Source of the DNA: Streptomyces sp. P3
Lineage (GTDB): Bacteria; Actinomycetota; Actinomycetes; Streptomycetales; Streptomycetaceae
NCBI RefSeq assembly: GCF_003032475.1
Contig: NZ_CP028369.1
Location: 6,510,001 to 6,574,000, forward strand
Length of the DNA stretch: 64,000 nt
Direction of reading: 5' to 3'
Below, one piece after another: positions 1-64,000 of this stretch (within the stretch, counting starts at the first letter, position 1; every line of letters starts with the position of its first letter). The notes under the pieces were generated by a model. The model was not told the origin of the DNA. It worked only from the letters and a program-made list of their open reading frames with translations, and did no database searches. The translations under genes were made by a program, and so were the position numbers.

Positions 1-22
1 GCGTGAGGTGGTGGTCCGGGGT

Positions 23-430
23 TCAGGATCCGGTGCTGTAGCGCTTGAGCATGAGGGCCACGGCTTCGTCCACGATCGCGGGATCAGTGGGGCTGGGCGG
101 GACGAAGTCGGTCCGTACGAGTTGAGGCCACAGCAACTGGCTGCAGATCATGCCGAGGAACTGCTCGGCCACTACGGATGCCGACTGTGGCTGTCCGTCG
201 GCCGAACGGAAGTCGAGTGTGCCGGCGTGTGCTTCGGCGTCCAGGTAGTCGCGGAGCCGGTCGAAGAAGGGTCCGCGGTCGATGGCGAAGCCGGTGCCGA
301 CGATGTCGGCGAGTTCCGGCATCTGGGGAAGTTCGGTGATGATGAGCCGGCACAGCGCCGCCGTGCCGGGCCGGGCGACCAGGCAGGCGTAGTCGCGGCC
401 GATGTGGTCCAGACCGAACCGGGGATCACC
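23..430 (-). pseudogene. C-terminal remnant of a TetR-family regulator
   Basis: The reverse strand reads the ligand-binding half of a TetR-type repressor, ending at a stop near position 23. Recognisable stretches are RPGTAALCRLIITELPQ and the closing segment ending in LMLKRYSTGS. The DNA-binding helix-turn-helix that should come first is absent: the homology stops near position 430 and runs directly into a short-chain dehydrogenase fragment on the other strand. The open frame continues upstream to 1561, but that part is only the antisense of the neighbouring gene. Loss of the HTH means no repressor function is expected. The exact breakpoint is inferred from where protein-like sequence ends on each strand. 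Confidence 0.65.
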
Positions 431-454
431 GGGCGGGGGCGGTGCGGCGTACTC

Positions 455-1105
455 CCCGGCGTCACCCCGGCCAGCATCGACAAGGCCCGGCAGATCCTCG
501 GGGACAAGGTGCCCGTGATACAGGCCGACGCACGCGATCTCGACACGCAGCGCGGCCTGGCCAAGCAGGTGGGTGAGCACTTCGGGAAGCTGGACGTGGC
601 GTTCCTGAACGCCGGCGTCTCGGACTGGCGCTCGTTCGAGGACCACACCGAGGACAGCTACGACCGGCTCTTCGACATCAACGTCAAGAGTGTCTTCTTC
701 CTGACGCAGGCACTGGTGCCGGTGCTGGCCAACCCGTCCTCGGTCATCCTCAACGCGTCCGCCAGCGTGCACGGCGGCTACGGGCAGGCGAACGCCTACG
801 CCGCGACGAAGGCGGCTGTCTCCTCCCTGATGCGGTCGTGGAACGCGGACCTTCTCAAGTCGCACGGTATCCGGTTCAACGCGGTCAGCCCCGGCCCGGT
901 GGACACCCCGCTCTACTCCAAGCTCGGGATCGAGGACCCCGCGGAGCAGGCGGCGGTCCTGGAGGGGATCAGCGCCGGCATCCCGCTGGGCCGCATGGGT
1001 CTGCCCGAGGAGGTCGCGGAAGCGGTCGTATACCTGGCCTCCGACGCCTCCGCCTTCGCTGTGGGCCAGGACCTTATCCTGGACGGAGGTTCGACCGTCC
1101 TCTGA
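455..1105 (+). pseudogene. N-terminally truncated short-chain dehydrogenase/reductase
   Basis: This is the last ~215 residues of a classical SDR oxidoreductase. Visible are the NAG motif (FLNAGVSD), the catalytic Ser region (LNASASVHG), the YxxxK active site (YAATKAAVSS), the PG segment after strand 6 (AVSPGPVDTP) and a typical C-terminus ending ILDGGSTVL. The Rossmann TGxxxGIG nucleotide-binding motif and first two beta strands are missing, so NAD(P) cannot bind normally. The open frame extends upstream to position 8, but that part is antisense to the TetR fragment and is not SDR-like. SDR genes are often divergent from a TetR repressor. Here both N-termini and the shared promoter seem to have been deleted together. 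Confidence 0.75.
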
Positions 1106-1361
1106 CAGCAAGGACACGGCCGGAAGACGGGCGACGGGTGAGGGGTAGAGGAATGTCGGGCTCGCGCACCGCCCATATGGCAAGTCGTTCCACTTACCTT
1201 TAATTCCTGGAGTGGCTCGACAACGCCGGAGAGGGTTGCCGGCACCGGCTCCAGGGCCATGTCGCTGCCGTCCGCGAGAAGCCGGGCGATGGGTGGCCTT
1301 CCCGAGGGTGCGGCTCTTCTGCAGTGAGTTGGTCTTCGCCGGGACACCGAGTGAGGCGAGG

Positions 1362-1500
1362 TCAGTGGTGAACGGTGATCTCCCGCTCGAGGATCTTTCC
1401 GCTGGGGCGCTTGGCCAGTGCGTCCAGGTAGAAGATGGTCCGCGGGTGCTTGTGCGGTGCCACGCACTCCTTGGCGAACCGGTGTCCGCCGTCGCCTGAC
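1362..1500 (-). pseudogene. C-terminal tip of an AMP-binding (acyl-CoA synthetase) enzyme
   Basis: About 45 residues on the reverse strand read as the end of an ANL-superfamily adenylating enzyme: APHKHPRTIFYLDAL followed by PSGKILERE, which carries the invariant lysine of the A10 motif, then a stop at 1362. Nothing upstream in this frame resembles the rest of the enzyme. A good Shine-Dalgarno site and ATG lie upstream on the same strand (ATG at 1552), but they lead into another frame (MTEGTDEQAETVV), which may be a second fused scrap. This is a gene relic produced by deletion. Confidence 0.55.
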
Positions 1501-1683
1501 CCGGGTCCTCCGCCACCACGGTCTCAGCCTGCTCGTCCGTACCCTCGGTCATCGCTACCACCTCCCTGGCTCAACGCCGTCCCGGCGGCCCCGTCGTGCC
1601 GCGCACCTCGTACACGTGCCGACACGACGCGTACAGCGGGCCGCGTCGGTGCGTCACCACTGGTCACGCTGCGCGAGCGAGAG

Positions 1684-4600
1684 TGCCGCGGCCGCCCGGC
1701 TGGACGTCCCCAGGACGGAGGGAGCCCCCGACGCGGTCCTGCGCCGGGAGGCCGACGAGGCGACGGCGAGCAGGCGGCGCGCCGTCGAGCACGTGGCGGA
1801 ACTCGCCGTGCAGGCCGAGCGGGCCGGGGAGCAGCACCGGGCCGCTCGGCTGCGCGCCGACGAGGCCGACGAGGAGACCGCGCACGCCGAGGAGCGGCTG
1901 GCCGAGGCGGAGGAGGCCGTCGCCCGGGCCGGGCGCGCGCTGGTCACGGCCGTGCGGGAACAGCTTTCCGGGTGCGTGGAGCTGCGGGTGCCCGGGCTGC
2001 CGGGAATCCTGGACGCCGTACAGGACTGGGCCGGCACTCTGGACGGCCCGATGCCGGCCCGTACGGCAGCGACCGAGGCCCATCGCGCCATCGCGTCGCG
2101 CCTCGCCGACCGCGCGGCCGTGCTGGCTCACCGCGAGGAGGCGGTGACGCAGCGGCAGCGACGGGCAGTGGAGGAACTGGCGGCCCTCGAAGCGGGAGGC
2201 GAGCGCGGCCCGGCGGAGCCCCGCACACGCACACCCGGTGTACGCGACCGGGGCCCGGGCGCTCCGCTGTGGCGGCTGGTCGACTTCCGCCCGCATGTCA
2301 CCGAAGCCGACCGCGCGGGAATGGAAGCCGCGCTGGAGGCCTCGGGGCTCCTCGACGCCTGGGTGCGGCCGGACGGCTCCGCGGTCGCGGCGGACGGACA
2401 CGACGTGCTGCTCGACCCGGTCGGGCTGCTCGGCGGGAGCGGCCTCGACCGCGTGCTGTGCCCGGCGGTCGACCCCGAGGACGCAAGGGCCGCCGCCGTG
2501 GGGGAGGAGACGGTCGCGCGCCTGCTCGCGTCGATCGGGCTGGCCGCGGGCGGCGACGGGCCCGGGGGCAGTTTCCCGGAGGCCGGCGGTCACGACACCT
2601 GGATCGGTGCGGACGGCCGCTTCCGCGTCGGAGCGCTCACCGGAAGCTGGTCCAAGGACAGCGCGCAGTACGTGGGAGAAGGCGCACGGGAACAGGCGCG
2701 TCGCGTCCGGTCCGGAGAACTGCGTTGCGAGATCGACGACTTGACGGCGGAGCGGGAACGGCTGACCGAAGAGGCCCGTACGGTCGACGAGCGCCGCGCC
2801 GTGCTGGACGCGGAACTCGACGCACTGGAGGGCGACGACGACCTGAGGCGTGCCCACGCACACGTCCCCGCCGCGGCCGAGACGGTCCGCCGCGCCCGCG
2901 CCCGGCGGGACGAACGGGCCGCGGAACTCGCTCCGGCGGCGTTGCGGGCCGAGCGCGCGGCGGCCGAACTCACCGACACGGCGACCGCCCTGAACCTCCC
3001 CACCGACCCCACGGCGCTGGGCGCCGTGCGCCAGGCGCTCGCCGACCACACGGCCCTCCTGGCGGCCCTGTGGCCCGCGCTGCGCGAGGGCACGGAGGCC
3101 GAGCGCGCGGTGACCGGCGAGCGTGAGGAGACCCGCCGGGCCGAAGTCCTCGTGTCCGAACTCGCCGAGCGCGCCGCGGCGGCGGCCCGGACCGCCGCCG
3201 CGGCGGACGCACTCCTGGCGACGCTCCGCTCCACCGTCGGGGCGGCCGTCGCCGAGCTCCAGCGGCAGTTGGAGGAGACATCCGAGGCGGCCCGGGTCTG
3301 CGAGGACGAACAGGAGCGGGTGCGGGCGGAGCACGGTGACGCCGAGCGGCGGGCCGGCCGCGCCGAGGGACGCATCGAGCGGCTCGCCGAGGACGTCACC
3401 GAGGCGACCGCCGCACGGGAGGAAGCCGTCGCCGCGCTCCAGAGGTTCGCCGCGACGGGACTGCTCGCCGTCGCGCTGCCCGACCTCGCCCTACCGGACG
3501 ACGACGGAGGGACCTGGTCGGCTACCCCTGCCGTCACCCTCGCGCGGGCCGTGGAGTCCCGGCTCTCCTCGACCGACGACACCGACGCGGCCTGGGAGCG
3601 CGTGCAGAAGCGGCTGAGCGAGGAGTTCGGCAGACTCCAGGACGCGCTGTCGCGGCACGGCCACACCGCCACCGCCCGCCCGAGCGAGGACGGCATGCGG
3701 GTCGACATCGTCTACCAGGGCCGGGAACGGGCCGTGCCCGAACTCGCCGGGGCACTGGCGGTGGAGGTCGCGGAGCTGACCCGCATCCTGTCCGCACACG
3801 AGCGCGAGATCCTCCAGACCCATCTGATCACCGAGGTCGCCGGGACGCTCCAGGAACTGATCGGGGCGGCCGAACGGCAGGTGGCCGCCATGAACAGGGA
3901 GCTGGAGGAGCGACCGACCTCCACGGGAATGAGACTGCGGCTGCTGTGGAGGGCGTCCCGCCGTGCCCCGCAGGGACTGGCCCAGGCCCGCGAACGGCTG
4001 CGCCAGTCCGCCGACGCGTGGTCGTCCGAGGACCGGGCCGCGGTCGGCGCGTTCCTCCAGGAGCAGATCGCCCACCGGCAGACCGACGACAGCACCGGCA
4101 GCTGGCTGGAGGACCTCACCGCCGCTCTCGACTACCGGTCCTGGCACGAGTTCGGCGTCGAACGCCACCAGCACGGCAAGTGGGTGCCGGCCACCGGACC
4201 CGCCTCGGGCGGGGAGCGGGTACTGGCCGCGTCCGTGCCCCTGTTCGCCGCCGCGTCCTCGCACTACGCGAGCGCGGGAGGCGCGCACGCCCCGCGCCTG
4301 GTCACCCTGGACGAGGCGTTCGCCGGCGTCGACGACGACTCGCGCGCCAAGTGCCTGGGCCTGCTGCGCGCCTTCGACCTCGACGTCGTCATGACCAGCG
4401 AACGCGAATGGGCCTGCTACCCCCAGGTGCCGGGCATCGCCATCGCCCAGCTCTCCCGCGTCGACGACATCGACGCCGTACTGGTGACGCGGTGGGAATG
4501 GGACGGCAGCGAACGGCGGCGCGGCACGGAGCCCGACACCCGGCCGGACGCGCCCCGGACGGCTGCCGGTGCCGGCGACTTCGGCGAGGAGGCCGACGGG

Positions 4601-4687
4601 CCGGTGAACTCCTTCGATCCCTTCGGTGAGCCGGGCCGGAACGACGCCGTCGACAGCGCCGACGGACAGGGGGCCCTGTGGGCGTGA
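1684..4687 (+). pseudogene. jetC: Truncated JetC-like SMC/SbcC ATPase of a Wadjet-type defence system
   Basis: About 1000 residues match the TIGR02680-like SbcC/MukB-type ATPase, the JetC subunit of Wadjet plasmid-defence loci. The middle is long alanine/glutamate/arginine-rich coiled coil in two arms. The C-terminal ATPase half is present: an SGGER signature near 4205-4219, a Walker B (LVTLDEAFAG) near 4300-4330, and a following TSERE segment. Family members exceed 1300 residues and begin with a P-loop. No GxxxxGKS/T exists here, and the upstream frame (1418-1680) is not protein-like. The N-terminal head is therefore lost and the ATPase should be dead. Its stop overlaps the start of jetD. 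The jetA and jetB partners are absent upstream. Family assignment comes from recognised motifs and the jetD neighbour, not a search. Confidence 0.75.
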
Positions 4688-6036
4688 ACCATTCGGTGAC
4701 CCCGGCCGACCGCGACGGAGGCGCCGCGACGGCCGGACGCACGTCGCCGCCAAAGGCCATCGCGGACGCGGTGCCGGCCGGGCAGCCACCGGCCGAAACC
4801 CGGACCGGCGTCGACGCCGAGCGCCTCGGACGTCTGCTCGGCGATCCCGGCCTCGCCTGGTTCGTGGACCGCGTGCGGCAGCGCATGGCACGCAGCCGGC
4901 CGCTCACGGGCTCGGTCACCTTGGCCGACCCCGAGGAATCCCAACGGCGCGCCGCCGACCGCCTGCTGGGACGGGCGCCGCGATCCAGCGGCTCCCTCGG
5001 CATTCGCCTCGCCACCGTGGACGAGATCCTGCGTCGCTCCGGTGTCAGCCCCGACGGACTGGCGGCGGCCGTCGTCGCCCTCACCGGCCCGGTCATCCTC
5101 CACGCCGAGACACGGAACAGGGAGGAACGGGCCTGGGAGGAGGCGTACGCCCCGCTCGGCACCCTCGACGGGGAGCTGGCCCACTGGGCCGAGCGGATCC
5201 GCGGTGACGGTCTCGTACGTCGTCTCGCCCGGACACCGGAGGCCGCGGCTCCCCTGGTGGAGCACGCCGTGCGCGCGTTGCGGGCGCTGCCCGCGTCACC
5301 CCCGGCATCGCGGGCGACGTTCGCGGCGCGGACCCTCTCGGGCGCCCATGCCCTGGACGAGGGGACACCGCTCGCCACTCTGGTCCTGTCCGGCATCCGT
5401 TGCCTCACCGGCTTCCCCGACGGCTCCGGTGCGCAGTGGCGGCGGGAGGCGTGGGCCTCGGCGGGTCTGCTCAAGGACGACCTGTCATCGACCGTCCTCA
5501 CCCTCAACCTGCGCGGTTCTCCACCTCTGGACTGGATGGCCGACGCGGGCGATCCGGTGGTGCTGACGCTCCGCTCCCTCACCCGGCGCGCACCGGTTGC
5601 CACGGTCGCGACGACGGGAACCGTTCACGTCTGCGAGAACCCGGCAGTGCTGTCTGCTGCCGCTGACACCTTCGGCCCCGCGTGCCCGCCCATGGTGTGT
5701 CTGCAGGGGCAACCGTCGGCAGCGGCGCTCACCCTGCTGCGCGACCTGTCCATGAGGGGAGCTCGTTTTCTCTACCACGGCGATTTCGACTGGGGCGGTG
5801 TGCGCATCGCCGCAGCACTGGCGCGAAACGTCGCCTGGCGACCGTGGCGCTACACGGCCGCCGACTACCGGGCAGCGGTGACCACGGTGGCCGAAGCGCC
5901 GGCCTTGACGGGCCCGCCCGCCGCGACTTCCTGGGACCCTGCCCTGGCCGTCGCCCTCGCCGAGTGCGGTGTCCGGGTCGAGGAGGAAGCGGTGTTGGAC
6001 GACTTGCTGACGGACCTTGGACCGGGACCCCGCTGA
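4678..6036 (+). CDS. jetD: JetD-like Toprim-fold nuclease subunit (TIGR02679; DUF3323/DUF2399)
   Basis: The 452-residue product has the two-part layout of the TIGR02679 family: an N-terminal DUF3323-like region (LLGDPGLAWFVDRVRQRM) and a C-terminal DUF2399 topoisomerase-VI-A/Toprim-like region with LYHGDFDWGGVRIA, whose acidic pair is the expected metal site. In intact Wadjet systems, JetABC (an SMC-like loader/motor) extrudes plasmid DNA and JetD cleaves it. The GTG at 4678 lies four bases after an AGGGGG ribosome-binding site. GTG at 4684, forming a GTGA overlap with the jetC stop, is the alternative start. The frame is full length and undamaged, yet its partners are gone (jetA, jetB) or beheaded (jetC), so it is probably an orphan without plasmid-defence activity. 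Confidence 0.8.
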   Translation: MGVNHSVTPADRDGGAATAGRTSPPKAIADAVPAGQPPAETRTGVDAERLGRLLGDPGLAWFVDRVRQRMARSRPLTGSVTLADPEESQRRAADRLLGRAPRSSGSLGIRLATVDEILRRSGVSPDGLAAAVVALTGPVILHAETRNREERAWEEAYAPLGTLDGELAHWAERIRGDGLVRRLARTPEAAAPLVEHAVRALRALPASPPASRATFAARTLSGAHALDEGTPLATLVLSGIRCLTGFPDGSGAQWRREAWASAGLLKDDLSSTVLTLNLRGSPPLDWMADAGDPVVLTLRSLTRRAPVATVATTGTVHVCENPAVLSAAADTFGPACPPMVCLQGQPSAAALTLLRDLSMRGARFLYHGDFDWGGVRIAAALARNVAWRPWRYTAADYRAAVTTVAEAPALTGPPAATSWDPALAVALAECGVRVEEEAVLDDLLTDLGPGPR

Positions 6037-6182
6037 GGCGTATCCCGAGAGCGCGACCGGCGCGGATCCGCCGAGTACCGAGCCATTGGCGAGCAGAGTT
6101 CTGTCGTCTTGGGAGTCATGACGCTCGTTCGACGCTCCAGAACGACCAAACGCCAGATCCGGAGGACGTCCGGGAGGGCGGA

Positions 6183-6308
6183 CCGGCGGGTGACTCGACC
6201 ATCGTCGAGCTCTGCATCAGCTACCTGGGCAAGAAGGTGGACCCCCCCGGTCGGACGTAAAAAAGCATCGAGACCGTGCGCGGGCTGGGGTACCGGTTGT
6301 CGAGCTGA
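6183..6308 (+). pseudogene. C-terminal winged-helix scrap of an OmpR-family response regulator
   Basis: The frame reads DSTIVELCISYLGKKVDPPG, then a TAA at about 6258, and resumes in the same frame as KSIETVRGLGYRLSS before TGA at 6306-6308. This is the recognition helix and final wing (TVRGLGYRL) of an OmpR/PhoB-type output domain, with a nonsense codon inside. The receiver domain and most of the effector domain are absent. The rest of the 6037-6440 gap contains nothing else I recognise. Confidence 0.6.
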
Positions 6309-6475
6309 GCGCCGGACGGATTTTTCGGTTATTGCCGGAGGAGCTGTTCAACTGCGGCCGTCGACGTCCCGGAGCCGGTCGACTACCGTAGCGAATCGCC
6401 CATCCGTCGGGAAAGCTAATCCAGCACTGGTGGACGGCATTTTTGAGGGATCACTTGTCGCGCGAGGGGGCACCA

Positions 6476-6922
6476 ATGAGAATCCGCAAAGCCATTTCCA
6501 CAGCGGTCGCCGTGACGACCGCCGCCGTTGGCATGATCACCGCAGCCGGCGGCCCGGCCCAGGCCGACTGGGTGCCACCGTTCAGGAAGTGCACATCATT
6601 CGATCAGAGTGGATTCAAAGGCGACGTCTGTGTGGATCGGGTCGGCCTTGGACCACAAGAATTCCTCGGCCTGGGTCACATCCAGGCATTCCCCGGCAAA
6701 TGCGCCAAATTACGGGTCGACGTCGTTGACCCCGACGGCACGGCGGTGCATTCCGTGAACAACATCCCCTGCGCCACCGGGGCGGTCGGTACCGCTCGGT
6801 ATCTCGCCGAGCTGCACGTGAACGGCAGGGCCTATGCCCGCCTGGTCGGCTTCGACAGCGCAGGAAACACGCTGCTGTCGGTCAACTCCGAGATCATCGT
6901 CTCCCCGTTCGACAACCACTGA
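6476..6922 (+). CDS. Small secreted protein of unknown function
   Basis: The 148-residue protein starts with a classical Sec signal peptide: basic MRIRK, a hydrophobic core (AVAVTTAAVGMITAAGG) and a likely signal peptidase I site after AQA. The mature part is about 120 residues and has four cysteines (near CTSF, DVCVD, GKCAK and IPCAT), which could form two disulfides outside the cell. The ATG at 6476 follows a GAGGGGG ribosome-binding site. An in-frame start at 6443 exists but would put polar residues ahead of the signal peptide. I do not recognise a domain. It stands alone between a response-regulator scrap and an IS1380 remnant, and no partner is evident. Confidence 0.7.
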   Translation: MRIRKAISTAVAVTTAAVGMITAAGGPAQADWVPPFRKCTSFDQSGFKGDVCVDRVGLGPQEFLGLGHIQAFPGKCAKLRVDVVDPDGTAVHSVNNIPCATGAVGTARYLAELHVNGRAYARLVGFDSAGNTLLSVNSEIIVSPFDNH

Positions 6923-6988
6923 GGGTCTATACGACCGGGCCTGTCCGGCGGATCATCGGGAGCCTCCGCGACGCGGACCATGAGTGGC

Positions 6989-7712
6989 TAACCTCGATCG
7001 TTCATGAGTCCTCGCCGGTTCGCTGACGGGGACTCCGCGTTTGTGTGGTGCGGTCTTTTCGGGGTTGGGGCAGGGCGAGGGTTCGGCTCTCGCGTCGGAT
7101 GGGCGCCGGGTTCCACTTCCCCGGTGTGTGGTGATGCGGGTCGTCGGGACGGTCGATGTGGCTGGTCAGCCGGGGTTCGGCAGGGCGTGGAGCCTGACGG
7201 TCGCGTGGCTGATGGCGGCGGTCCAGAGCCATCGGGTGGGCAGGCGGAGCCAGCGGCGGCGGCCGGTGTTCACGAGCTGCGCGGGGGCGGAGAGCAGCCG
7301 AAGCCGGAGCTTCTCGGGCTCCCAGCGGCGGGCGTCGCCGCTCAGTGCGAGCATCTGCATCCAGGCGAGGAGGTCGAGTGCGAGGGAGACGATCTCCAGC
7401 CAGATCCGGTTTTGTGCCGTGTCGTGCAGGGGCGGATTGCGCAGGCCTGTGGCGCGGGCGCCTCGGATGTGGTCCTCGCAGCGGGCCCGCCTGCGGTGAC
7501 GCAGTTCGAGGTCGGCGAGCTGGCCGCCTTTGGTGTTGGTCGCGAAGCAGGTGAGCCGCAGTCCGTCGAGGTCGGTGAAGCGCAACTGGGTGCCGGGGTG
7601 CGGGCGTTCCTTGCGGACGATCAGCCGCATGCCCGTGGGCCAGGTGCTCAGGTCGGGCATGTCGGTGTGCCACGACAACTCGGTCAGGGTGCGATCGCCC
7701 TGCAGTTCGGGC
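6989..7712 (-). mobile_element. 3' remnant of an IS1380-family insertion sequence
   Basis: The element keeps its outer end, with the terminal motif TAACCTCGATCGTTCATGAG at 6989-7008, and the last ~40% of its transposase gene on the reverse strand. The other half is gone: at about 7712 the sequence switches abruptly to an unrelated endonuclease fragment. An almost identical terminal motif stands alone at 22421-22440. Confidence 0.65.
7166..7712 (-). pseudogene. C-terminal part of an IS1380-family transposase
   Basis: About 180 residues match the end of IS1380-type DDE transposases: GMRLIVRKERPHPG, RFTDLDGLRL, CFATNTKGGQLADLELRHRR, then QNRIWLEIVSLALDLLAWMQ and a basic tail. Intact family members are roughly 460 residues, so over half is missing, including the first catalytic aspartates. 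The apparent first residues (MPELQ) come from the junction, not from a true start. Confidence 0.7.
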
Positions 7713-7947
7713 ACGAGAAGTCCACGTGGCCGCCGGTGCCGGCTTCCAGGGTCAGGACCGGCCGGCGTTTCTGACCCTTCGTGAACCAGGCGATCCGGTC
7801 GTAGAAGTGCTCCGCCCCAAGGTCGTCGAAGACGGTCCGCGGAAGTCCCGCCAACTGCGGGGCGGGGACCAGGCCGGTGGAGGTGAACGCCTTGAACAGC
7901 GGGTCGTCGGCGCGGTCGATGCTGAAGTCGCCAAGGGCGATGAGGTT
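7713..7947 (-). pseudogene. Fragment of an endonuclease/exonuclease/phosphatase-family protein
   Basis: The reverse strand reads NLIALGDFSIDRADDPLF, then LPRTVFDDLG and EHFYDRIAWFT, the central part of an EEP-superfamily metal-dependent phosphoesterase (the GDFN-type motif, here GDFS). It is cut on one side by the IS4-type element at 7948 and on the other by the IS1380 remnant near 7712. No continuation is visible beyond either element, so insertion was accompanied or followed by deletion. Not functional. Confidence 0.6.
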
Positions 7948-7997
7948 GGGCCTTGACCCAAGGCCGGGCAGTCAGCGTATTTCCGCTGGTGGCAAGG
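7948..7997. repeat. Left terminal inverted repeat of the IS4-type element
   Basis: This begins GGGCCTTGACCCAAGG and pairs with the reverse complement of 9470-9519 with three mismatches. The outermost bases also contain the short palindrome CCTTGACCCAAGG. Confidence 0.85.
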
Positions 7998-8082
7998 GAG
8001 TTCGGTGTCGGGTAGGAACGCGGGCAACGGGGCCGTGTTGGTCAGGTGGTCCGCCAAGACTTCCGGCCGTTGAGGAGCCCCA

Positions 8083-9495
8083 TTGCCCACGCGTCATTGT
8101 GCCCTGCCACCCGGTCTGGAGAGGGTCACCCGTGAGTTCACCGTGGCCGAGGGCCGGTTCGCGCCCGGTCATCTGGGCGAGTTGACGCAGGTCATACCGT
8201 TCGACCTCGTCGATGCCGTTCTGGATGAAACCCGTTGCGTGCAGCGCCGGTTACGGGATCTGCCCTCGCGGGTCGGGGTCTACTTCCCTCTCGCGATGTG
8301 CCTGTTCCCGGAAGTCGGCTACCGACTGGTCTGGCACAAGCTGACCGCGGCCCTTACGGGCGTCGGGATCGAGGTCGCCGAGCCAACTGCGAAAGCCTTG
8401 CGTGACCTGCGCAGACGGCTCGGTGCAGAACCCATGAAAGCGTGTGTTCGAGACCCTGGCCGGCCCGCTCGCCCAGCCGGTGACTCCCGGAGTGCGGTTC
8501 GGGCCGTTGCGGATCGTCTCCTTCGACGGCTGCACCTCGATCAGTCTCCCCGATACCGAGCGCAACGTGGAGTGGTTCGGCCCCGGCAGCCGTGGCGGGT
8601 ATCCGATGCTGGAACTGATGATCCTGGTGGAGACCGGCACTCGTGCCCTGATCGGCGCCGTGTTCGCCACTCCCAGCGACGGGGAGACCTCCTACGCTCG
8701 CAGGCTGCTGCACCACCTGGGCCCCGGCATGCTGGTCCTGCGGGACAAGGGTTTCGACGCCAACGCCTTCCTCGCCGCCGTGCACGACACCGGTGCCAGT
8801 TTCCTGGGCCGGCTGCGCGCCAACCGACGCACCCCGGTCCTGAGTCGACTCGCCGATGGCTCCTACCTCTCGGTCATCGGCACCGTCCCGGTACGCGTCG
8901 CGGAAGCGCAGATCACCGTGACCTGTGACGACTGCTCGTTCACCAACTCCTACCGGCTGGTCACGACGCTGACCGATGCTCGTCGTCACCCCGCCGCGGC
9001 CCTCGTTGCCCTTTACCACCAGCGGTGGGAGCACGAGTCGGCGTATTTCGCTCTGCGTCACACGATCACAGACGGCCGAGTCCTGCGCTCAGGCGACCCG
9101 GTCGGGGTCGAGCAGGAGATGTGGGCCCTGCTCGCCCTCTACGGGGCACTTCGGACCGTGATGGTGGAGGCCGCCGAGTCCCGGCCGGGCACCGACCCGG
9201 ACCGCTGCGGCTTCACCATAGCCATCCCGACCTGCCCACGGTCTCGCACGACGATCGGCACACACCGGCCGCCGACCGGCGCAGACAGCGCGTCCTAAAC
9301 CTCCTTCACGCAGAACCCAACCGCCAGTGGCACACCCGCGACCTCGCCCGCCACCTCGGCGACATCACCCTCAGCACGATGTACCGACAGCTCGACAGAT
9401 GGGCCGTAAACGGACTCATCACCAAGACCGGCCCCGCCACCTACAGCAGCGCGAGAACCCGGTCAATCTCCTTGCCACCAGCGGAAATGCGCTAA
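8083..9495 (+). pseudogene. Frameshifted IS4-family transposase
   Basis: The N-terminal domain (IS4 N-terminal type; LERVTREFTVAEGRFAPGHL, FPLAMCLFPEVGYRLVW) starts at a TTG at 8083 behind GAGGAG. At 8434-8446 the frame changes by +1 at ATGAAAGCGTG. The catalytic DDE domain then continues in the second frame: SFDGCTSISLPDTERNVEWF, a second Asp in VLRDKGFDANAFL, and the YHQRWEHESAYFALRH block with the catalytic Glu, ending at 9298. A winged-helix-like tail (HTRDLARHLGDITLSTMYRQ) lies in the first frame up to 9495, implying a second shift near 9225. Either the gene is dead or the first shift is programmed. IS4 elements are not generally known for frameshifting, so a mutation is more likely. Confidence 0.7.
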
Positions 9496-9519
9496 CTACC
9501 CGGCCTTGGGTCAAGGCCC
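9470..9519. repeat. Right terminal inverted repeat of the IS4-type element
   Basis: This ends CCTTGGGTCAAGGCCC and is the mirror of 7948-7997 with 47 of 50 identical positions. Such long, well-kept ends suggest that the insertion is fairly recent despite the damaged transposase. Confidence 0.85.
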
Positions 9520-9665
9520 GCACTCGGGCAATCCAGCTCCAGGGCGATTCCGAGGAACCCCCTCGCGAACAAAGCAGTCCTACTGCAGAGGGACATGTGT
9601 CCTGGGGCGCCGACGCCCGGATTCCACGGCCACCAGACCGGAACAATCTCTGAGAGGCTTCATAG

Positions 9666-11444
9666 ATGAGCAGCACTGTCAAGCCCACGTCAGGTGCCAG
9701 GGAGGGCACCGTCACGGGAGGTCGGCAACAGCCACGACGGCCACGCAGGGGAACGCCGCTGTCCGTGCGAAGCGCCACGGTACCGATCTGGTACCTGCGG
9801 CTCGTCGGGGCGGGGAACCTGCTGACCGCCGTGTCGTTCACCTTGCGAGAGAAGGTACAGGAACACAACAGCGGTGAGCTCTTCACCCCGTTCATGCTCT
9901 TCGCGGGCTTCAGCTCAGCGGCCGCGGCACTGTTCGTGGCCATGATGCTGAGCCGCCGCAAGCGGATCGCGTGGACCGTCTTCATGCTGCTGTGCGGTGG
10001 GTACACCGTGCTGTCGGTGTTGGCACTGACCCTGGACAGGTATCGGCATCCGTTCAACTGGGCCTCGTTGTCGGTCACCCTGGTGGTGCTGACCTTTGCG
10101 ATGCTGGGACGCCGGGAGTTCTACGCCAAGGGTGACCGGACCAACCCTCAGCTGGCGCTCGCGGTGCTGGGCGTCGGCGCCCTGGTCTCGGTGCTGGTCG
10201 GCACCACGCTGGTGACCGCCGCCGGCCCCAACCAAGCCAGCGTCGGCGACCGCGTGTGGTACGTGGCGGTGCGACTCGCCACCCTCAACAGGGACCCCGA
10301 CTTCAGCACGCTGCACGTCTCCCGTTGGGTGAGCGTGGGCATCAACCTCTCCGGATTGGTGCTCTTCCTGACCGTGCTCTACGCGCTCTTCCGCTCACCG
10401 CGCGACCGCGAGCTCCTCGGCCGCGACGACGAGGACCGGCTGCGGGCGCTGTTGGACGACCACGGTGCGCACGACTCGCTGGGGTACTTCGCCCTGCGCC
10501 GCGACAAGTCGGCGATCTTCTCGCCGTCCGGAAAGGCGGCCATCGCCTACCGAGTTGTCGGGGGAGTCTCGCTGGCCTCCGGGGATCCGATCGGTGATGT
10601 GGAGGCCTGGCCTGGGGCGATCGGCGCCTGGCTGGCGGAAGCCCGTGAGCACGCCTGGATCCCGGCGGTGCTGGCCGCGAGCGAGGAGGCGGCGAAGGTC
10701 TACTCCCGGCACGGCCTGGACGCCCTGGAACTAGGAGACGAGGCCGTCGTGGAACCCACCGAGTTCACCTTGGAGGGCCGCGCGATGCGTGGCATACGCC
10801 AGGCGTACAACCGCGTCAAACGAGCTGGTTACACCACCCGGGTCCGGCAGCACTCCGAGATCCCGCCGGAGGAGATGGCCGAGCTGATCGAGGCGGCAGA
10901 CCGCTGGCGTGACGGACAGACCGAGCGCGGCTTCTCCACCGCGCTCGGCCGCCTCGGCGACCCCGCCGACGGCCAGTGTGTGATGCTGGAGTGTTTCGAC
11001 GCGGACGGTGAGCGGCGCGCACTGCTGAGCTTCGTCCCGTGGGGACCTAAGGGACTCTCCCTGGACCTGATGCGCCGGGACCGGGCGTCGGACAACGGTC
11101 TGATGGAATTCATGGTGCTCGACCTGATCGAGCACTCCAGGACGGCTGGTGTGGAGCGGCTCTCGCTGAACTTCGCGATGTTCCGGTCGGTCTTCGAAGA
11201 GGGTGCGCGACTCGGTGCTGGGCCCGTCCTGCGGATATGGCGGTCGGCGCTGTTGTTCTTCTCCCGTTGGTGGCAGCTGGAGTCGCTGTACCGGGCCAAC
11301 GCCAAATACCGCCCGATCTGGGAGCCCCGCTTCGTGCTCTTCGAAAAGAGCGCACACTTGGTCCGTATCGGTCTGGCCAGTGGACGCGCGGAGGGATTCA
11401 TCAACACGCCGGCGCCCCTCGCTCGACTGCGCAGGGACGGCTGA
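9666..11444 (+). CDS. Phosphatidylglycerol lysyltransferase domain (MprF/LysX2-like) membrane protein
   Basis: The 592-residue protein has an N-terminal membrane half of about six or seven helices (for example AGFSSAAAALFVAMML, WTVFMLLCGGYTVLSVLAL, WASLSVTLVVLTFAML). A cytosolic DUF2156/LPG-synthase C-terminal domain of tandem GNAT-like fold follows (YFALRRDKSAIFSPSGKAA, VPWGPKGLSLDLMRRD, RLSLNFAMFRSVFEE). Family members transfer an aminoacyl group, usually lysine from Lys-tRNA, to phosphatidylglycerol, lowering surface charge and giving resistance to cationic peptides. Unlike mycobacterial LysX, it has no fused lysyl-tRNA synthetase domain, so it would depend on the ordinary pool. The ATG at 9666 is preceded by GAGAGG. 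It is complete and monocistronic, flanked by an IS and a regulator relic. The aminoacyl specificity is not visible. Confidence 0.85.
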   Translation: MSSTVKPTSGAREGTVTGGRQQPRRPRRGTPLSVRSATVPIWYLRLVGAGNLLTAVSFTLREKVQEHNSGELFTPFMLFAGFSSAAAALFVAMMLSRRKRIAWTVFMLLCGGYTVLSVLALTLDRYRHPFNWASLSVTLVVLTFAMLGRREFYAKGDRTNPQLALAVLGVGALVSVLVGTTLVTAAGPNQASVGDRVWYVAVRLATLNRDPDFSTLHVSRWVSVGINLSGLVLFLTVLYALFRSPRDRELLGRDDEDRLRALLDDHGAHDSLGYFALRRDKSAIFSPSGKAAIAYRVVGGVSLASGDPIGDVEAWPGAIGAWLAEAREHAWIPAVLAASEEAAKVYSRHGLDALELGDEAVVEPTEFTLEGRAMRGIRQAYNRVKRAGYTTRVRQHSEIPPEEMAELIEAADRWRDGQTERGFSTALGRLGDPADGQCVMLECFDADGERRALLSFVPWGPKGLSLDLMRRDRASDNGLMEFMVLDLIEHSRTAGVERLSLNFAMFRSVFEEGARLGAGPVLRIWRSALLFFSRWWQLESLYRANAKYRPIWEPRFVLFEKSAHLVRIGLASGRAEGFINTPAPLARLRRDG

Positions 11445-11529
11445 CACCTCCGGCACCACTCGCCACCGCCGCCGACGCTCTCATGAACCGGCTCTCCGAA
11501 CCGGAGCGGTCGGACACCCGGCTGACGTA

Positions 11530-11824
11530 CGGGCGAGCAGAAGCACCACGTCCACCTCAGCCACGCCTTCACCACCCTCGCAGACACTCGCCACGCCCAC
11601 GTCAGCCAAGAGCGTGCCCTGGAGCTGTCCGTGCCGACCAGCACCATGACGCGCACCCTGCTGAACATCGACGCGGCGGCGTGTTCCCAAGCACGACGGC
11701 GACAGCGAGCAGGCGTGCCGCCGCGCGGTCGACGCCCTGACAGCGCTGCCTGCGGAACCGCACCGGCCTGGTCCGCCGCCGCGCCCAGGACCTATTCGAC
11801 CCAATCGCTTCGCGAGTGAGCTGA
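11530..11824 (+). pseudogene. Tail of an Xre-family regulator with TPR-like repeats, frameshifted
   Basis: The forward strand carries HAHVSQERALELSVPTSTMT and LLNIDAAAC. After a frame change come HDGDSEQACRRAVDALTALP, and after another VRRRAQDLFDPIASRVS with a stop at 11822. These are helical repeat segments typical of the C-terminus of Streptomyces Xre/HTH transcriptional regulators. At least two frameshifts separate them, and the HTH and first two-thirds are missing. The IS3 remnant begins exactly at its end. Confidence 0.55.
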
Positions 11825-11889
11825 ACCGGGTTTCGTAGAGGCCGATCTTGTGTGTTTCAGGCGGCGTTCGGTGTCGCCTGGGAACGGTA

Positions 11890-12572
11890 GTGCTGGGCCT
11901 CGAATTCCTCGGGTGGGGGTAGTCGAGGGTGGAGTGGAGCCGTTCGGTGTTGTACCAGCCGACCCACTGGACGACGGCGCGTTCGACCTGGTCAGCGTCC
12001 CGCCAGGGCCCGTGGTGCTCGATCAGCTCGGCCTTGAAGGAGCCGTTCAGGGCCTCGGCCACGGCGTTGTCATACGAGTCCGCGACGGAGCCGACCGAGG
12101 CTGCGGCGCCCACGTCCGAGATCAGGGTGTTGCGACGACCAGTTGAATTCACCTTGACTCCCCCTGTCGCTGTGATGAATCAGGCCGGAGCCATTCTTGA
12201 TGCCGCGCCGCCACAGCGCCATCTCCAGGGCGTCCAGCGGGAGATCGGTGCGCATGTGGATGGCAAGTTGCCATCCGACGATCATCCGTGAGTACACGTC
12301 GAGGACGAAGGCGACATGGACCCAGCCGGACCAGGTCCGTATATAGGTCAGGTCGGCGACCCACAGCTGGTTGGGCCGGCCGCGACGAAGCGCCGGTTGA
12401 CCAGGTCCGGCGGGTGCGGGGCGGCTGGCTCGGGAACGGTTGGTGCGGCGTTGCTGCCCGCTGATCACGCCCTTGAGGCTGTCCTCGCGCATCAGCCGTT
12501 CGACCGTGCAGCGGGCCGTGATCACACCCTCACGCCGCAGCTGGCGGTGGATCCGCCGGGCTCTGTAGACCG
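11890..12572 (-). pseudogene. IS3 OrfB remnant (rve integrase core), deleted and frameshifted
   Basis: An HTH_21-like start (YRARRIHRQLRREGV, CTVERLMREDSLKGV) leads into the integrase core NQLWVADLTYIRTWSGWVHV, carrying the first catalytic Asp, then HHSDRGSQ with the second. The frame breaks near 12150 and continues as GSVADSYDNAVAEALNGSFK, carrying the catalytic Glu, then WVGWYNTERLHSTLDY. All three catalytic residues survive, but in two frames and without the proper N-terminus. Confidence 0.75.
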
Positions 12573-12800
12573 CAACTCGGCTTTTTCCTTGCGGAGTTGG
12601 GCGAGTTCGCTTTTCTCGGCGGTGGTCAGCAGATCGGGCCGGTCGCCCTGGTCGGCCTCGGCCTGGCGGACCCAAAGCCGCAGGGATTCCCTGTGGATGC
12701 CCAGATCCCGGGCGACATGCGCGACCGGACGGCCTGAGGTCCTCACCTCGCGGACGGCTCGCTCACGCAACTCGTCGGGGTACTTCCGTGGTGCAGGCAT
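12573..12800 (-). pseudogene. IS3 OrfA remnant (HTH, transposase_8 type)
   Basis: This starts at ATG 12800 with PRKYPDELRERAVREVRTSG, then HVARDLGIHRESLRLWVRQ and the leucine-zipper-like AQLRKEKAEL. It is the helix-turn-helix protein that binds IS ends and normally supplies the N-terminus of the OrfAB transposase. Its last ~20 residues and the frameshift site are deleted. Confidence 0.75.
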
Positions 12801-12819
12801 CGGACCTGTGTTCTCCCAT

Positions 12820-13020
12820 CCGCCAAGACGATCGCGCCTGGCTTCAGGGCCTCCACAAAATCCAGTTCAGCCCAGTCCCGCTGTACAGGTGGACGCTGGG
12901 AGTCAGGTGATCTTCCGGCAGTTGCACCACGGTGCTCTTGCCCGCTCTGGGCGGCCCGGTCAGGATGATCACCTGACCGCGGTGAGGGGACTTCCAAGAG
13001 AGGGGCGGCTGGCTCCTTCC
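12820..13020 (-). pseudogene. P-loop kinase/AAA-like N-terminal fragment cut by the IS3 element
   Basis: The reverse strand reads GQVIILTGPPRAGKSTVVQ, a Walker A motif (GPPRAGKS) at the very start of a small P-loop kinase or chloramphenicol-phosphotransferase-like protein, then LTPSVHLYS. A frameshift follows, and the sequence ends within about 30 residues at the IS3 boundary. No Walker B or lid is present. Its original function cannot be assigned from this piece. Confidence 0.45.
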
Positions 13021-13145
13021 GCCACTGTGACACGCTCGACCAGCACACCCCTTTCGCATGTGGCTCCCGCAGGGACAAGGGGCACCGAGTGGGCGCCGGT
13101 GATCGCGTGCGGCTGTCGGCGCCGCAGGTGACCTTGATGCCGAAC

Positions 13146-13173
13146 GAGGCCCGGATCAGAGGATCCGGGCCTC
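13146..13173 (-). terminator. Rho-independent-like hairpin after the subtilase gene
   Basis: A perfect 12-bp inverted repeat (GAGGCCCGGATC / GATCCGGGCCTC) around a four-base loop lies 22 bases past the stop of the reverse-strand peptidase gene. There is no U-tract, as is common in Streptomyces. It could serve either strand. Confidence 0.7.
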
Positions 13174-13194
13174 GGCGACCTGCGAGTGTTCAGG

Positions 13195-16100
13195 TCACCT
13201 GACGGTGCGGTAGGCGTTGATCATTGCTTGGTTGACGGTGTTGCCCCTGGTGTCCGTGGCTGTGGCCTTGAACGAGACGGAGCCGGGAGTCCGGGGCTGG
13301 GCGAGGGTCACGGAGCGCTTGCCGTTCGCTGTTGTGCGGACCGGTGTGTTCTTCCAGGTACGGCCGCCGTCGTACGACACCTTCACGGTCAGCGACCGCA
13401 GGGCGCCACGGGCGGCCGCCGCGCCCGAGACCGTCACCGGGACGGTGATCCGGGTGCCCGCCTTCGTGGTGCTGTCCAGGCTGAGCTTCGGGGTGAAGCG
13501 GACCGCGGACAGCGGCATGGTGCCGATCTCGGTGCTGGGGACGGGCCGCAGGGTGAAGTCCCAGACCGCGGACATCCGGGTGCCGACGCGGTAGGTCGCG
13601 GCGGGGCGGGAGGCGTCGATGCTGAGCCGGTAGCGGGCCGTCGGGCTGTTCTTCAGCCCGGTTGCCTGGAGGATCTCGCAGATGTCGAGCTTCTTGTCGA
13701 CGAGTGTGGTGCCGCCCGCGGTGAACCGGGTGCGGTAGGCGGCTTCCCCTGCGCCGGGAAAGCCCGTGTGGCCGGGGCCGTCGGAGAACATCGGCACGCA
13801 GATGGAGTAGTCGCCTCCCAGGTACTTGCCTCCCCAGTCCCCGTCGCCGCCCGGGCCGAACACGCCGGTGTTGTACGTCTGCTGGTAGGTACGGCCCGGC
13901 TGGTAGCGGCGGTCGGTACCGTAAAGGGCGCCCAGGTCCGGGCGGGCGGCGGATCCGAGGGCCATGCCCAGGTTCCAGCGCAGGCCGTCGGCCGTGGACA
14001 CGTACTGGACGCCGGAGCTGTACGGCGCCTTCCGTGCGGCCCCGTCGAGGGCTGAGACCACTCTGCCCAGTATGTCCCAGCCGGGCACGGACCAGGAGGC
14101 GTTCGGGGTGGCGCGGGTACTCGCGGCGACCGAGCCGGTGGCCGTGACGACCTTGGAGAGCCCGCGCGCCGGGACGCTGCGCTTCAGGCCGGTGAACATG
14201 GTGCCCTTGCGGGTGACGACCAGGTTGTACTGCGGGTCTTTGGCGTCGCGCTGCCAGATCCCGCCGTACTGGGCGATGAAGCCGGCGGCCGGAGCGGCGG
14301 GCCCGGCCTGGGCCAGGTAGAAGCGGTCGCTGTCGGTGTCAACGGAGCCGGCATAGTCGTACGCGGGATCGGCGCCGCGGGCGGCGATGACCGTCTGCGC
14401 GGCCCGGAGCTTGGCCCGGGTGTCGGGCGCGGTGACGTGGACGGGCCTGGCGGTGCGGGCGTCCAGTGTGAGGGTCTGGTCTCGGTTCATCACCAGACCA
14501 GGCGTGACCAGCCAGGACAGCTCGTCGCGGCCCCCGGTGGTGCTCTCGATCCGGGTGTCCAGCAGGTAGCGGCCCTTGGGCAGGCGGACGGTGACCCGGC
14601 CGTCGCCGTCCTTGTCGCCGGAGTCGTACGGGCGGTACATCCGGCCGCTGTTCAGGCCGGCGATGGCCAGGTCGGTGCCCGAGGCGGGCTTTCCGTCGCG
14701 GCCGGTGGCCTTCAGGGTGAGGTCGTACGACTCCACCTCGCGCACGACGCCGACGGCGCTGCGGACTGTCTGGCCGCCGCCGGTCGCGGTGACGGCAGCC
14801 GACCAGGCTCCGTCGGCCAGGCCGTCCGCGTGCGTGTCGGCGGTGACGGTGGCCTCGGCCGTGCCGCCCGCCGGAATGGTCAGCCGCGCGGGCGAGACCG
14901 TGAACACCTCTGCGGCCGGGGCGGCCTTGCCGCGTGGGTCGACCTGGTCGGCGAGGGCGAGGTCGAGAGTGACCGGCCTGTCGCCGGAGTTGCGGTAGGT
15001 GAGGGTGCGGCTGACCGGCCGGTCGTCGGCATGCGGCCACTGCTGTGTGCCGAGGTCGACAGAGGCAGGGGCGGCACTCACCGTCTGGTTGATCGCCCGG
15101 CCGAGGTCGACCCGGCCGGCGCCGACCGTGTAGGCGCTCTGCCCGGACAGCGGCTTGGCGGAGGCCAGCAGGGCCGACTTGATCCGCTGCCCCGTCCAGT
15201 CGCGGTGTTGCTGGGCCAGGATCGCGGCGGCGCCGGCCGTCGCCGGGGTGGCCATCGAGGTGCCGGACATCGAGACATAGCCCGGGCCCGCGGGGTCGCC
15301 ATCGCTGCCGTGGGCCGCCTTGGCGGCGACGATACCCACGCCGGGCGCGGAGAGGTCGGGCTTCAGGGCGCTCTCCGCAGTCGGGCCCCGGCTGGAGAAG
15401 CCGGCGGGCTTGTCGTCGCGGTCGACGGCGGCCACAGTGAGCGCCTGCTCGGCGGAGCCGGGGGAACCGACGGTTCCGTCGGTGGGGCCTTCGTTGCCCG
15501 CGGCGATGGCGAACAAGGTGCCGGAGGACTTCGACAGGTCGTTCACCGCCTGCTCGATCGGGTCGTCGCCCGTGAAGTCCGTACTGCCCAGGCTCATGTT
15601 GACGATCTTCGCCTTCTGCTGCACCGCCCACTGCATGCCGGCGAGGATGCCGGAGTCCTCGCCGTATCCGGCGTCGAACACCTTCCCTACCAGCAGCCGG
15701 GCGCCCGGCGCGACGCCGACGTGCTTGCCGCCGCTCCGGGCACCGGACCCGGCGATGGTGGAGGCCACGTGCGTGCCGTGTCCGACCTTGTCGTCCGTGC
15801 TGCCGCTGCCGGAGAAGTCCTTCGCAGCGGCGATACGGCCCTTCACGTCGGGGTGGGTGGCGTCGATACCGGTGTCCAGTACCGCGACATCGACGCCCTT
15901 GCCGTCGTAACCGGCCTTCCACGCGACCGGGGCGCCGATCTGCACCGGGCCGCCCTTCGGGTCCGGGGTGCCCTGGGGCGCCGAAGTGGCCTTCACCGCC
16001 GGGGTGTCGGCCGCCGTCGTCGTCCGCCCACTGTCCGTGCGCAGGTTTCTACGGGCGTCGAGCCAGATCCGGTCGACTCCGGGTGCGGTCGTCAGGTCGT

Positions 16101-16740
16101 CGGCCGGCCCGGCGAGCGGGTCGGTCAGTGCCTTGAAGACCCGACCGGCTCCGGGTTTGGACGCGGTCATCGACTCCCCGCGGATCACGGGCAGTTGCCG
16201 CCGCACGTCGGCGTCGGCGCTCCGCACCGCCCGCCGGGCGCTCTGCTGGGCGCCGCCCTTCTCGTACGACACGATCAGCGGCACGTTCCGCCGGTGCGCG
16301 TCGTCGTAGTCGGCCGCCGCGAGCCCCGTCACATCGAACAGCCGCCGGTCCAGGCGCCCGTCGGCAAGCAACCGGCTCACGTCGGCCGGTATCACGTACG
16401 TGTGCCCCGCGAAGTGCTGTATGGACAGCGGCACCCCGCCCCGTCCGGCACCCCGGGTCACCTTCGTGACCCGCCCCTTCGCATCCAGACCCACCGTGTC
16501 CCCGGTGATGAGCGTGATCTGCTCCACGGTCCGGCCCGCGCCGGCCCGCTCTCCCTCCAGGGCCGCCGGCACCGCACCGGCCCGACCGCTCTGTGCCGAC
16601 GGTGCGGCGGCCGCCGGCAACGCCCCGGCGACTAAACCGATCAGCGTCAGGGAAGCGGCGCCCGCGAGCGCCGCCTTCTGCCTTCCGCTTCCTCGCGCGA
16701 CCCCCTTTCGGACGTCGTTCTCCCTGCGTGGTTTCCTCAT
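13195..16740 (-). CDS. Large secreted S8-family serine peptidase (subtilase)
   Basis: This extracellular subtilisin-like protease has 1181 residues. The ATG at 16740 follows GGGAGG by eight bases. An N-terminal signal (twin-basic start, hydrophobic AALAGAASLTLIGLVAGAL, AAAA cleavage region) precedes a pro-region of about 250 residues. The catalytic domain has Asp289 (VAVLDTGID), His324 (GHGTHVAS), the oxyanion Asn in AIAAGNEGP and Ser495 (SGTSMATP). The remaining ~650 residues are beta-rich: Fn3-like segments (EVFTVSPARLTIPAGGTAEA), a Carboxypeptidase-regulatory-like piece (DKDGDGRVTVRLPKGRYLL) and an Ig-like end (VKVSYDGGRTWKNTPV). It probably degrades extracellular protein during differentiation. 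It is monocistronic with a hairpin terminator. The substrate is unknown, and all catalytic residues are intact. Confidence 0.93.
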   Translation of the reverse strand: MRKPRRENDVRKGVARGSGRQKAALAGAASLTLIGLVAGALPAAAAPSAQSGRAGAVPAALEGERAGAGRTVEQITLITGDTVGLDAKGRVTKVTRGAGRGGVPLSIQHFAGHTYVIPADVSRLLADGRLDRRLFDVTGLAAADYDDAHRRNVPLIVSYEKGGAQQSARRAVRSADADVRRQLPVIRGESMTASKPGAGRVFKALTDPLAGPADDLTTAPGVDRIWLDARRNLRTDSGRTTTAADTPAVKATSAPQGTPDPKGGPVQIGAPVAWKAGYDGKGVDVAVLDTGIDATHPDVKGRIAAAKDFSGSGSTDDKVGHGTHVASTIAGSGARSGGKHVGVAPGARLLVGKVFDAGYGEDSGILAGMQWAVQQKAKIVNMSLGSTDFTGDDPIEQAVNDLSKSSGTLFAIAAGNEGPTDGTVGSPGSAEQALTVAAVDRDDKPAGFSSRGPTAESALKPDLSAPGVGIVAAKAAHGSDGDPAGPGYVSMSGTSMATPATAGAAAILAQQHRDWTGQRIKSALLASAKPLSGQSAYTVGAGRVDLGRAINQTVSAAPASVDLGTQQWPHADDRPVSRTLTYRNSGDRPVTLDLALADQVDPRGKAAPAAEVFTVSPARLTIPAGGTAEATVTADTHADGLADGAWSAAVTATGGGQTVRSAVGVVREVESYDLTLKATGRDGKPASGTDLAIAGLNSGRMYRPYDSGDKDGDGRVTVRLPKGRYLLDTRIESTTGGRDELSWLVTPGLVMNRDQTLTLDARTARPVHVTAPDTRAKLRAAQTVIAARGADPAYDYAGSVDTDSDRFYLAQAGPAAPAAGFIAQYGGIWQRDAKDPQYNLVVTRKGTMFTGLKRSVPARGLSKVVTATGSVAASTRATPNASWSVPGWDILGRVVSALDGAARKAPYSSGVQYVSTADGLRWNLGMALGSAARPDLGALYGTDRRYQPGRTYQQTYNTGVFGPGGDGDWGGKYLGGDYSICVPMFSDGPGHTGFPGAGEAAYRTRFTAGGTTLVDKKLDICEILQATGLKNSPTARYRLSIDASRPAATYRVGTRMSAVWDFTLRPVPSTEIGTMPLSAVRFTPKLSLDSTTKAGTRITVPVTVSGAAAARGALRSLTVKVSYDGGRTWKNTPVRTTANGKRSVTLAQPRTPGSVSFKATATDTRGNTVNQAMINAYRTVR

Positions 16741-17154
16741 GCGTACGCCCTCCCAAGTGCCCGTGCAGTCACGGGACATGAACGAAAATCAAACGGTCAC
16801 AGCCCGTGCTGCCCGGCCGCCCGAAGCGACTCTCGTCTCGTAAATGACCGACCGACTCCCCCGAACGGCCACACCTCTCGGCCCCGCGAAGGCCCGCCTC
16901 ATCCGATCGGCCATTTCCGCGACACTTCGGAACGCGAGTTGGCCCGGCGTCGTCTCAGCTGAGTGCGGCCCCATGACAGGGCACGTGGCCCATGACGACG
17001 GCCGGGCACCCGTACGGGACGACGGCACTGCCGCGCCTGGCTCGGGTCTGTACGGTGAGCGGCTCTGTCACGTAATCGGTGGTAGCCCTGCGTGGTGATC
17101 ACTGGAGGAGGAGGCGGTGGCGGAGCAGGGGCAACCCGGCTCGGCCGTGCATAT
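16741..17154. other. Intergenic region upstream of the subtilase, no gene seen
   Basis: The first ~100 bases upstream of the peptidase start are relatively A/T-rich for this genome and must hold its promoter, but no convincing -10/-35 pair was found. The rest contains only short frames without ribosome-binding sites or recognisable protein. Confidence 0.4.
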
Positions 17155-17425
17155 GCCTCATGATCAGCTTGGTTCGCGATTGACGCCCTCGGTGCGTCCG
17201 TTGTGGTCTAGGAGCGTGGGACCGGCGTCAACGGCGGCGCAAACTGAGGTGATCCAGTCGGTGAGCTTGGCGTCGTTGCCTTCTGCTGGGGGCCAGTAGC
17301 TGAGTGAACTCAACGATGCGGCGGGCGAGTTCGGCCATCTCGGGGCAGGCTCTGGCGAGTTCCCGCAGCAGGGCGGTGTCGTTCTCGCGCAGGTTCTCGG
17401 GACGAGTGAGCAGGAGGCGGGCGAA
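17155..17425 (-). pseudogene. ISL3-family transposase remnant, frameshifted
   Basis: The reverse strand reads LLTRPENLRENDTALLRELA, then PEMAELARRIVEFTQLLAP, the domain before the last catalytic residue of ISL3 transposases. A frame change leads to EGNDAKLTDWITS, and after a gap HNGRTEGVN with a final switch to RTKLIM. HNGRTEGVN is the conserved block holding the catalytic Glu. At least two frameshifts and an internal deletion are present, and both element ends are lost. Confidence 0.65.
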
Positions 17426-17699
17426 GCGCTACGGGGGCCTTGGCCCTCCAAGCCGCTGGCCACGACAGCACCGAGGCCCTGTAGCGATTGGCGATGATGT
17501 GCGAGGAGGCCGGGGATCGGGAGGGCGCAGGAGTTTTGGCACGCATGGCCGCCAATCACGGCAAAGCCCACGCCCTGCACGGACTTCCCAAGCTTCCCAA
17601 TGCCCTGTGGCCATGTGAAGACGGGAACCGTTCCGGTCCTGACCTGCGGCAATGTCTCCAGCGAGGCCGCAGGCGGGGCCCACCGTCGGCCGAACGGTC

Positions 17700-18200
17700 C
17701 GGGACGGGGCGGAGCCGCCGTAGTGCTCCGAGCCGGGGAGAGCCCGGCACATGGGGAAGGGCGGCAGCGGAATCGAGAGGGGAAGGAGACTGCAATGCCG
17801 AAAGACGCGCCGCTGAACAGCGGTGCACCAGGGGCCCCGATGGGGTCTCGCCAGCGGGTATCGGGGATGCAGGCCAAACGCTGCGCGAGGACATAACCGA
17901 CGTGCTGCAACCGCTCGGTCTTCGTCTCTCCGAGGCGAAGACGCAGGTGGTGCACATGTCTGACGGGTTCGACTTCTTGGGGTTTCGCATCCAGTGGCGC
18001 CGCAAGCGGGGAACGGACAAGTGGCACGTCTACACCTTCATCGCTGACCGGCCCATCCGGCAGCTGAAGGACAAGATCCGTGCCCTGACGAACAGAACGT
18101 CGCAGCAGAACCCCAGGGACGTGCTGATCAGGCTCAACCAGATCATGCGCGGCTGGGCCAACTACTTCAAGCACGCGGTCTGCGAAACGGACCGGTGGCA
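17700..18200 (+). mobile_element. Internally deleted group II intron with its maturase
   Basis: Two pieces of a bacterial group II intron lie side by side. First comes a G-rich leader (GGGGAGAGCCCGGCACATGG) like the intron RNA just before the intron-encoded protein, followed by the start of that protein at ATG 17795 behind GGAAGGAGA (MPKDAPLNSGAP, VSGMQAKRCAR). Second, in another frame, comes its C-terminal thumb/maturase part from about 17897 to 18195 (LGLRLSEAKTQVVHMSDGFD, LGFRIQWRRKRGTDKWHVYT, RLNQIMRGWANYFKHAV). The reverse-transcriptase palm with its YADD motif is missing, so the element cannot move. RNA domains V and VI were not identified downstream. Confidence 0.65.
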
Positions 18201-18389
18201 ACACCGGCACCGCGCTCCGTGCCGACTCAACAGGCACCGCCGCGCCGCCGAACACCACCAACACGCCCTAACCAAGATCGACTGCATCAACCAGCGGGAC
18301 AGCATCTTGACGAATGCGGGCGATTTGCTCGGTTTTGCTGCATCACCCCCCGGGGTGACCAGTGGAGGGGATGAGCTACGCTTCTATTG

Positions 18390-18405
18390 CTGGACAAAAG
18401 TCCAG
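18390..18405. promoter_or_regulatory. Probable TetR operator palindrome
   Basis: The sequence CTGGACAAAAGTCCAG is a perfect inverted repeat with 6-bp arms and a four-base centre, 26 bases upstream of the TetR-family start. It is the right size and place for autoregulation by that protein. No direct evidence of binding is visible in the sequence. Confidence 0.5.
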
Positions 18406-18431
18406 GATGTTTTCCCTCGCGGAGAAGACTC

Positions 18432-19001
18432 ATGACCCCGTACCGCACCCCACTCCCCATGGACGGCCGCCGCGCGCGCGGACAGGAGTCGCGCCGCCGG
18501 TTGCTGGAAGCTACGCTCCGGGTCATCGCCCGTGAGGGGCCCGCCGCGGTGACACACCGGGCCGTGGCGGCGGAGGCGGACGTGACGAAGTCGCTGGCCA
18601 CCTACCACTTCGCGACGGTCGATGAACTCCTCACCGCTGCGCTCGTCGAGAGTGCGGAGTTCTATGCGCGACAACTGGCGGAGGATCTTCCCTCGGACTG
18701 CTCGCTGGGTGAACTGGCTCAGCACCTGACCGACGCCTTCAACGGGCATCGGGCCGAGTGGCTGGGCGCGTACGAGCTGTTCCTGCACGCGGCGCGGTCC
18801 CCCGTGCTACGGGAGGCCGCTCGGATGTGGGTCGACTGGGGCAGGGGCTTGGCCCGCCGATACACGGATGATCCCGTCGCAGTCGACTGCTTCGTGTCCG
18901 CTTTGGACGGCTTCGCCATGCACGCGTTGCTGTCAGACGAGCCACTCGACGTAGAGCGACTCGCGGGGATCTTCACGTATCTCCTTCCTGAACCTTCGTA
19001 G
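18432..19001 (+). CDS. TetR-family transcriptional regulator
   Basis: The 189-residue regulator carries a standard N-terminal HTH (RRRLLEATLRVIAREGPAAV, HRAVAAEADVTKSLATYHF) followed by an all-helical ligand/dimer domain of the TetR_C type. The chosen ATG (18432) has a GGAGAA ribosome-binding site 6 to 11 bases upstream. A start at 18387 would overlap the palindrome that probably is its operator. A strong hairpin lies after the gene, and then a small protein and an APC permease follow on the same strand, so the permease is a plausible target. The ligand is unknown. Confidence 0.85.
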   Translation: MTPYRTPLPMDGRRARGQESRRRLLEATLRVIAREGPAAVTHRAVAAEADVTKSLATYHFATVDELLTAALVESAEFYARQLAEDLPSDCSLGELAQHLTDAFNGHRAEWLGAYELFLHAARSPVLREAARMWVDWGRGLARRYTDDPVAVDCFVSALDGFAMHALLSDEPLDVERLAGIFTYLLPEPS

Positions 19002-19053
19002 GCGGCTTCGCTACGCGGTCTCGCCGCCTCAGCCTCCTGTCCATCCCCCCACT

Positions 19054-19098
19054 GTGCGAACCCGCGGCACCGCTCGCTTCACCGCCGCGGGTTCGCAC
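19054..19098 (+). terminator. Hairpin terminator after the TetR gene
   Basis: The 14-bp arms GTGCGAACCCGCGG and CCGCGGGTTCGCAC are perfectly complementary around a 17-base loop, 53 bases past the TetR stop. The remaining bases up to 19357 show no gene, although the promoter of the next small gene must lie there. Confidence 0.7.
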
Positions 19099-19357
19099 AT
19101 CCTCACGGATCAGGAAAGACCAAGGGACATGCAACCCCTCATTGATCGCGCTCGTCCGTGCCGTCGGGGCAATGTCGATCTGGCCAGGCCCGTCCATGGC
19201 CGGTCCCCACAAGCTTGAGGGGCACCACGCCTGCTCCCTACCACTCCTGTCTGGATGCCCCATCGCGCCGCCAAGCAGTGCGCTTCCTTCAACGCCGTCC
19301 ACGGTTGTTCCGTTCGGCTTACCCCTACCCCCCGACCTCCGCGAGAAGGAGCACAAC

Positions 19358-19684
19358 ATGGCGGACATCTGGGTATTCGGCCAGGATCTGCGCCGGCCCG
19401 GCGAGACAACGCTCGTGCGTGCCGACGCCCTCACCCGAATCTACGCCTCCGGCGAAATGGTGACAGTTGCGGGGCTGGAGTCGGACGAAAGGATCGCACT
19501 GGCCCACCGGCGCGCGGTGCAGGGTGAGTTCCTGCCTCCCGGCTTCCACCTGAACCTTGTCGCGGCGCTGAGCAAAGCCCGAATTGAGGCGGCCAGCGGT
19601 CATGAAGACCTGGTCCTCCTTGCCGCCGCGGACGACGAAGGCCAGTGGCACTGGGGCATCCACACCGTTTCTGAGCTGTGCTGA
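19358..19684 (+). CDS. Small hypothetical protein
   Basis: The 108-residue cytosolic protein (starts [16 protein letters not shown], ends [11 protein letters not shown]) has no signal or membrane segment and no domain I recognise. The ATG at 19358 has an AAGGAG ribosome-binding site at good spacing. Composition is balanced and codon use fits the genome, so it is likely real. It ends 37 bases before the APC permease start and may be co-transcribed with it. Confidence 0.6.
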
Positions 19685-19721
19685 AACGCACCGAGTCTTA
19701 CTGAGACCACTGGAGTACCTG

Positions 19722-21683
19722 GTGTCCACCACCGCCCCTTCCCGACCGGACCCTTCCGCGCAGGGGCGCCTGCGTGCCTGGATACTGCAGGGCCTGCCCG
19801 ACAGAGCACGACAGCAGCCGACACCGGGCGACGACCTGAAGCAGGCCCCCAGGGGACAGCGGTGGTGGCGGGTCATGTGTCTCACTGGTGTGGACTACTT
19901 TTCCACGCTGGGTTTCCAGCCCGGGACGGCAGCGCTCGCGGCGGGACTGATGTCACCGGTGGCGACCGTCGTCCTGGTCCTTGTTACGTTGGCGGGCGCC
20001 CTCCCGGTGTACCGACGTGTGGCGCAAGAGAGCCCCCACGGTCAGGGATCGTTCGCCATGCTGGAACGGCTGCTGTCGTCCTGGCCGGGCAAGTTGTTCA
20101 TCCTGGTGCTGTTGGGGTTCGCCGCCACCGACTTCATCATCACCATCACGATGTCGGCGGCCGACGCTTCGACCCACCTGATCGAGAACCCCCACTTCAA
20201 TGGCTGGCTGCACGGCCATCAACTTCCCGTCACTCTGATCATGGTGGTGCTCCTGGGAGTGGTGTTCCTCAATGGCTTCCAGGAGGCGATAGGTGTCGCT
20301 GTTGTCCTGGTCGGCGTCTTTCTGACACTGAACCTCGTCCTCGCGTTCGTGGGGTTGTGGCACGTGGTCTCCGAACCCCACGTAGTCACGGACTGGTCGC
20401 AGGCGCTCACCGCTGAACACTCGAACCCGCTAGCCATTGTGGGCATCTCGCTGCTCGTCTTCCCCAAACTGGCCCTGGGACTGTCCGGCTTCGAGACCGG
20501 CGTCATGGTGATGCCGCACATCCGCAACGAGCACGGTGACATACAGCAGTCACCGGCCGGCCGCATCCGCGGCACGAAGAAACTGCTGACCACGGTCGCA
20601 CTCATCATGAGTGGATTCCTGATCACCAGCAGCTTTCTCACCACACTGCTGATCCCGCAAGCAGAGTTCGAGGTCGGGGGAGAGGCGCGGGGACGGGCAC
20701 TGGCCTATCTGGCCCATGAGTATCTCGGGTCGGCCTTCGGAACGGCCTACGATCTCGCCACCATCCTGATCCTCTGGTTCGCCGGCGCCTCGGCGATGGC
20801 CGGGCTGCTCAGCCTGCTGCCTCGCTACCTTCCCCGCTACGGCATGGCCCCGCACTGGGCGCGTGCGGTACGCCCGATGGTGCTGGTCCTCACCCTCGTT
20901 GCCGTCCTCATCACGTGGATCTTCGACGCCGACGTACAGGCGCAGTCCAGCGCGTACGCCACCGGCGTGCTGGTCTTGGTCACCTCGGCAGCCGTCGCCG
21001 TGACCATCGCCGCCCGCCGCGCCCGCCAACGTGGCCGAACCCTCACCTTCGGCGTCATCTCGGCGGTCTTCGCTTATACGACGGTGGTGAACGTGGTGGA
21101 GCGGCCCGACGGTGTGAAAATCGCCGCATGCTTCGTCATCGGCATTGTCATCGTCTCCCTCCTGTCCCGCTGCTTCCGAGCCTTCGAACTGAGGGTGACC
21201 GGTGTGGTTCTGGACCCGGCGGCGGACCGTTTCCTGTGTGACATGGCCGACCGGCGGATCCGCCTGGTCGCACATGATGGCGAACATCGAGACGCCACAG
21301 AGTACGACGCCAAGCTCCGACACCTGCGCACTGACAACGACCTGGCCGACGGCCACGACGTGGTCTTCGTCGAGGTCACGGTCCGTGACCCGTCGGACTT
21401 CGAGAGCGAGGTTCACGTACGAGGTCTGCACGTCCACGGCCATCTGGTCCTGACCCTGGAGAGCGCCGCCGTCGCCAACGCGCTGGCCGCACTGCTGCTC
21501 CATGTACGCGATGCCACCGGAGAGATACCGCACATCTACTTCGAGTGGACCGAAGGCAGCCCGCTCGGCCACCTCCTCAAGTTCCTGCTTCTGGGCCGGG
21601 GAGATATCGCCCCCATCACCCGGGAGATCCTCCGCGCGTCCGAACCGGACCGTACCCGCCGCCCCCGCGTCCACGTCGGCTGA
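19722..21683 (+). CDS. APC-superfamily permease with a soluble C-terminal domain
   Basis: The 653-residue integral membrane protein starts at GTG 19722 with GGAG five bases upstream. About 12 transmembrane helices span residues ~45-500: the first half contains [20 protein letters not shown], matching the unwound helix 1 of APC transporters, and later [14 protein letters not shown], typical of the amino-acid/polyamine permease fold. The final ~150 residues are hydrophilic ([20 protein letters not shown]) and probably form a cytoplasmic regulatory domain. It is likely a proton-coupled amino acid or cation transporter, with undefined substrate. It follows a small hypothetical gene and a TetR regulator, which may control it. 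Confidence 0.8.
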
Positions 21684-21777
21684 CACCTGCACGCTTCCAG
21701 GGCTCCAGGCGCTCTCACCAGGGGACTTCCGCTATTCGGCGGGGGCGGCCCGAGGCTGGTGGAGAGGAGCTGACCAG

Positions 21778-21864
21778 ATGAATTACGAAGCTGGAGTTAT
21801 GACACAGCACGCAGTTGGCAAGTGGCCCGATGTCGGACGAAGGCTGACAGGGGGTGCGAGGTGA
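21778..21864 (+). CDS. Micro-ORF translationally coupled to a membrane peptide
   Basis: The 28-codon frame (starts MNYEAGVMTQHAVGKWPDVG) has a good GAGGAG ribosome-binding site ahead of ATG 21778. Its TGA overlaps the GTG of the next small gene as GTGA, the same coupling used throughout real operons here. There is no hydrophobic segment. It could be a leader peptide that sets translation of the downstream membrane peptide. No homologue is recognised. Confidence 0.4.
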   Translation: MNYEAGVMTQHAVGKWPDVGRRLTGGAR

Positions 21865-21992
21865 GTGGATGGAGGGAGGTAGTGTTCCTCGTCACCGCAG
21901 TGGCGGGCGTGATCCTGGCCGTGGTCCGACCGGATCTGTGCTCGGTTGTCGTGCACCGCGTGGTCACGGGCCTGTCCCACCTCGCGCGCTGA
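21861..21992 (+). CDS. 43-residue single-pass membrane peptide
   Basis: This starts at GTG 21861, overlapping the stop of the preceding micro-ORF. The first half is a strong transmembrane helix (VVFLVTAVAGVILAVVRPDL), ending in a short basic C-terminal part (HRVVTGLSHLAR). Size and layout resemble small auxiliary subunits of membrane complexes, such as KdpF-like peptides, but similarity was not established. It lies after the APC permease and before a truncated glycosyltransferase. Confidence 0.4.
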   Translation: MSGWREVVFLVTAVAGVILAVVRPDLCSVVVHRVVTGLSHLAR

Positions 21993-22002
21993 GGCGAGCC
22001 CG

Positions 22003-22446
22003 ATGAAGATCACGTTCTTGGTCCATGATGCGTACAGTGCGGACAATACCGCCGTGACCACGGCTGCGCTCGCTTCAGCACCTGCCAAGCGCCACAAGGT
22101 GGAGATCGTCTCCTACTTTCGGATCACCGCCTTGCCGCAGCTGCCCATGCCTGGTGTCACCCTGAGCCCCCTGACTGATCTTCGCCCTCTTTCCCGGGAC
22201 GATCCACTCCGAACGGTCCCGTCACCCCCGAATGTCCTGGGCGACACCAGACTCTTCGCATATTTGCGTGACACCGACGCGGACGTGGTGATTGCGACCA
22301 GCCCAAATCTGGTCCGCTTCCTGGCCGCGCATGCTCGTCCCGGCTACTTGTACATCGGCCAGGATCACTTACTGCGCGGACTTCACAAGCACGGGACGCT
22401 TAGCCTCAATACCAGTGACTTAACCTCGATCTTTCGTGAGGTGTAG
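22003..22446 (+). pseudogene. Glycosyltransferase family 4 N-terminal fragment cut by an IS1380 end
   Basis: The frame starts at ATG 22003 (MKITFLVHDAY) and reads the first ~140 residues of a GT4-type N-terminal Rossmann domain: KRHKVEIVSYF, then DTDADVVIATSPNLVRFLAA. It then runs into TAACCTCGATCTTTCGTGAG (22421-22440), an IS1380 terminal sequence, and stops within two codons. The nucleotide-sugar-binding C-terminal domain is missing. TTA codons occur near the end, one of them inside the IS sequence. Not functional. Confidence 0.65.
22421..22440. repeat. Solo IS1380 terminal sequence
   Basis: It matches 18 of 20 positions of the IS1380 end at 6989-7008 (TAACCTCGATCGTTCATGAG). No transposase lies next to it, so it is a scar left by deletion or imprecise loss. 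Confidence 0.55.
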
Positions 22447-22556
22447 CGGTTCGAGCGGGCAGATCGTTCTTCAAAGGAGCGAGACGGCAATTCTGAACCG
22501 CAGTCGGAGGTGGCGGCACGGGAGCCTAATCGGTTTCCGCGCCGCCACCTTGTTCG

Positions 22557-22667
22557 TCAGCGGCGCCGGTCGGTTCCCATGGCCGACCGGGCGTCCCGAA
22601 CGAATTGCCATGCGCGCCCGGCGCTGAAGCCCGCAAGGACAAGATTGATAGCGATCAGAACCTGCAT
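22557..22667 (-). CDS. Possible 36-residue membrane-anchored peptide
   Basis: On the reverse strand an AAAAGGGG site precedes ATG 22667 and a short frame reading MQVLIAINLVLAGFSAGRAW, then a charged tail. One hydrophobic helix is visible. It lies alone in a gap of about 480 bases (22447-22925) that otherwise shows no gene. It may be chance. Confidence 0.25.
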   Translation of the reverse strand: MQVLIAINLVLAGFSAGRAWQFVRDARSAMGTDRRR

Positions 22668-22925
22668 CTGTACCCCTTTTCCATGCTCTTGCCGGGCGAT
22701 TGCCCCGCTGAAATCAAAAGTACGGAGGGCCTTCGCTGGTAAATAGGGGTTGCCGCTCGGCTTGGCGCTCATCTCGGTTCTTGGCCCGAGCGTCAAGTCG
22801 AGCGGCAAGTCCTGGACCGGTCCGCGGCGATTTCTTACCCGCCCGACAGGGAGAAGCCCGGGAAGGGCGTTCGGTCTCCGGCGGGTCGGGCGCAGCGCAT
22901 TGTCGAGTGACCTGGTGCGCAAGGG

Positions 22926-23150
22926 GTGGTGCAGGAGGCCGCGGAGCGATCGGGCGGGCGACTCCGGTGGATCGGCAAGGAGGGGAAGCCAGTCGCCGGC
23001 CACCTCGTGTCGGTGCTTCGAAGCGGCGGTCCGGCCTATGATCGGGCTGTCTTGGTTATGCCCCGACTCGTCGGGCAGGCCGACTGGTTCGACGAGCCCC
23101 CTGCGCGCTGTCTCGACAGTGCGCCGCCTGATGGGGCGCAGTGCCGGTAG
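22926..23150 (+). CDS. Possible small ORF upstream of the large NTPase gene
   Basis: The frame begins at one of two adjacent GTG codons (22926/22929) next to AAGGGG and reads 74 residues (ERSGGRLRWIGKEGKPVAGH, VLRSGGPAYDRAVLVMPRLV) with protein-like alternation. It stops 72 bases before the NTPase start. It is not recognised. It could be a truncated gene, a small partner, or noise. Confidence 0.25.
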   Translation: MVQEAAERSGGRLRWIGKEGKPVAGHLVSVLRSGGPAYDRAVLVMPRLVGQADWFDEPPARCLDSAPPDGAQCR

Positions 23151-23221
23151 GTGCGTCCCGACCAGGCCCGGGAGGGTGGTCGGGTGGGGAATCTCCGCAG
23201 ACTCGGCCGGTGGAGGTGAAG

Positions 23222-26200
23222 GTGTCGTTCGATGCCCGGAACGTCGAGGCCCTGGTGGGCGAGTTGGGCAGCGTGGTGAACAGACTGGTTCCTGGCGCGT
23301 TCGGCGGCGTCGCCAGGGACGGCCAGAAGGCACAGGAGCCGCTGCACATCCCCGTGTTGTGCGAGATCGCGGAACGGAGCTTTCCCGCCGAGTGGCGACG
23401 GGGAGACCGGGTTCATGCGCTTGAGTTGACGCTCAGGCGGGCGATAGGCCGACTCGAAGGACAGTTCGCCGGCAATTCGACGTGGAGACCGAGCAGGCGG
23501 ATCACCAATGAAGAGGTGGCTCTACGCTATTTCAACTTCGACGGTTCGACGGATCTCGGAAGAGTCGAGTCCATCGACTTCGATGACGCAGCGTTCGACG
23601 GCCTCGGAGGCGATCGCTACGTCAAAGTATTTCACGCGTTGAAGAATGCGATAGCGTTTGACATCAGCGACGTGAGACTTCGGGTTTATCTGAAAGACCT
23701 TCGTCACCGACTCGCCGCAATTATTCTCGACCCGGGTTTTCCCTTCACCGCGGCGTCTGAGTCCGCGCCGGCAGGCGAAGCGTCCGCCGCCCGGTCGGTA
23801 TCGGACGATGGCTACGGTGTGGATGTCCGCGAGTTGCTCGCCATCTCTGACGTCTATGTGCGCGACATCCGCATCGATTCCATGCTCCATGTGGTGCGCA
23901 CCCTCGAACCCGATCTGCTGGAACAGCTCAGGAATACGAGTCGTCCGTGGCCGCGGGTGGTCGTCGGAGAGGCCGGGTCGGGCAAGAGCACATTGCTGTG
24001 GTCGCTCCACCAGAGCCTGGCCGCCGAGCCGGACACAGAGCCGCTGCTGCTGCCCGCTACGTGGTTACTGCGGGACCGGGGTGACGAACCTGCGGAAAGA
24101 CTCGCCGAGTTGCTGCAAAGGATCGCCCGGGCAGGAAGAAGGCCGGTCCTGCTTCTCGACACCGCCGACCTGATGCTTCACGACGAAGAGGCGCGCCAGC
24201 GGCTGTTGCGTCTTCTCAACTCCGTCCATACGGCCGGGTTTTCCGGCCTGTATTCCACCAGGCCCCAGGAGGCCGCACTCCTGTCGGACGACCATCTGCG
24301 TCGTTACGACCTCCAGCCGTACGACGACGCCGAGCTGGATCACGCTGTCGCCGCCTTGGTGACTCGGTATTGTCCGGACGTTCCTCACGCGGAGGTCACC
24401 AGGCGGGTGCGGCAGGCAACGGCGCGCGGCCTGCCGGTCGCCGAGGTCTGCCGGAGCCCGCTGCTGCTGCGCATGCTGTTCGACCTCTCCGCGCCCTCCG
24501 AGCCCGAACTCGGTGATGTCGACGTCACCCGGCTCTTCGACGCCTACTGGCAGCGGCGAGTGATGCGTGACGCCCGTACGGATACCGAGACCGGCCTGCG
24601 TGCCCGTGCGGCCGACAACCTGAGCGCCCTGGCCGGCCACGCAGCCGTCGGATTGCTCGGCTCCGGCCTGCCGGGGCTGCCCGCCGCCACGCTGCGCGAG
24701 ACGACCGCCGTTGCGGCCGGATCATCCGGCGATCCCGCGTCGCTCGAGGAGGGGCTCGCGATCCTCACCGAACGCGGTGTGCTCGTACCCGGCGGAGAAC
24801 AGGTCGGATTTCTCCACCAGACCATGTTCGAGTTCGCCGCCGCCAAGGGTCTGCTCGCCCGGCCGGATCCAGCGACGATCGGCACGCTGACGGCCCGGGC
24901 GACAAGCCACGGCGGTGACCTGTTCGTCGGCGCCGTCCTCGAACAGGTCCTGATTCTCGCGGGTGCGAACCCGCTTCTCCGGGATGCGGCCCGCGATGCT
25001 GTCAACGCTCTGGTCACCTCGGACAGCGAGGCGGTCCAGGCGATCGGGCTTGTGGCCTGGGGTCACTATCCGGTGCTTCTTGACGACGCCACCAACACCC
25101 TGCGAACAGCCGGGGCATCGGCGCTGGAGCGCACGACGAGAATTCTCCCCACCATCGCCGCCAAGCCGACGGGGCAGACCATCAGCCAGCTCCTGCTCAT
25201 CTGGCAGTCCACGAACGAGTCGGATGTCCGTACCGCGGTGCTCGACGCGTTCGGCCGTCTCGCCCTGCACACACCGCGAGACGTGGCCGAGGCGGTGGAC
25301 TACCTGCAGCCGCTCCACACGTTCGCGGGAACCACAGTCACCCCCGCGATGCGACGCAGTTTTCTCGGTGTCCTTCATGCGATCTCCTCGCAGGCGCGCC
25401 TTCTCGTACGGTCCACGCTCGTCGCCATGCTCATGAGTAGTGACGACCGGGAATGCGTCGAGCTGGAGTACCTGGCACGCCAGTGGTCCTCCATCGGCGA
25501 CGACCACCTGCTGGCCGAGATCGTCCGGACCCTTGACGCCGAGGGGCCGCCGAGCCGCACCGTCGCGGCCGGGTTCGGGAAAGTCATCGCCGCCGAATGG
25601 CACCGGGCGGGCACCTGGCACGGTGCCGAGCCCTGGGCGGACTTCCTCGCACACGCCATGCACCCCGGCTCCGCCGCGCTCACGCTGCGGAACGAGGCGA
25701 CGCTGCACGCCGTCGGCGCCTTTGCCGTCACCACGGACGACGACCGCTGCGTCCGCATCGCCGTCGAGGCCCTGCTCGACGCATCGGACCCCCGTGTGCG
25801 CGACGTCATCTGCCACAGCGTGCTCCGCGGCATCCTCGCCTCGGGATCACACGCCACCGCTGTCCTGGACACTGCCGTCAGGTCCTCACTCGCGACCATC
25901 GGGTACGCCGCGCAGAAGGGCAGGATCGACGAGCGCCAGCAGCTTCTGCTCGAGCTGCTCGCCCAAGCAGATCTCCCCGGTACGTCCATAGCCCGAGTCC
26001 TCCCGCCGCATCTCGAAACCCAGGACTGGAAGGCCGACCACCGCCTCCTGCGTCTCGCGTCGGCCGCGGCCGATCACGGACACCCCACCGCTCAGCACCT
26101 GCTGGAAGAGGTGAGCCGCACCCCGCAGATGCTGTCGACGGCTCAGCTCGACGCGCTCTTCTCCACTCGAACCGCGCACATGCCCCGAAGCGATGAGGTC

Positions 26201-27178
26201 TTTGACGCCATCGTGTCCATCGCCACCCGGACCGGGCGGACGGCGGACCTGGAGAAGATCGTCGAGTCCGCCGATCGACGCGATGGACGTGTGGACCTGT
26301 ACGGTCCCTCGCTCCTGGCCCACGCCCGAGAGCTGATGGCAGGCACCGATGAGTCGAAGCGCAGTGGCAGCCGGTTCCTCGCCGGACTCATGGCCAAGAT
26401 CGACACGGAGATGGCGTGGCCCGAACTACGAGTCGTCCTCGACGACGTTGACGACCCGAAGATCCTCGTTCGGCTCATTCGGACGCTCTGGCAGCAGACT
26501 CCCGCCGGGGACGTCTCTGCCCAACTCGACTACCTCGGCCGGTTCATCGAGGTCCGGCCCGGTGCCGACAGGCCGGTGGCACGTCCACCCGGACGCCTGA
26601 CCGACATCTCGGTCGCCGTCGCGTCGGCCTGGGCGATGCTCTACATCCTCGGTACCCGCACCGAAGCCGCCACCGACCAGTGGCCTGTGGTGCGGACGCT
26701 CGGGCTCTACGAGGTCGAAGGGGAGGAGATCTTCGTCGAGGGCAGGAGGTTCCTGATCGTCTGCGACTACCTCGCGCGCCTCGGCCCGGTGGACCCTCAC
26801 CGGGCCGGGGCCCACCTCCTCGACTACCTCTCGGCTCTCTCGACCGGTGAATTCCATGGCAACGACCCTGCATGGTGGCGACGCGAACTCCGTATCGCCG
26901 TCCAGCACGCCTGCGCACTCAGTGATCACAGGATCATCGAATCCCTTGTCGCTGTCTGTGGCATCCTCGACGACGGGATCGCCGAGGTCATCACCACGGC
27001 CATTGCCGAGCGCCACTACGCCGCCGCGCGCGAGCACCTGCAAACACTCGGCCGCGCCGACATCACGGCCACTCTGCGGAGCTTCCTTCTGGAGCTCATC
27101 CGCAGCCACGACCGCAGCTTCGGCACCCGGGCCTTTCCCGAGGTCTTCGCGGCAGTCACGGGCCGCGCTCCGAGGTGA
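23222..27178 (+). CDS. Large orphan P-loop NTPase, STAND/NACHT-like, with helical-repeat C-terminus
   Basis: The 1318-residue protein starts at GTG 23222 with a perfect GGAGGTGA five bases upstream. Residues 1-~200 form an N-terminal region I do not recognise, with a likely EPLHIPVLCEIAER segment and no membrane helix. A P-loop follows at 249-257 (GEAGSGKST), a Walker B near 308-314 (PVLLLDTAD), and a sensor-like GFSGLYSTRP. A winged-helix-like region (AILTERGVLVPGGEQVGFLH) comes next, then about 800 residues of alpha-helical, HEAT/ARM-like repeats. This order (effector or sensor, NTPase, WH, repeats) is that of STAND ATPases such as Avs/bNACHT antiphage proteins, where the repeats sense a target. 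Function is inferred from architecture only. A rare TTA codon at residue 282 suggests bldA dependence or foreign origin. Confidence 0.75.
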   Translation: MSFDARNVEALVGELGSVVNRLVPGAFGGVARDGQKAQEPLHIPVLCEIAERSFPAEWRRGDRVHALELTLRRAIGRLEGQFAGNSTWRPSRRITNEEVALRYFNFDGSTDLGRVESIDFDDAAFDGLGGDRYVKVFHALKNAIAFDISDVRLRVYLKDLRHRLAAIILDPGFPFTAASESAPAGEASAARSVSDDGYGVDVRELLAISDVYVRDIRIDSMLHVVRTLEPDLLEQLRNTSRPWPRVVVGEAGSGKSTLLWSLHQSLAAEPDTEPLLLPATWLLRDRGDEPAERLAELLQRIARAGRRPVLLLDTADLMLHDEEARQRLLRLLNSVHTAGFSGLYSTRPQEAALLSDDHLRRYDLQPYDDAELDHAVAALVTRYCPDVPHAEVTRRVRQATARGLPVAEVCRSPLLLRMLFDLSAPSEPELGDVDVTRLFDAYWQRRVMRDARTDTETGLRARAADNLSALAGHAAVGLLGSGLPGLPAATLRETTAVAAGSSGDPASLEEGLAILTERGVLVPGGEQVGFLHQTMFEFAAAKGLLARPDPATIGTLTARATSHGGDLFVGAVLEQVLILAGANPLLRDAARDAVNALVTSDSEAVQAIGLVAWGHYPVLLDDATNTLRTAGASALERTTRILPTIAAKPTGQTISQLLLIWQSTNESDVRTAVLDAFGRLALHTPRDVAEAVDYLQPLHTFAGTTVTPAMRRSFLGVLHAISSQARLLVRSTLVAMLMSSDDRECVELEYLARQWSSIGDDHLLAEIVRTLDAEGPPSRTVAAGFGKVIAAEWHRAGTWHGAEPWADFLAHAMHPGSAALTLRNEATLHAVGAFAVTTDDDRCVRIAVEALLDASDPRVRDVICHSVLRGILASGSHATAVLDTAVRSSLATIGYAAQKGRIDERQQLLLELLAQADLPGTSIARVLPPHLETQDWKADHRLLRLASAAADHGHPTAQHLLEEVSRTPQMLSTAQLDALFSTRTAHMPRSDEVFDAIVSIATRTGRTADLEKIVESADRRDGRVDLYGPSLLAHARELMAGTDESKRSGSRFLAGLMAKIDTEMAWPELRVVLDDVDDPKILVRLIRTLWQQTPAGDVSAQLDYLGRFIEVRPGADRPVARPPGRLTDISVAVASAWAMLYILGTRTEAATDQWPVVRTLGLYEVEGEEIFVEGRRFLIVCDYLARLGPVDPHRAGAHLLDYLSALSTGEFHGNDPAWWRRELRIAVQHACALSDHRIIESLVAVCGILDDGIAEVITTAIAERHYAAAREHLQTLGRADITATLRSFLLELIRSHDRSFGTRAFPEVFAAVTGRAPR

Positions 27179-27184
27179 CCGTCC

Positions 27185-27212
27185 CGACGGCCGACGGCCG
27201 ACGGCCGACGGG
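27185..27212. repeat. Tandem 7-bp repeat
   Basis: Four head-to-tail copies of CGACGGC (the last imperfect) lie directly after the NTPase stop, between two convergent genes. This looks like a slippage-prone GC-rich tract and contains no clear hairpin terminator. Confidence 0.6.
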
Positions 27213-27261
27213 GGGCGGACGGCGGCCCGGGCGGGGGCGGCCCGTCGGCACCCGGCGCTGG

Positions 27262-28032
27262 TCAGAGCACCGAGTTCTGCCACTGCTTCGGGGACAGGCC
27301 GTAGGTCTGCCGGAAGACGCGGCTGAAATGGGAGGGGCTGGCGAAGCCCCAGGACTGGGCCACCACGGCCACGCTGCGGCGGTGACGGCGCAGTTCGAGA
27401 CGGCAGGCGGCAAGCCGGTGCTGTCTGATCCAGGCGCCGACGGTGGTGCCGCTCGTCTGGAAGAGCTTGTGCAGGTACCGCACGGAGATGTGGTGCGCCC
27501 GCGCTATCGAGTCCGGTGACATGCCGCTGTCCGCGAGGTTCTCCTGGATGTGCGTCTGGACGCGCAGCAGCAGATCGTGGGCGGGATCGGCGAGGTCGCC
27601 GCTGCTGTCGTCCTCCTGGATCTCGCTGAGCAGCAGGGCGACCAGGTCGGCGGTGTTCAGGGCCAGCCGTCTGCCGACCGCAGAGTCCCGGGGCCGCGAT
27701 GTCCTCGCGAGGGTCGACAGGAACGGGGAGACGCATTCCGCCAGGCCGTTCCTGCCGCTCACCCGGATCACGGAAGCACCCCTCAGCGCCTCTTCGGGCA
27801 CGTCGAGGAGGAAGCGCGGCACGCGGAAGAAGGCCACTTCGCCGGCGACGTCACCGCCAGGCGGCACGGTGCCCAGGACGACGAGGTCGCCCGGGCCCAG
27901 CACATGCGGGGAGCCCGGGTGGAGGGGCACGGTCTCGTCGGACAGGTTGACGCCCAGGTGCAGATGCCTGTCGTCGCCTCCGGCGGGCCAGGGCAGGTTC
28001 ACGAAGGGGCCGCAGCCGTCGCCTGGGAGCAT
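27262..28032 (-). CDS. AraC-family transcriptional regulator
   Basis: The 256-residue regulator has two C-terminal HTH motifs of the AraC/XylS type: MSPDSIARAHHISVRYLHKL, then SVAVVAQSWGFASPSHFSRV, followed by the conserved FRQTYGLSPKQW. The N-terminal ~150 residues are a beta-rich AraC_binding_2-like sensing domain (GPGDLVVLGTVPPGGDV), slightly shorter than in many relatives. The ATG at 28032 follows GGAAGG. It is next to, and on the same strand as, an alpha/beta hydrolase gene, which it may regulate. No effector can be read from the sequence. Confidence 0.85.
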   Translation of the reverse strand: MLPGDGCGPFVNLPWPAGGDDRHLHLGVNLSDETVPLHPGSPHVLGPGDLVVLGTVPPGGDVAGEVAFFRVPRFLLDVPEEALRGASVIRVSGRNGLAECVSPFLSTLARTSRPRDSAVGRRLALNTADLVALLLSEIQEDDSSGDLADPAHDLLLRVQTHIQENLADSGMSPDSIARAHHISVRYLHKLFQTSGTTVGAWIRQHRLAACRLELRRHRRSVAVVAQSWGFASPSHFSRVFRQTYGLSPKQWQNSVL

Positions 28033-28120
28033 TTCTGTTGTGGTGGCCTTCCTGCGCGGGGACTGCCGCCGACGGCGGCTTCACGGCTCCCACTCTCGCA
28101 AGCGACCCGTTGCGGGCGCA

Positions 28121-29152
28121 TCAGTAAGGTGACGGTCCGTCTTCGGCAGGGGACGAAACCCGGTCGGCGAGCAGCCCTTTGAGGAAGCGGCCGCCCTGCT
28201 CGATCGCCGCCACGGTCGGCGGGCTGTCCCGCAGCATGCTCAGGGACACGAAGTCGTGCACGGTCCCCAGATACCGGGCGGCGGTCACCGGGACGCCGGC
28301 CTGCCGCAGCAGCCGGGCGTACTGCTCGCCCTCGTCCCGGACGACGTCCGCCTCCGCCGTCACGATCAGGGCGGGCGGCAGACCCGCGAGGTCCGCCGCG
28401 GTCGCCCGCATGGGCGAGGCCGTCGGCTCGGCGAGTGCGCGCGAGTCGTCGGTGTACTGACGCCAGCACCAGTCCAGAGCCTCACGCGGCAGCAGGTAGC
28501 CGGAACCGAACTCGTCCCGCGACGGGGTGGCGGCGTGCGGATCGGTCATCGGGTAGTACAGCAGTTGTGCGCGGATGCGCGGACCGCCCCGCTGCTTGGC
28601 CATCATGGTGAGCGCCGTGGCCATCGTCGCGCCCGTGCAGTCGCCGGCCAGCGCCAGCCTGCGGCCGTCCAGACCCAGGTCGTCGGCCTGTTGGGCCACC
28701 GCGGTCAGGAGCGCGTACGACTCCTCCAGCGCGACCGGGTACCGGGCCTCCGGGCTGCGGGTGAACTCGGGCACCACGAAGGCGGCGCCGCTCAGGGCCG
28801 ACAACTGCTCCGTCAGGCGCGCGTGGGTCCGGGCGTCCCCCAGCATCCACCGTCCGCCGTGCAGGTACATGACGACGGGAGGCGGGCCCGCCGGCGGTCG
28901 CGTCGGCCGGAACAACCAGAAACCGACGAGCCCGCGGGGACCCACCGGCGCCACCCGGAACTCGGCCTCCGGGCCGAAGCCTTCGAAGGGGTGACCCTGC
29001 ATCTCCAGCAGGGCCTGCCGTCCGTCGGCCGGTCCCAGCCGGTGCAGGTAGGGCGGCCCGGCGCAGGCGTCGACGAGTCGTTGCACCAGGGGATCGAGCA
29101 CGACGGCGGGGCGTTCCCGCCCGCCGCGAGGCCCTGCGGGTTCGGAGTTCAA
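28121..29152 (-). CDS. HSL-type alpha/beta hydrolase with Cys at the nucleophile position
   Basis: The 343-residue protein of the hormone-sensitive-lipase/esterase fold has the oxyanion HGG motif (MYLHGGRWMLGD), a nucleophile elbow reading GDCTGA with Cys172 where GDSAGG is usual, an acid residue in ALIVTAEADVVRDEG, and the final His in GTVHDFVSL. The TGC codon is unambiguous. Cys could still act as nucleophile (as in dienelactone hydrolase) or the enzyme may have lost esterase activity. The start is uncertain: TTG 29152 sits behind GGAAGGAA, and GTG 29176 is the alternative. It lies between an AraC regulator and a LAL regulator on the same strand. The substrate is unknown. Confidence 0.8.
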   Translation of the reverse strand: MNSEPAGPRGGRERPAVVLDPLVQRLVDACAGPPYLHRLGPADGRQALLEMQGHPFEGFGPEAEFRVAPVGPRGLVGFWLFRPTRPPAGPPPVVMYLHGGRWMLGDARTHARLTEQLSALSGAAFVVPEFTRSPEARYPVALEESYALLTAVAQQADDLGLDGRRLALAGDCTGATMATALTMMAKQRGGPRIRAQLLYYPMTDPHAATPSRDEFGSGYLLPREALDWCWRQYTDDSRALAEPTASPMRATAADLAGLPPALIVTAEADVVRDEGEQYARLLRQAGVPVTAARYLGTVHDFVSLSMLRDSPPTVAAIEQGGRFLKGLLADRVSSPAEDGPSPY

Positions 29153-29331
29153 CGGCGCACGTTCCTTCCTCGTCACGATCGGCCGTCCCGGCACACGCGC
29201 ACCGTCCTCGGCTACCCGTGGGGACTGCGACGACACCGGGGGAGCGACCCCGCCCGGTGCGGCCCGCCGTGGGATCACGGCCCGGCTGTCACGGGACCGG
29301 GGATCACAGCCCCGGCGTCACGGGCCGGGGA

Positions 29332-32124
29332 TCACAGATCGTCGAACAGGTCGCGGAGCTGGTTGCGGCTGCTGACGCCCAGTTTCGGATACACGTTGTA
29401 GAGATGGGAGCTGATCGTGCGCGGGGAGAGCAGCAACTGCTCCGCTATCTCCCGGTTGCGCAGCCCTCGGGCGGCCAGCCGCACGATCTGGCGCTGCTGG
29501 GCGGTCAGTTCGGACAGCGGATCGGTCGGGGCGGGACCGGTGGCCACGCCGCTCGCCCGCAACTCGGCGCGGGCCTCCTCGGCCGGGCCGGACGCGCCGA
29601 GCCGGGTGAACGTCTCCAGCGCCGTGGCCAGGAGCGGGCGGGCGTCCAGGGGCCGCCGCCGTCTGCGCAGCCACTGCGCGTAGTGGAGCCGCGCCTGAGC
29701 CCGGGCGAGCGGCCACTGATCGCCGACCGGGTTCACCGCGGCGAGCCGGAAGTGGTGTTCGGCGTCCTCGGTCTTCCCGGTCAGCGCGGCGGCGTGGTGC
29801 ATCAGCAGCGTCATCCGGATGGTCGGACGTTCCCCCGTCCCGGCGCGCACCCTTTCGAGGACGTGCCGCGCCTGCGCATGGTGGCCCGTCCGCTGGGCGG
29901 CCGCGGCGAGATCGGCCACCGACCGGGGGGACAAGAAGTAGTGCAGCGCTGCGCCGTCCTCGTCGAAGAGGGACCGAAAGCAGCGGAACGCGGCGTCGAA
30001 GTCGCCCGCCGCCATGGCGGACGTGCCCGCGGCCCGCAGGAGGCGTGCGTGGGTGGCGCGGTTCTCCGGTAGCGCGAGGGCCGTCCACGCCTGGTCCGGC
30101 GGCATGGACGCGGATTCGCCGCGCAGCGCCCGCAGGGTCGCCCGGAGCGCCTCGACGTCGATCTGCATGTGCTGCCACTTGTGCACCGCGGCCAGCGACG
30201 CCGCCCTCTCCAGATGCTGGTCCGCCTCCGCCCAGCGGCCGGTGTCGATCAGCGCCGCGGCCGTCACCGTGAGCACGCTGGCCATGGAGCCCGAGGCGCC
30301 GTACGCGTCGAGCACGGGGCGCATCCGGCGGTAGGTCTCCACGCACAGGTCCGACTCGTCGGCCAGGAAGGCCAGCGCGCTGACGGCGACGCCCCGGGTC
30401 ATCTCCGCTATGTCGAGCGGCGGCCGCGGCGAGCCCGGCCGCCGGCGGACGCCCCGCAACAACTCCGTGGCACGCGTCGGTTCGGCCACGCTGAGGGTCA
30501 CGGCGAGCACCGAGTCGGTCGCGTCGGTCGTCCTCAGTTCGGCGTAGGCGGAGCCCCGGTGCGCGCCGTCCACCTCGTTCAGCAGCGCGGTGATCGGCTG
30601 CCCGACCTCCGGCAGGCCCGACTGGAACGCGACGGCGCCGAGCACGCTGACCAGAGCGACCACCGTGAGGGCGTCCTCGGGCGGGTCCGGCTGCAGCGCG
30701 TTCATCAGCGTCTGGAACGCCTCGCGCTGGTGGCCGGACAGCGACAGGGCCATGCCCGCGGCGCACGCCGCCATGCCCAGCAGGTCCCGGTCCTCGGTCA
30801 GCGCGGTGATCTTTTCGTAGAGTTCGCAGACCCAGGAGGGGTCACCGGTGTTCTGGGCGGCCCGCAGCGCCTTCGCGTAGCGGCGCGCCCGGTCGGCGGC
30901 CGCGGGGGTGCACTCGGCGGACCGCTGCAGGGCCTCGCCCGCCGCGTAGAACCCGCCGACCCGTTCGGCGAGTTCGGCGGTGTCCTCCAGAGCCGCCGCC
31001 ACGGACTCGTCGTGACCGACGCAGGCGGCGGCCAGGTGCCACGCGCGCCGGGCCGGGTCGGCCGTGAGGGCGGCCGCCAGGTCCCGGTGCGCCTGCTGCC
31101 GGAGGTAGGCCGGCGCCGCGTGGTAGGAGGCCGCGCGTGCCAGCGGGTGACGGAAGACCACCCGTTTGTCCAGGACGGTCACGAGACCCGCCTCCTCGGC
31201 CGAGGCCCATGCCCAGAGGTCCGGCCCGGCGCCCGCGGCCGCCATGATCGTGTCGAGGTCCTCGTCTTGCGAAGCCGCCGCATAGAGGATCAGCCGCTGG
31301 GTCATCCCCGGAAGGTCGCGCAGGCGGGCGGCGTACAGCTCCTGGATGCGTTCGGTCTGCGGCAGACCGCCGCCCGACAGCACGCCCGCGCCGCCGTCCG
31401 ACTGCGCGGCGCGGCACAGTTCGATGAGGGCCAGTGGGTTTCCGCCGGCCTGCCGCAGCAGTTCGATCCGGGTCCGGCCGGTGGGAACGTGCGGCTGGGC
31501 GTCCACGAGTGCCACCGCGTCCCGTTCGGTCAGCGGCCCCAGCAGCAGGGTGGGCAGGGTCGGCGCCAGCCCGTCGGGGGGAGTCTGCCCGCGTGCCGCC
31601 AGCAGCACGTGCACGTCGGCGGCGGCGAGGCGGCGCATCACGAAGCCGAGCACGTCGAGGGAGTCCCGGTCGAAGTGCTGGACGTCGTCGACCGTCAGCA
31701 GGACACGGTGCCGACGTGCGACGTCGGTCAGCAGCGTCAGGACGGCGACGCGCAGCAGCATGGGGTCGGACGGTCCCTCCGCGGGAGCCACGCCGAACGC
31801 CGTCTCGAGCGCCCCGCGCAGATGGCCGGCCAGCGTGGCCGCCTCGGGCAGGACGGGGAGGAGCAACTGGTGCAGGGAGGCGAAGGACTGCCGCGACTCG
31901 GCCTCCGTGCCCTGGCACGCCAGCACGAGCGCTCCGCGGGCCCGCGCGTGGTCGACGGCGACCTCGAGCAGCCGTGACTTGCCCGCGCCGGCCTCGCCGA
32001 GCAGCATCAGCATCCGCTGTTCGCCGTGCCCCTCGACGCTGCGCACGAGGCGGGCGATCTCGGCCTCCCGGCCCACGGGAGGCGTCTTCGGTCCGGACGG
32101 GTCCACGCCGCCGCTAGCCCCCAT
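29332..32124 (-). CDS. LAL-type (large ATP-binding LuxR) transcriptional regulator
   Basis: The 930-residue regulator has an N-terminal AAA_16-type ATPase: PPVGREAEIARL, Walker A at residues 43-50 (GEAGAGKS) and Walker B in RVLLTVDDVQHFD. A long TPR-like helical middle follows, and a C-terminal LuxR HTH sits at ~868-925 (LTAQQRQIVRLAARGLRNRE, then LLLSPRTISSHLYNV). This is the MalT/LAL layout common in Streptomyces pathway-specific activators, where ATP and a ligand drive oligomerisation on DNA. It sits upstream of a hydrolase and an AraC gene on the same strand, about 1.2 kb from the 3' end of the polysaccharide operon. Either could be a target, but nothing in the sequence links them directly. 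Confidence 0.92.
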   Translation of the reverse strand: MGASGGVDPSGPKTPPVGREAEIARLVRSVEGHGEQRMLMLLGEAGAGKSRLLEVAVDHARARGALVLACQGTEAESRQSFASLHQLLLPVLPEAATLAGHLRGALETAFGVAPAEGPSDPMLLRVAVLTLLTDVARRHRVLLTVDDVQHFDRDSLDVLGFVMRRLAAADVHVLLAARGQTPPDGLAPTLPTLLLGPLTERDAVALVDAQPHVPTGRTRIELLRQAGGNPLALIELCRAAQSDGGAGVLSGGGLPQTERIQELYAARLRDLPGMTQRLILYAAASQDEDLDTIMAAAGAGPDLWAWASAEEAGLVTVLDKRVVFRHPLARAASYHAAPAYLRQQAHRDLAAALTADPARRAWHLAAACVGHDESVAAALEDTAELAERVGGFYAAGEALQRSAECTPAAADRARRYAKALRAAQNTGDPSWVCELYEKITALTEDRDLLGMAACAAGMALSLSGHQREAFQTLMNALQPDPPEDALTVVALVSVLGAVAFQSGLPEVGQPITALLNEVDGAHRGSAYAELRTTDATDSVLAVTLSVAEPTRATELLRGVRRRPGSPRPPLDIAEMTRGVAVSALAFLADESDLCVETYRRMRPVLDAYGASGSMASVLTVTAAALIDTGRWAEADQHLERAASLAAVHKWQHMQIDVEALRATLRALRGESASMPPDQAWTALALPENRATHARLLRAAGTSAMAAGDFDAAFRCFRSLFDEDGAALHYFLSPRSVADLAAAAQRTGHHAQARHVLERVRAGTGERPTIRMTLLMHHAAALTGKTEDAEHHFRLAAVNPVGDQWPLARAQARLHYAQWLRRRRRPLDARPLLATALETFTRLGASGPAEEARAELRASGVATGPAPTDPLSELTAQQRQIVRLAARGLRNREIAEQLLLSPRTISSHLYNVYPKLGVSSRNQLRDLFDDL

Positions 32125-32494
32125 GCCGGGCCACGCTCGCCACGCACGTGCCGCGTAAGCGGTGAACTCCCTTGAACGGTTCGGCCACGATCATCCCCTC
32201 GCCCTCATGTGCAGCACCCTGCCGGTCACGACGCGCGAGGCAGACGGCCCTCATTTTGTCATCCTTCTCGTGCGGGGCGGCGCCGTTCCTCGCCGGAGCG
32301 CGGGCACACCGACCGCGGGTGAGCCGCACGGCACGGACTTTCCGACGGCCGCGGGACGTGACCGCGGTGTTGGTTAGGGTGGCAGGCAGGGACTGGCTCC
32401 GGAGGGGCCACGTCGGACACGACGGGGGGTCGTCGGTGGGGAGTCGGCAGGCGGGCGCGACGGACGCGGTGGACGCTACGGACGCGGTGGGCTG
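32125..32494. other. Divergent promoter region between the LAL regulator and PAP2 genes
   Basis: This 370-base spacer separates two divergent genes. I see no further gene. A short frame ending at 32498 overlaps the PAP2 start as GTGA (ending ATDAVDATDAVGW), but its composition looks like chance repeats. No confident promoter elements were found. Confidence 0.4.
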
Positions 32495-33265
32495 GTGAAC
32501 GGCCGCTCGGCGCACGCGGTGCTGCCCGGGTCGCTGCGTTCGTCGCTCGGGCCGATCGCGGCGCTCGCCGCGCTGGTGGTCCTCGCGCTGGGGGTGCTGT
32601 ACGCCGGCGACGGCGAGCCCGGCAGGGTGGACCGGTGGGTCGTCCGGCCGACGGCGGACAGCGTGCGGCCGCCCTGGCGGAACGTCGCTCTGGCCCTGGA
32701 CTTCCTGGGAGAGCCCGTGGGGGCGGCGCTGCTGCTCGTCGCCGGCGTGACGGGCTGTCTGCTGCTTCGGCGTCCTCGCTCGGCGGTGCTCGTCGTCGTC
32801 GGCACCGGACTGACCGTGGGGGCGGCGACGCTGCTCAAGTCCGTGGTGGGACGCACCATCCACGGTGCCGACAACCTGTCCTACCCGAGCGGGCACACCG
32901 CCTTCGCCACCGCGCTGGCCGTCGTGGCGGCGCTCCTCGCGACCGGCCGGACCGGCCTCGCCAGGACGGCCGGCACCTCACTCGTGCTCATCGCGGCGCT
33001 GGCCGCCGGCGCGTCCATGGGCTGGGCGCAGGTGGCCCTGGGCGCGCACTATCCGACCGACGCCCTCGGCGGCTGGTGCACCGCGCTGACGGTGGTGCCG
33101 GCGACCGCGTGGCTGATCGACCGGACGGCCGACCGGTGGGCCGACCGGCGGGCCGACCGATCGGCCGACCTGACGGCGGACAGGTCGGCCGATCGGATCG
33201 CCGGTCCGCCGGCCGATCCAATTGCCGGCCCGCCGGCCGACGCGGGTCGGCCGGATCATCGCTGA
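32495..33265 (+). CDS. PAP2-family membrane phosphatase
   Basis: The 256-residue membrane protein of the type-2 phosphatidic acid phosphatase family has about five or six helices and the three PAP2 motifs: a degenerate first motif in LLKSVVGRTIHG, the second in NLSYPSGHTAFAT with its catalytic His, and the third in MGWAQVALGAHYPTDALGG. Relatives dephosphorylate undecaprenyl diphosphate or other lipid phosphates at the outer membrane face. Convergent to the polysaccharide operon, it may recycle the lipid carrier used by the sugar transferase and flippase. The last ~45 residues are a repetitive charged tail (DRRADRSADLTADRSADR) not found in typical members. The start is GTG 32495, with a weak ribosome-binding site. 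Confidence 0.83.
   Translation: MNGRSAHAVLPGSLRSSLGPIAALAALVVLALGVLYAGDGEPGRVDRWVVRPTADSVRPPWRNVALALDFLGEPVGAALLLVAGVTGCLLLRRPRSAVLVVVGTGLTVGAATLLKSVVGRTIHGADNLSYPSGHTAFATALAVVAALLATGRTGLARTAGTSLVLIAALAAGASMGWAQVALGAHYPTDALGGWCTALTVVPATAWLIDRTADRWADRRADRSADLTADRSADRIAGPPADPIAGPPADAGRPDHR
33118..33245 (+). repeat. Low-complexity GGCCGACCGG-type repeat encoding the PAP2 tail
   Basis: Short units built on GGCCGACCGG and GCCGATC recur about ten times and encode alternating ADR/DR and then AGPPADPI residues. It probably grew by replication slippage at the gene's 3' end. Confidence 0.55.
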
Positions 33266-33306
33266 CGTCACGCCACGTCACGTCACGTCGGGCTCAGCCT
33301 GTCGCG

Positions 33307-34641
33307 TCACGCCAGGCGGCGGAACACGGGCTTCACCGGTCGTCCCCCCATCCACGGGGTGGGGTCACCGGCGTCCAGGGCCTTGCGGTACACCGCGCAC
33401 GCCTGGGCCACCACGTCGACGGTGTGATCGATGTCGGCTTCGCTGAGCGCGCCGCTCACCACGAACGACGGGGCCAGGACGCCGCCCGCGAGGAGCCGGC
33501 GCAGGAACAGGGTGCGGTACTCCTGGGACGGGCGCCCGTGCTCGTCGAGGGTGGCGAAGACCAGGTTGCTGGCCCGGCCCCGGACGACGAGGTGGTCGCC
33601 GACGCCCATGCCGGCCGCGGCGTCGCGGACACCGGCGGCCAGCCGTTCGCCGAGGGCGTGCAGCCGCGCGGTGACGCCCTCCTCCACGTAGGTGGTGAGC
33701 ACGGCCATCGCGGCGGCCAGGGAGTGCGTCTCCGCACCGTGCGTGGTGGACAGCAGGAACACCCGGTCGCCGGAGTGACGCAGCCCGCCCCGCTCCATCA
33801 GGTCGCGGCGCCCGGCCAGCGCCGAGACGGCGAACCCGTTGCCCAGCGCCTTGCCGAACGTGGAGAGGTCGGGGACGACGCCGTACAGGCCCTGGGCGCC
33901 CGCCTCGGACCAGCGGAAGCCGGTGATCATCTCGTCGAAGACCAGGACGCAGCCGTGCCGGTCGGCCAGTTCGCGAAGGCCCTCGAGATACCCGGGCGGC
34001 GGCTCGGAATGGGTGGCGGGTTCGAGGATCAGACAGGCGACCTCGCCCCGGTGCCGGGTGAGCATCTCCTCGGTGGCGGCCAGGTCGCCGTAGGGGAACG
34101 CCACGGTGAGTTCGTTGGTGGCGTCCGGAATGCCCGCGGACATCGGCGTGGTGCCGATGAACCAGTCGTCGGTGGAGAAGAACGGGTGGTCGGCGCAGAG
34201 GGCCACCCGCGGGCGGCCGGTGGCGGCGCGGGCGAGGCGCACCGCGGCGGTGGTGGCGTCGGAGCCGTTCTTCGCGAACTTCACCATCTCGGCGGTCGGC
34301 ACGGTCGCCAGGAAGCGTTCCGCGGCCTCGACCTCCACAACGGACGGCCGGACGAAGTTGCTGCCGCGGTCGAGTTGCCGTCGCACCGCCTCGACCACCC
34401 GTGGGTGGGCGTGGCCGAGGCTGACCGAGCGCAGGCCGGAGCCGTACTCGATGTACCGGTTGCCGTCGACGTCCCACACATGGGCGCCGTGACCGTGGCT
34501 GATGACCGGGGCCAGGTTCTCGGGGTACTGGTCGTCGCCCTTGGCGTAGGTGTGCGCGCCCCCGGGGACCAGGGCGTGCAGCCGCTCGTTCGCCGCCCGC
34601 GACCGGGGCAGGAGGAGCTCTCCGGTGTCTTCGGTGTCCAC
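33307..34641 (-). CDS. Class III (glutamate-1-semialdehyde-like) PLP aminotransferase of the polysaccharide operon
   Basis: The 444-residue PLP enzyme of the GSAM/HemL-like branch has the cofactor lysine at residue 264 in LSTFGKALGNGFAVSALAG, the Asp that binds the pyridine nitrogen in VLVFDEMITGFRW, and an N-terminal YIEYGSGLRSVSLGHAHP. Although close to HemL in sequence style, its position as the last gene of a surface-polysaccharide operon argues for amination of a keto-sugar or a sugar side chain rather than tetrapyrrole synthesis. It starts 8 bases after the preceding epimerase. No terminator hairpin is visible between it and the convergent PAP2 gene. Confidence 0.82.
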   Translation of the reverse strand: MDTEDTGELLLPRSRAANERLHALVPGGAHTYAKGDDQYPENLAPVISHGHGAHVWDVDGNRYIEYGSGLRSVSLGHAHPRVVEAVRRQLDRGSNFVRPSVVEVEAAERFLATVPTAEMVKFAKNGSDATTAAVRLARAATGRPRVALCADHPFFSTDDWFIGTTPMSAGIPDATNELTVAFPYGDLAATEEMLTRHRGEVACLILEPATHSEPPPGYLEGLRELADRHGCVLVFDEMITGFRWSEAGAQGLYGVVPDLSTFGKALGNGFAVSALAGRRDLMERGGLRHSGDRVFLLSTTHGAETHSLAAAMAVLTTYVEEGVTARLHALGERLAAGVRDAAAGMGVGDHLVVRGRASNLVFATLDEHGRPSQEYRTLFLRRLLAGGVLAPSFVVSGALSEADIDHTVDVVAQACAVYRKALDAGDPTPWMGGRPVKPVFRRLA

Positions 34642-34648
34642 GCCGACC

Positions 34649-35200
34649 TCAACTCTCTTTGCGCTTCAGGACGTCGGCGAGGCTCGGCGCCTCCCGGTCC
34701 CGCTGGGACATCGACGTGACCGGCAGCGGCCAGGGAACGGCCAGCTCCGGGTCGTCGAAGGCGATCGTCACGTCCTCGGCCGGATCGTGCGGACGGTCGA
34801 TCCGGTACGAGGTGTCGGCGGTCTCGGTCAGTGCCTGGAAGCCGTGCGCGCACCCCGCCGGGATGTAGAGGGTGGTCTGCGTCTCGCCGGACAGCTCGAA
34901 GGTGGCCACGTTGCGAAAGGTCGGCGAGTCCGTCCGCAGGTCCACGACGACGTCGAAGATCCTCCCGTACGAGCACCGCACCAGCTTGGCCTCGCCGGCG
35001 CCGGAGCGCAGATGCAGGCCGCGCAGCACGCCGCCGACCGAGCGGGACAGGCTGTCCTGCACGAAGGCGTCGGGGTCGAGGCCCACCGAGCGGAGCACGT
35101 CGGCGTCGAAGGTGCGGCAGAAGAAGCCGCGTTCGTCGGCGTAGGGCGTCGGTTCGAAGAGGTATGCGCCGGAGATCTCCGGGACTTCGATCGCCTTCAC
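34649..35200 (-). CDS. dTDP-4-dehydrorhamnose 3,5-epimerase-like (RmlC-type) protein
   Basis: The 183-residue cupin has RmlC hallmarks: ADERGFFCRTFDADVL, the catalytic His in GVLRGLHLRSGAGEAKLVR, the jelly-roll FDVVVDLRTDSPTFRNV, and GCAHGFQALTETADTSYRID with the conserved Tyr. It likely inverts C3 and/or C5 of an NDP-4-keto-6-deoxy sugar. The GTG at 35200 has AGGAG upstream and overlaps the pyruvyltransferase stop as GTGA. No RmlA/B/D partners are in the operon. The only nucleotidyltransferase is a cytidylyltransferase-like gene at 41666, so the substrate may be CDP-linked. Confidence 0.85.
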   Translation of the reverse strand: MKAIEVPEISGAYLFEPTPYADERGFFCRTFDADVLRSVGLDPDAFVQDSLSRSVGGVLRGLHLRSGAGEAKLVRCSYGRIFDVVVDLRTDSPTFRNVATFELSGETQTTLYIPAGCAHGFQALTETADTSYRIDRPHDPAEDVTIAFDDPELAVPWPLPVTSMSQRDREAPSLADVLKRKES

Positions 35201-36471
35201 GGAGTCTCCTGCCGGGTGTGGCCCTGTGCGCGGGCGTGGTCGTGGTCTTGGTGGCTGGCGCGGGTGCGGCCGGTCGCCGGGAACAGTGCCGCGGTCAGGG
35301 CGGTGAACTGCTGCTCGAGCCGGCGGGCGGCGGCCCGGTTCTGTTCGGCGAGCGTCTGCCGCAGTTGCGCCGAGCACTTCTCCAGCGACCGGAACTGCTC
35401 GAGCAGCCGGTCGGCGTCGACCTCGCGCGCGGGATGGCAGTACGCGCCGAGGCCCATCCGAGCCATGAGCGCGTCGCTCTTCGCCGCATAGCTGAGCGCG
35501 AGCGTCGGGGTGCCGACCCTCAGTGCGCAGACCAGGTTGTGGTAGCGGGTCGCCACCACGGCGTCGGCGGCCGCCGCCTCCTTCATCAGGTCGGCGAGCG
35601 AGGCCGCCTCGGCGGCGTCGACCAGCGGCGAGTCCACCGCGTCGAGGATCGCGGCGACCACCGGCGCGTCACACGCGTCGCCGGTGAGCAGCCGGACCGG
35701 CCTGCCCTCCTCGACCAGCGCGCGGACGAACCGGGTCGTCCCCTCGAGGTAGCGCCGGTGGATCTCCTCGGCGCGGTCGCGGTCGTCGTCGCCGCCGTGG
35801 AAGTCCATGACGCCGACGCAGACGCGGCCCGGCGGTACCGAGGACGCGCCCGACGGCGGCGCCGGCAGGGCGAACGCGAGGTCCGGGTGGACCTCGTCGC
35901 GCGCGGTGTCCACGCCCATCGCCCGCATCGCGTCGCGGGACTGGACGTCCCGGTACGACCGGTAGGCGGCCAGCCGCGCCGACCAGCGCACCAGGGCGCG
36001 GGTCGACTTGTTGGCGATCGGGGCGGCGCCGACGCCGACCAGCGCGACCCGGGCGCCGGCCGGCCGGCCGCTCGCGCAGAGCAGGAACAGCGCGTACGGG
36101 AAGCCCCACGGCCGCAGCGGCAGCGTGGCCTCCAGGACGCCCATGCCCGGCACGATCACCACGTCGTGCCGGCGCACCCAGGCGGCGGTGCGGAAGGCGT
36201 CGACGAGTTTGCCCAGCCCCTTCCCGGCGATCGCGCCCGCGCGGGACGCGGTCCGGTACTCCCCGCGGTACCAGTGCAGCCGCGTCGCGGGGATGCCGTA
36301 CCGGGCCGTGACGACCTCGGGTCCGCCGCACAGCGCGTCCACGACCGCCTCCGGGTGCTCCGCGCGGAGATATCCGAGCACCGCCTCGAGCGAACCGTCG
36401 TTGCCGAGGTTGCCGGAGCCGAGCAGCCCGAACACCCCGACGCGCACCGGGGACGCGCCCGCGGACGTCAT
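35197..36471 (-). CDS. Polysaccharide pyruvyltransferase family protein
   Basis: The 424-residue protein resembles CsaB/WcaK pyruvyltransferases. It has an N-terminal RVGVFGLLGSGNLGNDGSLE motif, a middle PGMGVLEATLPLRPWGFPYA, and the late TRYHNLVCALRVGTPTLALS block holding the typical His. These enzymes add ketal pyruvate from phosphoenolpyruvate onto sugars of surface polymers, giving negative charge. It is coupled on both sides by GTGA/ATGA overlaps (start ATG 36471). The C-terminal ~30 residues are His/Arg-rich (ASHQDHDHARAQGHTRQE) and probably disordered. Acceptor sugar unknown. Confidence 0.85.
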   Translation of the reverse strand: MTSAGASPVRVGVFGLLGSGNLGNDGSLEAVLGYLRAEHPEAVVDALCGGPEVVTARYGIPATRLHWYRGEYRTASRAGAIAGKGLGKLVDAFRTAAWVRRHDVVIVPGMGVLEATLPLRPWGFPYALFLLCASGRPAGARVALVGVGAAPIANKSTRALVRWSARLAAYRSYRDVQSRDAMRAMGVDTARDEVHPDLAFALPAPPSGASSVPPGRVCVGVMDFHGGDDDRDRAEEIHRRYLEGTTRFVRALVEEGRPVRLLTGDACDAPVVAAILDAVDSPLVDAAEAASLADLMKEAAAADAVVATRYHNLVCALRVGTPTLALSYAAKSDALMARMGLGAYCHPAREVDADRLLEQFRSLEKCSAQLRQTLAEQNRAAARRLEQQFTALTAALFPATGRTRASHQDHDHARAQGHTRQETP

Positions 36472-37415
36472 GCCCGCCTCCCCTCGCGGCCGGCGACGAG
36501 GTCGTCGACGGAGACGGTGAGCCGGGCCGGATCGACCGGGGCGCGGTCCTCGACCCGCTCCCCGGCGCCCGGCCGGACCCGGCTGGTCATCCACGCGGCC
36601 AGGTGGCGAAAACACGCGCGCCGGTCCGCCGGGGACAGCGGCGCCCGCCGGATCGCCGAGGCGAAACCCCAGACGTACTCGGCGAGCAGCCGGGGCGTCG
36701 GATGCAGCAGGCCTGCCCGGCGCGGGTCCAGGTTGACGCACCGGGAGCGCTTGGAGGGGTTCGCCCGCTCGGCGCGGGTGGGATGGTCGCGGCGGAAGTA
36801 CAGCAGCTCCGGCACCTGGTGGAAGGGACCGTGCAGGGTGATCTCGGCGACGAACGTGCGGTCCGCGTGGTGGTAGCTGTCGTGCGGCTTCACCCGGCGC
36901 AGCATGTCGGCCCGCATCACCCCGTAGAAGTCGTCGCCGCCGGGCTCGAACAGCAGGCTGCGGAAGCGCTCCGGCGCGTGCGGCGAGTCGGTGGCGAGCC
37001 CGTACGCGTAGGGGACCTTCACCCGGCCGTCGCCGTCGATGACCGCCTGGCCGCTGTGCGCGAGGACCACGTCCGGCCGCTCGTCCAGCGCCTCCACGCA
37101 GCGCAGCAGCAGGTCCCGGGCGTACAGGTCGTCGTGCGAGGCCCACTTGAACAGCTCGCCGCGGCACTCGGTGAACACGTAGTTGTGGTTGGGCGCGGCG
37201 CCGATGTTGCGGGGCAGCCGGATGTACCGGATGCGCGAGTCCTCGGCGGCGTACCGGCGGCAGATGTCCTCGGTCCCGTCGGTCGAGGCGTTGTCGGAGA
37301 CGACCAGCTCGAAGTCCTCGTAGGTCTGTCCGAGCAGGGCGTCGAACGACTCGGCCAGGTACTCCTCGCCGTTGTACACGGGCAGGCCGACGCTCAGCCT
37401 GGGGTGGGCGGTCAT
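36468..37415 (-). CDS. Family 2 glycosyltransferase
   Basis: The 315-residue GT-A glycosyltransferase has the N-terminal LSVGLPVYNGEEYLAESFDA, the nucleotide-binding DNASTDGTEDICRRY, and a DxD-like metal motif in FKWASHDDLYARDLL. A C-terminal Arg-rich helical part follows without membrane segments. It probably transfers one sugar onto the lipid-linked repeat unit on the cytoplasmic side. The start at ATG 37415 overlaps the flippase stop as ATGA. Much longer upstream extensions of this frame are antisense or out-of-frame coding and were rejected. Confidence 0.9.
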   Translation of the reverse strand: MTAHPRLSVGLPVYNGEEYLAESFDALLGQTYEDFELVVSDNASTDGTEDICRRYAAEDSRIRYIRLPRNIGAAPNHNYVFTECRGELFKWASHDDLYARDLLLRCVEALDERPDVVLAHSGQAVIDGDGRVKVPYAYGLATDSPHAPERFRSLLFEPGGDDFYGVMRADMLRRVKPHDSYHHADRTFVAEITLHGPFHQVPELLYFRRDHPTRAERANPSKRSRCVNLDPRRAGLLHPTPRLLAEYVWGFASAIRRAPLSPADRRACFRHLAAWMTSRVRPGAGERVEDRAPVDPARLTVSVDDLVAGREGRRA

Positions 37416-38725
37416 GAGGTCCTCACTTCGCGGATGGTGTTCCGGTGGTGCTCGCGCGACGCGGCCCGCAGCTGCAGCCACCACACGGCCGAGCTGCCGA
37501 CGGTCGCGGCGGCGACGCCCCAGGCCGAGCCGACCGTGCCGGCCACGGCGGCCCCGCCGAGTCCGCCGCCGACGTAACAGGCGGAGGCGAACAGTTGACA
37601 GCGCAGGCTGCGCCGGGCCGCGGCGAGCGCGCGCAGTCCGGCCGCCGCGCCGGTGCCGAGGCCGGCGCCGGCGACGCCGAGGGTGGCCGGCACGATGAGC
37701 TGCGAGGCGGAGGGCCAGACGTCGCCGAGCACGAACTCGCCGGCCCGGTCCGGCATCAGCAGCAGCGCCGCGCCCCACAGCAGCGCGGCGGCGGCCTGCC
37801 CGCCTCCCAGCAGCAGGCAGAACCTGTTCAGCCGGTGCGGGGCTTGCCGCAGCACGCGTGCCGCCTCCGCGACGGTGACCAGCGACAGCCCCATCAGCAG
37901 CGCGAGGAACGGGCCGAGCAGCAGCTCCGCGCCCCGCACCGCGCCCACCGCGCCGACGCCGACGATCGCGCCGAGACCGTACGCCCGCAGCTGGCTCGCG
38001 CCGCTGAGGCTGACGTTCTCGACCAGGTACCGGTAGCCGAGGTCGCGCTGCTCGCGCAGCCACCCGCGCGTCCCGGTCGTCCGGGGCCGGATCCCGGACT
38101 GGAGACAGCCGTACCCCGCTGCCACCGCGGCGGACGCGCCCCAGGCGAGCACGAACGCGGCCACGCTGTCCACGCGGGCCGCCACCACCATCGCCGGGAC
38201 GAGCGCGACACCCCACACGAGGTCGTTGACGAACGCCTTGCGCCCGGTCCCGGCGGCGAAGAACGCGAACCGCCAGGCGTCCTGCAGCAGCAGCGCCGGC
38301 AGCACGACGCCGAGGCAGACGAACGCGGGCCCCACGCGGCCGCCGAGGCCGAGCCCGACCAGCAGACACACCGCGCCGAGGGCGGTGCCGACGCCGAGCG
38401 CGGCACCCGAGGAGCGGGCGGCCGCCGCGCGCCAGGACGCCTCCGGCACGCCGCTGAAGCGCACCACGAGCGGATCGGTGGCCAGCCCGCGGGCGACGTT
38501 CAGCACCACGCCGTAGGTCAGCCAGGCCAGACTGAACACGCCGAACGCGGTCAGCCCCAGCGAGCGGGCCACATAGATGCCCACCGCGAAGTTGGTCATG
38601 CTGGAGGCCGCCTGGTCGGCCAGTCCCCAGGACAACCGGCCGGCGACGGCCCGCCGGGCGGTCCGCCGGGCGTCCGTGGCCCCGTCCGCCGTCGTCTTCC
38701 CCTCCCCGGTGGTCATCGGCGTCAT
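37412..38725 (-). CDS. Wzx-like oligosaccharide flippase
   Basis: The 437-residue integral membrane protein of the MOP/polysaccharide-transporter fold has about 12 hydrophobic helices, starting with WGLADQAASSMTNFAVGIYV, the typical first helix of Wzx/MurJ-like flippases. It should move the lipid-linked repeat unit to the outer face. The start is ATG 38725, overlapping the upstream stop; ATG 38716 is an alternative. It lies between the peptidase-like and GT2 genes. No substrate-determining features can be read. Confidence 0.85.
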   Translation of the reverse strand: MTPMTTGEGKTTADGATDARRTARRAVAGRLSWGLADQAASSMTNFAVGIYVARSLGLTAFGVFSLAWLTYGVVLNVARGLATDPLVVRFSGVPEASWRAAAARSSGAALGVGTALGAVCLLVGLGLGGRVGPAFVCLGVVLPALLLQDAWRFAFFAAGTGRKAFVNDLVWGVALVPAMVVAARVDSVAAFVLAWGASAAVAAGYGCLQSGIRPRTTGTRGWLREQRDLGYRYLVENVSLSGASQLRAYGLGAIVGVGAVGAVRGAELLLGPFLALLMGLSLVTVAEAARVLRQAPHRLNRFCLLLGGGQAAAALLWGAALLLMPDRAGEFVLGDVWPSASQLIVPATLGVAGAGLGTGAAAGLRALAAARRSLRCQLFASACYVGGGLGGAAVAGTVGSAWGVAAATVGSSAVWWLQLRAASREHHRNTIREVRTS

Positions 38726-39996
38726 GCCTTGATCAGCTCGGCGTCGTGCAGGGCGCCGGCCGCCGCGGCGACGGTGTCGAACGGCAGCCCGGACCGCTCG
38801 GCGACGTCCAGCAGACTGTGCTCGCCGTCGGAGAGGCTGAGCACCCAGAGCATGGCCATCTGGGCCTCTTTCGCGTCGCTGCGGCCCCCCAGCGACTCGT
38901 ACAGCCCACGCCGTCCCAGCTGCGGTTCGCCATAGGGACTGAGGTTGACGTACCGCCGGTTGCGGTCGAGGACGGCGAACGCCTCGCGGCAGACGGCGAG
39001 GGTGTCCTCCATCGCCTCCGGCGAGACGAAGTCGGGGTTGTCCGCCGAGGTGTGGTACTCGGGGTAGCCCGCGTACGGGGTCCGGCTGAGCGAGCCCACG
39101 CCGAGATCGAACCCCGGCGAGCAGTACTGCCGCTCGTCGTAGCCGTACGGGGTGAACTCCTTGACGTCGTGCGGCCGTCCGGAGACGGCCAGCACATGGC
39201 GCAGCACCCGGTCGATCTCCGCGTCGCCGCGCCGGCTCTGCTTGTACGTCAGATGGCCCCGGTCGCCGGCGCAGGCCAGCACCAGCCCGTGCTTGACCCG
39301 TTCCACCCGTTCCGCGTTGCGCGCCAGCCAGGTGATCGCCCCGATGGTGCCGGGCGCGAAGATGAACCGGTAGGTGTAGTACGGGCCCTGCTCCGCCAGC
39401 GCCCGCGCGAGGAACACCGCCACCGCGACGCCGGCCAGGTTGTCGTTGGCCAGCGACGGGTGGCAGACGTGGCAGGAGACGATCACCTCGTCGGCGACCT
39501 GCCCGGGGACCACGTGCTCGGCGTAGGTGAGATGGCCGTCGGCGAGCGTCGAGTCGACGCGCACCTCGTACTCTCCGTCCGGCAGCGCGTCCAGGGTCTC
39601 CTGGGCCAGGCAGAACCCCCACTCCGGCTTGTAGTAGCTGGTGCGGTACGGCACCCAGGACGGGTGGTCCGGCAGGGTGTGCAGGTGTCCGCGCAGCTCG
39701 TCCAGCGACATGGTCGCCGACACCGGCACGCTGTAGCCGAGCACGTGCAGGCTGGACGCGGCGAAGTCGACGACCCGCTTCCCGGCGGCGTCGGCGATGT
39801 ACGCGTCCCGGATGTTCCACTCCTGCGGCACCGTCCAGTCGAGCACCCGGGTCCCCGTCGGCACCTCGTGCACCCGCAGCGGGACGTACTCGCCGACGAT
39901 GTCCAGGGTGGCGCGCACACCGTCGCCGGTGATGCTCCGGCACAGCGGGTACAGCCGCTCCACCAGAGCGTGCATCTCCTCGCCGGCCACGGTCAT
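38722..39996 (-). CDS. DUF2172/DUF4910 aminopeptidase-like protein with C-terminal winged helix
   Basis: The 424-residue protein has the DUF4910 layout. A DUF2172 insertion comes early (VPQEWNIRDAYIADAAGKRV), then an M28-like zinc site: SCHVCHPSLANDNLAGVAVA supplies His and Asp ligands, and AGYPEYHTSADNPDF a later His/Asp pair. The last ~70 residues form a winged-helix segment (LLDVAERSGLPFDTVAAAAG). Members occur in NDP-sugar and exopolysaccharide clusters, but their reaction is not established to my knowledge. In context it could release or transfer an aminoacyl group on an amino sugar. It is coupled by ATGA overlaps on both sides, to the epimerase and the flippase. Confidence 0.8.
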   Translation of the reverse strand: MTVAGEEMHALVERLYPLCRSITGDGVRATLDIVGEYVPLRVHEVPTGTRVLDWTVPQEWNIRDAYIADAAGKRVVDFAASSLHVLGYSVPVSATMSLDELRGHLHTLPDHPSWVPYRTSYYKPEWGFCLAQETLDALPDGEYEVRVDSTLADGHLTYAEHVVPGQVADEVIVSCHVCHPSLANDNLAGVAVAVFLARALAEQGPYYTYRFIFAPGTIGAITWLARNAERVERVKHGLVLACAGDRGHLTYKQSRRGDAEIDRVLRHVLAVSGRPHDVKEFTPYGYDERQYCSPGFDLGVGSLSRTPYAGYPEYHTSADNPDFVSPEAMEDTLAVCREAFAVLDRNRRYVNLSPYGEPQLGRRGLYESLGGRSDAKEAQMAMLWVLSLSDGEHSLLDVAERSGLPFDTVAAAAGALHDAELIKA

Positions 39997-41018
39997 CGGC
40001 GCCACCGCAGGGTGTCGTCGACGGCGCCGGCGTCGGACGCCGCGCGCAGTACCGCGAGCCGGGTGAAGCGCTGCTCGAAGGTCTCCCGGGTCAGTCCGTG
40101 CTCGCGGTAGGCGTCCGCGAGTTCGAGCGCGCCCCGCTTCACCGACCACTCGCAGTCGAAGCCGGGGATCGCCGTGCGGAACCGGGAGAAGTCCACCCGG
40201 TACGACCGCGGGTCGGCGCCGTTCTCCCCGGTGATGACCACTTTCGCGCCGGTCACCGCCTCGGCGACCTGCCCGGCGATCTCGGCGACCGTGACGTTGT
40301 TGGTCTCGCTGCCGATGTTGAACGCCCGGTCGTGCACCGCCTCGCGCGGCGCGACCAGCGCGGCCGCGAAGGCGCGGGCGATGTCGGCGGCGTGCACCAG
40401 CGGGCGCCAGGGCGTGCCGTCGGAGAGCACGAGCACCTCGCCGGACAGGAGCGCGTGACCCACCAGGTTGTTCAGCACGATGTCGGCGCGCAGCCGGGGC
40501 GAGTAGCCGAAGGCGGTGGCGTTGCGCATGTACACCGGGCTGAAGTCGCCGTCGGCGAGCGCGTGCAGGTCGTCCTCCACCCGCACCTTGGACTCCGCGT
40601 ACGGCGTCACCGGGCGCAGCGGGGCGTCCTCGGCGACCAGGTCGTCGCCGCCGGCGGCGCCGTACACCGAGCAGGTCGACGCGTACAGGAAGCGCCCCAC
40701 CCCGGCCTCGCGGGCCAGCCGGGCGAGCCGCACGGACGCGTGGTGGTTGATGTCGTAGGTGAGTTCCGGCGCCAGCGATCCCAGCGGGTCGTTGGACAGC
40801 GCGGCCAGGTGGATCACGGCGTCCACCCCGGCCACGTGCTCGGCCGTGACGTCGCGCAGGTCCACCCGGTGCCCCGGCGGGTCCGCGGGCGTCGGACCGA
40901 GGACGCAGTCGGCGAACAGGCCGGCGTCGAGACCGACCACCTCGTGCCCGGCGGCCGTGAGCACGGGGGCCATCACGGTTCCCAGATAGCCCTGGTGTCC
41001 GGTCAGCAGTACGCGCAT
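39993..41018 (-). CDS. NAD-dependent sugar epimerase/reductase (extended SDR)
   Basis: The 341-residue extended SDR has the nucleotide motif GHQGYLG at the N-terminus, the catalytic FLYASTCSVYG and PYAESK (YxxxK). A substrate domain follows with GTPWRPLVHAADIARAF and NIGSETNNVTVAEIA. The residues after the catalytic Thr (STC rather than TDE/TGE) argue against a 4,6-dehydratase and for an epimerase or keto-reductase of an NDP-sugar. The start is ATG 41018, three bases after the PIG-L stop. The end overlaps the DUF4910 gene. Confidence 0.86.
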   Translation of the reverse strand: MRVLLTGHQGYLGTVMAPVLTAAGHEVVGLDAGLFADCVLGPTPADPPGHRVDLRDVTAEHVAGVDAVIHLAALSNDPLGSLAPELTYDINHHASVRLARLAREAGVGRFLYASTCSVYGAAGGDDLVAEDAPLRPVTPYAESKVRVEDDLHALADGDFSPVYMRNATAFGYSPRLRADIVLNNLVGHALLSGEVLVLSDGTPWRPLVHAADIARAFAAALVAPREAVHDRAFNIGSETNNVTVAEIAGQVAEAVTGAKVVITGENGADPRSYRVDFSRFRTAIPGFDCEWSVKRGALELADAYREHGLTRETFEQRFTRLAVLRAASDAGAVDDTLRWRR

Positions 41019-41021
41019 GGT

Positions 41022-41669
41022 TCATTCCCCCAGGTCGAGAGTGAGTTTGGTGACGGCGAACGCCTCGGCGTAGCGCGCGTGGCATTCGATGCCGCGGATC
41101 CGGGCCAGCCCGAGGAAGGCCTCCCGGTCGTACCAGGGCCGGTGCCGCTGCGAGGGGTAGTGCTCCTGCAGCAGCCGCACCTTCTGTTCGGCGATCTCCG
41201 CGGACAGCGGCTGGTACCCGGACGGACGGCCGAGATCGCCGTCCCACTTGACGATCTCGTAGCCGAGCACGAGGTGGTCGCGGAACGCGGTGCGCACCAG
41301 TTTCGCCAGGCCGCGGTGATCCTGGTGCGCGTCGTCGGTGCGCGGGGCGAGGACGAGATCCGGTTCGGTCTGCCCGCGCAGCTCCTCCACCGCGTCCTTC
41401 GCCTCGCCCCAGTGCGACGGCAGCCGGCCGTCGGGCAGCTTGAGCACGGTCAGCCGCAGGTCGGCGCCCGGGCAGAAGGCCGCGAGCGCGGCCCGCTCCT
41501 CCTGCTCGCGCTCACCCCCGCCGCCGGAGAGCACCAGCGCGTCGACGCGGATGCCCGGCCGCGCGAGGCACAACGTCAGCAGGGTGCCGCCGGCGCCGAT
41601 GGCGATGTCGTCGCAGTGCGCGCCCACCGCGACGATCCGGTCCAGGCGCCCCGCGCCGAGCCGGATCAC
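41022..41669 (-). CDS. PIG-L family de-N-acetylase
   Basis: The 215-residue PIG-L/LmbE-type zinc deacetylase starts at GTG 41669 in a GTGA overlap. The metal motif reads AHCDDIAIGAGGT, with Cys19 in place of the usual Pro of AHPDDxxxG but with His18 and Asp21 kept. The third ligand is in DDAHQDHRGLA. These enzymes remove an N-acetyl (or other N-acyl) group from an amino sugar. Next to a DUF2172/DUF4910 protein and a GSAM-like aminotransferase it supports a free or re-acylated amino sugar in the polymer. It is the correct length, with nothing missing. Confidence 0.86.
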   Translation of the reverse strand: MIRLGAGRLDRIVAVGAHCDDIAIGAGGTLLTLCLARPGIRVDALVLSGGGGEREQEERAALAAFCPGADLRLTVLKLPDGRLPSHWGEAKDAVEELRGQTEPDLVLAPRTDDAHQDHRGLAKLVRTAFRDHLVLGYEIVKWDGDLGRPSGYQPLSAEIAEQKVRLLQEHYPSQRHRPWYDREAFLGLARIRGIECHARYAEAFAVTKLTLDLGE

Positions 41670-42475
41670 GCGGCCCCCGTCCCGGCGCCCGCCCGGGCAC
41701 CGTCCCGTTCCCACACGGCCCACGGGCGCTCGCCCCGGGCGTACGCCTCGTCGAGCGCGGCCCGCTCCTTCACCGTGTCGGTCGGCTTCCAGAAGCCGCG
41801 GTGCTGGTGCGCCACCAGCCGCCCGCGCTTGGCCAGTTGGGCGCATCCGTCGGCCACCAGGTCACCGCCCTCCGGGATGTGGTCGAAGACCTCCTGACGG
41901 AGCACGAAGTAGCCGCCGTTCTCCCACAGCGGCATGTCGCTCACCGCGGTGATGCCCCCCACCAGGCCGTCCTCGCCCAGATCCACGCAGTGGAACGAGG
42001 ACTGCGGCGGCACCACCATCATCGACGCACCGGCGTCGCGCCGGGCGAAGTTGTCGATCATCTCCGGCAGCGGGGCGTCGGTCAGCACGTCCGCGTAGTT
42101 GGCGAGGAACATCTCGTCGCCGTCCAGGTGGTGCCGCACCCGGCGCAGCCGCTCCCCGATCGGCGACTCGATGCCGGTCTGCGCGAACGTGATCGTCCAG
42201 TCCGAGATGTCGGTGGACAACAGCTCCGTCCGTCCGCCTCGCAGCACGAAGTCGTTGGACGTCGTCTCCTCGTAGTTGAGGAAGAAGTCCTTGATGTGGT
42301 GGGCCCCGTACCCGAGGCACAGGACGAACTCCGTGTGCCCGAAGTGCGCGTAGTAGCGCATGACGTGCCAGATCAGCGGTCGCGGCCCGACCATCGCCAT
42401 CGGCTTGGGCACGTCGTCCGCGGCGCCGCTGCGCATCCGCATCCCGTAACCGCCGCAGAACAGTACGACCTTCAT
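41666..42475 (-). CDS. Glucose-1-phosphate cytidylyltransferase-like nucleotidyltransferase
   Basis: The 269-residue NTP-transferase has the signature FCGGYGMRMRSGAADDVPKP, lysine of PKPM included, with GAHHIKDFFLNYEETTSNDF typical of the RfbF/DdhA cytidylyltransferase branch. It should make CDP-glucose from glucose-1-phosphate and CTP. The usual next enzyme, CDP-glucose 4,6-dehydratase, is not in the window. The neighbours (C-methyltransferase-like protein, epimerase, RmlC-like protein) would act on the keto-sugar. Start ATG 42475 overlaps the methyltransferase stop. The C-terminal ~10 residues are Ala/Gly-rich filler. Confidence 0.84.
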   Translation of the reverse strand: MKVVLFCGGYGMRMRSGAADDVPKPMAMVGPRPLIWHVMRYYAHFGHTEFVLCLGYGAHHIKDFFLNYEETTSNDFVLRGGRTELLSTDISDWTITFAQTGIESPIGERLRRVRHHLDGDEMFLANYADVLTDAPLPEMIDNFARRDAGASMMVVPPQSSFHCVDLGEDGLVGGITAVSDMPLWENGGYFVLRQEVFDHIPEGGDLVADGCAQLAKRGRLVAHQHRGFWKPTDTVKERAALDEAYARGERPWAVWERDGARAGAGTGAA

Positions 42476-43707
42476 GACGTGACCTCGACGATGCTCAGTT
42501 CCGGTATGGGAAAGACCAGCCGGCCGCCCCAGGCGTGCACGAACGACAACTGCTCGACCAGCTCGGCCCGCAGGTTCCACGGGAGGACCAGGACGTAGTC
42601 CGGCCGGTCGACGGCGATCTGCTCGGGCGCCAGGATCGGGATGCGGGTGCCCGGGGTGAACCTGCCGTGCTTGTAGGGGTTGCGGTCGACCGTGTAGGAC
42701 AGCAGGTCTGGCCGGATGCCGCAGTGGTTGAGCAGGGTGTTGCCCTTGCCGGGCGCGCCGTAGCCGACGACCGTCTCGCCGCGCTCGGCCGCATCGATGA
42801 GGAACCGCAGCAGGTCCCTGCGCACCTTGGCCACCCGGGCGGAGAACTCGGTGTACCCGGACAGCTCCTGCAGCCCCGCGGCCTTCTCCCGGTCCAGTAC
42901 CTCGGCCACCCGCCGGCTCGGCTCGCCGGCCACCTCGGCCGGCCGGGCCCACAGCCGGATGGAGCCGCCGTGCGTCGGCAGCAACTCGACGTCCACCAGC
43001 GCGAGTCCGCCGCTCGCCAGCGCCCGGATCGCGGAGGCGACCGTGTAGTACTGGAAGTGCTCGTGGTAGATCGTGTCGTACTGGTTCTCCTCGATCAGCG
43101 TCAGCAGGTGCTGCACCTCGATCGAGACCCAGCCGTCGTCGGCGACCAGGGCGCGCAGCCCCTGGGTGAAGCCGACCACGTCGGGGATGTGCGCGTACAC
43201 GTTGTTGGCCACGACCAGGTCCGCCGGGCCGTGCTCGGCGCGGACGGCCGAGCCGGTCTGCGGGCTCAGGAACTCCGTGAGCGTGGGCACGCCCGCGTCC
43301 CGTGCCGCGGCGCCGACGTTCACCGAGGGCTCGACGCCGAGGCAGCGGATCCCCCGGTCCACCACGTGCCTCAGCAGATACCCGTCGTTGCTCGCGACCT
43401 CGACCACGAAGGCGTCGGGGCGAAGGCCCACCCGCTCCACGGCGTCGGCGACGAACGTGCGCGCGTGCTCCACCCACGAGGTCGAGAACGAGGAGAAGTA
43501 CGCGTACTCCTTGAACGTCTCCTCCGGCGTGATCAGCGGCGGGATCTGCGCGAGCCAGCAGTCGGTGCAGACCCGCAGATGCAGCGGGTACGCCGGTTCC
43601 GGATCGTCCAGTCGGTCCGCGGCGAGAAAGCTCTCGCACGGCGGGGTCGCCCCCAGGTCGACGACGCTCGCCAGCGCCGCCGAGCCGCAGAGTCGGCATC
43701 GTGTCAT
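42472..43707 (-). CDS. SAM-dependent sugar C-methyltransferase
   Basis: The 411-residue protein resembles deoxysugar C-methyltransferases such as TylCIII/NovU. An N-terminal zinc-binding segment (CRLCGSAAL with a later CTDCWLAQ) precedes a SAM-binding core (FVVEVASNDGYLLRHVVDRG, GVEPSVNVG). The conserved IYHEHFQYYTV lies in the active region, and a C-terminal GYGAPGKGNTLLNHCGI Rossmann-like domain follows. Relatives methylate C3 or C5 of NDP-4-keto sugars, giving branched sugars. Start ATG 43707 overlaps the upstream GT stop. Downstream it is coupled to the cytidylyltransferase, suggesting a CDP-linked branched sugar. Confidence 0.88.
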   Translation of the reverse strand: MTRCRLCGSAALASVVDLGATPPCESFLAADRLDDPEPAYPLHLRVCTDCWLAQIPPLITPEETFKEYAYFSSFSTSWVEHARTFVADAVERVGLRPDAFVVEVASNDGYLLRHVVDRGIRCLGVEPSVNVGAAARDAGVPTLTEFLSPQTGSAVRAEHGPADLVVANNVYAHIPDVVGFTQGLRALVADDGWVSIEVQHLLTLIEENQYDTIYHEHFQYYTVASAIRALASGGLALVDVELLPTHGGSIRLWARPAEVAGEPSRRVAEVLDREKAAGLQELSGYTEFSARVAKVRRDLLRFLIDAAERGETVVGYGAPGKGNTLLNHCGIRPDLLSYTVDRNPYKHGRFTPGTRIPILAPEQIAVDRPDYVLVLPWNLRAELVEQLSFVHAWGGRLVFPIPELSIVEVTS

Positions 43708-44978
43708 CTACTGCCCCCATCCCGCTCGCGCGGGCGCCCCCGCCGCGAGCCAGTGCTGTTGTCCCCTACCGGCGGCGGGCTGTCCCCGCCGCCGGACCGC
43801 CCCGCGATCGCGGCGCGGTACCCCTCCACCAGGCGCTCCAGGCCGACGGCCGGGCTGAAGCCCTGCTCGTACCGTCGCCGGGCCGCCCGGCCCATCTCCT
43901 GGTTGCGGACCGGTCCGTCCGTGATCCGGCGCAGGCACGACGCGAGCGAAGCCGCCTCGCCCGGCCGGTGCAGCAGCCCGGTCACCCCCTCCTCGACGAG
44001 TTCGACGAAGGCGCCGTGCCCGGCGGCGACGACCGGGACCCCGGCCGCCATCGCCTCCACCACCACCAGGCCGAAGGCCTCCAGCCAGGTGGAGGGAACC
44101 ACCACGGCCACCGACCGGGCGATGGCCTCGCGGCACTGCGCCGAGTCGTACAGGCCGACGTAGCGCACGTCGTCGCGGCCCGCCGCCCAGGCGGCCACCT
44201 CCCGCTCCAGCGGCCCCGTGCCCGCGATCACGAGTGGGACGCCCACACCGCCGCCGGCGGCGAGCTCGTCCCAGGCGGCCATGAGCAGCCGCACGCCCTT
44301 GGCCTCCGCGAGCCGGCCCAGGTAGAGCAGATGCTCGCCTGCGCCCACGCGGCGGTCGTCCGGATCGGGCACGAAGTTGTGCTTCACCGCCAGCCGTTCG
44401 GCCGGCATGCCGGACCGCACCAGGACGTCGCGCTGCGCGGCGGAGATGCAGAAGAACCGCTCCACGCCGGACCACCACCGCCGCCGGTTGACCGACAGAC
44501 TGACCGCGAGCGGCACCGTCGCCAGCCGGGAGTTGCGGTAGCAGCCGTGCCGGACGGCGGGCAGCGGCGCGGTTCCGACGCACTCGGTGCACGGCCTGCC
44601 GTCCCGCTGCAGGGTGCCGGGCGGGCAGACCTGGGTGTAGTTGTGCAGCGTGGCGACGGCGGGCACACCGGCGTCGGCGCACGCCGCCAGCACCGCGGGC
44701 GACAGGAGCGGGAAGACGTTGTGGACGTGCACCACGTCCGGCCGCTCGGCGCGGAGCCTCGCGGCGAGTTCTCCGCGCACCGCGGGGTTCCACGGCACCA
44801 GCAGCGGTATCGCGGCCTTGCCCGGCAACGACCGGGCGGCGATGTCGTCGCTGCGCCGCTCGAACACCTCCACCCGGTGCCCGGCCCCGCGCAGCAGCGC
44901 CACCTCCTGGTCGACGACCTTGTTCTCCCCGCTCGGCTGCGCCGAGGCGTAGCGGTTGTGCACCACGACGACGTGCAT
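43704..44978 (-). CDS. Family 4 (GT-B) glycosyltransferase
   Basis: The 424-residue protein has an N-terminal acceptor domain starting VVVVHNRYASAQPSGENKVV, a short cysteine-containing insert (LHNYTQVCPPGTLQRDGRPC, then CVGTAPL), and the GT4 donor domain with LLYLGRLAEAKGV and the EX7E-like STWLEAFGLVVVEAMAAGVP. A strong GGAGGTGA ribosome-binding site lies ahead of ATG 44978. It probably adds a sugar to the lipid-linked unit. The C-terminal ~30 residues are basic and low-complexity. It sits between the polymerase-like gene and the methyltransferase. Confidence 0.9.
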   Translation of the reverse strand: MHVVVVHNRYASAQPSGENKVVDQEVALLRGAGHRVEVFERRSDDIAARSLPGKAAIPLLVPWNPAVRGELAARLRAERPDVVHVHNVFPLLSPAVLAACADAGVPAVATLHNYTQVCPPGTLQRDGRPCTECVGTAPLPAVRHGCYRNSRLATVPLAVSLSVNRRRWWSGVERFFCISAAQRDVLVRSGMPAERLAVKHNFVPDPDDRRVGAGEHLLYLGRLAEAKGVRLLMAAWDELAAGGGVGVPLVIAGTGPLEREVAAWAAGRDDVRYVGLYDSAQCREAIARSVAVVVPSTWLEAFGLVVVEAMAAGVPVVAAGHGAFVELVEEGVTGLLHRPGEAASLASCLRRITDGPVRNQEMGRAARRRYEQGFSPAVGLERLVEGYRAAIAGRSGGGDSPPPVGDNSTGSRRGRPRERDGGSR

Positions 44979-44980
44979 GC

Positions 44981-46228
44981 TCAGGTCACCTCCGAAGTAC
45001 GGGCCCAGCGCGGGACGGGACGTCGGGGCGCGTCGGGCCCCGACGGGGGAGCGGGTTCGGCGGGCGCCGCCAGCAGCGAGGCGGCCACGGCCAGGTGCAG
45101 GAGATACGGCGAGGCGTCGCCGAGACCGGCCTCGGTGTAGGAGGCGATCGCGCAGTAGCTGATCAGGAAGATCGCGCAGGCCCTCGACAGCGACGGCGGC
45201 CGCAGCAGCGCGACGCCGCCCAGCACGATGATGATCGCCGCCACCAGCGCGATGCCGGTCACGCCCTGCTCGTTGTAGACGGCCAGCCAGCTGTTGTCGA
45301 TCGGCAGCCCGCCGAACGACTTGTCGCCGAGACCCGTGCCGAACAGGTGCTCCGAGGTCGTCCGGGGCGCCGCCAGCAGGGCGTTCCAGACCTTGGCCCG
45401 GCCGGTGAGGCTGGCGAAGTTCTCCTGGCTCTGCCCGCGCAGGAACCACGCCTGGAGGGCGGAGCTGAACCCCACGGCGGCCACCGCGCCGCACAGCACC
45501 GCCCAGGAGAAGACCCGACGGGCGGCGGCGCTGGTCAGCACGAGCGAGGTGATCGCCAGCGTCAGCGCGATGATCAGGCCGAGCGTGGCGGTGCGGGTGT
45601 GGGTCAGCGCGAGCAGGGCGAGGGAGGGCACGACGACCACCGCCGCGCTGGTCCGGTCGGCCCGGCGGCCCAGGAGAAGCAGCACGGTGAGCCCGGTGAT
45701 CACCGCGGCGTACTGGCCGATCTGCGGCGGGGTGAGCGGCCACAACGCGCCCACCAGCCGCCCGCCGTAGAGGTCGGGCATGGCGGCGCCCGGTGAGACG
45801 ACCAGGCCGGCGGCCACCGAGGCAAGCACCGCGAAGTACATCCGGATGTGGTGCCGGACGAACGTGGGGCCGCCGTCCCACCAGCGGCTGAGCAGCCACA
45901 GCGTGCCGACGAAGAGAGCCAGCCGGAAGCAGCGGAACAGCGCGCCGAGCCCGGCCCCCTGGTCCACGCTGGAGATCAGACTCGGCACCAGCAGCAGGGT
46001 GAGCAGGAACACGTAGGCGCTGGCCCGGATACGCACCCGGGGGTTGGCCACGAGCGCCAGCGCGAACGCGGCGACCAGCGAACCCATGGTGACCATCTGG
46101 ATGAGGGACCGGGGCAGCGGGACGATGGTCACCGCCCCGGCGGAGCCGAGGGTGTTGAGGACGAGCAGCCCCCAGACCGTCCCGACGATCTTCGACGTGC
46201 GAGCGGTGCCGGTGTCCGTGGATCTCAT
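44981..46228 (-). CDS. Wzy/O-antigen-ligase-like polymerase
   Basis: The 415-residue polytopic membrane protein has about 10 to 12 helices. The Wzy_C/O-antigen ligase region is visible in LALTHTRTATLGLIIALTLA, and a large loop with SLTGRAKVWNALLAAPRTTS and NSWLAVYNEQGVTGIALVA follows. It should join repeat units on the outer membrane face. ATG 46228 behind GGAAGGGTGG was chosen over an upstream in-frame start (46303) because that would overlap the beta-helix gene by 70 bases. The C-terminal tail is Pro/Arg-rich. Confidence 0.85.
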   Translation of the reverse strand: MRSTDTGTARTSKIVGTVWGLLVLNTLGSAGAVTIVPLPRSLIQMVTMGSLVAAFALALVANPRVRIRASAYVFLLTLLLVPSLISSVDQGAGLGALFRCFRLALFVGTLWLLSRWWDGGPTFVRHHIRMYFAVLASVAAGLVVSPGAAMPDLYGGRLVGALWPLTPPQIGQYAAVITGLTVLLLLGRRADRTSAAVVVVPSLALLALTHTRTATLGLIIALTLAITSLVLTSAAARRVFSWAVLCGAVAAVGFSSALQAWFLRGQSQENFASLTGRAKVWNALLAAPRTTSEHLFGTGLGDKSFGGLPIDNSWLAVYNEQGVTGIALVAAIIIVLGGVALLRPPSLSRACAIFLISYCAIASYTEAGLGDASPYLLHLAVAASLLAAPAEPAPPSGPDAPRRPVPRWARTSEVT

Positions 46229-46229
46229 C

Positions 46230-47756
46230 TCAACCACCCTTCCCGGCGCGGAAGCTGCTGCCCGCGTCCTGCCGGTACGGCGCGGCCCGCCACTGCTCGA
46301 CACCGACCGTCCGGCTCGCGTCGTGGACGACGAAGGTCCACGGTCCGACGTAGACGTTGTCGTGCCAGCGGTTGTGCTGCCCCGCGGTGATCGCCTCGGC
46401 CACCCGCTCGCCCTGGTAGGGCGACCAGTCCGGATAGGTGCCGTAGTTGGAGAGCACCGCCATCAGGTCGCACTTCGCCGTGCAGCCGACGACGGACTTG
46501 TCCAGCACGAAGCGGTTGTGGTGGATGTCCACCCGCTGGGTCTTCCACCGGCAGTCGGAGTACAGCGGCGCTTCGGCGATCGCGGGCTGCACGCAGCGGC
46601 CGGTGTCCTTCACCAGCAACGTGCAGTCACCGGAGGAGGTGTTGGCCGGGCTGTTGCAGAACCGGTCGGCGTTCTCCCACAGGGTGATCCCGGACCAGTT
46701 GTTCTCCAGCACGTTCCGGTAGATCTCGATCCTGTCCGTGCGGGCCCGGACCCGCGGTTCGCCCCCCGACTCGGAGATGTAGACGGTCGCGAACGGGAAC
46801 GTGTCGCCGGCGGCCGCGTAGGCGCGGCCCTCGACCCAGTTGTTCCGCCGGATCGTGTTGTTCCGGATGATCGCGTTGTAGCTGATCTCGTAGATCAGCG
46901 CGGCACCGTCGTTGTCCTCGATCAGGTTGCCCTCGATGAGGAAGTCGTTGTTGTTGGTGTCCGCCCACAGTCCGGTTCCCCGGTTGCCGTGCACCCAGTT
47001 GCCGCGTACGACCGCGCCGTTCACGGCCCAGAACTTGACGCCCCCGCTGCAGCCGCAGTCCGGCCGCTGCCGCTCCCAGTCGTCCGTGTTGTTGCCCACG
47101 ATCTCGTTGCCCTCGACCACCAGCCCGCCGACATCACCGGCCTTGTACGCGTTCATCCCGTACTGGCCGTTGTCGCGCAGACAGCTGGCGCGGACCTGCT
47201 GGCGGGCCCCGGCCATCAGCCCGGCCCCGGAGTTGTCCCGGATCGTCGCGTGGTCGATCACCCACCCGTCGGCCGAGTCGTGGTTGACCACGCCCTCGTC
47301 ACGGGGCGCGGCGAAGCCCTGCACGGTCAGATAGCGGACGGTGACGTCCGAGGCCGCGCCGCCGAACGCGTAGTGGTTGCTCCCCCGGCCGTCGAGCACC
47401 GCGCCCGGCGCCCCGACGTAGACGTCCCCTTCCTTCGGGATCACCTGGTCGTAGCGGTTCGACAGCAGCGTGTGCCTGCCGGGCCGAAGCCAGAAGGTGG
47501 TGTGCGGGGGACTGCTCTCGGTCTTCGCGGCCAGGTCGCCGGGCACCGCGGGGTCGACGCTCACCGCGCCCGCCGGCGCCTTCGCCGGCCCGGCGGCGGG
47601 CTTGGCGCACACCCGGGCCACGGACGTCGGGGGAGTGGAGGGCGCGGCGGTCGGTCTCGGCGTCGCGTCCGTCGTGCCACCGTCACAGCCGGCCGCCGCC
47701 AACACCAGCGCCAGCGCTGCCGCCGGCAGCGCCCGGCGCCGCCACTCGATCCGCAC
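46230..47756 (-). CDS. Secreted lipoprotein with right-handed parallel beta-helix
   Basis: The 508-residue product has a lipoprotein signal peptide (LPAAALALVLAAAGC; lipobox Cys near residue 24) followed by a Thr/Pro linker. A right-handed beta-helix spans ~70-480, with repeated turns such as GWVIDHATIRDNSGAGLMAG, LVVEGNEIVGNN, FLIEGNLIEDNDGAALIYEI and AIIRNNTIRRNNW. Several cysteine pairs could stabilise it. Such proteins are often polysaccharide lyases, epimerases or binding proteins. Within this operon it may modify or anchor the polymer outside the cell. GTG 47756 follows GGAGGG; catalytic residues cannot be assigned. Confidence 0.85.
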   Translation of the reverse strand: MRIEWRRRALPAAALALVLAAAGCDGGTTDATPRPTAAPSTPPTSVARVCAKPAAGPAKAPAGAVSVDPAVPGDLAAKTESSPPHTTFWLRPGRHTLLSNRYDQVIPKEGDVYVGAPGAVLDGRGSNHYAFGGAASDVTVRYLTVQGFAAPRDEGVVNHDSADGWVIDHATIRDNSGAGLMAGARQQVRASCLRDNGQYGMNAYKAGDVGGLVVEGNEIVGNNTDDWERQRPDCGCSGGVKFWAVNGAVVRGNWVHGNRGTGLWADTNNNDFLIEGNLIEDNDGAALIYEISYNAIIRNNTIRRNNWVEGRAYAAAGDTFPFATVYISESGGEPRVRARTDRIEIYRNVLENNWSGITLWENADRFCNSPANTSSGDCTLLVKDTGRCVQPAIAEAPLYSDCRWKTQRVDIHHNRFVLDKSVVGCTAKCDLMAVLSNYGTYPDWSPYQGERVAEAITAGQHNRWHDNVYVGPWTFVVHDASRTVGVEQWRAAPYRQDAGSSFRAGKGG

Positions 47757-47768
47757 GCGCCCTCCCCC

Positions 47769-49745
47769 CTAACCCTCGAACCTGAGCACGGTGGTGAAGC
47801 CCTCCGCGCCGTCGGTGAAGCCGGCGCCGACCAGGGTGGTGGCGGGCTCCTTGCGCCCGAAGCCGGCGGAGTACCAGCCGAGCGGCGGGTCGCTCTCCCC
47901 CCGGTGCGCCGTCCAGGACAGCCGCCCGGGCAGGTCGAGCACCGCGGAGCGGTCCTCGCCGTCCCGCGTCCAGGTGAGCTTCGCCCGGTTCCCCGCCAGC
48001 TCGGCGCCGACCGCCGGGCCGAGGTGGAACGCCAGGCGCACGGCCCGCCGCGCACCGCGCACCTCGTCGACCACCCGCAGCTCCCCGCTCGCGGGCGTCA
48101 GCTCCACCCGGCGGCGGTGCACGGAGGGCCGGTAACCGTCGTGCTCGGCGCACCAGCGGACCGTCCCCCCGTCACCGGCGCCGGACGTGTCCGCGACCAG
48201 GACCCGGCTGCGCGCGTGCCGGGTCCACAGGAACGGGCCGCCGGAGACCGACTGGTCGGCGCCGTCCAGCTCCAGGGTGTTGTGGCCGAGGGTCGAGCGG
48301 AAGTACCGCCGCCACTCGGGCTGCCCGTGGTAGCAGAACGTCCCCGGGTCGGCGAGCACGTCTACCCCGTCGTGCCGCACCTCCAGGGACAGCGCGTCCG
48401 CGTGGGCGTGCGCGGCGATGGACAGGAATCCGTGCGGGCCGCCGTCGCAACGGCACCAGATCTTCTCCGGCCCCCGCAGGACGGTCATCCCGGCGTCGGA
48501 GAAATGGGCCGGCCGGCTCACCGGGCGGGACACGGCCGGCGTGGTCCCCGCCTTCGCGTCCGGCCGGACGAGCGCGGCCAGCAACCCGGTGCGCACATCG
48601 GTGCCGGTCACCTCCGGCCACCAGGCGAGCCGGCCGAACACGGCCTCCCCGGTGGCCAGCAGCGAGCCCCAGCGATCGGTGCCCGCGCCGTCGACGACCA
48701 GACCGTGCCCGTCGTCCGCGTCCCCCTGGCGCGGCGGCCGCAGCCGGTCGTCCACGACGGCCGCGAGCGCGTCGGTCATCCGCAGCAGCACCAGCCGCAC
48801 CGTCGCGGGGACCGGCACGTTCGCGGCGTCCGCCTCGGCCACCGCGGCCAGACCGAGCTCCAGCACCAGCCCGTGGTACTCGCTCGCCAGCTCCCGGTTG
48901 AGACCGGACGGGAACGTGTTGGCGCGCAACTGCCGCTCCAGCGACCGCAGCGCGTCGGCCCGCCAGCGCGCCGAGGCGGGGAACCAGCCGAACGCGCAGG
49001 CCGCGGCGAACTGCCCGGCCGTCTCGGCGATGACGTGGTTGTTCGCCGACGATCCCCGGCTCGGGAAGGCCGCCAGCCAGCGCTGGTGGTGCCAGATCTG
49101 CCGGTGCGCCACCGGGTTGCCCTCGAACAGCTCGGCCGCGCCCGGCCAGCCGTCGAGCAGTCGGCGGACCCACACCCAGGACAGCAGCCGGATCCCCAGC
49201 TCGATGCCGCTGGTCCAGTGCACCCCGCGCAGCGGCGGGTTGGCCGCCCACCACGACCGCAGGTGCCCCGCCACCCGCTCGGCGTACCGCTCGTCCCCGG
49301 TGACCGCGTAGGCGGCGGCGAGCACGGTGAGGTGGTGATGCCGGGACAGCTCCCAGATCTGCTTGATGTCACCGACCGCGTCCTCGTCGCGGTACGGCAC
49401 GTCGAAGGCGTAGCCCTCCGGTGCCCGGCGCCCGGTCTTCGGGTCGAGGAACCAGTCCGGGTCGGCCAGGTCGTCGCGGACCACCCCGAAGTACTCGGCG
49501 TGCCCCGCCATCAGGCGGTCCGCCTCGGCGACGAGCCGTTTCGCGGCGTCCGGCGGCACCGCGTCGAGCGTCCCCGCGGGCAGCGCCGCGGTGAACCGGG
49601 CGCCGGTCACGCCCGGGCCGTCCGGCGGCGCCGACCGCCACCGCCGCCTGCGCACCGTGTCGCCCACCCGGCCGCCGATCTCCCGCGGCCCCATCCGGGA
49701 CAGCCGCCGCAGGTACCAGCCCGGACTCCCCGAACTCACCGTCAT
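47769..49745 (-). CDS. Heparinase II/III-family protein
   Basis: The 658-residue protein has an alpha/alpha toroid N-terminal domain (KQIWELSRHHHLTVLAAAYA, ASEYHGLVLELGLAAVAEAD, SANNHVIAETAGQFAAACAF) and a C-terminal beta-sandwich heparinase_II/III domain (GFLSIAAHAHADALSLEV with paired His, DVLADPGTFCYHG). No signal peptide is visible, so it is likely cytosolic or exported otherwise. The family includes uronate-containing polysaccharide lyases, but homologues inside capsule operons may act in assembly. It is coupled to the two-domain oxidoreductase by an ATGA overlap, a pairing seen in many surface-polymer loci. Confidence 0.87.
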   Translation of the reverse strand: MTVSSGSPGWYLRRLSRMGPREIGGRVGDTVRRRRWRSAPPDGPGVTGARFTAALPAGTLDAVPPDAAKRLVAEADRLMAGHAEYFGVVRDDLADPDWFLDPKTGRRAPEGYAFDVPYRDEDAVGDIKQIWELSRHHHLTVLAAAYAVTGDERYAERVAGHLRSWWAANPPLRGVHWTSGIELGIRLLSWVWVRRLLDGWPGAAELFEGNPVAHRQIWHHQRWLAAFPSRGSSANNHVIAETAGQFAAACAFGWFPASARWRADALRSLERQLRANTFPSGLNRELASEYHGLVLELGLAAVAEADAANVPVPATVRLVLLRMTDALAAVVDDRLRPPRQGDADDGHGLVVDGAGTDRWGSLLATGEAVFGRLAWWPEVTGTDVRTGLLAALVRPDAKAGTTPAVSRPVSRPAHFSDAGMTVLRGPEKIWCRCDGGPHGFLSIAAHAHADALSLEVRHDGVDVLADPGTFCYHGQPEWRRYFRSTLGHNTLELDGADQSVSGGPFLWTRHARSRVLVADTSGAGDGGTVRWCAEHDGYRPSVHRRRVELTPASGELRVVDEVRGARRAVRLAFHLGPAVGAELAGNRAKLTWTRDGEDRSAVLDLPGRLSWTAHRGESDPPLGWYSAGFGRKEPATTLVGAGFTDGAEGFTTVLRFEG

Positions 49746-51940
49746 CGGGCCTCCGCGAGCGCCACCGGCGCGCCGCCGGCGAGGCCGGTCCGCACGGCGA
49801 GGGTGGCCGCCGTGGTGGCGACCAGCGACTCCAGCGGCACCGGCATCGGCCCACCGGTCCGCACGGCCCTGACGAACGCCGCCAGTTCGGCCGACTGGCC
49901 CTTGTCCCGGGCCTTGGGCAGCCGCGAACTGACCCACCGCTTGCGCCCGTACACCGAGGCACGGACGAAGTCGTCGAGCCGCAGGACCTTGCCGTCGGCG
50001 ACCAGGTCCAGCGTCTCCTTGGGGAAGCCGGGCGCCCCGGTGGTGACATAGCTGATGGTGGCGGTGGACCCGTCCGGGTAGCGCAGCACGACCTGAAGGT
50101 CCTCGTTGCCGGGAGCCGCCGTCGCGTACACCGACACCGGGTCGGCGTCGAGCAGCCAGCTCGCCGTGTCGATGAAGTGGCCGCCCTCGCCGGCGAACCG
50201 CGAGCCCTCGGTGCCCTGGCGGAGGTACCAGCTGCCGTGATCGAGGCGCCCCGCGTTGACCAGGTAGCGCAGGCTCGCCGGTCCGGTCCGGGCGCCGAAC
50301 CGCTTCCTGGCCTCGTTGAGCAGCGGCGCGAAGCGGCGGTTGAAGCCCACCTGCAGCCGGTCGTTGCCGGATTCCTCCACCGCGGCGAGCACACCGGCCA
50401 GCTCGTCCTCGGACAGCGCCAGCGGCTTCTCCACGAACACCGTCTTGCCGGCCAGCAGCGCCTTGCGGGTCAGCTCGGCGTGCGAGCTGTGCCGGGTGAC
50501 CACGAACACCGCGTCGACCAACGGATCGCCGAGCACCGCGTCGAGATCGGTGGTCGCCGCGGCGAAGCCGAACTTGCGCTTGGCGTTGGCCGCCGACAGC
50601 GCCGTCGTGGTGACCACCGTGGACAACTCCACACCGTCGCGCTGTGCCAGGTGCGGCAGCAGCATCGAGGTCGCGTAGTTTCCGGCGCCGACGAACGCCA
50701 GCCGCACCGGCTTCCCGGCGGTCCGGGCCGGGGCGGGCGCCGCCGTGCCGCGACGCACCGCCGGCACGGTCACCGCGGGAGCCTCGGCCTCCGGCGCCCG
50801 CGCCGCGTCCTCCTGCTGCTCGGGGTACCGGAACAGCACGGCCACGGCCTTCAACTCGCCGTCCTTCAGCCGCTGATACGTCGGGACGGCCTCGTCGAAG
50901 TCGGCGATGTGGGAGATCAGGGGCTCCACGTCGACCCGGCCGCGGGCGGCGAGGTCGAGGAAGCACGCCAGGTTGCGCCGCTCGGTCCAGCGCACATAAC
51001 CGATCGGGTAGTCCCGCCCCTCCAGCTCGTACGCCGGGTCATAACGACCGGGGCCGTAACTGCGGGAGAACCGGACGTCGAGCTCCTTCTCGTAGTACGC
51101 GTTCCACGGCAGGTCCAGGCGGCACTTGCCGATGTCGACGACCCGGCCGCGGTCCCGGCACAGCCGGGCGGCCAGCTCGACGGGCTGGTTGCTGCCGCCG
51201 CCGGCGGCCAGGTACACCTGGTCCACGCCGTGCCCGTCGGTGAGTTCGGCGACGGCGTTCTCCACCGCCGCGGACCCGGGATCGCCACAGGCCGCCGCGC
51301 CCAGCCGCTCGGCGAGCTCGCAGCGCACCGGATCGGGGTCGGCGCCGACGACGCGGACCCCCGAGGCGGCGAGCAGCTGCACCACCAGCTGCCCGATCAG
51401 CCCGAGGCCGATGACCAGGGCCACCTCACCGAGCCGCGACTCGCCCTGACGGACACCCTGCATCGCGATCGACCCGACGGTGCCGAAGGCCGCGTGCCGC
51501 GGCGCGAGGCCGTCCGGCACCGGGGCGTAGAGGTTCTTCGGCACCCAGTTCAGCTCGGCGTGCAGCGCGTGCTCGTTGCCGGCGCAGGCCACGAGGTCGC
51601 CGACCTTCACGTCGTCGATGCCGGCGCCGACCTGCTCGACCACCCCGCACAGCGAGTAGCCCAGCGGCGTGTACGAGTCCAGCTTGCCCATCACCTTGCG
51701 GTAGGTGGCGGGCACCCCGTTGGCGGCCACGCTCTGCACGACCTTGGCCACCTGGTCCGGCCGCGAACGCGCCTTGCCCAGCATCGACATGCCGGCCTCG
51801 GACACCTTCATCAGCTCGGTCCCGGTGGAGATCAGCGAGTAGGCGCTGCGGACCAGCACACCGTCCGCCTTGCACCCCGGCACCGGCACGTCGAGCAGCG
51901 CCAGCTCACCGCTCTTGTAGTTCTGTACGACCTGTTTCAC
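49742..51940 (-). CDS. Two-domain oxidoreductase: zinc-type alcohol dehydrogenase fused to Gfo/Idh/MocA
   Basis: The 732-residue fusion has two parts. Residues 1-~370 are an MDR/zinc alcohol dehydrogenase-like half (TPLGYSLCGVVEQVGAGIDD, VGSIAMQGVRQGE, nucleotide motif GLGLIG). A linker rich in Ala/Pro follows, then a Gfo/Idh/MocA half from ~415 (RLAFVGAGNYATSMLLPHLA, the EKPLAL motif in KTVFVEKPLALSED, and GGHFIDTASWLLD). Such proteins accompany heparinase-like and AsnB-like genes in surface-polymer clusters and are thought to oxidise or epimerise an NDP-sugar or uronic acid. Start GTG 51940, 28 bases after the asnB stop. Confidence 0.87.
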   Translation of the reverse strand: MKQVVQNYKSGELALLDVPVPGCKADGVLVRSAYSLISTGTELMKVSEAGMSMLGKARSRPDQVAKVVQSVAANGVPATYRKVMGKLDSYTPLGYSLCGVVEQVGAGIDDVKVGDLVACAGNEHALHAELNWVPKNLYAPVPDGLAPRHAAFGTVGSIAMQGVRQGESRLGEVALVIGLGLIGQLVVQLLAASGVRVVGADPDPVRCELAERLGAAACGDPGSAAVENAVAELTDGHGVDQVYLAAGGGSNQPVELAARLCRDRGRVVDIGKCRLDLPWNAYYEKELDVRFSRSYGPGRYDPAYELEGRDYPIGYVRWTERRNLACFLDLAARGRVDVEPLISHIADFDEAVPTYQRLKDGELKAVAVLFRYPEQQEDAARAPEAEAPAVTVPAVRRGTAAPAPARTAGKPVRLAFVGAGNYATSMLLPHLAQRDGVELSTVVTTTALSAANAKRKFGFAAATTDLDAVLGDPLVDAVFVVTRHSSHAELTRKALLAGKTVFVEKPLALSEDELAGVLAAVEESGNDRLQVGFNRRFAPLLNEARKRFGARTGPASLRYLVNAGRLDHGSWYLRQGTEGSRFAGEGGHFIDTASWLLDADPVSVYATAAPGNEDLQVVLRYPDGSTATISYVTTGAPGFPKETLDLVADGKVLRLDDFVRASVYGRKRWVSSRLPKARDKGQSAELAAFVRAVRTGGPMPVPLESLVATTAATLAVRTGLAGGAPVALAEAR

Positions 51941-51968
51941 CCGAAGTCCTCTTGTCTCTACGCCGTCG

Positions 51969-53894
51969 TCAAAGGGAGTTCCGGCCGGACCCGGAGGTCG
52001 CGCCGCGATACCAGTGCTCGAGGGTCAGCACATGCCACAGATGCTTGGAGAAGTCCCGCTGCCCGGCGGCGTCCTCGGCGACCATCCGCGCCAGCGCGTC
52101 ACGGCGCAGGATCCCGGAACGGACGAGCTCGCCGTCGTTCACCACCTCACGCACCAGCGGCGCCAGATCCCGGCTCATCCAGGCCCGCAGCGGGGCGCTG
52201 AACAGGCCCTTGGGCCGGTACACGATCTCCCGGGGCAGGACCGAGACCGCCGCCTCCTTCAGGACGGCCTTGCCCTGCCGTCCGACGATCTTGCGGGCGC
52301 CGGGCACGGCGAACGCCGCCCGGACCACCTCGACGTCCACGTACGGCACGCGCACCTCCATCGACGCGGCCATGCTCGACCGGTCGGTGTAGGCGAGGTT
52401 CAGGCCCGGCAGGAACATGCGGGCGTCGCCCAGGCACATACGGTTGACGAAGTCGTCGAGGTCGTTGTCCCGGTAGACGTCCGCGTGCTCGGTCAGCACG
52501 TCGTCGACCGTCGGGGCCAGGTCCGGATCGATCAGGGCCAGCAACTCCCCCCGGTCGTACATGGTGTAGCTGCGCCGGAACGCGGTCTCCTCCGGCAGAT
52601 CGGCGAAGGACAGGAACCGCTTCGCGAAACGCACCGACCGGTACCCGCGGCGGGCCGAGGCGACCGGCAGCCGGTCCACGGCCGCGGACAGACCGCGCCG
52701 CAGCGGCCGCGGGACGCGCTGGTAACGCAACGCCAGCAGGTTGGCCAGGTGCTTGCGGTACCCGGCGAACAGCTCGTCGGCGCCCATCCCCGACAGCACC
52801 ACCTTGACCCCGGCCTCCCGGGCGGCCGAGCAGATCAGGAACGTGTTGATCGCGGCGGGGTCGCCGATCGGCTCGTCCAGGTGGTACGTCATCCGCGGCA
52901 GCAGGTCCAGCACGTTCGGGGCGATCTCGATCTCGCGCAGGTCGACGCCGAACCGCTCGGCCACCTGCCGGGCGTAGCGCAGGTCGTCCGGCATCGCCTC
53001 GAACCTGGCGTCCTCGGCGCGGAACCCGATCGTGTAGGCGGAGATCCCGGGCCGGTCGCGGGCCGCCAGCGCGGTCAGATAACTGGAGTCCAGCCCCCCG
53101 GAGAGGAAGGTCGCGACGGGCACGTCGGAGATCAGGTGGCGCCGGGTCGACTCCTCGACGACGGCCGCGATGTCCGGCTGCTCGCCGGCCAGGGCCCGCT
53201 CCCTGCCCTCGGCGGCGACGTCCCGCAGGTTCCAGAACCGGCCGCGCTCCACCCGGCCGTCGGGCCGGCACCTGAGCCAGCTCCCCGGCGGCAGCTTCTC
53301 CGCCTCACGGAACGCGCACCGCGAGTCGGGCACCCAGTAGTAGAGCAGCGACGCCACCAACGCCGCGTGGTCCACCTCCAGCGACCCGCCCGTCACGGCG
53401 GCGAGCGCCTTCAGTTCGGAGGCGAACACCAGGCCCTCGCCGCGCCGGAGCAGGAAAAGCGGCTTGATGCCCAGCTGGTCGCGGACGAGCACCAGGTCGC
53501 CCGTCCGCTCGTCGAAGATCCCGAACGCGAACATGCCGCGCAGCCGGGGCAGGCAGTCCGTGCCCCAGCGCCGCCAGGCCTCCAGCAGCACCTCGGTGTC
53601 GGACGTGCCGCGAAAGCGCACCCCGGCGGCCGCCAGCTCGGCGCGCAGCTCGGGCGCGTTGTACAGCTCGCCGTTGTACGTCAGCACGAGGCCGTCCGAG
53701 ACCATCGGCTGGGCGCCCGTCTCGGACAGGTCGATGATGGCCAGTCGGCGGTGCCCGAGGTGCACCTCGCCGTCCCCGACGGCGTGGCCGTAGCGTCCCG
53801 CCCCGTCCGGACCGCGGTGCGCGAGGGTGTCGGTGAGCCGGTCGGTCACGGCCTTTCCGTCCGGCCAGCGGTAGGTACCTGCGATGCCACACAT
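51969..53894 (-). CDS. asnB: AsnB-type glutamine-dependent amidotransferase
   Basis: The 641-residue enzyme has a class II glutamine amidotransferase N-terminus with the essential Cys2 (MCGIAGTYRW), HRGPDGAGRY and YNGELYNAPELR, followed by the ATP-pyrophosphatase synthetase domain with SGGLDSS at residues 265-271 and SGMGADELFAGYRKH. It forms amides from acids using ATP and glutamine ammonia. Within a polysaccharide operon that also has an AlgD-like dehydrogenase, the likely substrate is a uronic acid residue or its NDP-sugar, as for amidated uronates in O-antigens, rather than free aspartate. It is complete, with four bases separating it from the next gene. Confidence 0.9.
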   Translation of the reverse strand: MCGIAGTYRWPDGKAVTDRLTDTLAHRGPDGAGRYGHAVGDGEVHLGHRRLAIIDLSETGAQPMVSDGLVLTYNGELYNAPELRAELAAAGVRFRGTSDTEVLLEAWRRWGTDCLPRLRGMFAFGIFDERTGDLVLVRDQLGIKPLFLLRRGEGLVFASELKALAAVTGGSLEVDHAALVASLLYYWVPDSRCAFREAEKLPPGSWLRCRPDGRVERGRFWNLRDVAAEGRERALAGEQPDIAAVVEESTRRHLISDVPVATFLSGGLDSSYLTALAARDRPGISAYTIGFRAEDARFEAMPDDLRYARQVAERFGVDLREIEIAPNVLDLLPRMTYHLDEPIGDPAAINTFLICSAAREAGVKVVLSGMGADELFAGYRKHLANLLALRYQRVPRPLRRGLSAAVDRLPVASARRGYRSVRFAKRFLSFADLPEETAFRRSYTMYDRGELLALIDPDLAPTVDDVLTEHADVYRDNDLDDFVNRMCLGDARMFLPGLNLAYTDRSSMAASMEVRVPYVDVEVVRAAFAVPGARKIVGRQGKAVLKEAAVSVLPREIVYRPKGLFSAPLRAWMSRDLAPLVREVVNDGELVRSGILRRDALARMVAEDAAGQRDFSKHLWHVLTLEHWYRGATSGSGRNSL

Positions 53895-53897
53895 GTG

Positions 53898-55451
53898 TTA
53901 CTGAGCCTCCTGGTCGCTGTCCGGCACCCGTGCCGCCCACATCGGCTGCCGCTCCGCCCGCCGCGGGACCTCCCCCACTGCCTGAACGGCGTGGGAGGCA
54001 CCCCCACCCATCTGCCGGGCCGGCCGCTCGGCGCGGCCGCGCGGCGAGGCGGGCGGCCCGTCCCACAGCGTGCCGTCGGTCCGGTCACGCGGGTCGGGGT
54101 CGATCAGCACCACACCGATCACCGCGATGTGCTGGTCCGCGAGCTGGCGCGCCACGGTGTGCAGCCACGCGGCGCTGCCGTGCCCGGCCCGCACGACGAG
54201 GACGGCCCGGGTGCCGAGGTACTGCAGGTCGGTCCACGCCGTACCGGGCGCCACCGAGCCGACGCCGATCCTGCGCCCCTGCGGCGACTCGGCCGCGGCG
54301 CGCTCGCCGGTGACCACGGCCGGGTCCCCGGGCTTCGGGCGTCGGTCGGCGAGCTGCCGGCCCGGCAGACCGTCGACGACGACCACCGGCCCCTCCGCCG
54401 CCAGTGCCCCGGCGAGGTCCAGGGCGATCACGCTCGTGTTGCGCGCGCAGCCCAGTTCCAGCAGCGACACCGGTTCCGCGGAGCCGCGCACGGCGCGGGC
54501 CAGGGACGTGGTGAGCCGTTCGCGTGCCGCCCGGACCCGGCGGCGCCGCCACCGCCCGCCCGGCCGGTGGGGCAGCTCCGCGATGACCGAGGCGCCGAGG
54601 TTTGCGGCGATCTCCCGGCGGAGCACGGGACGGTCCGCCACCACCGCGCCGACCGCCGCCGACGCGAGCCCGAGGAAGAGGCCGAGGAAGAGCCCGATCC
54701 CGGCGTCGGTGGCAGCGGTCCTGAGCAGGGGGTGGCGCACCGCGTACGGGGCGTCCACGATCTGCGTGCCGGCGACGAGCCGGGGCATGCCGATGCTCGC
54801 CTCCCCGGCGCGCTGGCTGAAGTCGGTGATCTGCGAGGTGAGTTCGGCCCGGCGGGCGTAGAGGGACTCCAGGTCCGCCGACGCCCCCGGACCACTCGCC
54901 TCGGTCCCCTTCCCGATCGTCCTGTTGACCTGGGCCAGTTGGCCCTTCAGCTGGTCACGCTGGTCGAGCAGGGCCTTGGCCTCGGCTTTCGAGGCCTCCT
55001 GTATCCGCCTCACATGGTCCGCGACGAACGCGTCGGCCAACGCCTTGGCGCGGGCCACCGCCTCCGCGTCGCTGTCACCGGTCACGGTGATCTGCAAAAC
55101 ATTGTTGGTCACGCCGGCACCGCTGTAGTCCTGCATGAAGTCCTCGGCCTTCTCCCGGGACCGCAGGGACTTCAGCGCCTGCTCGGCGATCCTGGTGGTC
55201 TGCAGCAGCGCGACATCGGTGCGGATCAGCGTTCCCGGGTCGTTCGGCTGGTCCTCCGCGTGCGCGACCAGCACCTTGGTCACCGCGGTCGGCGGCGCCG
55301 GCAGCAGGAACGCCACCGCCGCGCCGGCGAGCAGCCCCAGCAGCGCGAGGGAGCACCACATGCGCCGCCGCCGTCGCACCGCCGCCACCAGAGTCTGCAG
55401 ATCCAGCAGCGGAGCGGCGGCCGACGACTCCGCGGTCGTACTCGTCGTCAC
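53898..55451 (-). CDS. Wzz-like chain-length protein with degenerate kinase-like domain
   Basis: The 517-residue protein has an N-terminal membrane helix (SLALLGLLAGAAVAFLLPAP), a periplasmic-type coiled-coil region (RRIQEASKAEAKALLDQRDQ), and a second helix (AATDAGIGLFLGLFLGLASA). A C-terminal cytoplasmic nucleotide-binding-like domain follows. In BY-kinases that domain begins with a GxxGxGKT loop. Here the corresponding stretch is LELGCARNTSVIALDLAGAL, with no Walker lysine, although a Walker A'-like VVVVDGLPG remains. No tyrosine cluster is seen at the end. It is expected to set polymer length. Starts at GTG 55451 (AGGAG upstream), overlapping the previous stop as GTGA. Confidence 0.83.
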   Translation of the reverse strand: MTTSTTAESSAAAPLLDLQTLVAAVRRRRRMWCSLALLGLLAGAAVAFLLPAPPTAVTKVLVAHAEDQPNDPGTLIRTDVALLQTTRIAEQALKSLRSREKAEDFMQDYSGAGVTNNVLQITVTGDSDAEAVARAKALADAFVADHVRRIQEASKAEAKALLDQRDQLKGQLAQVNRTIGKGTEASGPGASADLESLYARRAELTSQITDFSQRAGEASIGMPRLVAGTQIVDAPYAVRHPLLRTAATDAGIGLFLGLFLGLASAAVGAVVADRPVLRREIAANLGASVIAELPHRPGGRWRRRRVRAARERLTTSLARAVRGSAEPVSLLELGCARNTSVIALDLAGALAAEGPVVVVDGLPGRQLADRRPKPGDPAVVTGERAAAESPQGRRIGVGSVAPGTAWTDLQYLGTRAVLVVRAGHGSAAWLHTVARQLADQHIAVIGVVLIDPDPRDRTDGTLWDGPPASPRGRAERPARQMGGGASHAVQAVGEVPRRAERQPMWAARVPDSDQEAQ

Positions 55452-56824
55452 CCTGTGACTCCTGTCGCGTCGTCCCGTTCGCCGTCGAAGCTCGCGGGCG
55501 CGGGCACGGAGGTACGCCGAGGGCGGTCCGCCGACCGCGTCGCACGGACCGGACCGGCGAGGACGACGCCGACGACCGCGTGCCCCGCGTCCGCACACGC
55601 CTCGGAGATGCCGGCGAGCTCCCCCGCGGTCCAGCTCCCGGCGCTGAGCACGACCAGGGCGCCCGACTCGCGCCCGCGGTCCGGCACCATCGGCCGGGAC
55701 ACCGGCACCGCCACCGCGCGCAGCAGCGGATCGCTCCCGGCCAGGTCGACGAGCTGCCCCGCCGCCCGGCGGGCGATCTCGTCGCCCTCGGGGAAGACGA
55801 CCAGCAGCCGCTGCGGGGACGGCAGCCGGTCCCGCAGACGCGAGCACACCCGCCGGTAGCGGATCTGCCTGCTGGCCTCGTCGCCGGACAGTTGCGGTGC
55901 CGGGATGTTCCACCGGACGTCGAGGCCCAGCAGCCGGCGGATCCACGCCCGCGGACCACGGCCCTGCGACCGGTGCGTGGGACGTCCGACGGGTACGTCG
56001 ACGGTCCCCAGCAGCGTCGAGCCCAGCGCCGCGGCGATCTCGGGTTCACCGCGCAGCCGGCGGCTCATCCGCGCGGCGGCGAGATGGCCGATCACCGCGC
56101 ACAGCAGGAACAGCAGCGCTCCGCCGGCGACGAGCTGTGTCCTCGTCGGCGGCGCCTCGCCGGTCGGCCGGGCCGCCGCCCCCATGACGACCATGTTCTT
56201 CGCCTCGTCGTCGACCGGATCGGCCTGCTTGATGGTGCTGATGGCCTCCCGCAGCGCGGTGCGCAGCTTCTCCAGCTCGGTGCGCGTCTGCACGCTCTCG
56301 ACGGTCTCCCCCGGATCGGTCGCGTCGGCCAGCTTGCTGATGCGGCGGCTGGTGTCCTCCACCGACTGCTGGAGCGCGGCGAGCTCCTCCGCCGCTCCCG
56401 GGTCCGCGGTGTCGCTCGCGATCCGGGTGGCGTAGGAGACGAACTCCTTGGCCACCTGGTCGGAGAGCCGCTGCGCACGCTCCGGGGTCTCGGCCGTGCC
56501 GGAGATCTTGATGATGTTCCCGTCCGTGGCCTTGGCGCCGACCTGATCCCGCAGATCGCTGCCGCTCACCCCGCTCCAGCCGAGCGTGGCGGCCGCGCGG
56601 TCGACCACCACCGAACTGGTCGCCACCTCCGTCTGCGTCAGCAGCTCGCGCTCCTCCCACGTCCCCGGCAGCAGCACCGACGCCGAGGTCGTGTAGCGCG
56701 GCGGAAACAGCAGGGACGCGCCGTAACCGACGAGCGCACCCACCAGGGCGAGGACGGTGAGCAGCCGCCAGCGCCGGCGGACAATCCGCCCGATGGTGAC
56801 CAGGCGTATCGTGTCATCGCTCAA
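55448..56824 (-). CDS. Wzz-like chain-length protein, first of a tandem pair
   Basis: The 458-residue protein has two flanking membrane helices (RLLTVLALVGALVGYGASLL near the start and LVAGGALLFLLCAVIGHLAA in the middle) around a long periplasmic-type coiled coil (ELAALQQSVEDTSRRISKLA). A C-terminal cytoplasmic domain has only a vestigial nucleotide fold (RLLVVFPEGDEIARRAAGQL, VVLSAGSWTAGEL) and no P-loop. It probably controls polymer length together with the second copy. The start is TTG 56824 behind GGGGAAGG, overlapping the upstream glycosyltransferase stop by 11 bases. A GTG at 56881 lacks a ribosome-binding site. Confidence 0.8.
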   Translation of the reverse strand: MSDDTIRLVTIGRIVRRRWRLLTVLALVGALVGYGASLLFPPRYTTSASVLLPGTWEERELLTQTEVATSSVVVDRAAATLGWSGVSGSDLRDQVGAKATDGNIIKISGTAETPERAQRLSDQVAKEFVSYATRIASDTADPGAAEELAALQQSVEDTSRRISKLADATDPGETVESVQTRTELEKLRTALREAISTIKQADPVDDEAKNMVVMGAAARPTGEAPPTRTQLVAGGALLFLLCAVIGHLAAARMSRRLRGEPEIAAALGSTLLGTVDVPVGRPTHRSQGRGPRAWIRRLLGLDVRWNIPAPQLSGDEASRQIRYRRVCSRLRDRLPSPQRLLVVFPEGDEIARRAAGQLVDLAGSDPLLRAVAVPVSRPMVPDRGRESGALVVLSAGSWTAGELAGISEACADAGHAVVGVVLAGPVRATRSADRPRRTSVPAPASFDGERDDATGVTG

Positions 56825-58085
56825 TGGGGCGGCCTTCCCCTGCCGGGTCAGGGTCGCGCGCCGTGACGGGAGCCCGGTCACCGCAGGCAGCCTCGTAGGC
56901 GGCGAGCAGTGATCGCTGGGAGTTCCGCCAGGACAGCGGCCCGCCGATCCGCTCCTGGCCGATCTTGCCCATCAGGGCCCGCTTCTCCGGATCGTCCAGC
57001 AGCAGGGCGATGAGCCGGGCGAACTCGGCCTCGTCGTCGGCGGCCGCGTACACGGCGGCGTCACCGGCGGAGACCCGCGCCTCCCGGAGGTCGAACGAGA
57101 CGACCGGGCGGCCCATCACCATGTACTCGAGGACCTTGTTCATGGTCGACACGTCGTTGAGCGGATTGTTCGGGTCGGGGGAGAGGCACACGTCCGCGGT
57201 GGACAGGTAGCGCACCAGGTCGGCGTCCGGAATGCGCCCGGTGAACTGCACCTGCTCCGAGAGCCCGAGCCGCCCGGACAGCTCCACCATCGCGTCGAAG
57301 GTGTCGCCGCCGCCCACGAACACCGCGTGCCAGTCGCTCCGACCGACCTCGTCGCGCAGCTTCGCCAGAGCCCGCAAGGCGTAGTCGACGCCGTCCTGCG
57401 GGCCCATGACGCCTAGATAGCACAGCAGATGAGGCTTGCCGCGCTTCAACTCCGGCTCGGCCGGCACGGGGTGGAACCGCTCGATGTCGGGCGCGCTGCG
57501 CACCACGAACACGTCCGCCGGCCGCTTCCCGCCGCGGCGCACCGCGACGTCCCGGTAGCTCTCGTTCGTGGCGATCACCACGTCGGCGGCCCGGTAGGTC
57601 CGCCGTTCCAGCGCGCACACGGCGCGGTAGAGCAGGTCCTTGCCGCGGCCGAACCGCGAGAGGTACAGCTCGGGCACCAGGTCGTGCTGGTCGAAGACGA
57701 ACCGCGCGCCGCGCCGCTTCAGCCACAGGGCGGGCAGGAACAGCAGGTCGGGCGGGTTGCAGGCGTGGACCACGTCGACCGGGCCGACCTTGCGGGCCAG
57801 CCGGACCGTGTGCCACAACGCCGAGCCGTACTCCCGCAGATAGCCGGACGGCCCTCCGGTGGCCGCGCGCAACGGGTAGCGGTGGATCCGCACCCCGTCG
57901 ATCACGGCCTCCGGCTCGGTGTCCCGCTTCGTCCCCTGCGGACAGATGACGTGCACCGTCCAGCCCGCGTCGCGCAGCGTCGTGCACTCCTGCCACACCC
58001 GCCGGTCGAACGGCACCGACAGGTTCTCCACCAGGATCAGCGCGCTCCGGCCCGGCCGGTCGCCGCTTCCCGCATCACCAGGCAA
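56814..58085 (-). CDS. Family 4 (GT-B) glycosyltransferase
   Basis: The 423-residue glycosyltransferase has an N-terminal LILVENLSVPFDRRVWQECT, typical of WbuB-like/GT4 sugar transferases, a middle FVFDQHDLVPELYLSRFGRG, and a C-terminal donor site with LCYLGVMGPQDGVDYALRAL and PNNPLNDVSTMNKVLEYMVM. As the third gene of the operon it probably adds the second sugar to the lipid carrier. The start is TTG 58085, overlapping the dehydrogenase stop; no better in-frame start exists before the conserved N-terminus. Confidence 0.87.
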   Translation of the reverse strand: MPGDAGSGDRPGRSALILVENLSVPFDRRVWQECTTLRDAGWTVHVICPQGTKRDTEPEAVIDGVRIHRYPLRAATGGPSGYLREYGSALWHTVRLARKVGPVDVVHACNPPDLLFLPALWLKRRGARFVFDQHDLVPELYLSRFGRGKDLLYRAVCALERRTYRAADVVIATNESYRDVAVRRGGKRPADVFVVRSAPDIERFHPVPAEPELKRGKPHLLCYLGVMGPQDGVDYALRALAKLRDEVGRSDWHAVFVGGGDTFDAMVELSGRLGLSEQVQFTGRIPDADLVRYLSTADVCLSPDPNNPLNDVSTMNKVLEYMVMGRPVVSFDLREARVSAGDAAVYAAADDEAEFARLIALLLDDPEKRALMGKIGQERIGGPLSWRNSQRSLLAAYEAACGDRAPVTARDPDPAGEGRPIER

Positions 58086-59391
58086 GGCCCACGTACCCCT
58101 GTTCGGCCCGGCGCGCGTCGGCGTCGGGAAGGTGGACGAGATCGATGATCACCGGGGCGTCGCCGTGCGGCAGCGCCGCCAGCACGGCCGGATCCTTCGT
58201 CCCGACCAGACACACCTCGGCGTGCTCGAGCACCTCCTCGACGGAGTCCGCGAGCAGTTGCGCGAGGTGCGGCAGCCGGGTCTCGATGTACTCGCGGTTC
58301 GCGCCGAGCAGCCGGGACAGGCTCACGTTGGCGTCGTAGATCTTCAGGTCGTACCCCTTGCCGAAAAGCCGCTCCGCCAGCTCGACGAGCGGGCTCTCGC
58401 GGAGGTCGTCGGTGCCGGGCTTGAAGGACAGCCCGAACAGGCCCGCCCGGCGTTTCCCGGTGCGCTCCACCAGCTCCACCGCGCGCTGCAGATGGTCGGA
58501 GTTCGACGGCAGCACATGGGACAGGATGGGCACCGAGACGTCCGCCCGCTGCGCCGCGTGCACCAGACTGCGCAGGTCCTTGGGCAGGCAGGACCCGCCG
58601 AAGGCGAAGCCGGGCCGCAGATAGGCGGGGCTGATGTTCAGCTTGCGGTCGGCCAGGAACACGTCCATCACCTGGTGCGAGTCCACCCCGAGGGCCTGGC
58701 ACACCGCGCCCAGCTCGTTCGCGAAGCCGATCTTGAGACCGTGGAACGCGTTGTCCGCGTACTTGATCGCCTCGGCCGTCGGGACCGGCACCCGGAACAC
58801 CTCACCGGGCAGGTCCCGGTACAGGGCCGCCACCGCGTCGCCGCTCGCCGGGTCGAGCTCGCCGATGACGGTCTTCGGCGGGTCGAAGAAGTCCCGCACA
58901 CTCGTGCCCTCGCGCAGGAACTCCGGGTTGACCGCGACCCCGACGTCCACCCCGGCGGTCCCGCCGACGTACTTCTCCAGGATCGGCACCAGCAGGTTCA
59001 GACAGGTGCCCGGCAGCATGGTGCTGCGGAACACCACGGTGTGCCGCCCACCCCGCTCGGCCAGCGCCGCGCCGATCTCCTCGGTGACCCGCTCCAGGTA
59101 CGTCGTGCACAGGCTGCCGTTGGGCTCCGACGGCGTGCCCACGCAGACCAGCGAGATCTCGCTGTCCACGATCGCCTCGCGGACGTCGACGGTGGCGCGC
59201 AGCGCCCCGGTCCGCACGACGTCGGCGATCAGCTCGCCGATCCGCTCCTCGACCACCGGGGCCTTGCCGTCGTTGACCAGGTCGACCTTCACCTGGTTGA
59301 CGTCGACCCCGATGACCTCGTGCCCCATGCTGGCAAGGCACGCGGCCGACACGCAGCCCACGTAGCCGAGCCCGAAAACGCTGACCTTCAT
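58075..59391 (-). CDS. GDP-mannose/UDP-glucose 6-dehydrogenase family enzyme
   Basis: The 438-residue nucleotide-sugar 6-dehydrogenase has an N-terminal Rossmann fold (SVFGLGYVGCVSAACLASMG), the catalytic Cys268 in FGGSCLPKDLRSL, and a C-terminal domain with LFGLSFKPGTDDLRESPLVE. The segments RSTMLPGTCLNLL, NPEFLREGTS and GANREYIETRLPHL look closer to AlgD-type GDP-mannose dehydrogenases than to UDP-glucose dehydrogenases. It makes an NDP-uronic acid (GDP-mannuronate or UDP-glucuronate) by two NAD-dependent oxidations. This would supply the acidic sugar for the AsnB-like amidotransferase and for heparinase-family proteins in the same operon. Confidence 0.88.
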   Translation of the reverse strand: MKVSVFGLGYVGCVSAACLASMGHEVIGVDVNQVKVDLVNDGKAPVVEERIGELIADVVRTGALRATVDVREAIVDSEISLVCVGTPSEPNGSLCTTYLERVTEEIGAALAERGGRHTVVFRSTMLPGTCLNLLVPILEKYVGGTAGVDVGVAVNPEFLREGTSVRDFFDPPKTVIGELDPASGDAVAALYRDLPGEVFRVPVPTAEAIKYADNAFHGLKIGFANELGAVCQALGVDSHQVMDVFLADRKLNISPAYLRPGFAFGGSCLPKDLRSLVHAAQRADVSVPILSHVLPSNSDHLQRAVELVERTGKRRAGLFGLSFKPGTDDLRESPLVELAERLFGKGYDLKIYDANVSLSRLLGANREYIETRLPHLAQLLADSVEEVLEHAEVCLVGTKDPAVLAALPHGDAPVIIDLVHLPDADARRAEQGYVGLAW

Positions 59392-59493
59392 GACCCGTTC
59401 CTCCCCCCCCGGGCAGGCCCTTGCGGCCTGCGTTCCGCACGCCGGCGGGGCCGTTGGACCGCAGCCCCCCGCGCGTCAGTTGCCCCCCGCACA

Positions 59494-61017
59494 TCAGTAG
59501 GCCCCCTGGCCGTAGAGCACCGCACGCATCGTCTTCCACAAGATCACCGTGTCCAGGGCGAGCGACCAGTCCTCCACGTACCGCAGGTCCAGCCGTACCG
59601 CCTCCTCCCACGACAGGTCACTGCGTCCGCTGATCTGCCACAGGCCGGTGAGGCCGGGCTTGACCAGCAACCGCCGCCGGATGTCCGGGCCGTACGCGGC
59701 GGACTCCTCCGGCAGCGGAGGCCGCGGACCGACCAGCGACATCGATCCGGTGAGCACGTTGAAAAGCTGCGGGAGTTCGTCGATCGAGTACCGGCGCAAC
59801 ACCGCTCCCACCCGGGTCACCCGCGGATCCCGGCGGAGCTTGAACAGCGGACCGGCGCCCTCGTTGAGGTCGGCCAGCTGGGCCCGTGCCCGGTCGGCGT
59901 CGGCGACCATGGTGCGGAACTTGAGAATGGTGAACTCGCCGCCGTCCTTGCCGACTCTGCGCTGGCGGTAGAACACCCCGCCCCGGCTGTCCATCAGCAC
60001 CAGCAGTCCGACGACCGCCATCAGCGGCGCGAACAGGACCAGCAGGACCGCCGCGCCCATCCGGTCGACGACGCCCTTGACCGCCCGGCGCCCCCCGGTG
60101 AAGGTCGGCATGCTGACCCGCAGCAGCGGGATGCCGAGCACCGCGTCGATGTGCAGCCGCGGGCCGGCCACCTCCATCAGCACCGGGGCCACGACCATCT
60201 CGGCCTCGGTGCCCTCGAGGTTCCAGGCCAGCCGCTGCAGCCGGTGCGGCGACCAGTGCGGGTCCGGGGTGACGGCGACGACGCGGTAGCCGTCGCCGTG
60301 GACGTGCTTGGCGACGTCGGCCAGTCGGCCGACCACCGGCACTCCGTCCAGCAGATCACCGTCGAGCCCGGGACCGTCCGTGGTGCACACCGCGTCCACC
60401 CGCCAGCCCAGGTGCGGGAACTTGCGGGTGCGGGTGATCAGGTCGCTCACGGTGGCCGGGCTGCCGGCGGCGAGCACCGGTCGCAGGCACCGGCCCTCCT
60501 TGCGCTGCCGGTGCAGCGAGAGGCGCAGCAGATAGCGCGCGGTCATGGTGACGAGCGCGATCGCGGGGATCGCCACGAAGATCCAGAGCTTGATGTTGCG
60601 CGAGGTGAGCGCGATCCCGCCGAGCGCCAGGACGACGGTCGCGGCGAACAGCGAGCGTCCGAGCCGGCGGAACTCCTCGGCGCCCTGGCCGAGCACGGCC
60701 GGCGCCCACGACCGGCTGACCGCTAGCGCCCCCAGCACCAGCAGCTCGGTGCCGAACGCGAGAATGCCCCACTTCTCATGCCAGTTGGCAGCGTCCCGGG
60801 CCCCGAAGAAGTTGCCTATCCCCGCCACCACGAAGGCGGTGGCCACCGTATCGCTGATGATCACGGTACGTCGGTACCGCTGTTCCCAGTCGATCGCGGG
60901 CCGGCTGATCGAACCGTTCTCCAGACGCCCGCGCGCCGACGGAAACGGGCTGACTAGCTCCCCTTGCCGCACAGAACCCCCCAGGTTCCCCAGTGGTTCG
61001 ACGTGTTCGCCTAACAC
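59494..61017 (-). CDS. Initiating sugar-phosphate transferase (polyprenyl-phosphate type)
   Basis: The 507-residue WcaJ/CpsE-like membrane enzyme has four or five N-terminal helices, a CoA_binding_3/Rossmann-like middle (GYRVVAVTPDPHWSPH), and a C-terminal bacterial sugar transferase domain: FYRQRRVGKDGGEFTILKFR, the RYSIDELPQLFNVLTGSMSL core with the catalytic DE, then GPRPPLPEES and KPGLTGLWQISGRSDLSWEE. It transfers a sugar-1-phosphate to undecaprenyl phosphate, the first step of repeat-unit synthesis. GTG 61017 behind GGGGGAGGAA is the best start, and codon 2 is the rare TTA leucine. An alternative GTG further in lacks as good a site. First gene of the operon. Confidence 0.88.
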   Translation of the reverse strand: MLGEHVEPLGNLGGSVRQGELVSPFPSARGRLENGSISRPAIDWEQRYRRTVIISDTVATAFVVAGIGNFFGARDAANWHEKWGILAFGTELLVLGALAVSRSWAPAVLGQGAEEFRRLGRSLFAATVVLALGGIALTSRNIKLWIFVAIPAIALVTMTARYLLRLSLHRQRKEGRCLRPVLAAGSPATVSDLITRTRKFPHLGWRVDAVCTTDGPGLDGDLLDGVPVVGRLADVAKHVHGDGYRVVAVTPDPHWSPHRLQRLAWNLEGTEAEMVVAPVLMEVAGPRLHIDAVLGIPLLRVSMPTFTGGRRAVKGVVDRMGAAVLLVLFAPLMAVVGLLVLMDSRGGVFYRQRRVGKDGGEFTILKFRTMVADADRARAQLADLNEGAGPLFKLRRDPRVTRVGAVLRRYSIDELPQLFNVLTGSMSLVGPRPPLPEESAAYGPDIRRRLLVKPGLTGLWQISGRSDLSWEEAVRLDLRYVEDWSLALDTVILWKTMRAVLYGQGAY

Positions 61018-61030
61018 TGATTCCTCCCCC

Positions 61031-61085
61031 GGGAGGCCCCCGCCCCCCGTACTGTCCCTCCCCTCGGGAGGCCCCCGCCCCCCGT
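61031..61085. repeat. Two direct 20-bp GC-rich repeats in the operon leader
   Basis: GGGAGGCCCCCGCCCCCCGT occurs identically at 61031-61050 and 61066-61085, 15 bases apart, with a degenerate third copy around 61105-61123. They lie just upstream of the first gene's ribosome-binding site and, on the transcript, could pair or bind a regulator. They may also be simple slippage products. Confidence 0.6.
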
Positions 61086-61961
61086 GCCGCGCCGGTCCTC
61101 CCGCGGCAGGCCCCCGCCTCCCGCGCATGACGTCCCGGTATCCCGGCGCTACTCGAACACCCACCCCGGCGGCAGTGGACTCGTATGTCCTGCCCGACTC
61201 TCGAGGTGTGCGGCGACCCGTCGAAGACCTTGAGTGCTCCCCGCACCCAAGCCCCTCTCGGGCCCCAGGAATTGATCACCCCCACGTCCGGCGTCGAGGA
61301 CGCGCTTACCGGCCTTCCGCAGCGCCAGACCAATAGATCATTACGGTCGCCTCGTGTTCGAACGGCCGAAGCAAGGTCAATCTAGACCATGGGGAGCCGG
61401 TATGAAGAGAGGATGTGTGTAATTTGTGTTTAAGGTTTGGGGCTGATCCGTCGACCGGTGACCGCCTGCGGGTTCGTTGTGACCGAAGCGCATTGCCGCA
61501 GCTCGCCCGGTCCTCGGGCCCGGCCTTCGCGCGTCGGCGGGCGGCGAGCCACAACTGCCTTTCTGTGCAAGCGGGTTCGGTTGCGACCGCCCGGTTTGCG
61601 CACGGCCGTGTGCCGCAGGGGCGTGCCGGGCGGCGGCGCGATCGACCGGGTGCCGCGACCGCACGAATTGATCATGAGCAATCGGCGGCGACCTCTCCGT
61701 GTACGAGCGAAACCGCCTGGGCCTTGCGTGTCGAGGGCCGTCGGCCGGCGGCCCGGGAAATCCCTTCGAACACGCCGGAATATGCCACAGGCAATTCACT
61801 CCACTCTCGTCGTCCCGGCGGGGAGAGCACCGAGAGGGGTGATCGGCTTGCTTTACGGGAGCGGAACCTGATGATCGATCGGTGCGACGCACGCCACGAG
61901 CGCATCCGGCACGAACGCGACCGCACAGAACCGAGACCACGCGGTCGGAACGCACCACGCA

Positions 61962-62035
61962 AAGCGGCACCGCACACCGAAGGGCGCACCGCACCACCGA
62001 AGCGGCGCTGGACCAACAAGCGGCACCGCACACCG
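61962..62035. repeat. Two direct 18-bp repeats downstream of the MarR gene
   Basis: AAGCGGCACCGCACACCG is found at 61962-61979 and again at 62018-62035, in a tract with many related GCACCGCAC words. No gene overlaps it. Its role is unknown; it may be low-complexity drift. Confidence 0.45.
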
Positions 62036-62051
62036 CTCGGCACTGGGGCCG

Positions 62052-62636
62052 TCAGTCGGAGGCCGCCGGTTCCGGAGCCGCGCCGGTCTGGGCGCCGTCC
62101 CGGGCCGCGACCCCGATGCTCGCGGCGGCGTGGGCCTGGGCCCTGGCCGCGGTGTCCGGCAGCAGACCGCTCAGGGCGGCGCACTGCTCGGGACCCATGA
62201 CGTGGTCCAGCGCCGCGGTGACCGTCTCGGCGAGCGCCCCGGAGGCTTCCCGCAGCAGCCGGCGGGCCCTGTCGGTGAGGGCGACCTCGACCCCTCGCTT
62301 GTCGCCGCAGACCGACTGGCGGGTGACGAGACCGGCGTGCTGCAGACAGGCGATCTGGTACGTCAGCCGGGTCTTGGGCCGTCCGAGCAGTTCGGCGATG
62401 CGGGTCATGCGCAGGCCCTGTCCGGGCTGCTCGGCCAGCAGGCACAGGACCAGGAACTCGTCGTGCGAGACGTCCAGCCGGTCCTTGACCACCGTGCGCA
62501 GCCGCTGCTCCACCGCTCCCGTCGCCGCCAGCAGCAGCATCCAGCCGCGCAGTTCGGGAGGCAGCAGTCCAGCGCCGGAGCCCTGCGCGGAGGGGCAGGC
62601 GGGCAGGTCGGAAGGGTGCTCAGCGGGGTCTGCCAT
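62052..62636 (-). CDS. MarR-family transcriptional regulator
   Basis: The 194-residue winged-helix regulator reads LDVSHDEFLVLCLLAEQPGQ, then LRMTRIAELLGRPKTRLTYQ and the wing VCGDKRGVEVALTDRARRLL, the standard MarR fold with dimerising helices at both ends. The ATG at 62636 was chosen; longer frames upstream run through the operator region. It is divergent from a yceI gene, with three related palindromic sites in the shared 120-base promoter, so it probably represses both itself and yceI. The effector is unknown. Confidence 0.87.
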   Translation of the reverse strand: MADPAEHPSDLPACPSAQGSGAGLLPPELRGWMLLLAATGAVEQRLRTVVKDRLDVSHDEFLVLCLLAEQPGQGLRMTRIAELLGRPKTRLTYQIACLQHAGLVTRQSVCGDKRGVEVALTDRARRLLREASGALAETVTAALDHVMGPEQCAALSGLLPDTAARAQAHAAASIGVAARDGAQTGAAPEPAASD

Positions 62637-62656
62637 GGCGTCCAGTGTATCCGTAG

Positions 62657-62728
62657 TCCAAATTTGCACGACTCTGTTGTTCAGATTTGGATTACCGGCT
62701 AGCGTGGACCGCGTCATCCAAATTTGGA
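62657..62728. promoter_or_regulatory. MarR operator cluster in the marR/yceI intergenic region
   Basis: The perfect palindrome TCCAAATTTGGA lies at 62717-62728. Close variants are TCCAAATTTGCA at 62657-62668 and, inverted, TCAGATTTGGA at 62681-62691. These A/T-rich sites stand out against the GC-rich background and match the size and symmetry of MarR-family operators. They flank both divergent starts. Confidence 0.65.
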
Positions 62729-62756
62729 CCACCGAGGACCATCAAGGAGTACCGCC

Positions 62757-63272
62757 ATGACCGTCGCCGTGGAAACCGGACTGTGGCAGCTCGACGCGGG
62801 CGCCTCCACCGTCGTCCTCAGGCACCGGACGATGTGGGGCCTGGTCACCGTCAAGGGCGTGTTCACCGCCGTCGACGGCGGGGGCGAGGTGGCGGCCGAC
62901 GGCACCGCGACCGGCACCCTGACCCTCCGGGCGGCGTCCCTCGACACGAAGAACGCCAAGCGGGACGCCCATCTGCGCGGCGCGGACTTCTTCGACGCCG
63001 ACAACCACCCCGAGATCACCTTCGCGGTGCGCTCCGCCGTACCGGGTGCCGACGGGTCGGTCGCGGTGTCCGGTCAGCTCACCGTGCGCGGCATCAGCCG
63101 ACCGCAGTCCCTCACCGCACGGGTGAGCGCAGCGGACTTTGACGCCGTCACCCTGGACACGCAGTTCGCCGTGGACCGCGGCGAGTTCGGCCTGGGCTGG
63201 AACCAGCTGGGCATGATCCGCGGGACGGCCGCCGTCACCGCCACCCTCCGCTTCACGCGCAAGCCGGCCTGA
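62757..63272 (+). CDS. YceI-family protein
   Basis: The 171-residue lipocalin-like YceI barrel starts with GLWQLDAGASTVVLRHRTMW and contains DTKNAKRDAHLRGADFFDAD, the family hallmark, and VSGQLTVRGISRPQSLTARV. YceI proteins bind isoprenoid or amphiphilic molecules and are often induced by stress. There is no signal peptide, so this one is cytosolic, as in most actinobacteria. ATG 62757 has AGGAG upstream. It is divergent from and probably controlled by the MarR regulator. Confidence 0.92.
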   Translation: MTVAVETGLWQLDAGASTVVLRHRTMWGLVTVKGVFTAVDGGGEVAADGTATGTLTLRAASLDTKNAKRDAHLRGADFFDADNHPEITFAVRSAVPGADGSVAVSGQLTVRGISRPQSLTARVSAADFDAVTLDTQFAVDRGEFGLGWNQLGMIRGTAAVTATLRFTRKPA

Positions 63273-63421
63273 CGCGGGCCGGTTCCCGGCGGTGGCGAGC
63301 GAGCGGGCGCCGCCTGGAACCGGTGCCGTGGCGGTCCGTGTCGCTGTTGGGCCGAACGGGTGACTTGGCGTAAGAATTGACTGGTGCATGCATTGAAGGC
63401 GAGTCAGTTCTGGGGGTACCG

Positions 63422-63811
63422 GTGAACCGTTACGACGTCACCGATGAACAGTGGGAAGGGCTCGCTCAGGTCGTTCCGCTGCGCGGCCGGGACGCATGGC
63501 CCTCGGCGGTGGACCACCGCTCGCTCCCGGACGCCGAGACGGAGACCCGACGCCGATTCGTCGTCCTGCGGGTCAACGTCTTCGCGGACGCCCGTGAGGT
63601 CGCCGAGACGCTGATGGCGGGCATCCCGGTACTGCTCGACCTGACCGGGGCGGAGACCGACACCGCCAAACGGGTGCTGGACTTCTCCACCGGGGTCGTC
63701 TTCGGCCTGGCCAGCGGTATGCACCGGGTCGACCGCAACGTCTTCCTGCTCACCCCGCCGGGCACCGAGGTGGGCGGGATCATGGAGGGGGCGGGCGCAC
63801 CGGGGCTCTGA
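63422..63811 (+). CDS. SepF-like protein
   Basis: The 129-residue protein has the SepF/DUF552 fold in its C-terminal ~85 residues: FVVLRVNVFADAREVAETLM, then GIPVLLDLTGAETDTAKRVL, FSTGVVFGLASGMHRVDRNV and FLLTPPGTEV. SepF anchors FtsZ to the membrane during septation. Streptomycetes have a main SepF in the division cluster plus extra SepF-like paralogues. This copy is isolated next to yceI and lacks an obvious N-terminal amphipathic membrane helix, so it is probably an accessory paralogue. GTG 63422 follows GGGGG by a short spacer; an earlier in-frame start is less likely. Confidence 0.83.
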   Translation: MNRYDVTDEQWEGLAQVVPLRGRDAWPSAVDHRSLPDAETETRRRFVVLRVNVFADAREVAETLMAGIPVLLDLTGAETDTAKRVLDFSTGVVFGLASGMHRVDRNVFLLTPPGTEVGGIMEGAGAPGL

Positions 63812-63893
63812 GGGTGCGGGCCACGTCGCTCGATGGTGGGAAGCTTGTCGGGGCGTAACGGTTCGGCTGACAGCGGAGTCCTACCGTCCGGAC

Positions 63894-64000
63894 ATGCCCT
63901 CGTCGCTTTCCTCCCCCACCCCCCTGCCGCAGACCACCTCGCTGCCGCACACCACGCACGACGGAGCGCCCGCCGAGGACGCGCCCCCCACCGTGCCCCC
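63894..64000 (+). CDS. Start of a further open reading frame, cut by the window end
   Basis: From ATG 63894 the frame stays open to the window end, reading a Ser/Thr/Pro-rich start (MPSSLSSPTPLPQTTSLPHT). The ribosome-binding site is weak. Such disordered N-termini are common in Streptomyces proteins, but with 35 codons no identity can be given. Confidence 0.35.
   Translation, partial: MPSSLSSPTPLPQTTSLPHTTHDGAPAEDAPPTVP

Follow-up and report, generated by a model that had tools for sequence, protein, structure and literature searches.

An NLR-like STAND protein of Streptomyces sp. P3 with an exchangeable and apparently non-enzymatic N-terminal module

According to its predicted structure, the region from about residue 205 to residue 1318 of a large protein of Streptomyces sp. 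P3 is an NLR-like STAND/NACHT core, on the plan of immune sensors that act inside animal and plant cells. The protein is encoded in a 64,000-nucleotide stretch of contig NZ_CP028369.1 (positions 6,510,001 to 6,574,000; hereafter the window), and sequence comparison indicates that its gene is rare and horizontally moved. As the most likely explanation, to which we give slightly better than even credence, we propose that the protein is a mobile sensor of conflict, NLR-like in build, whose output module is not an enzyme.

Established defence proteins of the STAND class join a sensor to a NACHT module that oligomerises and to an output at the N-terminus (as outlined in PMC12169576 and PMC12931631), and effector-associated domains (EADs) are described as small, mainly helical, non-enzymatic domains in STAND-type conflict systems (Kaur et al. 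2020, 2021; PMC7159879, PMC8195603). In the proposed mechanism, the C-terminal solenoid would keep the protein closed and would detect either a product of a phage or plasmid or the harm that it does. Upon ATP binding, monomers would assemble as a wheel or filament, and the clustered N-terminal modules would serve as an EAD-like adaptor recruiting or activating a partner, and not as an enzyme; the cell might then be arrested or the invader lost. Non-enzymatic NLR output is a general question because bNACHT clade 14 is stated to protect although no effector domain is readily discerned in it (PMC12169576). A limited survey of titles and abstract beginnings named neither the STAND family nor the N-terminal domain family discussed below.

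The STAND gene

The gene for the NLR-like STAND (NACHT-type) protein was assigned to 23222-27178 (+) from the intact open reading frame, a protein search and the core model. All 1318 codons are open, as the preliminary description of this DNA had it, and the stop-free stretch reaches upstream to 23141. The GTG start at 23222 is closely preceded by GGAGG; the database entry (P0002, 1322 aa) begins four codons further upstream. The gene is single-copy, being its own sole match in the 9.85-Mb genome, and a search with the 1318-aa protein returned 35 matches, among them its own record and a full-length copy of 92% identity in S. tauricus. Its GC3 is 0.81, and the seven genes measured downstream all have higher values (0.88-0.95; nearest four 0.88-0.94). 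The rare TTA codon reported earlier is indeed present, once, at residue 282. It had been taken as a hint of developmental control, but as the codon occurs in the window and in locus L002 and is absent from locus L003, bldA control is no fixed trait.

NTPase core and helical solenoid

NACHT/NLR-like STAND proteins share a motif set composed of a P-loop, a Walker B aspartate, an RP sensor and a winged-helix domain (WHD) motif, FHxxxxEFxAA. All four are present in the region comprising NBD, HD1 and the winged-helix part (residues 206-560; 23837-24901, +), which was delimited by invariant columns in 23 sequences, the places of the motifs and VIA matches: the P-loop GEAGSGKST starts at residue 249, Walker B (LLLDTADLMLH) at residue 310, YSTRPQE at residue 344 with the RP sensor at 347, and the WHD motif FLHQTMFEFAAAKGLL at residue 530. 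K255, D313, D316, R347, P348, H532 and E537 are invariant across the 23 sequences, while the end of Walker B (DTADL) departs from the NACHT consensus. The Pfam NACHT score (25.7 bits, 1.2e-5) is just below its cut-off of 26.7, and AAA_22 (25.2 versus 27 bits) and nSTAND_NTPase5 (24.4 versus 34) are likewise below theirs.

The model of the core (residues ~205-1318, pLDDT 87) has the NBD-HD1-WHD fold, in which the NBD and the winged-helix region can be recognised, and some 760 residues of helices. Its best VIA matches are inflammasome NLR chains, Avs5 and Avs4, the alignment to the NLR chains spanning about 410-430 residues. The C-terminal helical solenoid, the presumed sensor (residues 561-1318; 24902-27175, +), is nearly all helical in the AlphaFold model and includes the least conserved stretch, residues 701-850. 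Motifs and model thus agree with the STAND/NACHT plan first proposed from the P-loop, Walker B, winged-helix segment and a helical part then put at about 800 residues.

N-terminal domain

Residues 1-205 (23222-23836, +) form a helical domain, here called type A, which appears from a profile-profile match with shuffle control and a structure model to be a divergent member of a family that we named the M domain, for Macro-associated N-terminal domain. Pfam includes EAD models. A Pfam scan of residues 1-243 at E<=5 returned zero families, with neither an HTH nor an EAD model among them, in line with the earlier statement that the first 200 or so residues match no known effector; a housekeeping fold, considered at the time as a contrary outcome, did not turn up. 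For type A, two of five structure models were usable. The model (pLDDT 71.7, pTM 0.69) consists of helices plus a small hairpin and gave no convincing match to solved folds.

Profile searches detected type A solely in front of the STAND core. Matches were obtained in four of 394 genomes of the family (one taken as chance) and in three of 396 at the level of the phylum (two taken as chance); genome searches scored few candidates per genome (7 in each of these two, 2 or 14 in others). Short proteins yielded a truncated copy only, and long proteins five close copies only, own record included. A second copy in the own genome was not found with profile A2 (window copy only; seven candidates scored), and profile A6 gave zero matches there at E<=10, missing even the window copy, so that the kinship of type A and M is distant.

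The M family was approached from another homologue, P0029, whose head is a common domain: a two-row profile matches 45 of 293 genomes of the order. M domains open proteins of mostly 360-450 aa (about 390 aa); among five scanned with Pfam, Macro was matched in four (7e-6 to 3e-3), once above the cut-off, and not in the fifth. One operon (L124) consists of genes for a histidine kinase, an M-Macro protein, an unnamed product, a RES protein (1.7e-17) and a CHAT protein (6e-54). With hhalign, the profile of 31 M domains matched type A at 85.9% (local) and 92.2% (global), a match that was not blind, the family having been chosen after a likeness was seen by eye among several unnamed heads. For comparison, 0.8 (local) and 0.2 (global) were the maxima over sixty column-shuffled type-A alignments, a reversed alignment gave 0.1, and none of the 17 other N-terminal types exceeded 10.1% (L025 highest). 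In an hmmsearch of the M profile against 75 N-termini, P0029 came first, followed mostly by type A (P0009, L003 and P0010 at about 4e-5, the window protein only at 0.012-0.015), with P0034 (4e-4) and L025 (4e-3) interleaved; the type-A matches cover roughly the same 40 profile positions. Type A therefore appears to be a strongly diverged form of the M domain, an unnamed helical module of actinobacteria that otherwise stands before a Macro domain, near RES and CHAT genes.

The preliminary description had suggested a new effector domain. A novel catalytic toxin head, freed on oligomerisation, would occupy the slot that nuclease-like and nucleosidase domains fill in sister proteins, but we judge it improbable, given that the 12 invariant residues of a nine-row alignment (F, L, W, D, I, R, A) include Asp only once and lack His, Cys, Glu and Lys, that the domain is very divergent, and that its M relatives precede a separate Macro domain. 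Because no enzyme signature is seen, the type-A head looks non-enzymatic and reads as an adaptor or DNA-binding module, which replaces the earlier proposal.

Exchange of N-terminal domains

A genome scan yielded 45 loci with relatives, among which the core is kept and the N-terminus is swapped. Type A heads are found in the window and in L002-L004 and L068, and type B heads in L005 and L007. SARP/BTAD heads are present in L006, L008 and L011, DAC/DisA_N heads in L010 (1e-14) and L012, and a PNP_UDP_1 head in L014 (8e-31), with which eight loci cluster, one of them cut by a contig end. A Cap4-like head (L013) and an HNH-like head (L038) are both below the cut-off; the head of L018 is membrane-like, and other homologues have further unnamed types or very short heads.

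The core tree was built by a quick search from 61 rows, chosen from 35 proteins and 46 locus proteins after near-copies and partial sequences had been dropped; L018 and L010 are on very long branches, and the joining of L011 and L030 may be false. On this tree, the N-terminal labels need 20 changes (minimum 18; shuffle mean 43.9), so modules track the core for a while and are replaced occasionally. The clade of the window protein (25 rows, support 85) comprises 8 A, 12 B, 3 SARP, 1 short and 1 P0029-type head, and the PNP, DAC, Cap4 and HNH heads sit in a separate clade of 32 rows.

SARP-headed proteins among the closest core relatives make a transcriptional output a serious rival. On this reading, the NTPase switch would, like AfsR or MalT, govern transcription of itself or of its mobile element, with the type-A head as a degenerate helix-turn-helix bound to 12-bp repeats in front of the gene. 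We regard such a regulator, the main rival, as possible, at well under even credence: the Pfam scan at E<=5 found no HTH, and nuclease-like and nucleosidase domains fill the same slot in the wider family. The repeats bear on it further.

Upstream repeats

A dyad of tandem 12-bp repeats lies at 22745-22813 (arms 22745-22770 and 22788-22813), and each of the other four type-A loci compared has its counterpart upstream. All five loci compared (window, L002, L003 of Actinomadura, L004 of Actinacidiphila, and L068) have upstream TTGCCGCTYGRCTTGSCGCTC-N15-17-GAGCGGCAAGTCRAGCGGCAAG or a diverged form of it. Of 127 loci, 8 have the tandem pattern exactly; they reduce to three separate places (L003, L004, L068), each with a type-A head. 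The window and L002 depart from the exact pattern. Within the window, two matches at <=3 mismatches compare with none in shuffles, which is more than chance. The dyad may serve as an operator, either for the STAND protein itself or for a regulator of the element. Against a regulator, no regulon was seen: the own genome has 6 matches at <=3 mismatches versus 9 and 11 for controls, and the local copy, with a single mismatch, is alone in having fewer than three. Tandem 8-mers upstream of M domains were present in 7 of 31 stretches, all different.

Genomic neighbourhood and mobility

The window and L002, a locus of a related Streptomyces, have in common a block at 22485-27160 (93.8% identity; blastn against the fetched loci, E<=1e-20), outside which no further match was obtained at the same threshold. 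Positions 22512-22818 resemble an intergenic region of L004 (73%, blastn). Homologous relaxase-like (Replic_Relax) and coupling-protein genes lie within 10 kb at 5 of 48 loci (47 places, as L004 and L069 are on one contig), namely L005 (Kribbella), L007 (Nocardia), L025 (Gordonia), L037 (Mycobacterium) and L068, which on the presence of these genes are taken as putative conjugative elements. The five loci carry three N-terminal types (A, B and that of L025), and three of them also have an MT-A70 methylase gene. The small block in common with L002 and the relatives near conjugation genes support the mobile history suggested earlier. One of the reported mobile-element scars could be confirmed: at 17494-18435 lies a fragment of the maturase of a group II intron. 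As to the Wadjet relic said to lie next door, JetC2 (1418-4687) is partial, fitting its profile only from position 388, and JetD2 (4678-6036) is nearly whole; both end 17 kb upstream.

Gene calls around the loci followed a home-made codon-position rule, and neighbour scans took in 102 of the 128 genes listed for nine close loci, pooled, so that hits are not tied to members. At type-A loci, a single neighbour was seen to recur: a gene on the upstream side, encoding about 190 aa, that is complete in L068, frame-split in L004, reduced to a relic both in the window and in L002, and not seen in L003. The relic (22926-23150, +) is recognised by a common C-terminal end (WFDEPPARCLDS versus WLDEPTARYLDS). 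The L068 product appears HEAT-like by eye and has no Pfam match. A 36-codon frame at 22557-22667 (-), starting at an internal ATG of a longer TTG-started frame, encodes a small membrane-like peptide and has a counterpart in L004. L005 has a Shedu protein 5.5 kb downstream (PDB 8ti8, 1.9e-14), and the pooled PADLOC scan of neighbours gave one SduA match (5.5e-127).

The orphan state described at the outset is supported. A conserved metabolic neighbourhood, which would have spoken against a defence gene, was not seen for close relatives, but the sister group of Rhodococcus and kin, with short heads, keeps fixed neighbours (a TetR-like gene in eight loci and a ~480-aa gene in seven). Several genes also recur in the PNP group, in 5-8 loci of one Streptomyces group, and the fixed neighbours point to vertical descent in both groups.

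The relic upstream, related copies that are broken (G141 in two pieces; P0038 of 292 aa) and a genome in which the relaxase and coupling protein of the L068 type were not found would suit a decaying mobile-element gene, now functionless in the window strain. The intact 1318-codon frame with its motifs and the 92% identical full-length copy in another genome make this very unlikely, and a mobile conflict sensor remains our preferred explanation. A wider proposal, which we put forward as speculation and think rather unlikely, holds that actinobacterial NLRs travel on conjugative elements, that their output slot is swapped among non-enzymatic modules (A, B, SARP) and enzymes, and that the switch drives either recruitment into a Macro-RES-CHAT (NAD/ADP-ribose) conflict pathway or transcription under its own operator of 12-bp repeats. 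If true, the output of an NLR on a mobile element would be a genetic programme, not direct killing. A single NLR core is found near conjugation genes at five actinobacterial loci with three N-termini, and an unnamed helical domain of Macro/RES/CHAT operons is now linked to NLR-like switches. Whether the heads of bacterial NLRs may be adaptors or DNA binders and not enzymes, and whether NLRs serve mobile elements against competitors, can now be tested.

Comparison with known systems

With bNACHT proteins and animal NLRs, the window protein has in common the tripartite plan, with a NACHT-type NBD-HD1-WHD and a helical solenoid; it differs in its NACHT score under the cut-off, the lack of an LRR match, the Walker B sequence DTADL and a nameless head. 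EruA, an antiphage NACHT protein model of NCBIfam, scored 18.2 bits over residues 233-266 only (cut-off 1000 bits). Unlike Avs/AVAST proteins (Avs4, Avs5), the window protein has no PADLOC Avs match, and a nuclease, Sir2 or other known effector was not found; the only PADLOC models at E<=0.01 were PifA (5.6e-4) and DpdH (1.1e-3), both around the P-loop.

AfsR is a SARP-NOD-TPR regulator and represents a transcriptional outlet of a STAND switch (PMC10936776). The window protein differs from such SARP-STAND regulators in having no Trans_reg_C or BTAD match, but SARP/BTAD heads occur within its own core clade. The M-domain proteins of Macro/RES/CHAT operons have no STAND NTPase, their head starting a ~390-aa protein usually with a Macro match; what they share is a distant homology of the type-A head. 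In contrast to EADs, type A has no Pfam match and no second copy in its own genome. Like them, it is helical, located at a protein end and non-catalytic by appearance, and its relatives are fused to Macro, which belongs to the sphere of NAD and ADP-ribose.

Gene neighbourhood of the STAND gene and its relatives

In the window, a gene for a large ATP-binding regulator of the LuxR family (29332-32124) is located 2 kb downstream of the STAND gene on the opposite strand, and its product, with AAA_16 and GerE domains, is a STAND-like protein too. The other genes around include a group II intron maturase fragment (17494-18435; GIIM domain), a large subtilase of 1194 aa (13195-16779), for which PADLOC matched both subtilase and IetS, and the Wadjet type II genes JetC2 and JetD2 (1418-6036); in JetC2 some 390 residues at the N-terminal end of its profile are missing, and JetD2 is close to whole.

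A common STAND core carrying three different N-terminal types is accompanied by homologous relaxase and coupling-protein genes in Kribbella (L005), Nocardia (L007), Gordonia (L025), Mycobacterium (L037), and probably Streptomyces sp. 846.5 (L068). The type-B N-terminal domain (L005:9491-10186 and type-B relatives) comprises about 180 aa with the motif SQxCRFSWAKWQ and matched no Pfam family above the cut-off (FR47 at 0.008 in L005, none in L007). Downstream of the STAND gene, at a distance of some 5.5 kb, the Kribbella locus also encodes a Shedu (SduA) protein (18915-20234).

In Actinacidiphila (L004:5267-7258), two tRNA-Ala(ggc) genes spaced 1.9 kb apart, possibly a duplicated integration site, lie close to a broken copy of the STAND gene of type A, the type named after the helical N-terminal domain that the window's protein carries.

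The M domain, a probable distant relative of type A, occurs in an operon of the Streptomyces family (L124:4677-11405), which encodes a histidine kinase, an M-Macro protein, an unnamed 216-aa protein, a RES-domain protein, and a 957-aa CHAT-domain protein. The operon is also present in L123, and it looks like an NAD/ADP-ribose conflict system.
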